The notes under the pieces: model-generated
The model's input: only the letters and a program-made list of their open reading frames with translations
The model's database searches: none
What the model was told of the DNA's origin: nothing
Program-made: the position numbers and the translations under genes
Assembly (NCBI RefSeq): GCF_000003815.2
Contig: NC_049997.1
Location: 14,236,067-14,300,066, forward strand
Direction of reading: 5' to 3'
From: Branchiostoma floridae
Lineage: Eukaryota > Chordata > Leptocardii > Amphioxiformes > Branchiostomatidae
DNA: 64,000 nucleotides
Part shown: piece after piece, positions 1 to 64,000 of the stretch
Numbering within the stretch: the first letter of the stretch is position 1
Layout: each line of letters starts with the position of its first letter

Positions 1-25
1 AAACCTGTTTACTTGTTTTTACTAG

Positions 26-2046
26 GTGCCAATGTCCAGACTCCAACCCCAACTGTGAGGTACTGCCTCCCTGGGCTATTGCTCTCATTGCCTTGTCTAT
101 CGCTGGATCAATAGTTGCAGGGATTTCCTACTACAGATACAGGGAGCTCAAGTTAGTACACATTGTGTTTTATATTTTCACAATAAATGTTTGAGTCATT
201 GTAGGCCTCTAACAGCTACTTAGAGAGTATCAATGTTTGAGTCTAAATATGCACATAAAGACATGATATGTAAGAAACCATATTAGAATAGCAAAAAAAA
301 GCTATAACCATTTTTTAATGGCAACGACTTATAGCCTTCCTCTTATTTCATAGATCTTTCTTGTGGGTCATGAACAGTTGAATCTCATTATCAATCATTG
401 AAGAATTTAGAGTTCACCATTCTGAATGATGGTTACTGTAGATGACTTTAAACTGTTTGCTTAGGTCTTGTAAACAGTTGAATCTGATTATCACGCATTG
501 AAGAATTTAGAGTTCACCATTCTGAATTACTGAAGCTGATCTTAAACTGTTTGTATCACCAGGAAACGATACCACATCAAGAAACTCAACAAAACCCTGG
601 AGGATGAACCAGATCAGACAAAACCAAAAGAGACATTCATCAAAAAGGAACGCCTGCCTTCAGAGGGTATCCTTGGGCCCATGGCTGTGCTGGGCGAAGG
701 TAAGTCTTGGATTTAGTCTTCAACTTCGATTAACTAAAGAAAAGTTTATTTGCAAGTTCATGCCCATTGTTGTCTAATTGCAAGTACCTGGAAGAAATAA
801 AAGATAAGGGATATGCATGTAACAATGAACAGTGATAAATAGTACCATACAAAGAGACTACTCGAATACTAGTGTTGGCTGTATCTAGATAGATTTTTTT
901 GGAAGCAGAGGAAGACAAAGAGCCACACCTTTTCTACAATTTGTGGGTACTGTGATATTGCTTATATATATGGTATGTCAAATTTTGTGATCATTGTTGG
1001 ATTCCGTCACTTGGATATTTAGCTAGCTCGGCAATGCTCACGAGTGGGCTTAACACCTTTCATTCAATGTAGATGCTGTCAAGAAGCCAGCCCCAAGACC
1101 ACCAGCCCCACAAGGACCTACTGGCTTCAGCAAGGCCGATGCTGCAACCAAGAGGCTTCAGCCGGCTGCAGCAATGGAGCCCATGCGGAGGTCTCCCCTC
1201 AGCTTCAACCCACGGCGTAACTCCATCGGCGTTGTTGAAGGATCGGGAACCTTCCTTTCAGTGCCATCGTCGGATGTACCAAGGCGAGCATCAGACAGTA
1301 GTGTTATCGAGAAGGTACCCGAGGAGACAGCGTTCGCTCCCACCCCCGAACCGGCGAGGATCCCGACCCCAGTAACACCCACTAATGTGGAACTCATCAC
1401 AGATGAACTGGCAGAGAAACGACAGATGGCCTTACAGCATGCCAAACAACGGTTCGCCAGGCCAGCCATTGGAGATGGGAACGCTGCTGAAGGTACGGAA
1501 TTGCAATTTGTGATTGCATTGATCTAAACATTAATACAACACAAACATTTAAAGTTCAAATTATGAGCATATTTTCTGTGAAATACACACTCATGATCAT
1601 TGCTGTGTAAAAAGACTAACATATTGTTCAACTGATATTGGGAAACGAATGATTACTAAGTCTAGTGATTGGCTTTATTGTATGACTGTGATTCAAACAC
1701 ATACTGAAAAGGATTATTTTGAAGTTGAAGATCAAGTACTAGTACTGGCTCAGAGGTAGTTATTGTTCTTTAGCCCAGTTTTATTACTTGATCAAATGTT
1801 GTGCCGAGTTGACTATATTTACATGTGAAAAAGCTTATTAGCCAGTCTTCAGAATCTCATCAATAAAATGCAAGCCAGTTGGAATAGAACAGTCTCGCCA
1901 TCTTACAGTTGTGATTTTACTGACAGAGCTTGTTTGTTGTTATATTTTTTGTAGGTCCCAACCGATTTGCTCAGACTGATGCTGCTATTGCCAGACTTCC
2001 GCGAGGACCTGGACACAAGAGGAGGGACCCGAGCATGTGGGAATGA
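26..2046 (+). CDS. 3' end of a single-pass membrane protein gene (TM helix plus cytoplasmic tail); 5' end outside window
   Basis: Four exons can be read: 26-151, 563-699, 1073-1492 and 1955-2046. All have AG/GT borders and their phases close, giving 257 residues before a TGA at 2044-2046. The first exon carries a cysteine-containing stretch (CQCPDSNPNCEVLPP) that looks like the end of an EGF-like or other disulfide module. It runs straight into a hydrophobic helix (WAIALIALSIAGSIVAGI) and then the basic stop-transfer sequence YYRYRELKKRYHIKK. The remaining ~200 residues are hydrophilic and rich in Pro, Arg and Ser, as expected of a disordered cytoplasmic tail. They include a PAPRPPAPQGP run that could bind SH3 domains and RRNS/RRAS sites that fit basophilic kinases; both roles are inference. 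The protein ends DPSMWE. I do not recognise the family. The ectodomain lies upstream of the window. The gene converges on the giant minus-strand gene. Confidence 0.85.
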
Positions 2047-2600
2047 TGAGCTGTTTAACAACATACAGAAGACTAGTTATGATTTATTATTTTACTGCTG
2101 TGATGTGAAAATGTCTTGTTTTTGTTCATTTCATCCCAAAGAATTAGTTGTAAATTTCTGATCATTATTTTTTGTCAAGTGTTAAGTTTGAATGATTATT
2201 AACGTTTGGTTTATCAAGCGTGTTATTTTGCAAGAAGAATATCCAGAAATTTGCCAAATTCCAAACTTTTGTGTACAAAAGTATTTTTGTTGGTTTTATT
2301 CATCTGAATTTGGAATATTATTGCACTACCTTTGAAGCACCACGCACAATGATTTTAGGACGTTAGTGGAAATTTGTTAAATGTTTGCTTATTTGGTGTG
2401 TAAATTCATTGCCGTGTTTTATCATGCTTACTCTGAAATGTGGAAAAGACATGTCTAGCCAATACTATAGACAGCTGGACGACCTGATCAAATTTATTAT
2501 TGAATACATTATTGTGTTCATTGAATCTATTTTTATAAGCCTTACTTTATCTTACTTGAATACCTCATCAGCTGTCTGCTTTACTGGTTTGAGTTGGTTC

Positions 2601-2606
2601 AATAAA
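2601..2606 (+). promoter_or_regulatory. Polyadenylation signal AATAAA of the plus-strand gene
   Basis: AATAAA lies about 555 bases after the stop codon of the membrane-protein gene and is followed by a TG/T-rich stretch (GTGTGAACTTTTCGGTCTGTG). This makes 2047 to about 2625 the likely 3' UTR. The UTR is AT-rich, and I see no structured element in it. Confidence 0.6.
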
Positions 2607-2797
2607 AATACAGTGTGAACTTTTCGGTCTGTGTTTTTATCAATTATGAATATAAATGTCTGGCAGAGTGATATGAAAGTCACAATGTCTACTGAGAAGA
2701 AACATTTGGCCATCGTAAAACCTTTGGGAAAGTATATAATTGTTATGCAATAAGATTAATATACAATGTACGAAGCTGCCAATCGTGATGCACACAT

Positions 2798-2803
2798 TTT
2801 ATT
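2798..2803 (-). promoter_or_regulatory. Probable polyadenylation signal AATAAA of the giant minus-strand gene
   Basis: The reverse complement reads AATAAA about 445 bases downstream of the giant gene's stop codon. The two convergent genes' signals are only ~190 bases apart, so their 3' ends nearly touch. Other A/T-rich hexamers occur nearby, so the exact site is uncertain. Confidence 0.45.
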
Positions 2804-3248
2804 TTTCCTTCAGATACAACAGCAGGCTTAAAATAAGACTAAAAGGTGATATTTCAACTGCAAGAGCAATAAGGTTGATTTTCAGATCATTACAAGGACT
2901 AGCTTGAAGACAAATTGTTTCGCCCATATAAAACGGTAGCATCTTAAAAGTCTGTGATGTACTTGTAGATATTTGCCGTAAAGTCAAAACGAGGTGTAGC
3001 TAAAAAGAAGGAAGCCTTGATGTATACATTGCCTGTATCATAAATGATACATTCAACTTCTAAACATTGCTGATGGTTGGTAGAAGAAAAAGGGCAGGAT
3101 TTTCTGTTACTTCAAGCAGAGTATAAGGACTGATGGTCAATGCTAACAAAAACACAGCACACACTGTTTAATGTTTGTCGTACTCAAGCCTACTTGCTTG
3201 TTTCATAAGTTGTACACTAGTGACTGAATATGAGACTGCGTTGCTGCC

Positions 3249-6200
3249 TCATCCTTCCAGATGACCCTTGATAGTGATGTACATGCCAGCACTGTCAATG
3301 GCATTGACAGTGATGTGGTACTCCTGAAACAACAATGAAAGACATACCTTCAGTGATTATTCTCTTTAAACGATACCGGGACTACTGAAACAAAAAATAG
3401 AGTTCTACAGTCGAAAATCCTTATAATCTATTTTGTCAAGCTTCCTAAACTTTTCCATTCGCAAAGCTTGTCACTAAAAAACGGATTCGGATTATATCTG
3501 TGTTTGTTCTAGTCGAAGACTCATTGTATTCTCATTGTATATTTTTTCAGCAAGCAATCGTAGAAGATTACCTTTGTCTGGTCCAGACTAGACACCGTCA
3601 TGTTGGTCTGTTTTGTCTCGTACCAGAGTCCAGCCTTACTTCCACCTTCCACTAGACCCACCGACACCTCATAGTACAGATCTAAAGAAAAGTAGTTGAA
3701 GTATGATTCTAGAAAACATCTATAGCATGGCATCAATCGAAATTTAGAAGACTACAAACTACAAGTTATCATTTTCTACATAATGTTAAACCCTAATAGC
3801 TACTTAAGGTACATGCAATTCACTGGTGTGAGTGTTTATTAGGGTACGGTGGTGTAACAACTCTGGCTGCATTTCAAAGTGGTAAATGTAACCAGAATCC
3901 CTGAGTAAGACCTCCCATATCATTGATCTTAGAGGCAGCCAAAGCTAGGACATTTGACCGAAGAGTATGGAGGAAGTACCTCACAGAGAGAAGCAAGGGG
4001 CTAGTCTCTGGCCTAGGCCCAAAGGCAGGTTGGCAGACTTGTACTGACAACACAATACGTATATCTGAAGCAAAGGAAGCACTGAAAAGACACAACGAGA
4101 AGATGAAAGGAAGATGCTCTTGAATATGCTCCCAACTTACTAGGATTCAAGGAGCTGAAGGCACCCTCCCAATTGATCAGCATCGTGCCTTGCTCTTCCC
4201 ACGACAGCTGCAGGTGACCTGAACGATGAAGGGCCAATGTGCATTGTATTCAATTTGTTGTATAAAGTTTGCATGGCTAGATTTGCACAAAGCGCAGCTT
4301 ATCTGTTGTGTCACACATCTGGTTCGATACGATTTTTAGCACTTTATACCACGCAAAAGGGAAGCATGTTGTTAGAGATGAAGCGATATGGTGTCCAGTG
4401 GCAAAACATAGCAGACAAATGGCATCTTCCTATAAGATTACATGTCATTATTGTGTAGATTCCATTCAAGTTCTATGTTATGATACGATTTGAGCTTTGT
4501 GTGATTGAATAATTGAATCTGATAACAGTGAAATATTGACTAGTAAGCTTCTGAACCACAAATCCTAAGTGATTCCACAGTAGATGTTGGTATCTCTTCC
4601 GCTCTTGTCCTCTACATATTTTCATTTAATTTCATGGCCAGAAAGTATAGTTCTCTTTTTTTACATCTTTATGCGATGACAAACTTACTGTTGACGGAAG
4701 GCCTCCCGTGATGTGCGATGTTGACCTCCGTGGAGACAGAGTCACTCTGCATCCCCAGGAAGTTCACAGACCGGACACTGACGATGTAGGTGTCCCCGGG
4801 AATGAGCTGCAGGTCCGTCAGGGTTGCCGTGTGCTCTCCTGTCCAGGACACCTCCTGCCAAGCTAAGGTGAAGTCAGGACCCTCGACCATGTACTGAAGA
4901 GATGATACGAGGATTATGATGATAAATAATACACTTTGTCGGCTAAGCAGTACCGAAGATGATGATGATGATGATGATGAAATAGCAGTGTACTCTCACA
5001 AAGTAGAAGTTCATATATTTGTTTGAATGTATATCGCAATAAAGTATCATGATGTATGCTGACTGTTTCTACCAAGAAAAGTACCAAGCTATTTCAATAA
5101 ATGACATGTCGTGGGCGAAGGTGAGACGTAACGGTACACAATTGATATACACTTACTATGATACTTCTTAATTGAACTTGATACTTTTATCTTATGGTTC
5201 ACATCCTGTAAAAGTACATGTATACGTCTGAAGCAGAACTTTACCTCGTAGTACTGGATACCGGACGGGTCCACAAACCCTCCCCAGGCGATGTGCAGTT
5301 TGTCCGGGGAGTACTGGTAGTGGTTCCTGGGTGCGTACTGAGTCACGGGCTCGATCACAACCGTCACATAGGCGTGCTCAATACTGGGGGGCACAGAGGT
5401 CAGGACCACTCCGTCTGAGCTGGCTGTGGCAGACTGTAGAGTAAAGAGGTGACAAATAGTGCTGTTTACTTTAGTATGAAAAGGTTCTGGCTCTTAATGC
5501 TGTGCTCTTCAAGGAAAGGGTAAGTGCACTTAGAACTTCAATAAAGGTTAGGCATCCAGGTAACAATGCACGCCCAAAAGCAGTTACTAAAGCAACTGTA
5601 TATGATTTTGGAAAGAACAGGTTTTGAACACGAAGTAGCGACTATATATCTTTCGTTTCGTCAGTGGACACTGAGGAACTGCTTTTTTGGTGCACACTAC
5701 AGTTATGTCCTCTTTACCAAGTGGCAAAGAGTGCCAATATAGCTTAAGTTAGGTGCCCATCTCCGTTTCTATTGTACATTCCAAACACATGCAAATGCAG
5801 ATGGAGGATAGACCATTATTAGTGCAGTATGTTAATCTCACATACTCTTTCTTACAAGCCCCTACACCATTGCACCGCGTACTGCTTATCTTGAGGTTGA
5901 CAAAGTGAATATACTCCATCACCCACCTGGCCAGCGTGGTTGTGACAACGTACGATGACGTAAACCTTCGCTCCATGTGCGATGAACCCAGACGAGTCAA
6001 TACAGGCTGATTTTCCGTCTTCCGCGATGTAGCTTGTGGTGAACCTCATCAGGTTAGCCAGGTGTGAGGATGTACCTGAGTTTACAAGCGAAAGCGCAGT
6101 TTGTAACTTTGGTATAACATAATTATAAGGTACATCAATGAAGGTTAGACATTCAGGTGATAACGTGTCACTGACGAAAGACAACGGTTATTGTCTAAAA

Positions 6201-7491
6201 CGTCTGACCGTTTCCAAAATCATATCCAGTTGCTTGAGTAACGTGCTTTTTGGCTGATATCTAAAAGGGTTACTGACCCGCTCTGAAAGGTATATGGTGT
6301 CAAAGGGCATGGTCCTATAACTACTTAATAGATCGCCTAGTGAGCGAAGCATAAGAAGTCATCAGAAACAAAGCATAATGCCATACTCTACTTCTAAAGT
6401 TATCAGAAATATAGCTTCACGCCAAGAATTTTTACAAGTCAGGTATTAAAATATTCATTCGTGCATTGAAGATATAGCAAACCTTGGTCTCAACAACTAC
6501 TCAAAGGACTGAAGGAAATAGATCCAGACAAGAGGATTTTAAAGTACCTATGTGAGATAGGGTAGACTGTTTTAATGTGGTGGTGGTTGGTTGTGTCAGG
6601 TGGTTGCGTGACCAGGTTTGACCTTTTTGCCATTACTACCATTACTACAATTTTAACTGTGAGATGGGGTGGACTGTTTAAATGTAGTGGTTGTTGGCCG
6701 TACCAGGTAGTTGGCTGACCAGCTTTGACTGTAACCCCATTATAATCTTTTTGTGTCCCAATTCTATTGGTAGTAACATACGTCATACCTAAAGCCCATT
6801 CACAGTAGTTGATGCCGCTTTCCTCATCGGAAACATCTGGCCAGCGGGCACAGATGACGTCACTGTTCTGGTACTCAAGGTCGACTGAATCCTGTTCAGA
6901 ACCGTCCAGAACCGTTCCTATGACTGGTGGAGTCAGGTCGACCAGCGCTGGGTCGGAGTAAAGCACTGAAAGGAATGTGACATAGTGTTCATTACCTTCA
7001 TGAAACATGGAGGTATAGTTTTGGTTTGTTTGTGTGCTTGTGGAAATGCTTGTTTGCGGATTTTCTCCCGTGTAAACATTTTGTGGTCAGCATAACTTTA
7101 GACCCTCTGGATGAACTGTGATGATATTTGATATGTACGTGAGTAGGTCTTGGGAAGACGACGGTCAAGTTTTATTTAAGTCCCCAAGGCTGACCGTGGT
7201 GCTGCAGTAGGACTTCCATATCTTGTATGTTTTTTTGTCATGGACAGTGGTTCGATGTTTGGCGTACTGTCTGTATCTTATGTTATGATAACGTTATCAC
7301 AAAAAGGAATGCCATGTGAACCTTTAAATTTCGTTGTAAAACAAAGACAAAGACTTCACCTGCCGACAGCCCTGCCGCATTGGTGGCCACCACAGTGACG
7401 TGGACGTAAGAACCGTGCTGTAGGAAAAGGTTGCTGTTCCGAGCGCTCTCCTGGATTCCGAGGGGCACAAAACCTTGCAGCTGGGTTCCAC
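3249..7491 (-). CDS. Giant gene exons 59-65: last FN3-like modules and C-terminus
   Basis: Exons are 7360-7491, 6789-6965, 5927-6075, 5245-5433, 4689-4893, 3572-3681 and 3249-3323 (residues 3018-3362). Exon 60 carries VDLTPPVIGTVLDG and RWPDVSDEESGINYCEWALG. Exon 61 ends YVIVRCHNHAGQ, exon 62 carries AWGGFVDPSGIQYYE, and exon 63 IVSVRSVNFLGMQSDSVS. The final exon encodes EYHITVNAIDSAGMYITIKG and then HLEG before TGA, so the protein ends at the last strand of an FN3-like module with no membrane anchor or GPI-type tail. The junction codons all reform module residues (for example AAT and GGT), which supports the splice choices. Confidence 0.86.
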
Positions 7492-10400
7492 CTTGAACAA
7501 AAGTTTAACCATCCAATATATTTCAGTAACGTTCTAACAAACACACTTTTATAAGTATCAGTTGCGTAACTAGTATTTTAAAATTTGGGACAGACAGCGA
7601 CAATATATGGTACTGCACTCAAGTTAGTAACTTATCTAAACAGGGCCTGCACAAAGTACAGACTGAGACAGAAGGTACAGGTAGTATTTTACATCCCCGA
7701 ACGAAGTCAGGTACCCATTTTTACACCTGAGTGAAGTGAGGAAGGTCGTGTAAAGTGCCTCTCCCAAGGGCACTACGCTGGGGCACGGCTAGTTAATTTC
7801 GAACTCGGGACCTTTAAATTTCTCGCTTTTGCAAGGTAAGCCATCGAAAGTACATTTACTGATAAAAAAAATAGTTTCTTCAAAGCTTAAATGTTTTTCT
7901 TGAAAGCTTAATCCTACCTCTAGTAGTTCCAATTGCCCAGGAGAAGTCCACAATAGGAGACTCTGGATCCACCATGCTCCACTTGGCCGACACCGACCCC
8001 CAGTCTGACAGGGTCTGGGCAGTCAGGTCGATGTAGCCGTCGTAGACGGCATTGGAGTCAAAGGTGGTGGTGGCGTAGGTCACCGGTTCCACCTGGAGTT
8101 TAAGAAGTCAAATTATCGTCACCATTTGTTTTCATACAAAGCAATCCTTAAAAGGACACAGTTTTATCGGGTTGTTACATCACTGAATAAAGAGATTCTA
8201 TTTACAAAACCACTGATTTATTCTCTCTTCGGGGCTGACTGGTTCACATTACACTCCTTAGCGTTTGGGACCGCATTGTAAATATTTGCTTAAATCTGTC
8301 TGTACATGTGTAAATACTTTACGTTTTGTGACCACGTCTCAACTCTGAGCAGCGACACCTGTCCTGCAGTACAATGAGAACGAGTCAGAATTGCCCTAGA
8401 GAAGGTGACAGACGGTCACCGAAACGTTGGTGAGAATAAAGCTATGGTTGTTTAAAAAGAGTATCTTTTTCATGATGAGGATATAATGATGATGATCTAC
8501 CTTAAAGTTATCCAGAGAAATTCCTGCCTTCGTCCCAACAGACTGGATGGTAACACTTGAACTGGAGCCGTCAGCAGTGAAGTAGAAGATCTGTTTTTGC
8601 CAGGTGTCCCACTGCTCTGTAGAGGTGGTGTCGACAGTTGACACCTGTCTGTTCCGCAGTTTGAAGACCTGATGAAGACCTGGCGCTGTCAGCAAACCCT
8701 CCTGGGTCAGGCGGGGGACGTCCGTCGTCGCGTCATGGTTTACAAAGAAGGAGATCCTGTATTCTTGATCTGATAGCAGAAAAACACATCATAATGATTT
8801 GCCTAAATATGATCAGCTGTATGAATAGTACATAAATCTAAATTGCAGAGATCCAAAGCAAATATGCTGCATAGCCTACTACTCTAAATGGTGATTTACA
8901 TCTTCACTTTGACCAATCACTAGTCAGACTACTGTGCGTGTTTTCTTTTCCATGGCGTACCGTCTGTAACTGCTGATTGGATGGTTTCTTTCATGACCAA
9001 TCAATCAGCATGTCAGTCTGCATGTTATGACGTACCTGCCACAGTGGTGAAAGTCTGAGACATGCTGCCATGAAGAAGGAGATGAGAACGTCCGTGCTTC
9101 GTCTGGAAGTCATCAGTAGGTAAGGAGGAGATCTGCTGGGCCACAGAGTCGCCTTCCAGTACCCAACCTTCAAGAAACAATGAAGTGGCAACCAGATTAG
9201 GCCTATATCATATTTCCAAACCGGGGCCCTGCCAGGCAGCTTTTGGGAACGAGAGAAGTATGATATAAAAGACACCAACCCTACATAAGACGTAGAGAGA
9301 ATAGAGAATAGTCGTGGGTATCATTTGTGTATCTTACGTAATACATTTCTATTTGTCGTTTCCACAAACAGCCCGACGTTAGCCTTATCCGAAGGTTGTC
9401 TTGTTGTCACAAAGTCTACTGTTCAATATTTCTAGGCCTTTTGTCTATCACTCTTTGTGTTGAAACATGTCAATGTGAATACAAACCCTCTCCACCATCT
9501 ACTGCATCTTCAAATGACGGATTGATGAGCAGGTTGTCCCCTATCTGTAGGTTGGCCTCTGGTATGGGAGGGGAGGTGTCCACAAGGAACCCATCAGACA
9601 CAGCAACTGGTGACTGGTGACCTGCAGCGTCCTGACCCTTCACCTTGGTGTAGTAACGTTGTCCTGATAGAACACAATATAGAACACATTACTACATGAT
9701 AGAAACGCTTATGTAATGTTGTTTTTATGACCAATGGCACTGATATCTGGTTCTCCCATTGCTACGACAGATGAGCGTCCCTCGCGTCTCATCCCCTTGT
9801 GTGTGTATCAAGTCCAGCCAAACAATAAGATAATGCCTCAGTCTTTTACAAAGTCGGCGTCACATAACAGAAACATGACTCGGCCGGTCTTCAAGTTGAC
9901 GAACTCAAAAGAACATTTTTGGCAGTAGTACCAATGTTATTATCTCGATCATTGCCTAATGTTTTTGGATTAGCTGTGCATTGGTTACTGAGCCCCCAAT
10001 AAAGTGACGGTAGATTTTAGCTGAAAAACAGGACAGCTCTTGTCAAGTTAGTGATTTGTTGGCACAAGTTGGCACAAGGTCATTGACATTGCGACGCAGG
10101 TTTTTAGAAACTTGTAATGTCACGTCTTTAAACTATAGCTGGGATACTGTTTTTTGTGGTACAGATGGGGTCCATGTTGCCACCACAAATCAAACATGAA
10201 ATTGAACCTGACTCACAGGTACCCAACAGACTCAAAATCATGCCAGAAATGGTGAACAGCCTATTTACATTATAGGTGAAGTCCACGTTTCTCACCATTG
10301 GTCAGGCTGCTTCCTAGAGTAACGGTTCCCTCTTGCAACAAACCGGTGTCTGTCCATCCCATGATGTCGCACTCTGATTGGCTGTTGGTTTCTCCAATGC

Positions 10401-13400
10401 ACCAGAAGTGTTTGTCTATGCCCGAGTCCAGGTCGTTGAACCCATGCCACGATGCTGACACAACAGTTGCGTCCGACGTGTACGCAATGTCCCTGACATC
10501 TGATAACAACGAAATATTTTTCATTTATTTATTTTACATATACATAATGATACTAATATACACACTAGCAGCAAAGCAGTGGTTATTGACATTATTACAG
10601 GAAGCAACCGTAATTCATTAGGGGTATACATGATAGATAGGGGGACAAAAGACAAACTCGTGCACGCTAGATTAAGAAGGCTGTAAGGGTTAGAAAACCT
10701 ACTCCAGTCAAGAACCGTGACGAGGGGGATACAAGCTAAGATACGTTTGGAGTCACATTCTCATCTCCGCAGTGCCACCTAGCGGCGACTAGCAGTGAGG
10801 TCATTGTCACAACCGGAGAGACTGCCAATCCGTTTATTGCTAGGTATAAACAAATATCTTTCGAACGAGATGTCACACAATTTGTAGACTTAAAAAGAAG
10901 TTAGGACTTTTTCGCACCTTGCCCATCAAAGACCACTCCTGCTGTGGGTGCTACAGTGTCCACCATGACACCATCGCTGTGGAAGGTGCTGTGGAGTCCG
11001 GCATGGTTGTACGCCCGTACCGAGGTGTAGTACGTCTTGCCTGACTGCAGAGACAGGCCCGTGAAGGTGTGGGACGTGGCGGTCCCTGAGACAACGTTGT
11101 CGGCAAACCTCTTCACGTCTTCTCCTGTAGGGTAGTTTGAAGAAGGATGAACTCAAGGTATTATAAAGAGGTATATAATGAGGTAACGTCTCAAATCTGA
11201 GAAAAAACAAAAGTCAACATGAATCTTCATTACAGGTTAGATGCATGTAACGTCCACTGACTCACCTCCAGGGTAAGTGCCCAGGGACAACTCAAAGCGC
11301 TCCAAATGATAGTCGTTCCCACTATTGATGGCATCAAGAAATACGTACTCCCAGCTGGCGCTCAGACTGTCTGTCTGGGCCATGTACTCGATATCATGTT
11401 GTTCTGAGGTGGAAGTCAGGTCTTTGATCTACAACAAAACCAAACGTTAGATATCAAACGGTTACAAGCACTTCAAGTCTTACACATTTTATGGAAATCT
11501 AACTTCACAATGAACGTTGTAAATTGCAAGTGAAAGTGTTGGTACACTGACCTTTCTTGAACTTGACCTTTTCGGTGGAGTTTGATCAGCTCTCACATCA
11601 TTGGACTGAAACTCTCTGTAGATATTGTCTGTGTACCAGGCCCTCACATAGAACACATAGCTCGCACCAACCTCCAGTGAAGCTTCAACAAACAGTGATG
11701 AAACATCTTAAAGCCATAGAAATGGATGTAGAAATAAAGAGGAGGAATTCTCATATCTATGTTTGATCGAAGTATCATTAGGTCACATTTGAGGCAATTA
11801 CTGTTACAGTATCATTCTCAGCAGTTACACACATTACCGATTTATAGTGTCAAACATGTTTATCACAAACTTACTTCCCACAGGAAGGGTGAGAACAGCG
11901 CTGGTCTCCAGACCTACATCGTACCAGACACGGTCGTAGACAAGATCAAACAGCCCTGAGCCGACAGTTTGTCCCTGAAAAAAAGTGGCAAAAAATTATT
12001 CATAAAAATATCAAATTGGTGAGTGCTTGAGAACTCAATCACTTATCACAAATAAACCATACATTCCTCCAAGTTGTAGAAGTAATTGAAATCCATGACT
12101 CTCCAAGATTTCTGTACTTACACTGATTCCAGCGCTCCACTCATATCTATAAGGTCTCCCAGCAGACCCTATTGTAGCCTCCCTCCAGGTGGCCGCCAGT
12201 GCGCATGTGGAGTAGGTGTAGGCGGCGTCAGACGTGTCCCCATTGGTCAGGAGACTGTAGTCAGTCTTGTCGTAAACTTCGATTCTGGAGTAGCTTGAAT
12301 CGGCTGAAATAGGGTTAAAAGAATTCATTCATTGACACACACGTGGTTATGAAAGTATGTAAATACGATCAAAAGAATAGAGTTTGTGCACTCACAGCTG
12401 TCCAGTTGTGTGCAGGTGTTGTCACTGGGCCGTGCACAGTTCTGGTTGAAGGGTGCACAGATGCAGTGTCCGTAGCAGGAGTGAGCGTCACAGCGGCGGA
12501 CCAGCGTCAAACTCCCGGTGGAACCAGAGGCAGGAACCGCCTGGAAAGCTGAGTGCAGCACGGTACTTGCCAACCCAGCCTGTGAAGAAAAATGTGTCTA
12601 ATTAATGATACAATTTTAAACTTTATAAACGTGCACAAAATCAAAGCTTTACCTTACCAACAAGCTTTCCATCAGTAATCTGATCCTATTCAAGTTGTAA
12701 TGCGCCAAAGCCTGTCATTGATCCATACCGGAAGTGTGACGTCAGCAAAGGGTCAAAGGTGCTTGAAAGTCGGTATCGTTCCCCATCTCGGTTGAGGGAA
12801 GGTTGATAGGCTTTGATGTAGATGGCCTCTTTAATATCTAGTTTACCATTTATAAACGTTGAAAGTAAGATAGTAATGCAACTATGACAGATTTTTGTAT
12901 TACAATTCAATTACTAAATACACAACATTTAGATACAGAAAGATAGAAGATATGTTACCCCGTTGATGGCCCATAGAGAGATGTACAGCGTGCTGTAGTC
13001 AGACACTGAACTTGACAGTTGAACACTTCCTGTGTAGACGTAACCTTCGTCATTCTCCTGGTCTCCAACTTGATTGCCATGAGCCAGAACCTGGGGTGCA
13101 CCATTCTGTGGGAGGATTGAACAAGATGATGATATCACGGGTAGTACTTGATGAGTACTTCTTCGACGCAAGATATAGAGAGATTGGAGATCATTGCTAT
13201 TGCTGATGCTTGTTTGGCGGAAATCTTACCAGTCTTGTTCCTTCTGTAGAATGACTCCCACTCCCAATAATCTTTAAGGTTATAGATAAGGGTTAAAGAC
13301 ATCTTCAGTCCACGGTGCAATTTTAGTCTTTTTTGTTGATGCTTGTAAGACAAAGGCCTTACCAGAGTCTTGTCCCTTCCGTAGAAGCCACTTCCGACAG

Positions 13401-16400
13401 CCACCATGAGTCTGTCTATCCCAGAGTGGTAGTCACTAAAGCCGAGCCAGGCCAGCTTCAGGGTCGGAGTTCCGCTGTTGTCGTAGGTCATCCAGCTGTC
13501 CCTGTGCCTGGTCAGCCTGGCAGCGTGGTCAGTATTGACCGCAAAGTGTCCGGTTAAAGGCTTCGAGGAGTCCACCTGTTTGTAGACAAATCACAGAAAT
13601 GGTTAGGTGTATCTACATCTCTTAGCACGGGCGGAAAATTTCCAACTATTATAAGTTGTCAGTGTCCAAATACCCTACTTGTTATTTCTATAAGACAAGA
13701 AATTATTGGGGGTGGGGTGGCCCACGCAGTCTCGAACCTAGTCTCGTGATCTCGCGAGACTAGGTCGTTCCGTGATCAAGATGTACTGAACAGACATTGA
13801 AAATTCGGAGGTTCGTGATTTACGTGTTTTTAAGAGTCACTGATGGACGAATTACTCTTTAGCCAATTAATGCAGTATTTAGCGTAATTGTACCAATGGC
13901 AAGAGTACATTTGTTGGATTGTCCTTACCAAGAGAGACCCAGTCTGTGTTTGTGTGCAGAGTCTTGCGTTGTTACATCCGATCACCTTTGCAACATAGTT
14001 GTTCCCATCATCCAGTGCGAGCTCAGTGAACGTGTACTCGTACACGGTGCCATTGAGCTGAAAACGAAATATGATTAAAATCAAAACCATTGGTAAAATA
14101 CCACTCCTTGTTCCTTGATGAAGCAGTGTACTTTGCCTGATGTTACAAATGTTACATATTTGCGTAGTGATTCAAAATGTGACAAACCTCAGTGTCACGG
14201 ATTTGACATACATGCTCAGAAAGGTAAAACAGGTCTACTTTGAATCGTAATGCTTGTGTTGATGCATGATACTTTCTTGATAGATGATAGTGCAAGTCGT
14301 TTTCTTCTTTTAAGTGCAGACAATTGGCGCCTGATGCTAACACAGGAAGCTCCCAATAATTAAACTAGACCACAGGCGTAATGTGCCCATCTGAATGGAC
14401 GAATGCAGCCCCAAATACGTTACGTTACGTTGCATTGCCTTCTTCTTCTTCTACCGGTTTCGTGTCAACTTCAATTAGCTGAAGACTTTGACTCGGTGGG
14501 GGAAGGGGTACTTTTATTGTGGAGGGGGTCTCCGCTTAGTTTTGTGATTTGTGGGGGCGGTGAGTACCCACAGCAGTGGTTGAGACTTACAAGTTATCAA
14601 GGCATTCCTAAATGCCTGAAGAGTCTTCGCTTTGACTACGTGTTCTGGAGGGTGGTTCCAGTCTCTAACCGTTATTGGGAAGGACGAGTTTAAATGGTAG
14701 CCTGCACGCGGAAAAGGAGAGTGGAAGGCTGGACTGATTCCCGTACGTGGTGGGATTGGCAGTCCCTAACTAGCTTTGTTCGAACACTCTTTGCCTAGTT
14801 CCCAAATTTTTGGTCCTAAATGGTAGTACATGTAACTCAAAGGTAGGATGGTGACGTTTCACACACCTTTATGTTGGAGACCTCCAATTACGTTATGTTG
14901 CATTTTTCGAACCCTAGTTCCCAAATTCTGGGTCCCAAATACTAGGTAGGATTGTGACCCTTCACACACCTTTATGTTGGCGACCTCCGCCCCGTGATGG
15001 TTGGACAGCGAGACGTGCTGATCCACCACCAGACTCTCGCTGTCGTCAAACCGCCATCTTATCTTCACAGCAGACCGCCATGTTTGTGTTCCACTCACAA
15101 GGGAACCATGGGTGTGGTCAAAGTACACTGCTGTCGTCACTGTCGGAGCAGAGGTGTCTACACGGAAACCTGTTACAAATGTTACCAAATAAATATGTTT
15201 AACAACATAAAGTTTTAGTTCGATACTAGAAGGTTCAGTGTAAATGGTCTTTCTGCAACTAAGCAAATTCATTTTACAAGGAATGTGTGAACGTTACCGT
15301 GCCAAAAAATGATACTATGATTACATAGTATAATTACATTCTCGACAATCAAAACATGTTTCACAATCATTCAGTATAAAAATCCTAATAGTAATACCCC
15401 AAACAAGGACTTCTGAATGATTATAACCATGATTTTACCATTGAATGATTAGTAGATGTATCTACCCGGAATCCTTCCATAGGAACAAAATGTCCTATTT
15501 TGATATTGTATTTTGTGTATCAATCTTATCTAAATGGAGCCACTTTTGTTTGCAGATGGATCAAAGGAATGCTGTCCCCAACACGGGGTAACATTGCCTC
15601 TTTTTAATAAAGAAAGATTATAAATGAGTACATCGTCATCCTCAGAATGGTTTAACATGTTTACCATTGGACGTGGTCTCCACAGACATCCCCACATGGT
15701 TGTAGGCCTTCACAGTAATGTAGATCATGGTGTTGACAGGGAGGGAGAGTCCTGTCTTTACAGCTACATTCGTCAGGTGGAGCTGTTGAGCAACACGACA
15801 CATACATGTAGAGAGAGGAACACGACTAATAAATGTAGATCACAGCAACACATTGATGTAATCATTTTAGCATCTAAGCATCCTAGCTGGTCACGCGCAG
15901 GCATTAAGGAAATGCAATACAAAGACTACGAACATTGAACGCACTAGTAATATGGGGGTATACAAACCTGTGTCACTCCCACGATGTTACTTCCACCCGG
16001 TGTGGTCCCAGCGCGCCACTCATAGTGGGACAGCCCAGAGTGGGGGTCGTTGAACCCGTACCAGTGAGCAGCCAAACTGCTTCTGTGGTACAACAATAAG
16101 GTATTCTGATGATAATTCCGCAGCATACTTAAGGATACACTTTAATCAGATGTCTAAAGTAGTTATAAGTACATGACAATTGTATTCTGTAGACCGTACT
16201 TACGTGGATGCCTGGTATGAGGCCTCCTCTCCCTGGGCCCCATCCAGGACTCTCCCAGCCACCGGCGGGGAGTCGTCGGGGATAACTCCATCAGACGACA
16301 CCGTGGTGCAGAGGTCGGCAGCGTTACACGCTGTCACCGTCACGTAGTACGTCTCTCCAGGGGTCAGCTGAAGGGCGTCCACACTTGCAGCTGTTGAACG

Positions 16401-19400
16401 AAAAACGTTAATAAGAAATGGCACCACTCCTGAGGCGTCGCCAAAATGTTACACTTACAGAAATACTAAAAAATATTGAGGGTTTCAAGTAAATGTAAGT
16501 AGTACCTTGAAGAAGCCCAATGTTTTGTGGAGCAGGAATGCTACCACTCCTGAGGCTTCGCCAAAAAGTACACTTGCAGCCATACTAAAAAGAGTGTGAG
16601 TTTTAAGTAAATGTTAGTAGTACCTTGAAGAAGCCCAACGTTCTGTGGAGCAAGAATGTCGCTACACCCAGCACACACCCCGACGCTCCACGTGTAGCTC
16701 ACAATGGCAGAATGGGGGTCGTAAAAACCGTCCCAGTGGGCATGGATGGCGGTGACGTAATCTTGATAGTCTATGTCGTTCACGGTGCCAATTGTGGGTC
16801 CGTCATACACGTTCCCAGCCTCAGGTGGGGACGTCTCAACAACCACGGCCCAGGAAGTCGCCATAGTCATCAGCCCGGCTCCATTGTAAGCCTGTAGACC
16901 ATCAAATGAGATGTTATTGGCAATGTTGACATGCCCAAAAAGCCCCATTTTCTATAAGATTATACTGGCAATGACAATGATCTTTATTTGCATGTTCTTG
17001 CCCATATGGGCTAAATGCAGTAGTTACATAAAACGTTTCTATAAAGAATCTTTACAGTGTCAATGGGAGAGATATAACAGCTAAGGCTATGCTACACTAT
17101 AGCTCTGTACTTGAACAGAGACGGGGGCCGGTGCCAACTTCCAACCACCTCAAGTATGCAACCACCTCAAGTAAGCAATAGGGTCAACCGATACACTTAA
17201 TAAGAGTTGTCAAACTCTTGATGTGTTTGTCATACTTTCAAAATAAGTTCTATCCTTCTTCATAATAAGATAATTATATTCTTGTATATCTATACATAAC
17301 GTTATTCATACCTTGATGGAGACATAGTATTCATGCCCTTCGTGAAGCTGAAGAGGACTGTTCTCATCAGTCTCTGCCTCCGTCTCCTCCACCCTAGTGA
17401 AGGGGTAGATGTCGGCATGACCAGCCCTGGAGCCGACTGCCCACTCAAAGAACGAAACCCCACTCTCTGTGTCGTAGAACACACCCTCCCAGCTGTGAAA
17501 ATTAATAGACCATGATGTCAACATTCATTACCATGTAATCTGTGTTATGTATACATTGACAACGATTGGTGTACATTCTATTCTACAAACCTTATAGATA
17601 CGTACATGTATAGAGCCGAGATATCAACAGCGTGACTGGGATAACAGCAGGGGGCCACGGTCCCGTTTTAAAGGTCGTAAATCTATAGAATAAGCCCTCT
17701 CACAGAGATCAGGATGCTTGTCCGGTGACAGGAATCTCTAGGTAATATGTCAAAGGTAAAGGCCCCGAAAAAAAGAAACAAAACCTGCCTGGATATTGTT
17801 ATGCAAATCGAAACAATGGTCGAGGCATGGACTGTTTTCGGGGGCTTTACCTAATTGACATATTACCTGAATTCCTGTCGACGCACATGCGTTCTGATCT
17901 CTGTGAAAGGACTTATTTTCAAACAGTCTTTGACAGAACCAACAGCTGCTATGGCTTAAGGATAGCTTTATCCAGAACATGACATATATGAGGATGAACG
18001 GAACTGAACTGAACTGATAACATGACAGCTGGATTTTGTACAGAATATGTACGCGACTATCTCAGGAACGCCCTCAGTTTATGTGACGAGGCCCTTACCT
18101 TGCAGTCACAGATGCCGAACTGAAGTGAAAACTGTCTCCGACATTGATATGTGTGTCTGACTTCTGTGGTGGCGTGGTATCAACGGTCACTCTCTGTGAA
18201 CCTTTGGTTGTTGACAGTCCGACAAAGTCCACAGCTGAGGAGACAAAATTGTGAAAAAACTCAACAGAACGTCAAGCATGACATGATGATATAAGCAGGT
18301 CCTCCGTTCCGAGTCCGCTTGTGCAGCGGAATTGTGGGCAATATGTCAAAGGTGAAGGCCCATGAGACATAATCAAATCACGTCTGGACATTGTTTTGCA
18401 AATCGAGAAAATGGTCCAGACGAGTACTGTTTATAAGTCAGGGTCTTCACCCTTGACATTACCCACAATTCCTGTAGCTGCACATGCGTACTCAGAACCG
18501 TGAACATACGTATTGATAACCAATCACTCCAAGCAAACAATTTTATTTCATATATAAAGAATCAATAGTTTTAAAAAATGGCTAAACACTAATTTTGTCC
18601 CAAGTACTCAATGATTACAGGTGTTTTACGTTACGGTTTACATGAGTGGGCTTGGAATGGCACCTAATTTCTCCTACCTGTAACAGTGGCGTAGTACGAC
18701 CACCCGTGCTGCAGTCTAACCCCGTGCAGTAGAACATGATCTGTAACTCCCACATCTGTCCAGGCTTGCACGTCGTTTCCTCCAGCAATTGTACCTAGTT
18801 AGAGACGGTGTAATTTTCAGCTTAGTGCCCAGTAATTGATGGGAGAGGAAACACAACGACGAAAGACAATGGAGAACAATGACGATCGCCCTCAGCACAT
18901 TTAGCTAGCTATAGGAATGCAATGATTGTTATGATAATTAGACCGCTGGGCGAACCTAAGTGCTTCATGAGTCGGAATTCGAAAACAAGGTAGCTCATAA
19001 TACTGAAATTATGATGGTCATGTCTAAATGATTTAGCATGTGTCACTGTTTTAATGTTTATCATAGTCTAGCTCACTCACTAGCTCGGTGATTTCGATGG
19101 TGGTTATAGAACCAGAGCTTACATGTATGTTACAATATACACATCGTTTGAGATATTCCATCTATTGCGTACCGATAGCGTACTCGTAACGTTGAATTCC
19201 TGAGTGGTGCATAGAGACGTCATGTTCTTCAACATCGACGAATCCGTCCCATTGTACATAGAGCTCTGTACTAGACACCTACAAAAAATAAGCCATGGAT
19301 GAACACGTTGTTTAAATTCATGTTTTACTTAATATAATATTCGAACACAGTAGAATCTCCTGGACATTCTGTGGATTTTGACAAGGTGAAAACACTGGAT

Positions 19401-22400
19401 TCCGAACAGGATTACTTTCTAAGGGGATTGAACGAGGCCATTTACATCACTGCCCATAAACCTTCCCTTAACCGAGATGGGGGCCGATACCGACTTCCAA
19501 GCACCTTTGACCCATTGCTGATGTCACACCTTCGGTCTGGATGTGTGACATCTTTGAGTCATTTCAACTTGAAAAGGTTCAGAGGACTGATCTAAAGCTT
19601 GTTGGTAAGAGCTTTGTTATCTTCGCCAGCGAAGATTATAAGATTGCTTACTTGGGTCTGTATGTAGGTCAACAGCATATAAGTCGAGAAATTGTGGATG
19701 GAACTTTTTGATTTTTTGTAGGTGTGTAGCGGTTGTCGAAAGGCATGCCTAGTTTGAAAATGGTTTACCTGGCGTTTTCCTACGGTACAGCAGCGACCTT
19801 TGTATTTTTTCGAGGTTTGTTTCGAGAAGCATAACTCAAAATGCAGCTGGGCGATTTCTACGATATTTGGCAGGTGTGTAGCGGTTGTGTAAAGGATTGT
19901 CATGTGCGAGAATGGTTTAGCTAGCTTTTACCTATGGTGCTGTAGCTGGCTTTGTATGTAATTGCGTTTGTCTGTTAACACGATAACTCGAGATGTTCTA
20001 CATGGATGCTAATGATATTTTGTTGATAGGTAGGAGACACAGAAAGGAAGGTCAAGTTCGATAATGGGCCTCCTAGCGACTTGTTTTGGTACTGCAAGTG
20101 AGCGTCAAAGCTTGCGCCTAAATTTTCCAGAAGTGCCATGTTCATGATTTTTAAGTGGTGGATAGCTGTTGGGACTAGGAGTGAATGGTGTAATTTTGGG
20201 CCCCCTAGCAGCTTGTTTGGAACTGCAGTGGGTCTTATAGTTTGTAACTTTTAAAAAGGATAACTGCAGAGGGGATTGATGGATATTCTTTGCTTTTGGT
20301 AGGTAGGTACTTAGGGTGATTATCAACATAATGAGATGCTAATTATGTAAATTGCGATCTACTTAATATAATTACTTTGGGATTCTTATCATGGAGAGAA
20401 CCACATCCCTTACAAAAGTGGTGTGCAGTGCAACATGACACTGGCACCATTGTCACCCTAGTCCAGCACTAATGTGTGGACCATTAATCATCATTTATCA
20501 TTCAAGCCCTTCAGACAGAAGCAGAAGCCTGATCTCCTTTCCCTGACAAGGGCCAGTCACACCAAATTAACCCCCTGCCCTCAGTCTCCGGGTCTTAGCA
20601 CAGACAAATCAAAGGTGGAGCAGAACTAATCGTCATGCCATGGCAGGGTCTTACACGCCCGCCCGTTTGAGGCATAAGACATGGTCACGTAAAAAAAGAT
20701 TAAAACATCGCGGTGGGCCAAATCAGGCTGTCAAAGATGCCAACGTAATCCTCATGAGTTGTTCGATCGCATACAGTACGCTTAAGGTCTCATTGATGAG
20801 TTTCTTCTTTCCATAGACCTGTATGTTATAATTCGTGTTTTTCATGGGCGCGTTCATAATGACGCTACGTAAAATTTTAGCAGATTTTTCATTCTATGTT
20901 GAGCACAATTACCCTATATCGTGGGAAAAAATTGTCAACGTAAACTATACGTAGGAACTTTTTTTATAGCAATTACAAACGACGATTAGTCAATCCCCAC
21001 AAAAGGCACTTTTTTCGCTTTGAGTGTACAACCGCACCACTCAGAACCCAAGGCTGTGTACCTCCGACCTAGCGCGCGGATGCAAAACTTTACCTGCTAA
21101 TATCTTCAGTTAAAAACAAGCTTTCACCAATCTAACTTTTGAGATCAGTTCCGCTGGCTAAAAGGGAATTTCTCACCGCTAAAAGCACGCGTCCATGCAG
21201 CCGTTTATTTTTTGGCTCGGATCTAGTTTAGGGTGCCCACTCGCGGAGTAATACATCAATGAGACCTTAATGATTCAAATACTATTTCGGGATGAGATTT
21301 GAAGAGTCAAAGTTGGCCTTCAAACTGGCTCTTTTTGCCTGATTTTGGCCTCGATTTCACACTGCATGGGGGTTTCCGTGCAACCGATTACGACAATATC
21401 ATATACTTCCGGGTTGTACGAGTGCGGTCATAGAACGCGGGTGGTATCGTATCTTGTCTCGGTTTGTGCTAGGTTGTAGAGGAGGATCTAAGTAAGGCTT
21501 ATGAATATACTAATACTTGGAGATTAGCAATTACTATGCCTGTCAATCAGCTATTTTGTCTTTGCGGGGCTATGAATGGGGGGATCTGAGTAGCCTGACG
21601 TGATAGCCAGGCCAGGTAGACTGTGTAAAATACCTCTGACTTAACTCGCGATTGCAAAACTTTACTTACTATTTTCATGAGATGGACACAAACATTCACC
21701 AAGGCGGGGCCGTAACAATCCTTACGTATGACCCTTAGGTAACCCTTAGATGACCTATTATCTAATATATAGGCCAGTCACTCAAAGTTTGTTTATTATT
21801 TCTTTTTTTACGAAAAGACTGCAATGTACATTTTGTAGAGTGAAATCTTATATAAAACTAAAGACCTAGCCTAACCTAGCCTAACTTAAGACCTTACATC
21901 CAGCTTTGCTACCGGTATATCAACATCTCATATTAAGCTGTATTTGGTGCTTATCCGGCCCATTATAGCCATAATTATATTTCAGCCATACATAGTATGG
22001 TGAAATATATTGTATTCGTAATGTTTCTTTCTTTCTTTCTTTCTTTCTCCTGTCAAATCTTCAAAGTGATTCATCTCCGCCGTTCCTGGACCGAATGACC
22101 TGAAATTCGGCACAGGGGTAGAGTGGGCCAATACCTTGATGCTTTTTTCCCATTTTTTTCATATCTGCCTCTAAAATGATTTTATTGAGATTTTTTGGTC
22201 AATTTTAGACCAAAACTGTATATTTTGGCCCCTGTACTCTGGTATTACAACCAAAGGAGCTGAAATTTGACAGAGATGTGCCTTGATAATGCCCCCATAT
22301 AAATTCGATAACACTTTTGGTGTACAGTACAACAAAATGCTTATTTTTGCGATTTTTTGACCAATTTTTGACCAAAAAAGGACACTTTTGGCCCCTGTAC

Positions 22401-25400
22401 CCTGGAATTACAACCAAATGAGCTCAAATTTGACAGAGATGTGCCTTGATAATGCCCCCATATAAATTCAATAACACTTTTGGTGTACAGTACAACAAAA
22501 TGCTTATTTTTGCGATTTTTTGACCAATTTTTGACCAAAAAAGGACACTTTTGGCTCCTGTACCTTGGTATTGCAACCGAATGAGCTGAAATTTGACACA
22601 GATGTGCCTTGATAATCCTTTCATATAAATTCAATAACACTTTTGGTGTACAGTACAACAAAATGCTTATTTTTGCGATTTTTGGCCAATTTTTGACCAA
22701 AAAAGGACACTTTTGGCTCCTGTACCCTGGTATTACAATTAAATGACCTGAAATTTGGTATAGATAGGCATTAGATACTTGGTAACAAGATTCAAGTAAA
22801 ATTTTTGACATAAACAACTTTAAAATGATTAATTTTGGCACTTTTCTGAGGGGAAATTTGTTTTCTTTTGGCCTCCTGACGTGACCTTCCGTGACCCCGC
22901 ACAGAGCCACACCTGTGCGCGTCAGCCGGAGAGTTAATTGAATCAAAGACCTAGCCAATCAGCGAAGAGGAGGCCAAAGGCTAATTAATATTCATAAGCG
23001 GGGCCTCATGATCCCGTATATAGCAGTGTTCCCGCCAGGGGGAGCGAAGCCCGCCTAAGGCTCTCGCATTTTAGACTATTCAGAAGGCTTTATATTGTAT
23101 CAGTTCTTAGGGGCATATCTATGATAATCGCAGCAGTCACTTAACTTCTCTTCAGGAGTTTAGCGTAACACTATTTCTGGTCAAACCGTCAAAGGCAACT
23201 AAAAACAAACTTTAACGTTACTGAGTTCAACAGCATTTATAACTTGTTATCCGAAGTTGAAACGCTAGCGATGGTATTTTCGCTGCGCTGTTAGCTCCGT
23301 GCGACTGTTGTTGACGGTCTTATAACGGTATATTTTGCACCCCTGTACCCTGGTTTGAGTAACATTTGGTATAGATAGGCATAAGATAGTTGGTAAAATG
23401 ATCCAAGTAAAATTTTTGGCATAAAGTACTGTAAAAGGCTTAATTACAGCACTTTTTTTAGGGGAAATTGGTTTTCTTTCGTTCTCCATGCCATGACCTT
23501 TCGGACGTTCACCCCACAGAGCCGACATCTGCACCTGCGTCTAGCCGGCAGGAAGAGTTAATTCAATTAATGGTTCAGCCAATCAGCGAAGAGGAAGGCG
23601 AAGGCTAATTAATATTCATAAGCGGGACCACACAATACGTTAACTTGAAGACTCAGGCCGTACAGACTTCTCGCCAGGATTTTTTCAAAGCGTCGGACAG
23701 GGGTCCGGGGGCCGCCGAATGTCCCTGGCGGGGTCCAGGGGCAGGGCCACTGTGGGGGGGACCCAGGTGGGCGAAGCCCCCCGGAAGCTCTTGCATTTTA
23801 GACTATTGAGAAGGCTTCTTTTATCAGTTTTTTTAGGGCCATATCTACGATAATCGTAGCAGTCACTTACTTCTCTTCAGCAGTTTGACTTTAAAATATT
23901 TCGGGTCAAAGCTTCAAAGACAACTAAAACCTCATAAACAACAAACTTTACTTAGCTCAACATTATACAAAAATATTGTACGGGTTGCCATCCTTAGTTG
24001 AAGCGCTTATTTATAGCGCTAGTATCTTCGCTGCGCCGTTAGCCGCCGTGCGACTTTTGTTGACGGTCTGATATCCCTACGTCGCCGCCTTGCTGATATT
24101 CCCACGGACATGTTTCAAGAAAAATACCCAGCAAAAAACGCTGTTCTGCGTCAAATTCTATTCTATAACACATGTGGGACTCAGTGTTACAGTCTAAATT
24201 TTTTGTAGAAGCACCGCTGTAGGAAAGAAGGTCCAAGCAATGTAAAACATCACGTAGCATGAAGTTCGCTGTCAACTGGCACACAGCACATGACTGTTTG
24301 AAACTCTAAGTCTAATCAACAGCCGTGTTTGATTGATAGCCGGCGGTCCTTTGATGAAGTCGGCGAAAGGTGCGTTAGTTAGAAAATCTGCGTTTAGTTT
24401 TGATACGTAATTATAAGTTAGACAGTGGCGAGAATGATTATTTTCTCATCAATATTTCTCTTCAGAATTATTTGAACTTAATTGTACATCTAAATAATTG
24501 GCTTACCTGTGCAATGTTTATATGATTAATGATCAGTGTACTGAAATCATGTGTAACGTATGGCTCCTAGTCAATAGATCAGCATTTTCTCTATAGTGAC
24601 CACCTGTCTGTAGTGGCCACATTTCTATCACTGGACTGGAACTTGCGAAAACTGCTGTATTTTCTCCAGAGCAAATGTATGTGTTCCTAGTGCTGTTGTT
24701 GTTTGACATAAACTTTGAACATTTAAATTGTAAGTAACTTTAAACTGCCAGAGTTTCAGCCCAATAAAACACTCTCAGCGCCAGGGTATGAACAGACTGA
24801 CCAGACAGACGAAAATAAATCCTCGAACAAGGTTCAATCGTATCTTCCGGGTCTGGCAGGAAGTTGTTAAACTAAAATAAGAATAGGCTCGATGGCTGAT
24901 TGCATACAAAGTAAAACAGTTTAACAGTTTTACAGCTTGAAGAAAACAAACGCTCCTACAGTACCTGCACCTGCTTGATAATTATTAAATCGTATGCCCT
25001 ACTTGAATAAAAAAAGTTCACTGCAATAATAAATGTACCCACATCACAAGGAGCTTATACTTTTTTAAACTTACACCTAGTTATCGTACTGAAAATTGTT
25101 AATGACATTACATGAAGTCATTCAACAATTTTCAGTCATGATGAAAATTTTCTGAATGGAAGGTGTGATTATTGTCATTTTCTGAAAAATAGAAGCAAGC
25201 TCTGTTTTTACCTGGAATCAATTCACAATACCAGTCCACTTTGGGGGATAATGTACTGTTAAGAGGATGTTCCATTTTTGCGCAAGGATGATTTGGAACA
25301 GTCCAATGTTGCGTGGGAAGGGGTATGGCTGAAATATGCTGTATTTGCTCTTAAGCAAATGTCGGCCTTTCTAGTTACATACATTAATCATTCAAAAACA

Positions 25401-28400
25401 ACGACCTTCGATAAAGAATGTTTATTTGGCGAAGATGTGTGTTCGAGGAACTCTAGTTTTGTGCATGGATTTGAAGTGTAAAATTGTATCACAATCAAAT
25501 ACTGTAGCATTGCATGCACTACGGTTCTAACAAAGTTTTTGCATACATGTAAACTGCAAGATTGAGAAATAAGTGATTGGCAGAAGTACCTGGTAATTGG
25601 ATTTGTCATTGGAGCCAATCCAGACGTCGGCAGCATCGGCGTTGGGCGGAGTCACATCTACCGTCACCCCGCTGCTACAGACGGCCGTCTCTGGAAGGGT
25701 CTCCACCCACCTCTCGTACGTTATGGACGTCTCCTCTGCATGGATGCACACGATGTACCGCTTGTTCTGTTCCAGGCTCAGACCTTCCACGTTGATGTAT
25801 TCCTATGTGAAGAGTCATAATTTTAGTATCATGAACTAATGCACAGGTAACATATTTCATGACGCATGACATAGATAAGGAATAGCGACATAGTGGAACA
25901 GGCTGGGTAGCTACTGACAAAAAAAATCGAGGTTCTGCTGCAGTACCAAGGTCACACACCAGGGGATAAAAATCGACCCCGACCATCGTCTTTCCAACAC
26001 GTACCCATGTACCAAATATCATTACATTCCATCCAGAGGTTCTAGAGTTATACTGACCACAAATATCCGGAAACACAGACAGACACGCACACACAGAGAC
26101 ACACCGAAAACTATACCTCCATTTTTCATGGAGGTAATATTACTAATTTTGATGGTACATACACAATAGTTCCCGTAACGTACGAGGGATTATGCACTTT
26201 GTCACGGTAGAAACTGCATTCCTCTCACTGTAGTGCCAACTAGCGGAACCAGTCATTATTGTCCAGGAAAAGGTAACAGAAAGACCACCAAAATGTTGGG
26301 AAGTAAATTTCGCACAGTGATCCGTACTGTCTGTACTTACACTCGTAGTTCTTCCACACTGTATCATATCCTGGTGGTCACACGGGTTGGGAACACTAAG
26401 GTGGTGTCCGGCCATGGCGGATAGACTGGACCCTGTCTTATCCTCTAGTACGGCCCACTCGTACTTCCGGTGACGTAATGTCGGCCAAACGGCAGACAGC
26501 ATGGTTGTCTCATTGGTGTAGTCGATGTCATACTCGGTCCAGTCTGCGTTCAACTCCAGTGTGATGTTAGCTGTAAAATGATTTTTAATATGAATATTCT
26601 TAGATATAGAATAGAAAGTATTGGGGTTTCCAGAGTATTTGAAATTAGAAGCCGCTTAATTGCACACCCAATTTGCCAGTGTATTTCTTGCAATTATCCA
26701 TGATTCGTGTGGTGGAGCAAGTTATCTAGTTGGACCGCACCAGTCTGGGATTCCGGGATCCCGTGCACTTAACAGAAGTGTGCGGCGATCCGTTCTGCAA
26801 TTAGCTGGCTTCTACTGTACTATACTACAGACTCCGCCCATGTGGCGTCGCCAAAAAGAAGACTGTCTAGAAGGGTATGCGGTACTCACGGCGAGTGTCT
26901 ATGACTGTTGAGTAGTTCAGGCCTCTGTTGGTGCTGGTTTCTTCGCACTGGACGATCTCACTGGACACAGATGCCGACAGCCCCGTGTGGGCGTGTCCTC
27001 TCACAACCAGACTCAGACACTTGGTCAGATCACGTGGCAGTCCATCAACAGAGAAGGAAATCTGTGGAGGAATAAGAAAGACAATTACAGATGGTAGACA
27101 TGACCCCTTTGACCTTGCTGCTTTTTGGCTACTACCGTAACGATTCCGACACACAAAAATAGCAGCAGTTATAATGTATGACGTTTGAGTTTTGCATATT
27201 GAGACTCCTAGAACTAGAAAGGCCGACATTTGCTTAAGAGCAAATACAGCATATTTCAGCCATACCCCTTCCCACGCAACATTGGACTGTTCCAAATCAC
27301 CCCTGCGCAAAAATGGAACATCCTCTTAACAGTACATTATCCCCCAAAGTGGACTGGTATTGTGAATTGATTCCAGGTAAAAACAGAGCTTGCTTCTATT
27401 TTTCAGAAAATGACGATAATCACACTTTCCATTCAGAAAATTTTCATCATGACTGAAAATTGTTGAATGACTTCATGTAATGTCATTAACAATTTTCAGT
27501 ACGATAACTAGGTGTAAGTTTAAAAAAAGTATAAGCTCCTTGTGATGTGGGTACATTCATTATTGCAGTGAAATTTTTTTTATTCAAGTAGGGCATACGA
27601 TTTAATAATTATCAAGCAGGTGCAGGTACTGTAGGAGCGTTTGTTTTCTTCAAGCTGTAAAACTGTTAAACTGTTTTACTTTGTATGCAATCAGCCATCG
27701 AGCCTATTATTATTTTAGTTTAACAACTTCCTGCCAGACCCGGAAGATACGATTGAACCTTGTTCGAGGATTTATTTTCGTCTGTCTGGTCAGTCTGTTC
27801 ATACCCTCGAGGCTGGCGCTGAGAGTGTTTTATTGGGCTGAAACTCTGGCAGTTTAAAGTTACTTACAATTTAAATGTTCAAAGTTTATGTCAAACAACA
27901 ACAGCACTAGGAAATGTGGCCACTATAGACAGGTGGTCACTATAGAGAAAATGCTGATCTATTGACTAGGAGCCATACGTTACACATGATCATTAATCAT
28001 ATAAACATTGCACAGGTAAGCCAATTGTTTAGATGTACAATTAAGTTCAAATAATTCTGAAGAGAAATATTGATGAGAAAATAATCATTCTCGCCACTGT
28101 CTAACTTATAATTACGTATCAAAACTAAACGCAGATTTTCTAACTAACGCACCTTTCGCCGACTTCATCAAAGGACCGCCGGCTATCAATCAAACACGGC
28201 TGTTGATAAGACTTAGAGTTTCAAACAGCCATGTGCTGTGTGCCAGTTGACAGCGAACTTCATGCTACGTGATGTTTAACATTGCTTGGACCTTCTTTCC
28301 TACAGCGGTGCTTCTACAAAATATTTAGACTGTAACACTGAGTCCCACATGTTTTATAGAATAGAATTTGACGCAGAACAGCGTTTTTTGCTGGGTATTT

Positions 28401-31400
28401 TTCTTGAAACATGTTCGTGGGAATATCAGCGAGGCGGCGACGTAGGGATATCAGACCGTCAACAAAAGTCGCACGGCGGCTAACGGCGCATCGAAGATAC
28501 TAGCGCTATAAATAAGCGCTTCAACTAAGGATGGCAACCCGTACAATATTTTTGTATACTGTTGAGCTAAGTAAAGTTTGTTGTTTATGAGGTTTTAGTT
28601 GTCTTTGAAGCTTTGACCCGAAATATTTTAAAGTCAAACTGCTGAAGAGAATTAAGTGACTGTTACGATTATCGTAGATATGGCCCTAAAAAAACTGATA
28701 AAAGAAGCCTTCTCAATAGTCTAAAATGCAAGAGCTTCCGGGGGGGCTTCGCTCCCCCTGGCGGGAACACTGCTATATACGGGATCATGAGGCCCCGCTT
28801 ATGAATATTAATTAGCCTTTGGCCTCCTCTTCGCTGATTGGCTAGGTCTTTGATTCAATCAACTCTCCGGCTGACGCGCACAGGTGTGGCTCTGTGCGGG
28901 GTCACGGAAGGTCACGTCAGGAGGCCAAAAGAAAACAAATTTCCCCTCAGAAAAGTGCCAAAATTAATCATTTTAAAGTTGTTTATGTCAAAAATTTTAC
29001 TTGAATCTTGTTACCAAGTATCTAATGCCTATCTATACCAAATTTCAGGTCATTTAATTGTAATACCAGGGTACAGGAGCCAAAAGTGTCCTTTTTTGGT
29101 CAAAAATTGGCCAAAAATCGCAAAAAATAAGCCTTTTGTTGCACTGTACACCAAAAGTGTTATTGAATTTATATGAAGGTATTATCAAGGCACATCTGTG
29201 TCAAATTTCAGCTCATTCGGTTGCAATAGCAAGGTATAGGAGCCAAAAGTGTCCTTTTTTGGTCAAAAATTGGTAAAAAAATCGCAAAAATAAGCATTTT
29301 GTTGTACTGTACACCAAAAGTGTTATTGAATTTATATGGGGGCATTATCAAGGCACATCTCTGTCAAATTTCAGCTCATTTGGTTGTAATACCAGGGTAC
29401 AGGGGCCAAAAGTGTCCTTTTTTGGTCAAAAATTGGTCAAAAAATCGCAAAAATAAGCATTTTGTTGTACTGTACACCAAAAGTGTTATCGAATTTATAT
29501 GGGGGCATTATCAAGGCACATCTCTGTCAAATTTCAGCTCATTTGGTTGTAATACCAGGGTACAGGGGCCAAAATATACAGTTTTGGTCTAAAATTGACC
29601 AAAAAAATCTCAATAAAATCATTTTAGAGGCAGATATGAAAAAACTGAGAAAAAAGCATCAAGGTATTGGCCCATTCTACCCCTGTGCCAAATTTCAGGT
29701 CATTCGGTCCAGGAACGGCGGAGATGAATCACTTTGAAGATTTGACAGGAGAAAGAAGAAAGAAAGAAAGAAAGAAACATTACGAATACAATATATTTCA
29801 CCATACTATGTATGGCTGAAATATAATCACACAAACACATATTCAGCCACTCGGGTAGACACAGACAGAAATTATATTTCACTCACTTGGGGTGAAGTAA
29901 TAGATATATGTGTTTTAGCGATAAGAACTATACAGTCTTTTGGAAGTAAAACAGGCTTACATACACCTTTACAAGTTTCTCTCTCACACAGTCAAAAACA
30001 AGAAACAAATTTTGTCAACTAAAGGCACGTAGTACTAGTACTAATGTACTATCCCAAGCTCGCACAAATGTGTGGCCCAATGCTTTAGAAAAGGAGATAG
30101 GCATCGACCTAGATGGGCATCGACCTGTACTACGAAAGGTGTGGTAAGGATTGCAAGTTCAAGGGACCAGACAAGACAAGACAAGATTCTTATCAAGTTA
30201 TTAGCACTAACTGTTGTTTCATTGGAAGATGTTGGCGCGACTGTTGCCCAGTCAGTCAGTAATTTTCCATTCTCCGAGTCATCTGCGACGGCCCAGTCAT
30301 AGAAGTTCATGACGTCATCAGTTGGGTAGTACAGGTCACTGAACTTGTCAAAGATGACGTCAGCGCTCCTTGTGCCCGAGTCTGGATACGGACTGGTGAC
30401 GTGAAGTGTTCCGGGAAGTGGTGGGTCAGGAGCCACCAGGAATCCTGAACTGTAGACTGGAGGGGGTATATCATGATAAAGTCTATTGGTGACGAAAAGC
30501 ATTTAATCGTTAATTAGAAATCAGGACACAGCTTATGGTAGTATTACCCATATACTTAAACACATGTCGGAAGGGCAAAACAATCCTAAAAACGTTATTT
30601 ACTGTCGTCAAAGGATCAGAATCATCAAGAAATATTTTCACCAACGATCATCATCGTGTTTTCCGTGATAAATAGGATAAATACGAAGACCAACAATAAA
30701 GTTTGAACTAACGTAAGATGACATATCAGCACCAAGGACAGTGCCCTATTGTTTTATCATTCCTATAACCTATAGCTTGTTAAGAACAATAACTTTAGAA
30801 TGCCTGAACAAAATGTCAGAATACACTCAATGGACTAGACACAAGTCTTATCGAACTGGGACGGAGGCTGCTACAGACTACCAAACATTCTCTTATTTTC
30901 CATGACGAAACTCAAAATACAGCAGTACCTGGAGCAAAACAGCCAGCCTGATGACAGAACAAGACTTTAGACTTATAGGTGACATCGGGAGAGAGGTACA
31001 GGTCTTGATTTACAGCCATCCCGTGGGACGCCATCCCGAGGTTCACATAGTCCTGCACCACAGTCTCCTCCCCCTCTACCTCCTGCACGATGGACCATTG
31101 GACGTGGGTCACGTGAGCTTGATTGGCAGGTGGGATGGACCAATGGGCAGCCACCGCTGTCTTTGATGTCTGGTAGATCGACGGCGATGTGTCATAGCAG
31201 GCAGAGCGAATTGTCTGAAACCAAAACAAACGCAAAAGTTTACTTTCATTAAATGATATTTGAAAGGTTATCAACAATGTTTTCCATCAATAATTTGAAA
31301 TCCACATTTATTGACAATCCAACAGGAAACACGTACCTGTATTTGATATATTTCATCGTGCTGATCTGAAATGTAACACAACAGATTGTTAATTTGTTGA

Positions 31401-34400
31401 AATAAAATGTTTGAATGTTGATGTAATTGTTAGTATCCTAAAGATACTATCAAAAAATAATCATATCCAGAACCATGACCCTTAGCATACAATGGATACG
31501 ATATTCATCCGCAAACATTATGTGTAGAGAATATTTTGTGTATATAACTTATTTTCTTCTGTCGTTATGAATTCAAATAAAAACTTACCAGAACACTCCT
31601 GTCCGTCGATGACCTCTGCCCCCTGAAGAGCGTCTCCGTCTTGTAGAACCGTTATTCCATCTGAGGTGACAGTTGTGTCCCCGATGCTGTTACTGGCCTT
31701 AACTGTGATGTAATAGGTCTGGAAAGGTTAAACAGTAACAAATATTCAGTCTTACCTACATTTGAATATCTCCATTCAACTTTATTCATTTGTACAATTT
31801 AGTAACCCAAATGACGAAGTGAATGTAATGTACCAAGCCCAATGAACTGCCACACCATTCGTACGTCGTCCTAGTATGATAACATTTTTACCGTGGCATC
31901 GTCTATCATCCTTCAGTCGGTGATGTAGTAGGACTGCTGGGTAATGTAGCAACTATTCAGTTTTTCATACCTTTACGTATCCTATGTCCTATGTAACTTC
32001 CTCCTATCAGTAACCCAAACAGATATCTAAAGAAATGTACCAATGAAACAACACATCGATATTTTAGTACAGTATCCTCCTTCGCAGCATGCAGAACTCT
32101 GGCTGCATTATTTGGGGGGGGGGGCTGTGGTTGCTGATTTGTGACTTTAGACATAAACTGACTTAAAGGTTTTCTGATGTCTAGAGAGGCAGAGAGGCTG
32201 GTTTTTCTCAGGTATACTGCCTCTCCCGACATTAGAGACCCTAAGCCCATATTGAAAATTGCAACATCCCCCCTTCCCCAGAAAAACAGCGCTGCTAGGA
32301 GTTACCCTCTGCTCACGTCACACTTTCGGAAGGTGACGTATTCTGAACATCCGGGTCCCCAGTTATCCATCCTGCAGAAAGCCAAGGAACTGATAGAATA
32401 TTTGGTGAGTTTCATGTATCAAACTCAAACACAACCTCTTCTTTGTGAACATCTCTCCCACCTGGAAGGATGTCAGGCTCAGTCCATCCCTGCTCCACTC
32501 CGTGTTTTGTCCAACAGAAGTAAAGCCGACCACATCCGTGGCACCTGGTGACGTCCCGGCCCCCACCTGGTACGAGATGTCCTGATGTTCGTGTAGGAAG
32601 CCGGACCAGCGGGCCGATAGCGTGGTGGTGGTCGTCTGGAAGTCTGCGTCGGCCGACTGAAAAAGATGTAGACTTGTTGGCAAAGATTGCATTTCTTACT
32701 TCGACTTCGACTTTAATATATCCTCCTGTCTCCATTCAGATCGGTTTGGGGCAAGGATTTCCGCATCGCAGATTGCATTGCAGTTTTCAAATGTACTGTA
32801 CAAGCCCTTCCGCCCAAATCTAATCCTGCAAGCCTCCAGTTACACCATTTTCCTCCTCACATCCTGCCACCATGAACCAGGGCCAGCTAAACAAACCGAA
32901 AGTAAAACCTTAAGAATGGTAAAAACGTAAAATAATCTCGTAACATCATTTGATGTTTAGCTCCTGCGATATATCATTAGGACTTTTGACCTATTTCCCT
33001 ACATATCTGCAATGTGTACAATTTGAAATGTTGTTCCATACATGCGGGACCAACTTTGGACCCGAGCCAAGCCAACCTTTCTATCCTCCCAACCTACATA
33101 ATCTTCCACCTCACATTCTGTCACTCTTGCAATATTCAAGCAACTATTATCACACAACAAGACAAACACACAGACCAAAAGCAATGCCTCCATTTTCACA
33201 GGTGGTAGGTAAGACACAACTCAAAGACATAGTTTTTCTGTCACCCACCTGAAGATAGTCGTAAACAGGAGCCTGTGGGTCAGGGTTGATGTCCTCTACC
33301 ACACCAGCAGTCGGCTCGCCCTCGTAATGGACGTACGGAGAGGACGTGGCCACGGTGGACAGTCCAACAAAGTCCGTGGCCTTGACAGACACGTAGTATG
33401 AATGCGTTCCGTGTAGACCCCACTGTAGAGGAAAGAAAATATCTCCCTAAGGCCACAGCAAGTAAATTTTATGGATGACATCCGCGCGTTCATTAATTTT
33501 CGCCTCATTTTAGAAAAAAAGAAATGTTTTCTTTTTAAAAATGGTCAACATGACGAGAAAATACCAAAATGGGAAAATATGTTGTGTTGTAGCCTAATAT
33601 TGGACTTGTGTAGGGGTGACAGGAGCGAGGAGCCATGACTGTAATTGTAAAAATGAAACTGGTTTCCATATGGAAGCTTTGAGTGTAGTTGCCAACCTGG
33701 CAACCTGATAACGTTACCACGTCTTCCACACACTACACTACACCATAGTTCACTTCTTGAATACAGGAATGAATGATTTGTTTTCTGTACATAGTGGATA
33801 CATATGTGGTTTTCTAGAATACCTGTAGGCTGTCCCTGTGAATGGCTGTGCACCCGGAAGCGCCCCCACACGGACCCACGCTAGTTAAGGCTGTGTACTC
33901 CAAGATGTCCTCTCTATTAGCCTCGTGACCTAACCAATGACAATCGACATAATCTAGCATTAGTTCCATTCATAAGGTAGTACTCAATTCTTTTAACTCT
34001 CAATCACCATTATATTGCCATGACTATCGTTACGATTCATAGTATTTGTGTATTATGTTGAGGCGTGCTATAGCACAATCGGTGACATCAAGTAATGAGT
34101 TCTTAGCTCTGCAATCGATGGTATTTTTTCTACCAACTTTTTTTAACCTTCTGGAAAAGTTTAACTGCATGTTCCGACACGAAAATTAGACTAACCCAAA
34201 ATTTCGACCAAACTCTTTGTCAGGGAATGGCAAGCCGGTATATATGTAGTTTGCGGCCCACCAAGTGTTTCTGTTGAGCCGATAAAATTGCTTGTATTGA
34301 GGATCTAGTGAAGCTTTAATGTACATTTGTATGACAGTATGTAACATTTCGTCTTGGTTTAGCTCACGTTTTTGGTACCTTTTTCTGGACCAACAAAGTC

Positions 34401-37400
34401 AATGGCGCCAAAAGGTTTTGGGCGTGTGAGCTTCGTGTTGAAAATTACCGTCCAACTTACAGTCTACCAACACAGATAAACTTTCAACTTTACGCTAACC
34501 CGCCTGTTTCCTCAATTGTAGCTTGAAATTGAAATCTTCTACACATTGTGACCTAGTGGCCTGGATGCGATCCCTTCCTTCTAGGAAGGTAGTCGAAAGG
34601 TTTTTACTGAAACCTCTGCAGAAAAAAGGTTATCTTACCAACTGCGTACTCGTAGGTGAGCAAATCGGTATCCTCGTCGTCGGAAAACCCGTTAGCAGGC
34701 CATCGTGCCACGAGGTAGTCATCCTCCAGCGCCAATGTCACCTGGCCTGAGAACGTAGGGGGCCTTGCATCAACCACAATCGGCCCAATAGTCTGAAAAC
34801 AGAAATGATACACTCTTAACGTTAATGTCATAATTTATTCATTGAGTGAAAACGTATGAAGGGCATTGACATTTAAACAGATGCATACCGTGTAATTATA
34901 ATAAGAACACACATCATGACATTGACTCGCAGTTGAACAAACTTCTTTAACAAAGCAAAGGGTTCAGAAGAGGACATAGTTCACGTCAGACTAGGCTAAC
35001 TGAATGTTTGTAACGAATCATTCAATGGACAGTAAGGTCAATAGACTAAACGCTAGGTACCTTTGTGGTAGATAGGCCTGCTCTGTTTGTCGCAGTGACA
35101 CCGAGGTAGAATTCTTGTCCCTCGCCCAGACCAGAATGTCTTTAGTGGGGGAAAATTCATTAGTTATGAAAATCAGCAACAGTCTAAACAGTCAAGATCT
35201 ACGCAATTGTTAAACCTACGTTTTACACATCGAGAAAAGGATAGATCCGAAAAGATCCGTTAAGTCCATGAAAAAAGTTCATACTCTTCTTACCTAGTCT
35301 TGAAGACGGTGTGTCCGTGAGTTGAGGTGAGAGGCATGATGTCTGGACTGGAGGCACCAGATTCAGTAGAACTCAGGCCGACCTGGTAGTCATTTATTTG
35401 ACTCTCAACGTCAGAACCGTTCCAGTAAACAGCCAACTGGGACAAAAGAGGTTACAGTGATTAATCAATTTAGATTCGCATAGGGTTGCCAGGAGGGGGC
35501 AAAACGTAAAGTAATGTTGAACCTTATTTTACCATCACAAAAATAACTGTTAATTCATTGCTATATTATGATGAGTAATGGTTCCAAAATCATTCCCTGT
35601 GGAACCCCCTTGCAAACCCCAACTTAGTTACTTACAGTTGATTAGAAAGTAGTGTTATGCGATCAATTACTTAGAAACTTTGCATGCAGTAAGCCTTCGG
35701 GAATGATTTTGCAAATAAAAAAAAACTAACTATCTACACAAAAGGACTGGCCGTATACTCACATGCTTGTCAACAACCATGAAAAATGGAGATCCAAGAG
35801 CACCATCTGATTCACATCCCGCAGACGTAGCCATCCTAACGGTTTCTGGGTCGTCATTCAAATCTGCGTTGACGTTTACCATTGGACGATCGGTGAAGAT
35901 AGCGGGGTCGGCAACCTGTCTGGCCGCTGAGCTGTAAATGCACAACACAACACAATCACAGCAACGCACCTTTAGATACTCCTCTGATTGCCAAACGGCT
36001 ACCAAGGGACGAAGGCCCACAACGACACCTTTCGTTAACTACTCAAACCGTGCCTTATGTCCTTATGGGTCTTCGTACTTATGATAGCACGGGTTTGGTA
36101 AAAGATAAGATTGAGTTCTACTACATGTACGTGATAGTGATGCAAAAATAGAAAAGGAACCAAAAATTGCACCTGCACGTAGACGATGGGCCGTTCACGG
36201 CGACCTTTCTGAGTTGGTCATCCACCATCCAAACGTTCCCGCCGCCATCTTTGATCGCTCCCGTCCTTGCCCGGATATTCTCTATGACGATATTGGATAT
36301 GGACGGCGGAGACGTGTCGTACAGGATTCCGTCAGAACACACCGGTTCGGAGGCAGACAGGGCGCGATTAAAGGCGACCACGGTGCAGTAGTACGTGCCG
36401 GGGGAGGAGGCCGTGAAGCTGTGTTGTAGCTCGGTGGTCGTCTTTTCTGTTGCCTGGAAAATATTGCACATGACGATTACTCCTCAAGGCGAAATTCTGC
36501 TCAGAGACATGCTTATAATTGAAAAATTCTACGAACTATATCAGTGAATCTATCTACATGTTTCAAGTCTCTAGTTAAGATCCTCGATTCACAGCTAGCC
36601 GGAATTCTTTGCAAGAGGAGTGAAGGAGGCTGTGTACATCCGCGCCCACCGTCCGTCGCTGAGACGGAGGACGAAATAGGTTATCTGGCATTTACGACAC
36701 TCTGCTGCAGTCACGTGTCTCTGTCTGACGTCACGTTCCGGAAGCTACAGTAGACGGGTCCATTCCGGTGGGGTAAGTCCCAATTTATTTGTAGCATTAA
36801 TTACTTAAAGTTTAGTTTATCCACAATGTTATTTACCAACACAGATGAACTTCCATGCTAAGTGTCTAGTGCATGGCATGAATTATATTATGCCTACCGA
36901 ATCAGGCACAGGGATGCCGAAGTCACCCGGGAGCCCGCATCGAGTTCCAAAGAACACTTGGTAGCTCCTGACGCCGCTCTCGTGATCAAAGAATCCTTCC
37001 CAGCTAAAGTGCATGTTTGGATCACTCTGAAATACACATATTACGTACATGTAGCTTTTGAAAACACCTTTCTTAGTGTCACACCTGTTTCTCAGTGTCC
37101 CATTTGACCTCATAATGTCAGATGTTTTTCATTGAAGTTTAACAGCTATGTTATCATCCCTTTTTTATCAGGCAGGTGAGGATAAGTGTTATGATTAATA
37201 GACACTTAAGATTGAAAACATTTGTTTGCTTGTTTGCTTGTTTGTTTGTTTGTATGAAAGGACCGCCTTACCTGAAAGTCAATATCAGCCTGACCGGCAT
37301 AGTTGTCAATGATGTGGCCCGGTTCTGGAGGACTGATGTCGACTGTAATCTGTTAAAACGCACATATATTAGTACTTTAATTTTTCAAACCTCATTCGAC

Positions 37401-40400
37401 AATTTGGATTGTTGGATTGTTTGTAACTCTCTCCCACTAGATGTTATAACAGTTTCATCCACATAAACATTCAAAACACTGTGCCAGAGTATTTTGTAAC
37501 CACCGACCCTCAACCCTTACGACTTGGCACGAATAAGGACTATGATAAGGATACGATTTTCTACAATTTGAGGATTATGTTTTTGCATTGTGTGTACATG
37601 TGATCCCAGGGCCTTTAAGGATCACCGGAAAGCAGTGATTAGCCACTGATGGAAAACAGATTCTAAATAGATATAAGCAACGTATTTGCATACCAGTTTG
37701 CGTAAAGGCGTCGTAAAAGCATTCAGGAGGGTTAAATTTCATATAAACCTGCAGTCTTTCGGTGGTGGACAGCCGAGCACGGTTTGTGACGGTGACGTAG
37801 AAGTAGTAGTCGCTGTCGTGTTCTCCTATAGGGATGTCCATCTTAGATGCGTCAGGCACTATCTCGTACTTGGTCATGTAGCAGGGTTCCATGGGGGTAC
37901 ACTTACAGGTGTCCGCTGTACACGGCTCAGCATCCTTTAAAAGAAGAAGAAGAGAAGAAATTTATTGTGCGACAATTGTAACAGATACAATGTATGGCAA
38001 TCTGTGTATACATAGGAGTTGAACTATGCACTATTGCGAGAATCTATCAACTCATCTAATCCGATCAATATAATACAAGCTACTACTTTAGAACATTATG
38101 TCAATATTGCATTGCCTCGTTTTTGGAAGGAGTTGTAAATGAATTGGCCTAAAAGACAGTCATGATTCTTGACACCTAGCTGCAGCGCCTAAAAGACAGT
38201 CATGACTCTTGACACCTAGCTGCAGCGCTTTAGGCCTAAGTCACATTTCCAAATCTGGGCCCGGTCGGGCCGTTTGTGAAAACAAAAAATAGAAATGTAT
38301 ACATACAAATTTACACAAATATTGCCTATGATCATTATCTTCAGGTCTTGTGTAGTTCGGTGCCTTTTGTATTTTACTTTTATATATCGTTCCCAAAAGC
38401 TACCCGGTCGGGCCCCGGTTTGGAAATGTGGAATATGCCTTAGTAGAAGTAGAACCAGTTTGTGTTGCCATATGATGAAGGTGGCAAACTGTCCGCGAAA
38501 TGTCGCTTATTAGTTGCAAACATTTGGTTTTGTACAAAGAGAGTTTTATTTGATTTCTTGATTGACATGAGATTGGATCGTCCATCCATTAAAATTCTAG
38601 TTGATAACGTTGCGATACACGGGAGAAAATATCATGGAAAAAGTATATTCCACGATGATTCTAACACTAGTAACATGATCGTAGACTTCTTGTTGTAAAT
38701 TACATACAGATGAGACGCGAACAGCCAAGTTGCCGTCCCCATGGACAATGGACTCGTCCGCCATATCCACCAACCGCCAGTAGATTGTGTACAGACCGCT
38801 GTGGATGTCGTATGTTGTGAACTTCACCCTGTAACCAATGAAACAAAATCCCATAAAACTTTTGCCTTGGTGTCGAAGTTATCGTGAAACAAGAAGTGAA
38901 TCTCGGTGCCGAATTGGCAGCTAAAAGGGTTGTACAAATCAGATGTTAGAATTGGCAGGAGAAAGGGCTGCTAGCTTCATCTTCGACGAATGTAGGAACG
39001 GAGGCATAAGTACCAAAGAAAGTGTGCAATGTAAAAATAGTAAGTGTGAAGCGCAAAAATAGTATATGTGTTGCACGGGGAAAAGTAAGTGGGCAAACAA
39101 CGTAAGTGTATTCACCAGACAAATAGATGTGTTGCACATTGTTGCTGTCGGCCACGGTAGACATGATAGGGAAAAAATGATCAGATTTACGTAAAGCTTT
39201 TCGACTTACAGACAGTCATAAAGATCTCTGGAATTGTGGACAGTTATGCCCTCCACGCCATTCTTCTCCAGCCAGAAGTCTTCGATGATTGGAGGAGAGC
39301 TGTCGATGTGGATGGACACTTCGTCGGTCTGCTGGTTTCCTAGGATGTCAGTAGCTCTGATGTAGGTCGTCACAGTGTCACCGTCAACTCTGGAAGAAGA
39401 AAATAACGAATTCAAAGTCTTGCTCACATAGACAACATGCTTCTTAAAGATAAACGTTACGCAGATTGACTTCAAAGCGTTTGAATGGTTCAAACGAAGT
39501 TGGTAGCCGATAGTAAAGCGTGGCTTCGCTACGGCTCGCATTTTCAGTCAGACAGCCAGGTCATCCCAACTCTTCTCATCTTCCTGGTACGTGTGTTTTA
39601 ATGTGTAGAGTGGTTACTTTCACGCCTGAAGCTCCTACATATGATGCCATACATGATGCATAGTTTGCACGCATGTGTTCTGGTTTGAGGCACTTTCGGG
39701 TACACGGGACCCCTACGTGGCCCATAGATACCCTACGGCTACCGGACTATCTTTCGGCCCGGCCGGGCCCTGGATTTTTTTTTTAAATTTAGTCGGAGTT
39801 AAAATAAACCCGGGACCCGGCGACAGAGAGCACCCACCTAGAGATGGTAAGGGACTGTGACCCTGCGTGAAGATCATCCACACTGGTCCACGCACCGGAA
39901 GTTTTTGTTGTTCCTCCTTGGTGGTCAACATGGTAGGACGTCTGTAAAGAGGTCACACAATGATCAGACGTTATGCATCTATCTATTCGTCTATTTTGTC
40001 AATATCTATCCATTCGGATATCCATCTATCCATCTAGTACCTGTCCATATATGTATTATCTACCTGTCTACCTATCAGTCCATCTATCTGCATTATTATC
40101 TGCCTGTCTACCTATCATTATCATAGTCCCTACATCTACATATTTACGTACGTGCTTGTGTGTGTTTCTGAGTGTTTTAATATTATTTCTAAGACGATAA
40201 CAGTTCAAAGTTCACGCTAGCTACTTCTTGTTACATGTTTACGTTATGTTACAAAGGGACAGCGAAGGCAGTTTTGTATACCTCAAAGGTCACCACTCCC
40301 TTCTGGTTGACGATGGCCTGCCGAGATCGTTCCGTGGTGTCGAAGTCGTCGTTCGCTTGGGGCACGGGTACAAAGAATTCAGCAATGGCGTTCAGGAACT

Positions 40401-43400
40401 TGCCGTTGTGGTGGGTGTGTTGGATGAAGTGGTCCATGTACTCTACGGTGACGACTTGGTCAAGATTCGTCTGCCACTGTTTCGAAACATCAGACATTTT
40501 CATGATAATGTCATTGCCTCATCAATGTGTTTATGGTATGTTTTTAATTGATTTAAAATTTGTAACAAAATGATTTGTAATAATTCTGGGTGTGAAACAT
40601 ATGTGTTCTGCCCCTGCTTGTGCAATGGTTTGTGATCTGTAATAAAGTTTTTCATAATGTCTGTTGTTTTAATCCCAGGTTTTATCTTTTCTATGGTATA
40701 CCCGAATCATGAATCGCGATGAGGGGGAATACAGACTCAGTCACGTTTGGGACTGTATTCTCTACACTACAGTAACGCCACCTAGCTGCAGTGCGAAACG
40801 TTGCGATTGACTCAGAGTATGAACTCGTTGGTTTTATACAAAGAACTTTGCTAACCTATAGTATAGTATTCAACCTGTGTTGTGCAAGAGATGCAAAACG
40901 AAGTCTCTATGGTCAAACACCACAAGGACAAGATGTCTAACCAGGTAGTCAGTGTCCACCACAGTTGTAGAGATCCACATGTCGCCATTCTCTGCTAGCC
41001 CAGCGGAGTCGTCAACGGTGATGGTCGAAGTAGAGTCGTACAAGTAGAACCGACGTGTCCTCTACAAAAAAATGTATCGGTTTGTCAGCATTTCGTAACC
41101 GTTTAATGCAACGGTAGTGTCCTTCACGCGATGTTCTTGTTTATATACTGTATACAGAATACAAATGTCAAAGCATAGCCCTATGATTATCCTTCATATT
41201 TCACTTCTTGTCAGCATCTGTGAACGGACATAAGAAGTGAATGGTACAAATGCCGTATTGCTATGTTATCTACCTGAAATCCGCATACTATGTCTAGAAC
41301 TCGAAAACACAATTTGTCGTCTATGCTGCAGTAGTATAAACATAACATAAGTGTTACAATATTTCTTTAATCCAACAGTAACAGTCAGAACAATTGTGTC
41401 TAACCAAGTTAATCTATATTGACCGCAGGACTATTCTCACGAATTGGACAATATTGAGTATCCATCAACCTTTCCCTTAGCCGAGACGGGGGCCGATACC
41501 GATTTCCAAGCACCTTTGACCCATTGCTGACGCCACACTTTCGGTTTGGATGTGTGACATACATGAAAGCTTTAGGTCATTACAACTTGAAAACGATCAG
41601 AGTACTGATCGAAAGCTTGTTGGTAAGCACTTTATTTTGTGCACGGATCTAAAGTGTAAAATTGTATTGTCAGTATAATGCATGCAGTACCTCGATATTC
41701 CCTGCCTCGTTGCCACCAGAGGCGTCTTCAACAGTTGTCACCACCGAGAACACGCCCGGGTCCTCACCCGCCATGTTGATCGTGTAGGAACTGGCAGAGG
41801 ACTCCAGGGTCTCTGTATTGTGAAACAGCCGTAATTGACTGTCAAATATTTCCTCTTATACCCACATTCCAAACAGTGTGTTTGCTTCGACGTTTCGTGT
41901 ACCAGTGCTGGAACAGCATTTTTCATTAGACCCTTTACGTTATCGGGATTGCAAGAAACTCAGGCTATGGCAGTGTCCAATGAATTGACATCCACTCCTG
42001 CATAAATATATCACTCGTCCATGGGTTACTTACCGTCAATCCAAGGAGTGAACCCCTCCCTCAGTGTGTCCCCTTGAGTGTGGTCCATGCGGTAAACCTG
42101 CACGTGATAGTTCTGTATACCAGACCCGGTGTCACTCCATCCACTCCAACGGGCTGTGATGGAAGTCTAGAAAAACACGAAATAGATATATAGCGCGATT
42201 TCACCTTTATCCGCAAGGTAACCTATATCCGTCCTTTAAAAATAAGGGTTTTTAGGGATATGAAGTCGAAGCATATGGTTTCAAAATTTCAATATGTTTC
42301 TAGAAATATTGCAATTTGAAACCACCGTCCGTAAACTTGACAACCCTATGCCCTATTTAAAAATCAAAACAGCATCAACGGATATAGGCTCTCCTGTTGA
42401 TAAACATAAACTAGCGTTACATGTATAACTGACAGCACATTGAAGTGTGCATTCCATAATTATGCTTCATATATTGCCCTGGAAGACGGTGTTGCTAAGA
42501 ATATGAAATTATTGCTTCGGTAAGGCCTACATTACATTTTCAAACCGGTTGCCCGGCCGGGCAGCTTTCGGGAACGAGAAGTACTATATAAAAGACACTA
42601 GAAAACGCAAGACGTAAAGAGCATAGTCGTGAGCATTATTGGTGTACATATTTACGTATAGTTATTCACAGTTAGGATAAACCTATTCTCCAACTAGATC
42701 TCTTTTACATATCAATGCACAGCTAGGATATAAAAGCTCTCACCAATAAGATTTCTCCAGTGGCATGCACTGAAGAAAGACACCGGATGGCAGTCTGAAA
42801 CGTCTGACTGTTTCCAAAATCATATACAGTTGCTTGAGTAACTGCTTTTTGTTGTATCTTATTACCTGGATGTCTAACCTTAATCGATGTATTTTACGTA
42901 CTACATTTCTATTTTACGTTTCCACAAACTGCCCGGCCGGGCCCCGGTTTGGAAATGTGACGTTAGCCCAAGATATGCATGCAGGGTAGGAACGACACAT
43001 CAAATGTCCCAACCTGTTTTGTGAAGGGATCCCCGACGTCCAACATCTGAGCAAACGTCCCGGAGTGAGTTGGCGTGGTGGAGTCATACCTGAAGAAGGT
43101 AAGAGATAATCAATTCAAAACTGTTTCTAAACAAAGATCACGCGTTAGTACTTTATACATTAGATATTAAGTAAATGGCTTTGGGCAAATACGTTATTAC
43201 CACATGCTGTTGAATCATTTATGATAATGTGACATTTCCTTAAAATTCATAAACGTCATATTGCATAAAGAAAAGAACGTGTCCCGAGCTTGACAACACT
43301 AAAATTTGTTTCTCTTTCAGACACATATCTACTTTGTTATTAGTTATGATAAGGCTTAGGTCCCAATTGCACAGTTGCCCGTCAGGGATGTGGCTACGAA

Positions 43401-46400
43401 GCCACAAGTTTGTCCCGTTGGACTGCCGGACACCTGTGGGTACCCCTCGGTGTTCCCCACGAGTAGGTCACGGCGTCTATTTGTTAAGGGTCATAGATTC
43501 ATTTTAAGTCCGATTTAAACCCGGGTCCCGGCCGTGCTCAAATATATACAGGAGCAGCCAGGGATTCCACGGGGCTACCAAGGGCTCACGCCCGAAAGTG
43601 CCCAAACAGCCCGTGAACTGACCGGCAGGGCTCTTCTTCCAACTGGGACCTAAGCCTTAGCTGTGCGTACTCACATCCACTTGGCCCCGGAGGCGGTTCT
43701 TCGCCACGGTCCGTCTGTGAAGTATCGGTTGTGGTTCTGCCCGGTGTCGAAGTCGTGATAGGTGAAGTACCCACCGAGCTTGGCAGAAATCTCTACCTCA
43801 ATCCTGCATACAAGTACAGAACATCAACCGTCTAGTTCCCATACACTGCAATACCTAGATAATAGTGCCAAATGATCAACAAAAAAGTGCGACTTGCTAC
43901 AATTGGCTTTTTTCGTGAAATTTCAAAACTTTCAAAATATTTACAACAGCGCCTCCCTACCACCATAGAGAATAGACGAGGGACGCCATAAGCTTCAATT
44001 ATGACTTCCATCTTGTTCATCCTAGAATTAATGAAGCATACAAAAATTTATTTTGAACTTCAAAAAGCATGAAAGTATCTTAGCCGTATCAAACCTTCCG
44101 AGTCTCTTCTGTCCTCTTCGCAGTATTTGCAGAGAGGACAGAAGAAACTCGAAAGATATATAGTACGGTTCGAAACAAGGCTATGACATTCTTTACTCAC
44201 TCGTCGCCATGGATGATGTTCAGTGAGGTTGCTTGATCGTTGGTACATTGTATGGCAGAGTCCAGGGGAGGGTTACTGTTGCTGAGAGCCATGTCACAGT
44301 TGATGGTACCACCAGTAACGACCTGATCTGTAAAAAGTAAGTGCACGTATATAGTTATGTATTAGTATAAATATTCTTCGATCCATCGTTTGATTTTTTT
44401 TTTACCCTAGCCACGAAGGTTTTGTTTTCGATAGCGTTTTTTATGACCATAACTCGAAAGGCTACAGATGAATTGTTTGATACATGTATGTGATTCTAAT
44501 TAGGTATTGACCTATCAAAAATAGGTTTGGGGGTCAAGCAGCTTTCCTTGGTACTGCAGCAGAACTTCCTTTTTTTTTCTCTCATATTCTGGACATGCAT
44601 TAAGCCTTGAAAGAACATACATAAGTTTAGCCACCTAGCGCCTTTCCTAGAACTGCAGGTATGTTTTTGTTAGAGATATGTTAAACGTGAACAAAAAGTA
44701 CAATCTTGTTTGACAAAAATTGTAACAGAACACACAGGAAGATTGCTGTGAATTGTAGAAAACAAATTTTTTAATCTGAAAAGAGAAGTATGGCCTACTC
44801 TCTAAACAATTCTTCCTAAAGTGATATGTCCTTGTCTTAAGAGCGAATGTCTGTAAGGGTCAAACAATGGTGGCACCGGTCAAAAAATAGATTTGCCTCA
44901 TTTTTTGCACAGTGATAGTACTTGGTACACAACCCCTCAAAATAGCTTTCTTTCTTCTCAGAACCCCTCGTTGCCATGGCAACAGGCCAAAGAAGTTTGG
45001 GGGCCATTTTGCCGGATTTGGGCATGTCAAAAACATGAAAATTGGCCAACTTAAGGGCACTATCACTTAACAATGCTTTAATTAAACAACAAAGGCAGAA
45101 TATGCTGATCAGAGCAATGCCTAAACTTGTATGAAATAGCAGTAAAGTTAATCTCCTGTAAATTCTAAGGCCCTGGGCAGCCTGAATACAATACACTGTT
45201 TTCAGGTTGTAAAGAATCTGAAATTTTGCCCAACTTCAAAGCACTGAAAGTCCATAAGTATAAAATATTTTCGCTTGCAATTTACTACAAATAATAACCT
45301 ACTATAGGGCTATTAGATGAATGCTAGCAAAGTTCGGGTTCTTGTTTTGTTGCTATGCAATCGTCCGTCGAAGTGGGTCAAATTTCATGATTTTGATAAT
45401 ATGTCATTTTATGCTCTCTTTAAACAATCATAAGTCCCATACCAAAGTTGCTCTGCAATTAAAATTCACATGGATTATAAACCAATGTATTGTCTATCAA
45501 ATGCATGTTTGTAAAGTTCGGGTTCTTGTTTCGTTGCTACGTAATTGTCCTTTAAAGTGAGTCATTTTTTATGATTTTGATAAAATACATTATTTTGCAA
45601 TATCTTCGAACAATCATAACTCACAAGCCAAAATTGTTCTGTAACTAGAATTTACCTGAAATGTAAACCAAGATATTGTTTCTCAAGGTCATGCTTGTAA
45701 AGTTTGGGTTCTTGTTTTGTTGCTAAGCAATTGTCCGTTAAAGTGGGTCAATTTTCATGGTTTTGATGATATATCATGTCTCCCAAAAAGGAAGACGTAG
45801 ATAAACGTCATTCGTTGCTTCATTTTGATCTTTACTGTTGATAGATTCGAACAAAGTTAGGTCAAGATGCTGACCTTCATCATCCTCTGCCGTAATTTGA
45901 CGTTAGCCTGTCAAGCTAATTCCCACACAGACAGACTAGCAGACAAACATCAATCGCCGCCAGGAGTTGGCATTTCAGGCAAACCTCAAGAGTACCTACT
46001 AGGTTCGTTCTTGCCCTTGCTTAAAACGAGTATGGTCCATTGAATAGCAGAAACTGAAAAACGCATGTTTTCACATAAATGCTACCGTGAAAAGAAAGAT
46101 GCACAGAGATTTATGATATTCGTTCCAAATATGTATATACATTGTATAAGCTAAGTTTTCAAGAGTCATATTGTGGGGATGCAAACATGTTCAAGACTGT
46201 AGTCATACATCATGCTTAGCAGTAAAACTAGCAGAATGTTTGAAAGTTCAGAGTGGATTAATCTGACATTAAACATAAATATGACATTGTGTAGAATATA
46301 ATCCCTACAAATGATAGCACATTGCTACATCGGTTCTATAAAAACAAAGACTGTGACATGTGTATCACTGTTGTCAAGAACGTGATTTGTGGAAAAGTCA

Positions 46401-49400
46401 GTGGAATACGACCTACTTTCAGGAACATGTACATTCACTGTTAGAATACCCGAACTCGAACTGTCCAAACAAGCATTTGATAGACAATATATTCGTTTGT
46501 ATTCCTTGTTAATTTCAATTTCAGAACAAATTTACTTTGCAACTTATGACAGTTCAAAGAGAGCACAAAATGATATATCATCAAAATCATGAAAATTGAC
46601 CCACTTTAACGGACAATTGCTTAGCAACAAAACAAGAACCCAAACTTTACAAGCATGACCTTGAGAAACAATATCTTGGTTTACATTTCAGGTAAATTCT
46701 AGTTACAGAACAATTTTGGCTTGTGAGTTATGATTGTTCGAAGATATTGCAAAATAATGTATTTTATCAAAATCATAAAAAATGACCCACTTTAAAGGAC
46801 AATTACGTAGCAACGAAACAAGAACCCGAACTTTACAAACATGCATTTGATAGACAATACATTGGTTTATAATCCATGTGAATTTTAATTGCAGAGCAAC
46901 TTTGGTATGGGACTTATGATTGTTTAAAGAGAGCATAAAATGACATATTATCAAAATCATGAAATTTGACCCACTTCGACGGACGATTGCATAGCAACAA
47001 AACAAGAACCCGAACTTTGCTAGCATTCATCTAATAGCCCTATAGTAGGTTATTATTTGTAGTAAATTGCAAGCGAAAATTGTTTATACTTATGGACTTT
47101 CAGTGCTTTGAAGTTGGGCAAAATTTCAGATTCTTTACAACCTGAAAACAGTGTATTGTATTCAGGCTGCCCAGGGCCTTAGAACTTACAGGAGATTAAC
47201 TTTACTGCTATTTCATACAAGTTTAGGCATTGCTCTGATCAGCATATTCTGCCTTTGTTGTTTAGTTAAAGCATTGTTCAGTGATAGTGCCCTTAAGTTG
47301 GCCAATTTTCATATTTTTGAAATGCTCAAATCCGGCAAAATGGCCCCCAAACTTCTTTGGCCTGTTGCCATGGCAACGAGGGGTTCTGAGAAGAAAGAAA
47401 GCTATTTTGAGGGGTTGTGTACCAAGTACTATCACTGTGCAAAAAATGAGGCAAATCTATTTTTTGACCGGTGCCACCATTGTTTGACCCTTACAGACAT
47501 TCGCTCTTAAATAGTTGGCAGATATGTACTATGTAAAATTGCCTCTTATTGATGTAAGAAAAGGTAGAACGTTGCCATCGGGTACACCTATTTTGCCCCC
47601 TTAATAGTACTAGTTTCATCAGGTTGGTAAATTATAGGATATAGCAGATTCTTTTCTACAAAGATACTCACTCTTGCTTTGGTGGCGGTCTGGATAAGAA
47701 TGTTAACCCTAGTGAAGAAACGGGGCGAGGGGGATGCAAACTTAGCCACATTTGGGCTTGTGTTCTCGCCGCAAAAGCGCCACCTACATGTACATTGGCT
47801 ACATATAGCGGCGAGAGGCAGAACTCCAGTTAGAAGCTCGAAGGTAGCTATAGGTGTCTGAGAGACATCGAAACGTAAGCAAGAGTTAGTATCAACTGGT
47901 TGTGTAAAAGAATTCTCCTAATAGTATATTCCATCATCTTTTTTAGTTTCCGCACTAACAACTCACAGGTGTTCCTCTTCTGGCTCCAGCTCACTTTGCT
48001 CTCCATGATGCCGACTTTGAATGCCCGGATGTAGGAGTGGAAGGCAGGGTTTGGTCTCGTGTAGGACAGGAACCATTCAAAGTCCAGACTAGTAGGGATC
48101 TGAGGGGGGAACAATTAGGATTATTGATTTAGATCAATGTGTTTTATATCTTATGTTCTGGAATTCCATGTGGAATTCCATTGTTCAATACTAATCATGA
48201 TCAAAAGAAATAAAGGTCACATCATCCCTACAGCGTCGTAAACAGTCCTATTCTATATCTTAGAATTTATGACAGTCTCTGCCACATAGACTACATCTGT
48301 AAGGTTTAGCTGCCTTAGTTCTGTTGCAAAGCTGGTATTCAAAGATCATGATGTTGGTAGAGTCAGATAGCTCCAGGGCTAGAGAAGAAGTAACATACTA
48401 GGTTTGGGTCCCCTAGCCTATTTTAGAACTGTAGGGGTGTTTTTGTGAAAGACTTTAAACAAGGTTTGCTCAAGAGACGAAAGTAGCATTTTGTGTCATA
48501 ACAAGTCATGTTGAAGACATGCCTTTAACAGACACAAGATAAAACTAACGTTAGATAAATTCAATTTTTGTACCTTGTTGGTCCAGACTTCCTGATTGTT
48601 CGTGTCCAAATCAGCTGTTCCTCCGGAGTTGTCATGCAGCTTTCCCAACCAATGTGTAAACGTTGGGGTGGAATCGACTGGGAAGGAACCATGTCTAACA
48701 TAGGTCATCTGCGCCATGACATTTTACGTTTTATTGTATACTGTCATAAAATAAAATGTGACGTAGATCTTAGTGAGGCCAGATTTTCTACGTGTTTGAG
48801 TCAAAAGGTGTACCATAATGATGGACTTACTTGTTGTGCAGGAACTGCCAGAGAAACCAGAAGTGCAGGAGCAGGAACCAATCCGCTCACACGTACCAGG
48901 GAAGCACAGGTTACTGTCGCTTCTCCACGAACAGCGCTCTGTTGAAAGAATGAAATGGAGCTTGTGATTGGTCAGATGACTGTGTTCTACTCAAGGATTT
49001 GAATTTCTAATTTTTGTGAGGCTTCTATTATCACTACAATCGATTGAATTAAAACACACACAAACACTAGCGTGGTGTGTGCGCGTGTTTGTGTGTGTGT
49101 GATTATGTGATTATGTGACACACACACACGCGCGCGCGCGCGCACGCACAGCACACTCACACACGCATACACACACATGTACAGCATCAATCTACAGGGG
49201 CAAAACACTACTTTGTCTCTGCTTGCTAAAACATATTGTATCATACATCGATGAAGGTTAGACATCCTGGTAATAAGATACGCAATAAGATACACAAGCA
49301 ACTGGATATGATTTTGGAAAAGGATTAGACGTTTCAGATAGCATCTGCTATCTTTCGTCAGTGTACTGAAGAGATCAGGAAGAAACTTTTTTCTCCTGGC

Positions 49401-50334
49401 GAAAATGATTTTATGTTTCCCTCTCAGTGACATTAAGTCTATCATACAGTAATACAGTATCAGCCAACAAGAAGATGATGATTTGGTGGAAATATCAGAA
49501 ATTTTCATGTAATTGACAATAAGTCGACAGCACGCCGATCACATTAATGTGGTATTGACAAACTCTCCTTGGTTACAAGTACAGTGAATCAGAATCGTTT
49601 TTATAGCCGAACTAATGAAAATTGTCTTCAGCTCTTTTTTCTTCCCGATCTCTTCAGTGTCACAGACGAAAGACAGTGGATGCTATGTGATACGTCTGAA
49701 CGCTTCCAAAATCATATCCAGTTGCTTCAATAATTGCTTTTGTGACCTATTGAATCCTACTTACGATAGCAGTTCATGCCGGAAGCGTCATAGGCCCTGG
49801 CCGGTTTGCCGTTGTAGGTTCCATAGTCGTGCACACAGCCTGGGCACTGGTCATTGTCGCACAGGTGGGAGTTACACAGCGGGTCGGTACAGATTCCTGC
49901 AGACCATGCGACAACAACAAAGAAGATGAGGCAGTAGTATCAGCTACGAACCAACACACTGATGTTTAAACAGACGATCAATCAATACCAAGATCGCTAA
50001 GAGGTCTCCTGAAGGTCTCCATTAAATTTGAGTCAAGTCAAGTCAAAGTTTATTGCACAACAATTGCAACGGGTACAATGTATACATAAGGGAAACTTAA
50101 TGATATGCATATTTTACAAGACAACTAGCTATATAGCAACATTAATATAATACTGTATAGGATGCAGATACTACTTTAATTGTATGGTATTTAAGTTGAT
50201 GTTTGCTAAGTAGAGAGTGAAAATACGATGTACGTAATTACAATTTTAGCTGAAATCATTTGGTATCCATGTTTGGGCCTTGAAACCTACAATGCAAAAC
50301 TAAGCATATATATATAGTTTTATATATATATATT

Positions 50335-50390
<56 letters not shown>

Positions 50391-52457
50391 TGCATGTGTA
50401 TGTATGTATGTATGTATGTATGTATAATGCATCTATGTACTCCCTCATACTTACGAATACATCGGCTTTGTGAGTACTCGTAGCCAGAGCAGCAGAAGTA
50501 CGTTGTTTTGGGGCAGGTGGTTTCCCTATACGATGTTCGGTATCTGGAGGAAAAACAAGTTTTCATCTTTCACGAGTCCAGTTGTCAATGCCGGTTAGGT
50601 CTGGATCCAACTACACACGGGTCAGTCAACAACACCGTCTCTTTGAACACAAATCACCTTTCTGTTGTTTATTCATCAGGAGAAGTACATTACAAAAATA
50701 CGAATTTTTGAACAAATCGATCCTTAGTTTGTAACTCTGGTACTTGAAGGCAATACTGTTCCTCGGTCAGGTCGCAAAATTCCGTTCTCTCATAACTAAA
50801 GTCGCTAGATATGATTGACATCCATGGACGGCCATTATATTGTTGGTTTTGTGCTGTTAAAGGGAGAATTGTTGTTTTTGTCAGTGAATATGGAGAAATT
50901 TGGATGGAGTTTGATGGTCTCTACAACAGCTCTTCCGTGATCGATAGAACGAACAGTTTGACATAAAATGTGTTTCGTCTTCCACCATGTTTGACATAGT
51001 AGAAAAAGTGGGATCTTTCGCCTTTCACTATCTCCGGAAAAAGAAGTTGAACCCAATAACCCAGGATCTAGAGTTAGCTTTTAGACTAGAATAAACACTT
51101 GTGATATTGTGTTTTGCACTGTTTGAATCTCGCATGTTACCTGCAATAAGCCCACGAGCATGGATTTGCAGTAAACTTTATATTACAGTAGAAGCCAGTT
51201 AATTGCACAACGCATTACCGCACACTTCTGTTTATTGCACGGAATTCCAACATCCCAGACCAGCGCGGTCCAGCAAGATAACTTTGCTGTTTTGCACCAC
51301 CCGGATAATTGCACGAAATACGCTGACCAATGGGATGTGCAATTAAGCGGCTTCTACTGTTGACGTACCTTGTACAGGATGACCATCCAATAAAACCACA
51401 GTTGGTTTCGTAGCTCTGCGAGTACGCCTCCGAACACGGACATGTTGTGCTTCCAGTACACACATTGGCTCTGAGGACAGAAAAAATCGTGGCAAACTGA
51501 ATTTTAATCCAATGTGTCGGTAAACCGCCCTGACTTCTTAGCTATATACTTGATGGTAAATTCTGTGATGATGTTTTCTGTAAAAGAAATACTGATGCAT
51601 TCTGTAGTATCACAGCTATATGACAGCTATTATAAAGTATCATTCTATCTCGAGACTATTGTAGCACTCGCAATGTCAAAGACGGAAGTGTCAACCTACT
51701 GACAAGTAGTCTAACTGCTCACCCATGAATGTACAACCATACAAAACAGGTTGTCGTTCTAAAGATCTATATATTAAGTTAAAGAGTTCTTATGATGTGC
51801 AATAAGGGGTGGGCACCGGTGCAGAAAATGCAGGTCTATGTACGGTCCAGGTCCTGAGAATCAGGTCCAGGTCTGGACCTGAACTTGGACCGAGTAATCT
51901 GCGAAAACATGAGAAATGGCCATACTCAAACCAATGGTTCTGTTTGGTGGAGTATCCGACGTCCACTGGATTGTTAAAATCCTATCTTAATGTCTATCTA
52001 AATAACACTAACTGCCTCTGTTTTAGATCAAGTTTCACCTTTACATGTACATGTACTGTAAACGTGTACCGGTACATGTAAATGTACACTGTACCGGTAA
52101 CAAACCCTATGTACAACACAATGCAATCGATGAGGCATTTACGGAAAGCTGACCTAAATAAAATGTCTTAACTTCTTGTGTTTAAAAAAGTTCAGAGTCG
52201 CACACTTACTGTTGGGAGAAGGCTGCCTCGGCTTGCAGAGCTGCTACGGCGGCATCAGCCTCTGCGTTGATTCTTGCCCTCTCCGCATTTTGGTCACTTA
52301 TTATTCCCAACATAGCATTTAAGGGAACCAGAGCAAGCTGAGCATTCCTCCAGGCGTTGGCTTGGTCAACTGTACAGAACGTGTTGGCTGTGACCTGGGT
52401 CGGTAACTCCGCCGTCAGAAGGCACACCAGACAGCACAGCTTCAGAAGTACTCCCAT
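3249..52457 (-). CDS. Giant secreted modular protein: signal peptide, EMI/EGF-like region, long FN3-like array (65 coding exons)
   Basis: I assembled 65 coding exons from ATG (52457-52455) to TGA (3251-3249). Every intron has GT-AG ends and every junction closes in phase. The coding length is 10,089 bases, or 3,362 residues. Order: signal peptide and Ala-rich helix (1-82), Cys-rich EMI/EGF-like region (83-226), then FN3-like modules to the end. At least 15 module borders carry a D(T/S)(S/T)PP-type motif, often followed by GxVxDG. At least ten modules carry a W-x-G-F-x-D-x-x-S-G-I core followed a few residues on by Y-x-W-A-x-G, and many carry G-x-x-YY-V-x-V. There is no hydrophobic segment after the signal, so secretion is inferred, with adhesion or matrix use likely. 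A typical module spans two or three exons. Caveats: a phase-0 exon could be missing, and the donor of exon 28 is less certain. The family is not identified beyond its module types. Confidence 0.85.
3682..4688. other. Intron 63 of the giant gene
   Basis: It holds a ~65-codon plus-strand stretch, 3925-4123 (ARTFDRRVWRKYLTERSKG ... KEALKRHNEKMKGRC), with protein-like composition and no introns, possibly a retroelement scrap. Nothing else is recognisable. Intron 62, which follows on the left-to-right map, carries a GAT microsatellite at 4961-4980. Confidence 0.35.
5538..5684 (+). repeat. Dispersed repeat, GGTTAGACATCCAGG family
   Basis: AAAGGTTAGGCATCCAGGTA leads, followed by AAGCAACTGTATATGATTTT and CTTTCGTTTCGTCAGTGGAC. 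The same ordered boxes are seen at 49245-49378 and 58018-58162 (same strand), and inverted or rearranged at 6128-6240, 42766-42888 and 49655-49742. It is a short non-coding family of unknown class, probably a transposon or SINE fragment. Confidence 0.5.
6128..6240 (-). repeat. Rearranged copy of the GGTTAGACATCCAGG family
   Basis: AAGGTTAGACATTCAGG here is followed by the other boxes in reverse orientation (CACTGACGAAAGACAAC, CGTCTGACCGTTTCCAAAAT, CCAGTTGCTTGAGTAA). Part of the element is therefore inverted relative to the standard copy at 58018-58162. Confidence 0.45.
6548..6770. repeat. ~109-base tandem duplication in intron 60
   Basis: GTGAGATAGGGTAGACTGTT at 6550 recurs as GTGAGATGGGGTGGACTGTT at 6659, with matching flanks (GTGGTGGTGGTTGG / GTAGTGGTTGTTGG and GACCAGGTTTGAC / GACCAGCTTTGAC). 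It is purely intronic. Confidence 0.6.
7000..7230. repeat. Dispersed repeat with CATGGAGGTATAGTTT end (second copy 25890-26140)
   Basis: AACATGGAGGTATAGTTTTG, GTGTGCTTGTGG, GGTCAGCATAACTTTAGACC and GGTGCTGCAGTAGGACTTCC recur in reverse order at 25890-26140 (CTGCTGCAGTACCAAGGTC, GTTCTAGAGTTATACTGACC, AAAACTATACCTCCATTTTT). The second copy lies in intron 34. Confidence 0.45.
7650..7835. repeat. SINE-like dispersed repeat (intron 58)
   Basis: CACCTGAGTGAAGTGAGGAA and GTAAAGTGCCTCTCCCAAGG followed by GCACTACGC and CGAACTCGGGACC form an ordered series that is widespread in deuterostome SINE/LINE tails (recognition from general knowledge, not checked). No open frame is present. Confidence 0.4.
7918..9663 (-). 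CDS. Giant gene exons 55-58: galactose-binding-like module inserted in the FN3 array
   Basis: Exons are 9487-9663, 9036-9167, 8501-8769 and 7918-8092 (residues 2767-3017). Exon 55 ends an FN3-like module (SDGFLVDTSPPIPEAN) and then reads NLLINPSFEDAVDGGEGW. Exon 56 continues VLEGDSVAQQISSLPTDDF, and exon 57 has IFYFTADGSSSSVTIQSVG and ends GISLDNFK. The NLL-x-N-x-SFE opening, the W-x-x-x-GD step and the closing LDN-V/F-K are the pattern of galactose-binding-like jelly-roll modules such as those in DUF642-type proteins. This suggests a carbohydrate-contact site in an otherwise adhesive chain (inference). Exon 58 returns to an FN3-like strand, DFSWAIGTTRG. Confidence 0.8.
9195..9390. mobile_element. 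MITE, CACATTTCCAAACCGGGGCC family (intron 55)
   Basis: It begins CATATTTCCAAACCGGGGCC near 9208, contains TAAAAGACACC and CGTACATTTCTATTT-like strings, and ends CGTTTCCACAAACAGCCCGA followed by CGTTAGCC. It is one of at least five copies in the window (also 38232-38445, 42524-42968, 57361-57540 and 57545-57735). Confidence 0.5.
10296..11974 (-). CDS. Giant gene exons 50-54: FN3-like modules
   Basis: Exons are 11875-11974, 11552-11682, 11266-11428, 10918-11124 and 10296-10499 (residues 2499-2766). Exon 51 gives SYVFYVRAWYTDN and a short basic tail, PKRSSSRK, at the linker, which is unusual for this protein. Exon 53 gives KTYYTSVRAYNHAGLHST with the linker VDTVAPTAGVVFDG. Exon 54 gives SWHGFNDLDSGIDKHFWCIG. 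Exon 51 uses the donor AAG|GTCAGT. Confidence 0.85.
10688..10800. repeat. Dispersed repeat with GCCACCTAGCGGCGA box (three copies in window)
   Basis: GACGAGGGGGATACAAGC, a conserved spacer and CAGTGCCACCTAGCGGCGAC recur at 40712-40795 (GATGAGGGGGAATACAGACT ... ACGCCACCTAGCTGCAGTGC) and at 47715-47815 (GGGCGAGGGGGATGCAAACT ... AGCGCCACCTACATG). I cannot classify it. The third copy continues into GAGAGACATCGAAACGTAAG, which resembles 8415-8470. Confidence 0.45.
12122..12579 (-). CDS. Giant gene exons 48-49: six-cysteine insert between FN3-like modules
   Basis: Exons are 12396-12579 and 12122-12303 (residues 2377-2498). Exon 48 finishes one module (AGLASTVLHSAF) and then has six cysteines in about 28 residues: RRCDAHSCYGHCICAPFNQN, then NCARPSDNTC. 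This is far denser than anything around it and resembles a small disulfide knot or truncated EGF-like unit (inference). Exon 49 resumes a beta-type sequence ending YRYEWSAGIS, the usual strand before the next exon. Confidence 0.83.
12650..12832 (-). pseudogene. Fragment of the same GIY-YIG/Penelope-like family
   Basis: The minus strand reads KEAIYIKAYQPSLNRDGERY then STFDPLLTSHFRYG. It keeps the frame over ~55 codons and ends with the AAAGCTTGTTGGTAAG box that also follows the other copies. It is located in intron 47 of the giant gene, in its sense direction. Confidence 0.6.
12959..16390 (-). CDS. Giant gene exons 41-47: FN3-like modules
   Basis: Exons are 16204-16390, 15968-16082, 15665-15782, 14970-15169, 13929-14057, 13363-13575 and 12959-13105 (residues 2007-2376). 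Exons 41-43 are the most regular stretch of the protein: LTPGETYYVTVTACNAADL, PDDSPPVAGRVLDG, HWYGFNDPHSGLSHYEW and YITVKAYNHVGMSVET. Exon 45 has a cysteine pair (GCNNARLCTQTQTG). Exon 46 carries the linker VDSSKPLTGHF and the core AWLGFSDYHSGIDRLMVAVG. For exon 42 the acceptor CCACAG|A is required by phase; the AG five bases later is rejected. Exons 44 and 46 each have a degenerate copy of their donor end in the following intron. Confidence 0.86.
13205..13262 (-). repeat. Vestigial copy of the exon 46 3' end and donor (intron 46)
   Basis: The minus strand encodes ESFYRRNKTG before GTAAGATT, echoing the true exon end GSGFYGRDKTL before GTAAGGCC at 13363. GATGCTTGT follows both in the intron. 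This duplicate is more diverged than those at exons 40 and 44, so it is older or unconstrained. Confidence 0.5.
13736..13765. repeat. Short palindrome containing TCTCGCGAGA (intron 45)
   Basis: ACCTAGTCTCG pairs with CGAGACTAGGT across a 6-8 base loop, and the right arm includes TCTCGCGAGA, itself a palindrome. In vertebrates that decamer is a known promoter element bound by BANP. Inside an intron it may mean nothing. Confidence 0.5.
14795..15000. repeat. Tandem duplication covering the exon 44 donor region (~110-120-base period)
   Basis: TTCACACACCTTTATGTTGG followed by GACCTCC is found at 14859 and at the true border 14961. AGTTCCCAAAT...GGTCC.AAAT is found before each. On the minus strand both read as exon end plus GTGTGTGAA donor. 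Confidence 0.65.
16428..16650. repeat. Tandem duplication covering the exon 40 donor region (~120-base period)
   Basis: GTACCTTGAAGAAGCCCAA occurs at the true exon 40 border (16622) and again at about 16503, and CACTCCTGAGGC.TCGCCAAAA occurs at 16429 and 16550. The upstream block thus repeats the last ~35 coding bases, the splice site and the first ~75 intron bases. The extra copy has a valid GT donor but is followed by stops in the coding frame. Confidence 0.65.
16624..19278 (-). CDS. Giant gene exons 36-40: FN3-like modules
   Basis: Exons are 19173-19278, 18678-18794, 18099-18234, 17312-17492 and 16624-16891 (residues 1738-2006). Exons 36-37 carry QWDGFVD, HHSGIQRYEYAIG and WSYYATVTAVDFVGLSTT. 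Exon 38 carries the linker VDTTPPQKSD. Exon 39 starts with a split Trp-region core, SWEGVFYDTESGVSFFEW. Exon 40 (268 bases) contains the strand pair YNGAGLMTMATSW, the linker VETSPPEAGNVYDG and the next core HWDGFYDPHSAIVSYTW. The introns hold two copies of one MITE, at about 17.7-17.9 and 18.3-18.5 kb. Downstream of exon 40 there are partial copies of its donor region. Confidence 0.86.
17695..17910. mobile_element. MITE, TAATATGTCAAAGGTAAAGG family, copy 1 (intron 38)
   Basis: CAGGAATCTCTAGGTAATAT near 17730 is inverted relative to TTGACATATTACCTGAATTC near 17860, with GTAAAGGCCCC against GGGGGCTTTAC just inside. The centre shares TGGATATTGTTATGCAAATC with the copy at 18298-18510. Confidence 0.5.
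18298..18510. mobile_element. MITE, same family, copy 2 (intron 37)
   Basis: GGAATTGTGGGCAATATGTC at 18331 mirrors GACATTACCCACAATTCCTG at about 18455. GTGAAGGCCC mirrors GGGTCTTCACCC. The outer parts (TTCCGAGTCCGC and GTACTCAGAACCGTG) also pair loosely. Two related copies in adjacent introns suggest local hopping. Confidence 0.5.
19371..19612 (+). pseudogene. Fragment of a GIY-YIG endonuclease (Penelope-like retroelement C-terminus)
   Basis: The plus strand reads TLDSEQDYFLRGLNEAIYIT then PSLNRDGGRYRLPSTFDPLL. The E-A-I-Y-I...PSLNRDGG-x-Y-x-L...D-x-LL order is the C-terminal part of GIY-YIG endonuclease domains attached to Penelope-like retroelements, common in invertebrate genomes. Only ~70 residues remain. 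It lies in intron 35, 95 bases upstream (in transcript direction) of exon 36. Confidence 0.6.
19613..20781. other. Intron 35, repeat-derived but unclassified part
   Basis: It contains two or three weak copies of a ~200-base unit (TTTGGCAGGTGTGTAGCGGT, GGGCCCCCTAGCAGCTTGTT, GGAACTGCAGTGGG). Similar strings occur at 44500-44660 and 48400-48440. No open frame of interest. Confidence 0.35.
20782..21270. mobile_element. Small TTAA-bounded inverted-repeat element
   Basis: TTAAGGTCTCATTGATG at 20782 is matched by CATCAATGAGACCTTAA ending at 21270. The 13-base inverted repeat GGTCTCATTGATG is flanked by TTAA on both sides, as in piggyBac-like non-autonomous elements. The 489-base body has no coding potential. 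A stretch around 21060-21150 (GATGCAAAACTTTACCTGCT) recurs in weaker form at 21650-21700, outside the element. Confidence 0.6.
22022..22052. repeat. TTTC microsatellite at the end of long element copy 1 (GAAA partner 29750-29778)
   Basis: About six TTTC units are part of the long repeat element. The other arm carries the complementary AGAA/GAAA run at the mirrored position, so the tract was copied with the element. Confidence 0.85.
22219..22740 (+). repeat. ~162-base tandem repeats inside long element copy 1
   Basis: The unit runs from a GGCCCCTGTACCCTGGTATT start through GAGCTGAAATTTGACAGAGA, CCTTGATAATGCCCCCATAT and TTTTGGTGTACAGTACAACA to GACCAAAAAAGGACAC. Starts recur near 22219, 22390, 22552 and 22715. 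Units differ by a few bases each. They stay open in one minus-strand frame, which produces a repetitive pseudo-protein. The unit length is a multiple of three, so I read this as a by-product of the repeat and not as a gene. Confidence 0.8.
25086..25134. repeat. 48-base near-perfect palindrome in the long element (partner near 27453-27501)
   Basis: ACTGAAAATTGTT pairs with AACAATTTTCAGT across a centre that also pairs (AATGACATTACAT against ATGAAGTCATT). Both copies of the element keep it with no loss of pairing. A hairpin at this subterminal place could be a structural feature of the transposon end. Confidence 0.65.
25590..27061 (-). CDS. Giant gene exons 33-35: in-frame three-exon cassette between inverted repeats
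   Basis: Exons are 26890-27061, 26341-26570 and 25590-25802 (residues 1533-1737; 172+230+213 = 615 bases). Exon 33 starts and exon 35 ends in phase 0, and exon 32 also ends and exon 36 also starts in phase 0, so the block can be left out without a frameshift. The encoded part has six cysteines and less typical FN3 motifs (KCLSLVVRGHAHTGLSAS, KRYIVCIHAEETSITYERW), followed by a VDVTPPNADAAD linker. The block lies in a 1.8 kb spacer between two opposite copies of a multi-kilobase repeat. Intron 33 contains a ~178-base CAGTAGAAGCC-type inverted-repeat element. Confidence 0.82.
26646..26823. mobile_element. MITE, CAGTAGAAGCC family, copy in intron 33
   Basis: The ends read TTAGAAGCCGCTTAATTGCA and AATTAGCTGGCTTCTACTGT. 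Length and internal sequence (GACCGCACCAGTCTGGGATT, CACTTAACAGAAGTGTGCGG) match the copy at 51184-51361 in the opposite orientation. It lies within the spacer between the long inverted repeats. Confidence 0.6.
27212..29827 (-). mobile_element. Long repeat element, copy 2 (right arm of the inverted pair)
   Basis: This is the reverse-complement partner of 21974-25376, in intron 32 of the giant gene. It has the same ATATTTCAGCCATAC ends (27251-27265 and near 29813-29827), the same ~162-base tandem repeats (about 29050-29580) and the same GAAA/TTTC microsatellite at 29755-29778. It is about 0.8 kb shorter. It has one CCAAT/AT-rich unit where copy 1 has two, and lacks ~65 bases near 27910. The near identity over the rest points to recent duplication, or to gene conversion between the arms. 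Confidence 0.8.
29050..29580 (-). repeat. ~162-base tandem repeats inside long element copy 2
   Basis: The same unit as at 22219-22740 in reverse orientation, again about three to four copies. The copy nearest the element centre is the most diverged in both arms, so the array existed before the two arms separated. Confidence 0.8.
29828..30211. other. Intron 32, part next to exon 32
   Basis: Low-complexity sequence with a short direct repeat (GGCATCGACCTAGATGGGCA then TCGACCTG) and a GACAAGACAAGACAAGA run at 30172. No gene seen. Confidence 0.35.
30212..33422 (-). CDS. Giant gene exons 27-32: FN3-like modules including a 29-base microexon
   Basis: Exons are 33249-33422, 32462-32656, 31589-31718, 31337-31365, 30929-31214 and 30212-30444 (residues 1184-1532). 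Exon 27 gives SYYVSVKATDFVGLST, exon 28 ARWSGFLHEHQDISYQVG, and exon 29 TYYITVKASNSIGDTT. Exon 30 is a 29-base microexon (QHDEIYQIQ plus a split codon). Exon 31, at 286 bases, is the longest of the gene. For exon 28 I used the donor CAG|GTGGGA. The next 15 bases would also translate into a plausible strand, so this border is the least certain in the model. Exon 32 ends in phase 0 at NETT, using the donor GTTAGT. Confidence 0.77.
33823..36453 (-). CDS. Giant gene exons 21-26: FN3-like modules
   Basis: Exons are 36173-36453, 35763-35931, 35294-35436, 35061-35139, 34639-34792 and 33823-33929 (residues 873-1183). Exon 21 (281 bases) is the second longest in the gene. It has TYYCTVVAFNRALSASEP followed by the linker YDTSPPSISNI, then a Gly- and Asp-rich insert. 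Exon 23 carries YWNGSDVESQINDYQVG, exon 24 FYLGVTATNRAGLSTT, and exon 25 the linker VDARPPTFSG. Exon 26 contains two cysteines three residues either side of a GGAS turn. The exon 21-22 joint codon is AG+C, which selects the acceptor TTTACAG|C over an AG five bases further on. Confidence 0.82.
36604..36748 (+). pseudogene. Degenerate GIY-YIG/Penelope-like fragment
   Basis: One frame reads KEAVYIRAHRPSLRRR before it breaks. Further on, CAGTCACGTGTCTCTGTCTG and CGTCACGTTCCGGAAG correspond to the LLTSHFR-encoding end of the other copies. A similar end piece (TACCCTCTGCTCACGTCACA) lies at about 32298-32345. Confidence 0.45.
36898..39389 (-). CDS. Giant gene exons 16-20: FN3-like modules
   Basis: Exons are 39210-39389, 38708-38828, 37749-37934, 37272-37349 and 36898-37026 (residues 641-872). 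Exon 16 ends one module (TYIRATDILGN) and carries the linker IDSSPPIIEDF. Exon 18 has four clustered cysteines (PCTADTCKCTPMEPC) before a YYFYVTVTNRARLST strand pair. Exon 19 is only 78 bases and consists of the linker VDISPPEPGHIID. Exon 20 carries SWEGFFDHESGVRSYQV, a textbook version of the repeated core. The exon 18 acceptor (TTTTAAAG) is weak but is the only one that keeps phase. Confidence 0.82.
37945..38060 (-). repeat. LINE/SINE tail fragment, intron 17
   Basis: A GAAGAAGAAGAGAAGAAA run precedes TTTATTGTGCGACAATTGTA and the same ACAATGTAT...TATACATA boxes as the fragment at 50028-50100. Confidence 0.4.
38232..38445. mobile_element. MITE, CACATTTCCAAACCGGGGCC family (intron 17)
   Basis: It starts CACATTTCCAAATCTGGGCC, ends GGGCCCCGGTTTGGAAATGT, and holds AAATAGAAATGTATACATAC inside. 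Immediately upstream, a ~40-base direct repeat (CCTAAAAGACAGTCATGA...CTAGCTGCAGCG) occurs twice at 38150-38228. Confidence 0.55.
39838..43803 (-). CDS. Giant gene exons 9-15: divergent modules
   Basis: Exons are 43675-43803, 43014-43089, 42034-42166, 41691-41812, 40942-41061, 40282-40476 and 39838-39941 (residues 348-640). Exon 11 holds the first clear W-x-G-x-x-D-x-GSGI core (RWSGWSDTGSGIQNYHV). Exons 13-14 (FYLYDSTSTITVDDSAGL, YMDHFIQHTHHNG) do not resemble the later FN3-like modules and may be a separate beta domain. For exon 14 I used acceptor GAAACAG|TGG; an alternative AG six bases on (TGGCAG|ACG) would remove two residues. The exon 9 donor lies 16 bases from a small inverted-repeat element at 43351-43659. 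Confidence 0.78.
41450..41635 (+). pseudogene. Fragment of the same GIY-YIG/Penelope-like family
   Basis: CCGAGACGGGGGCCGATACC, ACCTTTGACCCATTGCTGAC and GAAAGCTTGTTGGTAAG repeat the order seen at 19371-19612. The upstream EAIYI part is lost. A shorter scrap (GAGACGGGGGCCGGTGCCAA) lies at about 17118-17160. Confidence 0.55.
42524..42968. mobile_element. MITE (CACATTTCCAAACCGGGGCC family) interrupted by another repeat
   Basis: The outer ends are ACATTTTCAAACCGGTTGCC and GGCCCCGGTTTGGAAATGTG, followed by ACGTTAGCCC. The two halves (42524-42665 and 42895-42968) line up with the uninterrupted ~190-base copies at 9195-9390 and 38232-38445. The middle holds a different dispersed repeat (42766-42888), giving a nested insertion. 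Confidence 0.55.
42766..42888 (-). repeat. GGTTAGACATCCAGG-family copy nested in a MITE
   Basis: In reverse order, GAAACGTCTGACTGTTTCCA, ATATACAGTTGCTTGAGTAA and ACCTGGATGTCTAACCTT are present. It sits inside the MITE at 42524-42968 and so inserted later. Confidence 0.5.
43351..43659. mobile_element. MITE with AAGGCTTAGGTCCCA inverted ends
   Basis: AAGGCTTAGGTCCCAATTG at 43351 is matched by AACTGGGACCTAAGCCTT at 43642-43659. The 309-base body is GC-richer than its surroundings and holds CCCGGGTCCCGG-type palindromes. Related GC-rich pieces occur at 39665-39815 and 57190-57310. It ends 16 bases from the 5' splice site of exon 9. Confidence 0.65.
44201..48677 (-). CDS. Giant gene exons 6-8: first post-EGF segment
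   Basis: Exons are 48574-48677, 47967-48099 and 44201-44327 (residues 227-347). The sequence begins DSTPTFTHWLGKLHDNSGG, continues with IPTSLDFEWFLSYTRPNP, and in exon 8 has two cysteines (INCDMALSN and AIQCTND). These look like beta-strand-rich modules, but I cannot assign them to FN3 with confidence. The 3.6 kb intron between exons 7 and 8 is the longest in this half of the gene and contains the TTAA fold-back element. The exon 6 acceptor follows TTCCTTCCCAG, and the exon 5-6 junction codon is ATC. Confidence 0.8.
44837..47510. mobile_element. Fold-back element with 0.94 kb inverted arms and TTAA ends (piggyBac-like MITE?)
   Basis: The left arm, 44837-45778, is the near-exact reverse complement of the right arm, 46569-47510. 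Both termini read TTAAGAGCGAATGTCTG going inward, so the element is bounded by TTAA, the target duplication typical of piggyBac-family transposons (TTAA is its own complement, so it could also belong to the inverted repeat). Each arm contains three ~185-base direct repeats built on AAGTTCGGGTTCTTGTTTTG. The 790-base centre holds part of a fourth. No transposase is visible. The element fills most of intron 7 of the giant gene. Confidence 0.8.
48831..51470 (-). CDS. Giant gene exons 2-5: cysteine-rich EMI-like and EGF-like region
   Basis: Exons are 51369-51470, 50455-50543, 49765-49896 and 48831-48938 (residues 83-226). Exons 2-3 read NVCTGSTTCPCSEAY, then CGFIGWSSCTRYRTSYRET, then TCPKTTYFCCSGYEYS. 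The W-x-x-C-x-x-Y-x-TSYR run and the CC-x-GY ending match the pattern of an EMI domain, a module placed at the N-terminus of several matrix glycoproteins. Exon 4 adds six cysteines (ICTDPLCNSHLCDNDQCPGC and later NCY). Exon 5 reads RCSWRSDSNLCFPGTC followed by GSCSCTSGFSGSSC, which fits an EGF-like fold. Family assignment is by pattern only. Introns 2-4 hold a small inverted-repeat element, microsatellites and a LINE-tail fragment. Confidence 0.8.
49078..49180. repeat. TG/CA and CG microsatellite (intron 4)
   Basis: It runs GTGTGTGTGTG, then CACACACACAC, then (CG)8-type CGCGCGCGCGCGC, then CACAC. Alternating purine-pyrimidine tracts of this length can adopt Z-DNA (general knowledge). Confidence 0.8.
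49245..49742. repeat. Two facing copies of the GGTTAGACATCCAGG family (intron 4)
   Basis: A plus copy at 49245-49378 (AAGGTTAGACATCCTGGTAA ... CTATCTTTCGTCAGTG) and a partial minus copy at 49655-49742 (CACAGACGAAAGACAGTGGA ... TCATATCCAGTTGCTTCAAT) face each other, with ~275 bases of other sequence between them. Confidence 0.45.
50028..50100 (-). repeat. LINE/SINE tail fragment, intron 3
   Basis: CAAAGTTTATTGCACAACAA followed by TTGCAACGGGTACAATGTAT is closely matched at 37952-38012 (AATTTATTGTGCGACAATTG, TAACAGATACAATGTATGG). In reverse it reads as a 3' tail with TTTATTG as the poly(A)-adjacent end. Such tails are common leftovers of CR1/L2-like LINEs. Confidence 0.4.
50318..50425. repeat. 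TA, TG and TATG microsatellites (intron 3)
   Basis: A TATATATA run is followed by ~23 TG units (50340-50386) and then seven TATG units (50399-50424). The exon 3 donor follows 30 bases later. Confidence 0.85.
51184..51361. mobile_element. MITE, CAGTAGAAGCC family, copy in intron 2
   Basis: CAGTAGAAGCCAGTTAATTG opens the element and CAATTAAGCGGCTTCTACTG closes it. CAGT-starting ends after a TA fit the pogo/Tc1-mariner group. There is no coding sequence. The same family occurs at 26646-26823. Confidence 0.65.
51808..52095 (+). repeat. Dispersed repeat, GGTCCAGGTCTGGACCTGAA family, copy 1
   Basis: It shares the order of GGCACCGGTGCAGAAAATGC, TCCAGGTCTGGACCTGAACT, GAAAACATGAGAAATGGC, ATACTCAAACCAATGGT and CTAACTGCCTCTGTT with 63222-63480. 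The internal GGTCCAGGTC/GACCTGGACC strings are palindromic. Confidence 0.5.
52210..52457 (-). CDS. Giant gene exon 1: signal peptide and Ala/Glu-rich helix
   Basis: The ATG sits in a good context (AACACCATGG). It opens a classic signal peptide (MGVLLKLCCLVCLLTAEL), with cleavage likely after TQVTA. The mature part begins NTFCTVDQANAWRNAQLAL and continues as an alanine- and charge-rich stretch (ERARINAEADAAVAALQAEA) that should form an amphipathic helix, perhaps a short coiled coil for oligomerisation (inference). The donor CAACA|GTAAGT leaves two bases that join exon 2 as CAA. A pyrimidine-rich CTTCCTTCTG...ACTAG lies about 10 bases before the ATG and could be an acceptor, so a separate upstream 5' UTR exon is possible. 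Confidence 0.85.
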
Positions 52458-52499
52458 GGTGTTAACCCTAGTGTTTGTGTTACAGAAGGAAGTATATTA

Positions 52500-53545
52500 C
52501 CGAATGTTGTATTATATATCTTAGCTGCCATGTATGGTCTAGACTGTTCAATGTTGAGACGCTGTTTCTGACTCTTACAAAATGACAACTTCGCAATTGA
52601 AAACATACGACTTCCTTCACATATTAGTATCCCAGAATTTGATACCATTGACATGAGTTTCCAAAAATTTTTACTTGGAGTACATGCAAAATCATCAAAT
52701 GACGGCATCCGTGGTGAGTTAGGGACATTTCCCATTTCAATCAATGCTGAGATACAATTAATCAAATACTGGCACCGTCTAGCAAACTTACCCGAAGATT
52801 CTTTACTCCGTGAAGCATATGATGTTTTACTTTCCGGTGAATACGATTGGACAAATCACGTAACTGACATTATCAACTATAATGGTTTTGGACATGCATG
52901 GACAAACCCGAGGTTGTATCATGTTAATATGCTAATCGACCAATTACGACTCCGTTTACAGGATATATACATTCAAGAATGGCATTCTTCTATCCAGAAT
53001 AACTCAAAACTTTCCATTTATTCTGCGCTAAAGGAAAGATACGGACAAAAGAAGTATCTTTCGAACGTACACAATTTCGAACTTCGTAGAGCAATTACAA
53101 AGATAAGAATCTGTAGTCACAAACTAAATATAGAAGCCGGAAGATATTCTAAAATTCCCCGTGACCAGAGGTTTTGTCCATTCTGCCCAAATGAGATCGA
53201 AGACGAACGTCACTTTGTTATGGATTGTTCTCAATATGATGACAAACGTACAGAGCTGTTCACATTACTTTCCGCTCGCTCTAAAGACTTTGCTACTCTC
53301 TGTTCGATAGATAAATTCAAGTACATTCTGGGAGGCGAAAATCCATATTGTGCACAAGTAGGCAAATATATTCACGATTGTTTATACCGTAGAACCAATA
53401 GTGTAAATGACATGCTAGACCCTTTATGTTGATGTATCCATACCTATAGATATCCATACATATGTGTTTAGTTGTACTGTAAGTAGTTGTTATTCATGTA
53501 GACCTTACGAAAGTCGCTGTACTTTTGTCGTTGTCAATAAAGATT
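52500..53545 (+). mobile_element. 5'-truncated non-LTR retrotransposon (LINE), 3' part of the reverse transcriptase ORF
   Basis: An open frame from 52570 to the stop at 53432 has no host-like introns and contains a retroelement C-terminal zinc knuckle: FCPFCPNEIEDERHFVMDC (C-x2-C...H-x4-C), preceded by RRAITKIRICSHKLNIEAGR. This is the zf-RVT arrangement found after the reverse transcriptase domain in several LINE clades. The catalytic RT domain and endonuclease are missing. A frame shift near 52567 separates a short upstream remnant (RLFNVETLFLTLTK). The 3' end carries AATAAAGATTGTATAA at about 53537. The insertion is antisense to the giant gene and ends within 100 bases of its start codon. 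It is not expected to move by itself. Confidence 0.75.
52511..52520 (-). promoter_or_regulatory. Possible TATA-like element upstream of the giant gene
   Basis: The minus strand reads GATATATAAT about 55 bases before the ATG. If transcription starts just downstream, the 5' UTR would be very short. An acceptor-like CTTCCTTCTG...ACTAG also lies just before the ATG, and if that is used the true promoter is further upstream, in or beyond the LINE fragment. The two readings exclude each other. Confidence 0.25.
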
Positions 53546-53634
53546 GTATAACCTAGGACACTGGGAAACACTTCGTTGCGGAATGTTAAGACTTAGATTG
53601 CAACGATACATCAATGTTTTCAACAAACCGTGAT

Positions 53635-54030
53635 TGTACACACGTACACACATACGCGCGCGCGCGTACAGGCACATACACATACACATAAACATACACA
53701 TACACATAAACACACACACGCACGCACACACGAACACAGACACACATTCGCGCGCGTACATACACATACACTGACGCACACGCAAGCGTGTGCGCACATA
53801 CACATCTACACGTAACAACAAAAGTTTATTGCTACTAATTACTTAATCTCATGATATTGATAATAAGCACTGACTAGAATTCTGCCTTTCCACTTTTAAC
53901 TATAAGCTAATATTTAGTCTTTTTTTCACACACATAAGCACACACACAAATACACACAAGCACACACACACAAAAACACATGCACAAACACACACACACA
54001 CAAACACACAGAAACACACACAGAAAAAAA
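53635..54030. repeat. Imperfect CA-rich and CG-containing microsatellite tract
   Basis: There are two blocks, 53635-53805 (ACACACATAC, CGCGCGCGCG, repeated ACATACACATAC) and 53925-54022 (ACACACA mixed with AAACACAC). They lie just upstream of the gap. Confidence 0.8.
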
Positions 54031-54248
54031 TAGGAGACTTAAAAACAGTACGAATGTCCATTAATTTTAGGACGATCTACAGGTAACAACAGAGATCATA
54101 CTGCTAGTAATCACTTGTAATTTCAAAGCATTTTTGATAAGCACTAACTAGAATGAAGTCTATTGTCCATTTTTTTTCCAGAAGGACGGCAGACAAAACC
54201 GGCCCAAAATGCCCCCCAAAACAATCCCAGCTAAATGTCACTCAAACC

Positions 54249-54348
54249 NNNNNNNNNNNNNNNNNNNNNNNNNNNNNNNNNNNNNNNNNNNNNNNNNNNN
54301 NNNNNNNNNNNNNNNNNNNNNNNNNNNNNNNNNNNNNNNNNNNNNNNN
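54249..54348. other. Assembly gap (100 N)
   Basis: Exactly 100 undetermined bases, the conventional size for a gap of unknown length. The flanks are an AC-rich microsatellite region upstream and a MITE downstream, which explains why assembly stopped here. Real sequence of any length may be missing between the giant gene and the right-hand gene. Confidence 0.97.
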
Positions 54349-54457
54349 TAAAGCTAAGTCTAAAGCATTCTTGATGTGACTCCTTTTCATTCATCGTTAA
54401 CAGCAATATGTCATCAAATCTTCGGTTGAACTGTTTTCTAGGGCCGACCTTGAAACA

Positions 54458-54695
54458 CAGGTATCTCACTGCACTTGGGGCACCGGTGCGGCACTGCGGG
54501 GTACGAAAGATTACTCAACGAATCTTAGAGATAAAGAAGAATTATCTTACGTTTTCTGTATTTTGTTGTCTTCTAAGTCATACTTTTACGTATTACGCAA
54601 TATCTGAATCATGAAAAAACAGCTAACACAATAGTGCCGCAGTGAACGAACCCCGCAGTGCCGAACCGGCGCCCCAAGTGCAGTGAGATACCACC
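54458..54695. mobile_element. MITE, GGTATCTCACTGCACTT family, copy 1
   Basis: AGGTATCTCACTGCACTTGG at the left mirrors CCAAGTGCAGTGAGATACC at the right, and the inverted ends extend ~45 bases through the GCACTGCGGGG / CCCCGCAGTGC boxes. The centre (CTTCTAAGTCATACTTTTAC, GTATTACGCAAT) is shared with copy 2 at 55588-55822. It lies 110 bases after the assembly gap. Confidence 0.65.
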
Positions 54696-57020
54696 TTAAG
54701 TAACGACGAACCATTAGCAAAATAGGTCATCGAAGACTATTCAAATACAACTGAAACAAACAGGGACATCTTCAAAACAATATGTATAAACTCAAGCATC
54801 CTCTTTTGGTAGCCAGCAAGATAATGAAATGAAATATAAGACAACTGCACAAAATTTTCAATGTGTTATAATGTGTTCAATTGAGTGATACAAAAGAAGG
54901 TCACAATAAAACGGGTCCTAACCTATAACTTCTAACACTGTGTAGAATTCCGACTCAAAGTTTCCACTGTGCAATTTTTGTCAGGATCATTTGGTATAAG
55001 AAGCTGTTGTCTCCTTAAGATAACGGTAACGCCGAAGCATGTGTCATCACTAAACGTAAAAGGTTCAATCTAATCTATGTGCTGCTTTGTTTGAATGTGA
55101 ATAATTCTAACCAGCGTTAACATTCCAAGACATTCAGATTTTGTTATCTTCTTGCGTAATCTTACTATATAATAGGTGATATTGTCTTCAAATCCCCCTT
55201 CTACTGATAATTCTGTTTTTTCCTATACTACTAGAACAGTGTAGCTTCTTTAATTGATATATATTTCGATGCGATTAATAAAATACAAAAACGACTCTTA
55301 TCCTTTAAGAGTGTCTTTTGTTGATTTCAAGTCAATGCTAACAGTTGTTAGGTAGGCAGAAAAATACGCTTAGCTAATTCATTCTTTATTCTATTCAAGT
55401 CTACTTACCATGAAAACTCGGCTGAGGCAAATTCTCCACCTTTGAGAGCGACCAAGATCCGTGAATCTTCTCAAACAACCCGAGGTTTGCATGCAAATCA
55501 GCTTAGATACCATCTTTGCCTTCTGACAAACCCCTTTCTAGTTTTGAATTGTCGCACGACGACTACTTTGACATGTCGTAAGCCTAAAGGTGCACTCTCA
55601 TTGCACTTACGTCACTGCGGGGTTCGAAAAATACTCAACGAATTTTAGAGATAAAGAACGAATCTTCTTACTTTTGTGTAATTTGTCGTCTTCTAAGTCA
55701 TACTTTTACGTATTACGCAATGTCTAACTTCTAAAAAATTGGAGAAAATGACAAGAGAGTGACTCAGTGAACGAACTCCGCAGTGACGCAAACTTGACCC
55801 AAGTGCAGTGAGAGCGCACCGAAGGGCAATAAACTCTATTGAGTAGTGGCCCCTGTTTCACGGCTCGATCACATGGTCGTCTGCTATCGTAGAATTTTTA
55901 AACAACTTGTTACAGAACCAACCGACAGGAAATAAGATTATAGCATTTTCCGATAGAAGGCAGATGATTCTTACACGACTGTCCCACGAGTTTTCTCAGT
56001 TTGCGATCGCCGTACGACGCTCGCACGACGTATGTGACCAGGCTATAATTTATAAGGCCCGATTTACACTTGTGAATGTACTCAAGTCAGTCTATGTTGT
56101 GTAGTGACATGTTTAGCTAAAGTAAGTTTGCGGTGAGGAAGTAATTTCACATTGATTCACCGTTGTGCAGTCTGGTTATCCAACCGAAAATAGGTTTTTC
56201 ACTTTAACTAAATCCAAAATGATGCCAATACGCAATGCATACGACTTGAATATACGCCGAGGTGTAAATGCGTATTCACAAAGCTCAAAATACATTACAA
56301 TAGAAATTTTGACAGAAAATAACCTCCCTTTTTCAAGTATTGTACCTTAGCTCAAAAGTACCGTACCGTTGTCCAAGCCTGCTTTGTTTTCATAACATTT
56401 ACCGCTCTAAAACTAAAATAACGGACTCACAAAGAATGCATTTTTTCGAACCATAATGTAGTCTTACTACATGCTCTAATTTCAATAAGAAGAGCGCTTT
56501 CATTCTGTTTGAAAAAAAAAAAAACATCACGGCACATTAACTACTGAAATGCAGTAGTTAGGCTTTTATTTCAAACATGTAGAATACATCTTTATGCAGC
56601 CAATGTTTTAAAGAATGTCTGCAATCCTGTTACTGTAGTACAATATTTTTTTTTCATGTGTCAAACGCTTTTTAAAAATCCACGAAAAGAACTATTTACA
56701 TAATTGTATCAATTTTCTTTGATGAAAATGACAATGTCAATTTTCCGTATAATCTGCACACAGGTATACTATATCACTCGATAACGTTTTGTTTTTACAA
56801 AGAATAGACTTTCCGACTAGTTTATTGTTTACAGTTGCTAGGAAATTTAAAACAAAACATAAACATTATTTCATTCGCGTTCATGCCAAACTGAAATAGC
56901 AGCTTGGTACATGACAAAGTGTAGCTATGAGCGTCTATATGAAACAAATAGCACACATCTCTGTAAGTTCTATTGAGTTTACATCCCCCCGCCGGAAATG
57001 AATTTGGCGTTCCATTGAGT
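54696..57020. other. Region between the MITE cluster and the right-hand gene's stop codon
   Basis: Apart from the MITE at 55588-55822 and the duplicated stop region at 56971, this 2.3 kb is AT-rich and shows no exon with splice borders and no open frame above chance. It includes the 3' UTR of the right-hand gene. Confidence 0.4.
55588..55822. mobile_element. MITE, GGTATCTCACTGCACTT family, copy 2
   Basis: The ends read GGTGCACTCTCATTGCACTT and AAGTGCAGTGAGAGCGCACC. The centre matches copy 1, with more changes in the ends than in the middle. No coding sequence is seen. Confidence 0.6.
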
Positions 57021-57045
57021 TTACATCCCCCCGCCGGATCTGAGC
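56971..57045 (-). repeat. 43-base duplication of the stop-codon region, right-hand gene
   Basis: ATTGAGTTTACATCCCCCCG plus CCGGA occurs at 56971 and again at 57014. The second is the real end of the coding sequence (RSGGGM then TAA). The first repeats it in the 3' UTR, including its own in-frame-looking GGM-stop. Confidence 0.65.
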
Positions 57046-60000
57046 TTGGACTGCATCCACCGCTCCTCCCACTTCTGTTCCCTCTCCAACAGCTGGTCCC
57101 GGAGGTCGTACTCAGGACTGCGTCTTCTCTTAGCTGGGAAAGAAAAGTAAAGGACGAGCTATGCTTTAGTCACAATTGTACATAAAGAAGCCCTGCCGGG
57201 CAGTTGACGGGCTGTTTTTTTTACTTATTGGCGTGATACTTGACCCCATGTGACACCCTGCGGCTACCAGGCTATATTGGGGTCAGACCGGACCCCGGGT
57301 TGATCTTAAGTCTAATCTATATCAACTCGTGATTCAGTAACAAATAGACTTTGCCAACTATGGCTAACGTCACATCTCCAAACCGGGCCAGGCAGGGCTG
57401 ATTGTGGAAACGAAAAATAGAAATGTATACGTAAAAATATACACAAATATTACCCACGACTATTCTTCTTACGTCTTTTGTAGTTTGGTGTCTTTTACAT
57501 CATACCTTTTTTCCAGAAAGCCCCGGTTTGGAATAAGACACTAGGGCTTAGGTCTTATTTCCGAAATGGGCCCGGTTGGGATGTTTGCGGAAACGATATA
57601 TGAAAATTTTACCAAGGAATATTTTTACACAAATTATGCTCCTATTTTTTTTTTAAATTCTGTGTGCTTTGTTGCCTTTCTTATCCTATTTTCGCTGCCT
57701 GGTCGGGCCCCGGTTTGGAAATGTGACCCTAGCATATGCGGACCCCCCATGAAAATCTGACGGAGGCATTACGTACCTGCTGGCGCAGCCTCGACCGTCA
57801 GCGGCGCGATGGTGTCCCGGGTGTGCTCGGTACATGCTGACGTGGCCCAGTCCTCAACAAACTTGCGAGCCGCTGTTTCCACGTCGGCCACCACGTCCGG
57901 GTTCGTAACGTAGATGGTAACGCCGGTGACGTCCTTGTTGTAGACCATAGCGACCTTGAAATAGAGATAACACAAAAGCGAAACCATGTTGTTACTGTGA
58001 ATTATTTTTTCTACACCGATGTAGGTTAGACATCCAGGTAATAAGATACACCAAAATTAGTTACTCAAGCAACTGGATATCGTTTGGGAAACGATCAGAC
58101 GTTTCGGATAGAATCCACTATCCTTCGTCGGTGACACTGAAATGACCTGGAAGAAATTGATCTTTTATACCCTAACTATGAATGAAGACAATTTTAGATG
58201 TCCAATCGGAGACATTGTAAGACAAGTCAAGCTGAAGACAGTTTGGATTCCAACAGCAAACAACTTGACTTTGCCCTACATTTGTTTGCTGTTGGAATGA
58301 TAATGATAAGATTGTGGAAGTTTACATGTATTGGTATAATCTATTGTTATTGATTTTAAAGCAAGAATAAAGAACTGGGCGTTAAAACGTGACAGAGGAC
58401 GCCACAAACTATCTGCTACATTTCATCCACTGCTCAGTGATTCGCGTGTTTGAAATCTACATTAAGTTGCGTATGTGTGGAAGAGAAATTCATAATATCT
58501 TCACATCTGAATTGTTCACAGTAACTGTTACAAAACATACACAGCTTATGAGTTTTGTTTTGATTAACCTCTTCAATGAGAGTTTTGTTTTTACCTGCAG
58601 CGAGCTTTCCAGACTGTTGATCTCCTCCTCTGTCGCCACCCAGACGTTGACCTGCCCCCGGGCGTGCATGGCGTACAGCTTGTACAGCAGGTCCATGATG
58701 GGGAGGGGGTTCTGCTCGGAGGAGTACAGCTCTTGCTCAGCGCTTTGAGCAGGGTCGGGTCGGTAGCGCTCGTCAACGCTTTGTACTAAGGAGGGAAACA
58801 ACAACAAAGTCAGTGTTATGATATCAAGTAGGTTATAGTTTATTTCCTTCATGATAGTAACTCTTTCACACTGTTGTTTCATACAGATATTTGTACTCAA
58901 AGAAACAAAACATAACATAGCATAGCAAGAAAACAAACGTTACTGCAATTTCAGAAAAAGCTATCAGGGACCTAATATTATACCCTTATGACCCAAACGT
59001 CTGTAATCTATCATTCAAAAATCAAGAACATGGCATGACTAGAACAGGAAGTTCAAGTGCAGTATAACTATAAGAAAAACAGATGGGTGGGAGGAGAAAA
59101 ACCGACCTTGACTCTCGTCTTATCAACATACCAAGTAACCTCCCACCTACTAGTATCCATAGTTTTGTATGTTATGCTGGCCAGAGAGGGTAGGAAGCAC
59201 AAACAGATACAGATACACACACACACACGCACACACACATATATACAAACAAACACACAGGTGCATCAACACTGAACAAAGACCTTCCGCGTTCAGTGCC
59301 GATGTGTTAGATGTTAAACTACATGCTGGCATGTACTATATACACTACGGTCGTCAGTACGTACCCAACAAGGAGAAAAGTGGTGCCTCGATGATACAGT
59401 GCCCGGGATGACACGCATAAGCCTTTAGCTCCAGGTTGTTTCTGGGATGAATGTTGGTGACGTCAGTTTCGTTGTTCCCCAGGTTGAAGGGAACCCAGTG
59501 CATGAAATTGTTGCAGTTTCGGACCTTTTCGTCCCAGATGCTTCCTGGAGGAACGAAAATGTTTGCATGAATTAGCAACAAAATGATGCTTAGAATTAAG
59601 ATTTTAAAAAGATGTATTACTATAAACGCTGCGTTGGCAATCAAGATAGCACGAAGCTTAAACTTCCCCACAGAAAACGGCAGCAAATCGAATTTTAGAC
59701 TGTCCTACAGTTGTCTTCACATTTCAATGCCCAATCGTTTCCCTATGTCACGTGACACACATGTGACGTCAGCACTTGGTCAAACGTGTCAGGAGTCAGG
59801 AAGTCTATACCGCCCCCAGTCTTCTATGATTAAGCTTTTGATTTCTTGATTGTGCAGTTTAGTCTGTTTATATGTGTTACATATTTGGCTGACTGATGAA
59901 AGATACAGAGGTCTAAGTATCTGAAAAAAATGATATCATAATTTGATATCTATAGTTTAAGAACTCGAGGTGTCCGAGACGTCAAACTCACCTTCCATAC

Positions 60001-63000
60001 AAGTGCCACATGCTCCAGTGCAGCCCCGCAAAGCAGCTCGCAGCCTGTCTTCAAGGTCACCTTCCAAGTACTTTCGGACCACCATGCTCATCACATGGGA
60101 TACCTGATGAGGAAAAACATCACTGACTTGTTATCATCAGGACAGACGATTTAAATAACGATATTTTGAGTATCGAGATGTGGTAATCCATAAAAAGAGA
60201 ACTAACGACCGTGCAGTCTTCTGCTGCCCTGCATAAATTGGGCATGTATCTTCCAAAATCATGAAAATCCATTCATCCGTCCGTAAATCATCTTCTTTCC
60301 GAAAGTCTCTGATAAAAACATCCTTGCAGTATATAACCGGATGCACATGCTGTGCCTGTGTGCGGGTCCGGTTATTTAACCGGTTGGGGGTATTCCCCAC
60401 AGGAACATTTGTGGCTTCTGTGTGGTAACCAGGAACAGCTGGGAAGAAGATGGGGGCTGCATGAATGGGGTCAAGGGTCAATATCCTGGTTGCGCAATCA
60501 ATCACAGAGCTCTTTGCGGGCATAAATTATGTTAATGAGCCAAGATGGCCGACTGTCGTCTGCAGATATGGTTTTTTCATGTTTTTTTCGTGCTTTGGGG
60601 CATAAATGCTTAGTTAAGTCGCTAAAATGTCAAAGTTAACTTGGTAACAAGTGCATAAGGAGCCTTTCCCCACTGATTCTGAGGCAGAACATCCAATTTT
60701 GGGCAAGAATGGTGAAGAAATGCTGCCAAACATGAGAAAAGAAGATATGCACATGAACTTTACCATTTTTATGGAAAATTACCCCCCACGCAACAGGAAA
60801 CGAATTAGGACAGTCTGTTAAGCTGCAAATTCGACCTTGGTTACTTTTGTGGAGGTCATTGAGTACCTTGATGTGGCAAATAATTAGTGACAGATGGAGC
60901 TGATCATATGTTACATTATCCTATTGAACAGCCTTTTCAGCACCCAGGACAATACCTAGCCATAAACTCACCTGCAGTGATACCTGGGTAATTTTTTTTG
61001 CTGCATGTGTGGCTCTGATGTTGTCAGTATGTCATAGGAATGTTGTAGTGTTGATACTAAGATTATTTATGAAATTCAGGTATTATTAATACAAAAGTTT
61101 ATGAAAATAACTTGTTTTATTGATTTATTACCCTTGCATATCATTTTTATGACTCAGGGTCAAACTTTGAAGACATTACTTAAAAGTAGAGACTCTCAGC
61201 TTTCTATTGATGTATAACATTATAGGGTTACTTAAATGCAAAGTAAGTAAAAAATAGCAAAGTAAAAGCATTTCCCATACTTTGAAGAGAATCAAAAATG
61301 CCCAGCACAGGGAGGGTATATGGGTAAAAAATTGCCAGCAGGACAAGGGATAAGAAAGATGTTAGGGGTCCCAAACTTTCTTCTTAGCACAAAAGCTATC
61401 TATCAATTACAAATCGTGGCCATTTCTTTCAAGCTCTGTCCAAAGGCCATGAATTTCAAAACATTCCATCAATAATAGCTTCGTAAGTTGTGCTAGTCAC
61501 CGTTGAATACAAACAAATACCGATCCAAAACACTCATCATCATCATCATTCACTGTGTTCTACATCTCATGTCTTTATGAAGATCTGTAGCTGCTGCATT
61601 CAGCCTTCTTTATGTTTCTCCGCTGTTCTTCCTTAGCTCTTTGAGTTTCTTTATCAATTGTAAGAGAGGCCTCCGTGCTTTATGTCTGCTTTCAAATCTG
61701 AACACGCTTACGCACGAATGCTATCAAAAACATAACCTTCTTGGCGAAGGTAATTGTACTGTACTGTACCTCGTTGTCCCTATGTGCTGCCGTCTGTGAG
61801 CAGTGTGTGGTAGAAGAGGATGGCGTGCACACGTCGTTTGCTGTTCTCTTCTTGCGTCTCTTGGCGCTGCTGGGATGTTCAAAGTCGCTGGACTGCTTCT
61901 CGGGAGCGATAAAGTCCAGACAGGCAGATACCGGGTCATCTGGCTCAATGATGCGGTCCTCTGCGGAGAGAAAAATCCATAATTATGATTACGTTTATGA
62001 ACATTAATAACGCTTTTTAGGCATCTTCTACATAACAGTGGCCACTGAGCAAGAAAGGGTGAAAAGGATTGAACCAGAGGAAAGCCTGATGACGACCATC
62101 GCGTCTTACATACATATTTCATGGACGAAAAGGACTGTGATGATGATGGTTGAAAGATCATTGACAACCATCGAGAGCATGTGAGGCCTTAGCATTAATT
62201 GATGTAAGTCATGACTAAAGATTTGTTGCTATTTATATTCTCTGTAACACTTCCTCGTGCATGTAAACCTAGCACCACAGCACTACCATTGAGACAAGAC
62301 ACTACATTTCAACTTACACATAAGTCTTCAAGTATTTGATGACAGTGTGTGCTTACCCTCCGAAGCGAAGACGTACTCGTCCGTTTTGTCGAACCACTCA
62401 TCTTCAGACGTGTCGGCCGGTAGAGCATCTGATGTCTCCACCCATAGCTCCTGCTCATTCCGCATGTCAACAAAGATGGAGTCGGTGTATAGTCCCAGCC
62501 CTGTAGGTGAATAGTCGCGGAAATGATCTGTTAGGTCAGATGTTTTATTTTTGGAATGTAGGTAGCTTTGACAAAAGTGTACAAATGAAACAAAATTAGA
62601 AGGTAATCAGCGAAATTAGATAGTACATGACTATGTAATACTATATTCTATCATTATAGCAGTTTTTTTTAATTGTATCTCTTGTCTTGGATACGATACT
62701 TGACATTTGGAGTTTGAGCTCCCTAACATCTAATTTTGGAATTACAAGGGTATTTTTGTCGAAACAGTCCAAGGAAGATAACTGAAGAAAGGAACGACGG
62801 ATTTCCATCATTCTAGGCATGTTGGTAGCTTAGACAAAGATCTACACAAACATGTATATATCATGCAAATAAGGACTTAATTTGTATAACGCATATCTAG
62901 TGCGGCTTGGGAAAGACTTTTTAAAAACATTAAAACACGTAAAAGAATCGACATACCTATGGAAACGCCGGCCGTTTTGAAGAGCTTTCCGCACTGAGAA

Positions 63001-63706
63001 GCAGCGATAGTCGCCAGCCGTGCGGGGTTGTATGTCTCAGTGTCCACGCCGTCCTCGTAACTGAGCTGCATGGCGTACCCGCGGTTGAAGGTGTTGTACC
63101 GCGGGTCGTTGATGCCGTACTCGTTACTCTGAGCAGGCGTGGAACGGTACCCCACATTCACCACGATCTTACGTCGGGCCGCTCCTGGAGAAATGAGACA
63201 TAGTTACTAGTTATAACTTATAGTGGTGGATACCGGCACAGAAAATTCAGGCACAAGAACTGGTACGCTCCATGTCCAGAGGATCATGTCCAGACCTGAA
63301 CCTGGGTCTTATTGTCTGTGAAAACGTGTGAACGGGCAATACTCAAAATAATGGTCCATTTCGCTACCAAAGAATCTGATTGATGGATTATCTGACTTCT
63401 ACTGGCATTTAAAGTCCTTTACGTAATCAACACTAATGCCTCTGTTGACTTAACCATTTTTACCATGATTCTACAATCAGACTTCGTCTATCAACTCTCC
63501 TCTACTTCGCTCTTATTTTCTTTAGCCGGTAAGCCTCAGAACACGTGAACGTTTACAACAGATAATATCTTACCGTTGTTATATTTGTTATCACGTGTTG
63601 AGATGGCCTGGTAACATTTTACCAGGGTGGGGTCCAACCGGAAGTAGCGCTCATCCGGGTCCTTGAAGTCACCGATCGTAGCGTCATCGCACAGATATTT
63701 GTCCTC
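57021..63706 (-). CDS. 3' ten exons of an unrecognised gene (489 residues to stop); 5' end beyond window
   Basis: Exons in transcript order are 63574-63706, 62957-63184, 62357-62500, 61770-61960, 59992-60103, 59365-59544, 58595-58785, 57777-57954 and 57021-57133, each with GT-AG ends and closing phases. (A tenth or earlier exon must lie beyond 63706, because the first one opens in frame after an acceptor.) The protein is soluble-looking. Visible stretches are CDDATIGDFKDPDERYFRLD, NVGYRSTPAQSNEYGINDPR, an acidic block (TSEDEWFDKTDEY), a basic SAKRRKKR block resembling a nuclear localisation signal, a CTGACGTC cysteine cluster, and CNNFMHWVPFNLGNNETD. The C-terminus is charged and helical, KRRRSPEYDLRDQLLEREQK then WEERWMQSKL, ending RSGGGM. 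I do not recognise the family. The two basic clusters hint at a nuclear or cytoplasmic protein, unlike its neighbours. Confidence 0.8.
57180..57740. mobile_element. Cluster of small inverted-repeat elements in the last intron of the right-hand gene
   Basis: A GC-rich fragment (about 57190-57310, ending GACCCCGGGTTGATC) is followed by two back-to-back copies of the CACATTTCCAAACCGGGGCC family: 57361-57540 (AACGTCACATCTCCAAACCG to CCCCGGTTTGGAA) and 57545-57735 (CTTATTTCCGAAATGGGCCC to GGCCCCGGTTTGGAAATGTG). The cluster fills most of the 643-base intron. Confidence 0.5.
58018..58162 (+). repeat. GGTTAGACATCCAGG-family copy, right-hand gene
   Basis: This is the best-preserved copy: GTAGGTTAGACATCCAGGTA, AAGCAACTGGATATCGTTTG, GATCAGACGTTTCGGATAG and CCTTCGTCGGTGACACTGAA in order. 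Confidence 0.5.
60104..61769. other. 1.67 kb intron of the right-hand gene
   Basis: The longest intron seen in this gene. It contains a CATCATCATCATCATT run at about 61535. I find no exon-like segment and no recognised repeat in it. Confidence 0.4.
63222..63480 (+). repeat. Dispersed repeat, GGTCCAGGTCTGGACCTGAA family, copy 2
   Basis: ACCGGCACAGAAAATTCAGG, GTCCAGACCTGAACCTGGG, GTGAAAACGTGTGAACGGG and ATACTCAAAATAATGGTCC follow the order of copy 1 at 51808-52095. It occupies the intron between the first two exons seen of the right-hand gene. Confidence 0.5.
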
Positions 63707-64000
63707 CTAATATGGAAACAAGTTACAAGAAGAGCGTCAATTGAGGAGTCGAGATTGTTTAAAGTAAATAATTGTTCATGTAGTTAACAGGCCAGTCGTG
63801 GACGCAAACCTACTGTAACACTATTTTCACTTAGTCTGTGTAACACAAACTCTGCTGTCCAGGGCTGTATTACAGTAACTCTACGCAGGAAGACGGTCGT
63901 GGCTGGTATAAGCAAGATTTTATCATGCTACATTTTCACCAGCCCCCCAAGAAACAACCCGAGACCCAAAATTCATGACTAAAGCATGTCCAGTGCAGAA

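Follow-up and report, generated by a model that had tools for sequence, protein, structure and literature searches.

The 64,000-nucleotide stretch of the Branchiostoma floridae genome analysed here (the window; NC_049997.1, positions 14,236,067 to 14,300,066) contains a gene on the reverse strand in which two introns carry long copies of one mobile element in opposite orientation. Exons 32 (30212–30456, 245 bp), 33 (26890–27061, 172 bp), 34 (26341–26570, 230 bp) and 35 (25590–25802, 213 bp) lie on the minus strand and are also present in paralogs of the gene. Exon 36, likewise on the minus strand, starts at 19278 behind the acceptor TTTTTTGTAG, and its match extends down to 19171. The exon numbers 33–35, together with residues 1532 and 1738 at the edges of the block, are those of the full gene model of an earlier note on this DNA. 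That note described a three-exon cassette of 615 bases with phase-0 introns on both sides, and the description was borne out: the three exons sum to 615 bp (172 + 230 + 213), have GT-AG borders and show junction phases of 0/1/0/0. Introns 32 and 35 measure 3,150 bp and 6,311 bp, respectively. Read from the sequences, the phases at junctions 31|32 through 37|38, seven in all, are 1,0,1,0,0,1,1; of the 21 exon blocks that these junctions allow, 9 preserve the frame, so frame-keeping blocks are not rare in the stretch of exons 31–38.

The arms on either side of the block were identified by two methods as inverted copies of each other (21974–25376 against 29827–27212), with main alignment blocks of 95.9% (1,239 bp), 96.5% (865 bp) and 97.7% (702 bp) identity. 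The two near-identical, oppositely oriented copies of 3.4 and 2.6 kb reported earlier, alike at ~96–98% in these blocks, are therefore real, and the presence of inverted copies around frame-keeping exons is confirmed. Both copies belong to an element referred to here as element A, a HINE-type, non-autonomous Helentron-like element. The left copy (21976–25375, plus strand, 3,400 bp) lies in intron 35, antisense to the gene and nested in a further element; the right copy (27213–29825, minus strand, 2,613 bp) lies in intron 32 in the sense orientation. The right copy lacks ~720 bp which in the left copy are flanked by direct repeats (23039–23090 and 23766–23817, family D6). A 58-bp segment of the left copy (24626–24683) has no counterpart in the right copy, nor in any of the seven other copies compared (L002–L008).

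In both copies, element A carries an exact 15-nt subterminal inverted repeat, set 1 nt in from the 5′ terminus and 38 nt in from the 3′ terminus, and has terminal palindromes at both ends. In the left copy, the 5′ palindrome (21976–22009, plus strand) contains the repeat ATATTTCAGCCATAC, and the 3′ end (25323–25375, plus strand) contains its second occurrence, the palindrome ATTTGCTCTTAAGCAAAT, which on folding lies 15 nt from the end, and a terminal CTAGT. Tandem repeats of 163 bp occupy 22191–22772 of the left copy (plus strand, families D2 and D3) and 29024–29616 of the right copy (minus strand, family D1). Coding content is slight in the two copies checked: the longest reading frame spans 205 codons in the left one, and the longest lying wholly within the right one spans 112. 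A Pfam search with the longest frame returned three matches, all under the curated cut-offs, and an Rfam search over 15000–35000 returned none.

A 33-nt piece of the 3′ end of element A matched the 513-Mb genome 1,945 times (982 + 963), compared with 0 matches for a reversed-pattern control. All 40 of the matches scored, out of 1,893 candidates and with the left copy among the 40, were 99–100% identical over 677 bp. Full copies that were measured span 2.6–4.3 kb. Among 17 fetched copies, the base preceding the 5′ end was T in all 12 rows in which that end was located, and the base following CTAGT, which served as the search key, was T in 15 of 18 rows and C or A in the remaining 3. Two sites free of the element were resolved, and both indicate a T-T target without target-site duplication. 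Because the element has Ts at its ends, the exact cut points can be placed only to within one base. Canonical Helitrons (Helitron1) insert at A^T, start with 5′-TC and end in CTAG followed by T. Element A resembles these in its 3′ palindrome and in a CTAG that either closes the 3′ end or stops one base short of it, but differs in possessing inverted terminal repeats. In the register one base earlier, the element would end in CTAG followed by T as canonical Helitrons do; however, just 6 of 12 rows would then have an A ahead of the 5′ terminus, and the element would lack a TC start. Assignment to the canonical Helitrons was rejected on these grounds.

The features of element A match the published description of HINE (DINE-1) elements, as given in passages of Thomas et al. 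2014 (PMC4067079). There, these non-autonomous Helentrons carry subterminal inverted repeats that lie 2–4 nt inside the 5′ end and 38–60 bp inside the 3′ end and that in mites are palindromic in their own right, together with a palindrome ~8–35 bp short of the 3′ terminus; some copies contain tandem repeats, and the T-rich target is left unmodified. Element A resembles them in its subterminal inverted repeats, 3′ palindrome, tandem repeats, T-T target without duplication and little coding capacity, and differs in the position of the 5′ repeat (1 nt rather than 2–4 from the end) and in its 2.6–4.3 kb copies with 163-bp repeats. FoHeli, a Helitron2-type element of Fusarium oxysporum, is described in sections of PMC5148889 as having hairpin ends and a terminal inverted repeat that is asymmetric, its 3′ copy lying ~20–50 nt inside the end. 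Element A shares the asymmetric repeat, the hairpin ends and a T at the 5′ terminus; in that account FoHeli differs in being fungal, in including autonomous copies and in its 3′ end sequence and reported target. In the texts surveyed, a literature search for Branchiostoma and Helentrons turned up only fungal work, and by term counts in the portion of PMC5802833 retrieved, a paper on amphioxus transposons, the word "Helitron" is absent.

Helitron Rep domains were detected in this genome (79 matches, all 134 candidates scored) and in 0 of 14 control genomes. No exact element A 3′ end among those listed falls 20 kb or less from any of the 18 Rep-domain matches on C1–C3, and 1 of the 18 lies past the point at which that list, limited to 100 ends, stops; by this measure of proximity, no autonomous partner with the ends of element A was found.

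The insertion sites of the two copies were reconstructed separately. The left copy interrupts element B (19618–25457, plus strand), a second HINE-like element in intron 35 with a net length of 1,960 bp. Element B is also interrupted by element C (20786–21265, unstranded), a ~480-bp element inserted at TTAA whose terminal inverted repeats begin with TTAAGGTCTCATTGATG. In all seven inspected B loci (L010–L016), element C is missing and the sequence reads through the site occupied here by the left copy. The uninterrupted site of the right copy was found in both of the C5 paralogs aligned there. The flanks pair as they do at sites free of element A, the left part of B with its right part and one side of the intron 32 site with the other. 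Elements with long terminal inverted repeats also occur in this genome, one example lying at 44837–47510.

Exons 32–37 are retained at three of three paralogous loci, with protein identities of 75–100%. Matches to element A are absent from introns 32 and 35 at all three loci, where these introns measure 0.36–0.87 kb by their coordinates. The exon block is thus kept without the arms. Exon order at the present locus agrees with that of all three paralogs, and the spacer between the arms is collinear with these arm-free copies.

Divergence between the arms was measured over their last 1.46 kb, where substitutions amount to 1.39%. Relative to the majority of 17 other copies, the left arm diverges by 0.55% and the right by 0.83%, values that may make the arms look too young since the comparison copies had been selected for their close similarity to the left arm; one of the 17, L043, is 11% divergent. 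No non-consensus site is common to both arms in this region (gap columns excluded), so that the region lends no support to gene conversion between them or to local copying of one from the other.

These data make it very probable that the arms represent two independent insertions of an abundant, recently active non-autonomous rolling-circle family (HINE, of the Helentron/Helitron2 group). The analysis establishes the membership of both arms in a single dispersed family, as well as their ends, their insertion sites, the corresponding uninterrupted states and their independence. The separate uninterrupted sites, and paralogs lacking the element in introns 32 and 35, argue for two independent insertions and against a composite element or a fold-back. 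One copy would have inserted at a T-T site in intron 32 and the other, oriented the opposite way, at one within a B element already resident in intron 35, presumably by rolling-circle transposition driven by an autonomous partner elsewhere. The inverted repeat and its enclosure of a frame-keeping block would then be by-products of where the copies landed. With copies spread evenly, ~3.4 convergent pairs this close are expected genome-wide by chance. The earlier suggestion that the pair is unusual found no support: with ~1,945 copies and 3–4 such pairs expected, it is ordinary.

Intronic inverted repeats can influence splicing. Pairing of the two introns in the pre-mRNA may produce some double-stranded RNA or editing, and may also lead to back-splicing or skipping, effects of which other inverted transposons in introns are capable; back-splicing or skipping of exons 33–35 is plausible. 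Of the earlier interpretation, the inverted element copies, the frame-keeping block and the general ability of intronic inverted repeats to influence splicing stand, while the claim to unusualness is unsupported. A bolder scheme, which we regard as improbable, is that sense and antisense copies of a young element within one pre-mRNA may form a very long, near-perfect duplex that loops out exons 33–35 as a circle or a skipped segment and also acts as a hairpin from which small RNAs, or editing, would be directed at the ~1,945 copies of element A.

A splicing switch with a host function, in which the paired introns favour circular RNA and/or skipping of exons 33–35, is very unlikely. In favour of such a switch, the arms are up to 2.6 kb long, and the gaps to the outer splice sites are ~150 nt and 214 nt. 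In parts of PMC2533698, two inverted Alu elements within one intron are described as having made a neighbouring exon alternatively spliced; those Alu pairs resemble the present pair as opposite copies able to pair in pre-mRNA, and differ in transposon class, in their much shorter arms and in sharing one intron rather than flanking three exons. Passages of PMC4479058 propose that inverted repeats aid back-splicing, but also report them to be insufficient for circular RNA even in mammals. In the texts surveyed on circular RNA or back-splicing, amphioxus is named once per paper. Also against a switch, the arms are young and missing from these introns in three of three paralogs with conserved exons 32–37, and exon skipping may break a repeat domain.

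The 32-to-36 junction may fuse the first halves of two different repeat domains. Small, home-made HMMs of the repeat halves clearly picked out exons 36–37 as a first half (23.6 bits) and exons 37–38 as a second half (34.8 bits). Scores for exon 35 were modest (8.6 and 2.1 bits), those for exons 31 and 34 were at the level of shuffled controls (<0 bits), and exons 32 and 33 were undetected; the domain-register argument is accordingly weak for exons 32–34. Pfam families were absent from both peptides searched, and a PDB search with one peptide gave no match. The readable product foreseen earlier keeps its frame but, with partial HMM support, may carry a broken repeat domain.

Programmed or frequent inversion of the spacer by recombination between the arms is more doubtful still. 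Long, near-identical inverted arms just 1.8 kb apart would favour it, but in this one assembly each copy keeps its original flanks, paired as at sites free of element A, which indicates no net arm-mediated inversion here, and the exon order equals that of all three paralogs. The inversion considered earlier was thus not seen in this assembly. Near-identical inverted arms are also a classic assembly trap. That one arm is a fold-back or a haplotype join, the artefact raised in the earlier note, is nonetheless hardly credible, given that over their final 1.46 kb the arms differ by 1.4% substitutions and share no private variants, and given the ~720-bp deletion and flanks that differ between the arms and make biological sense. 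Capture of three host exons by one large transposon bearing long terminal inverted repeats would fit the outer geometry taken alone, and long-TIR elements exist in the genome, but this reading can be virtually dismissed, and any composite or foldback unit spanning both arms is excluded, by the presence of both element ends in each arm, a separate uninterrupted site for each arm and a spacer collinear with three of three paralogs.

The pair formed by two independent insertions of element A serves mainly as a caution that, in a transposon-rich genome, chance produces big inverted repeats on either side of exon blocks that keep the frame. It also allowed the insertion sites of a high-copy family that targets T-T to be resolved cleanly. 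As one insertion is young and may still vary between individuals, the locus offers a possible natural test of whether long intronic inverted repeats change splicing; should the left copy still be polymorphic, alleles with and without it would provide a natural on/off test within one animal.

Positions 21974-25376 match 27212-29827 in inverted orientation, with 95.9-97.7% identity in the main blocks. Between these arms sit three minus-strand exons (33-35; 172 + 230 + 213 = 615 bp), which have GT-AG borders and junction phases of 0/1/0/0. The large inverted repeat and the frame-keeping three-exon block described in the earlier note are thus both real. The flanking exons, also on the minus strand, are exon 32 (30456-30212) and exon 36 (start at 19278); intron 32 measures 3,150 bp and intron 35 measures 6,311 bp.

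Each arm is a copy of a dispersed element, henceforth referred to as A: the left copy (21976-25375; 3,400 bp) lies in intron 35 and the right copy (27213-29825; 2,613 bp) in intron 32. The genome searched was the window's own assembly (513 Mb, 431 contigs). A search with the final 677 bp of the left arm returned 1,893 candidate places, and all 40 that were scored, the window's own included, were 99-100% alike. A 33-nt piece of the A 3' end, allowing up to two mismatches, gave 982 + 963 matches genome-wide and 0 with a reversed control. From the 40 scored places, 17 loci were fetched, selected for their close similarity to the left arm and so not a random sample. The 3' key GGCCTTTCTAGT was present in 17/17 (18 rows, one locus having two) and was directly followed by T in 15/18 rows; the 5' key was detected in 12/18 rows, with a preceding T in 12/12. 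From these keys and their neighbouring bases, the ends of both window copies were assigned as TATATTTCAGCC...GGCCTTTCTAGT. A 58-bp stretch of the left copy (24626-24683) is missing from the right copy and from 7/7 others compared (L002-L008). At C2:5457490, C2:10796239 and C2:13071540 of the same genome (G000), two A 3' ends lie on one strand with 2.7-3.3 kb between them, and these pairs are possibly head-to-tail rolling-circle tandems.

The whole spacer, in which intron 34 holds another very common repeat (25922-26137; 216 bp; listed matches ~85-88% identical), gave 6,124 candidates when used as a query. Its exons recur at three loci: C19:14.35 Mb (L025), C5:1.74 Mb (L026) and C5:2.66 Mb (L027). 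One of these paralogs is inverted and ~85 kb off on the same contig; the two on C5 are in opposite orientations, 0.9 Mb apart. Exons 32-37 are kept in unchanged order in all three (75-100% protein identity), and much of the introns can also be aligned. From exon coordinates, intron 32 spans 869, 491 and 494 bp and intron 35 spans 433, 425 and 356 bp in L025, L026 and L027, respectively, and A was absent from both introns in 3/3. Judged from these sequences, the exon block persists without the arms. An independent A copy in the gene-sense direction occupies L027 1-2054, directly before that paralog's exon 31; this group of genes has therefore been struck by the A family more than once.

A second dispersed repeat, B (40/40 scored, window's own included; 1,399 candidates), forms the left-hand neighbour of the left A copy (21266-21977). 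In 7/7 inspected B loci CCATAAT is immediately followed by TACATAC, which in the window sits beyond the left A copy, indicating that A inserted into B. B extends over 19618-25457 (1,960 bp net after subtracting A and a third insert, C) and is missing from L026, where matching blocks meet at window 19620|25457. C (20786-21265; ~480 bp; ends TTAAGGTCTCATTGATG) sits in TTAA within B, and we take it to resemble short TTAA-target (piggyBac-like) elements. At the site of the right A copy, the intron is continuous in L026 and L027, with no duplication. Insertion between T and T would fit both A sites. The cut point is uncertain by one T; the shifted register places an adenine before the element at both sites, and across the family in only 6/12 rows.

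Structurally, A carries two exact, inverted copies of a 15-nt repeat, one lying 1 nt inside the 5' end and the other 38 nt inside the 3' end, together with a hairpin fold at its 5' end, a palindrome 15 nt from its 3' end and 163-bp tandem repeats in its inner 5' part. The longest coding frame in either copy was 205 codons, with no Pfam match above cut-off. These features agree closely with the published description of HINEs, non-autonomous Helentrons (PMC4067079), and are like the FoHeli Helitron2 ends (PMC5148889), but disagree with canonical Helitrons. The plan of B is akin to that of A, although not identical: the repeat is 10 nt long and lies 21 nt inside the 3' end, a 5' hairpin is present, and no clear palindrome was found at its 3' end. 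Helitron Rep domains gave 79 matches in the window's genome (134/134 candidates scored), 29 of them in frames >1,500 codons, and 0/14 control genomes had a match. No Rep match could be tied to the ends of A: among the 18 on C1-C3, none lay within 20 kb of an exact A end among those listed.

Measured over the last 1.44-1.46 kb, divergence from the majority sequence of the 17 copies is 0.55% for the left arm and 0.83% for the right, and the two arms differ from each other by 1.39%. Of the non-consensus sites, the left arm has eight of its own and the right arm 12, and none occurs in both. This pattern speaks against copying of one arm from the other and against an assembly fold-back. Amphioxus heterozygosity has been put at 3.2-4.2% (PMC12500494); in an amphioxus genome, copies as young as these may well be polymorphic.

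The arms may have an effect on splicing: their distances to the outer splice sites are ~150 and 214 nt, and they could pair with each other in RNA. In one study, two inverted Alus within one intron made a neighbouring exon alternatively spliced (PMC2533698); inverted repeats by themselves are stated to be insufficient for circular RNA in another (PMC4479058). Skipping from exon 32 to exon 36 would keep the frame. Home-made repeat HMMs placed the first half of a repeat domain at the start of exon 36 and, at a modest score, a second half in exon 35; exon 34 did no better than a shuffled control, and neither exon 32 nor exon 33 was detected. By eye, exon 32 likewise ends in a first half, and the skip may thus, tentatively, join half to half. 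Each A copy retains its own original flank pair, and this one assembly is therefore without net inversion of the spacer.

A second large inverted repeat at 44837-47510 (941-bp arms, 98.9% alike, TTAA ends) has the appearance of a single foldback-like element bounded by long terminal inverted repeats; plus/minus pairs ~1.7-3.2 kb apart, mostly ~2.4 kb, recur among 40 scored of 406 candidates.

The earlier note had considered the arrangement around exons 33-35 unusual, a view that the expected frequencies do not bear out. With 1,945 A copies spread evenly over 513 Mb, ~3.4 convergent pairs with 3' ends no more than 1,835 bp apart are expected genome-wide, further such pairs are contributed by other repeat families, and 9/21 possible exon blocks here keep the frame. 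Among the 100 exact A matches listed (C1 to part of C3), neighbour pairs within 10 kb comprised two opposite-strand and four same-strand pairs, and neither opposite-strand pair was convergent like that in the window. Given the expected pairs and the share of frame-keeping blocks, no special explanation is needed: the arms most likely stem from two ordinary transposon insertions that form an inverted pair only incidentally.
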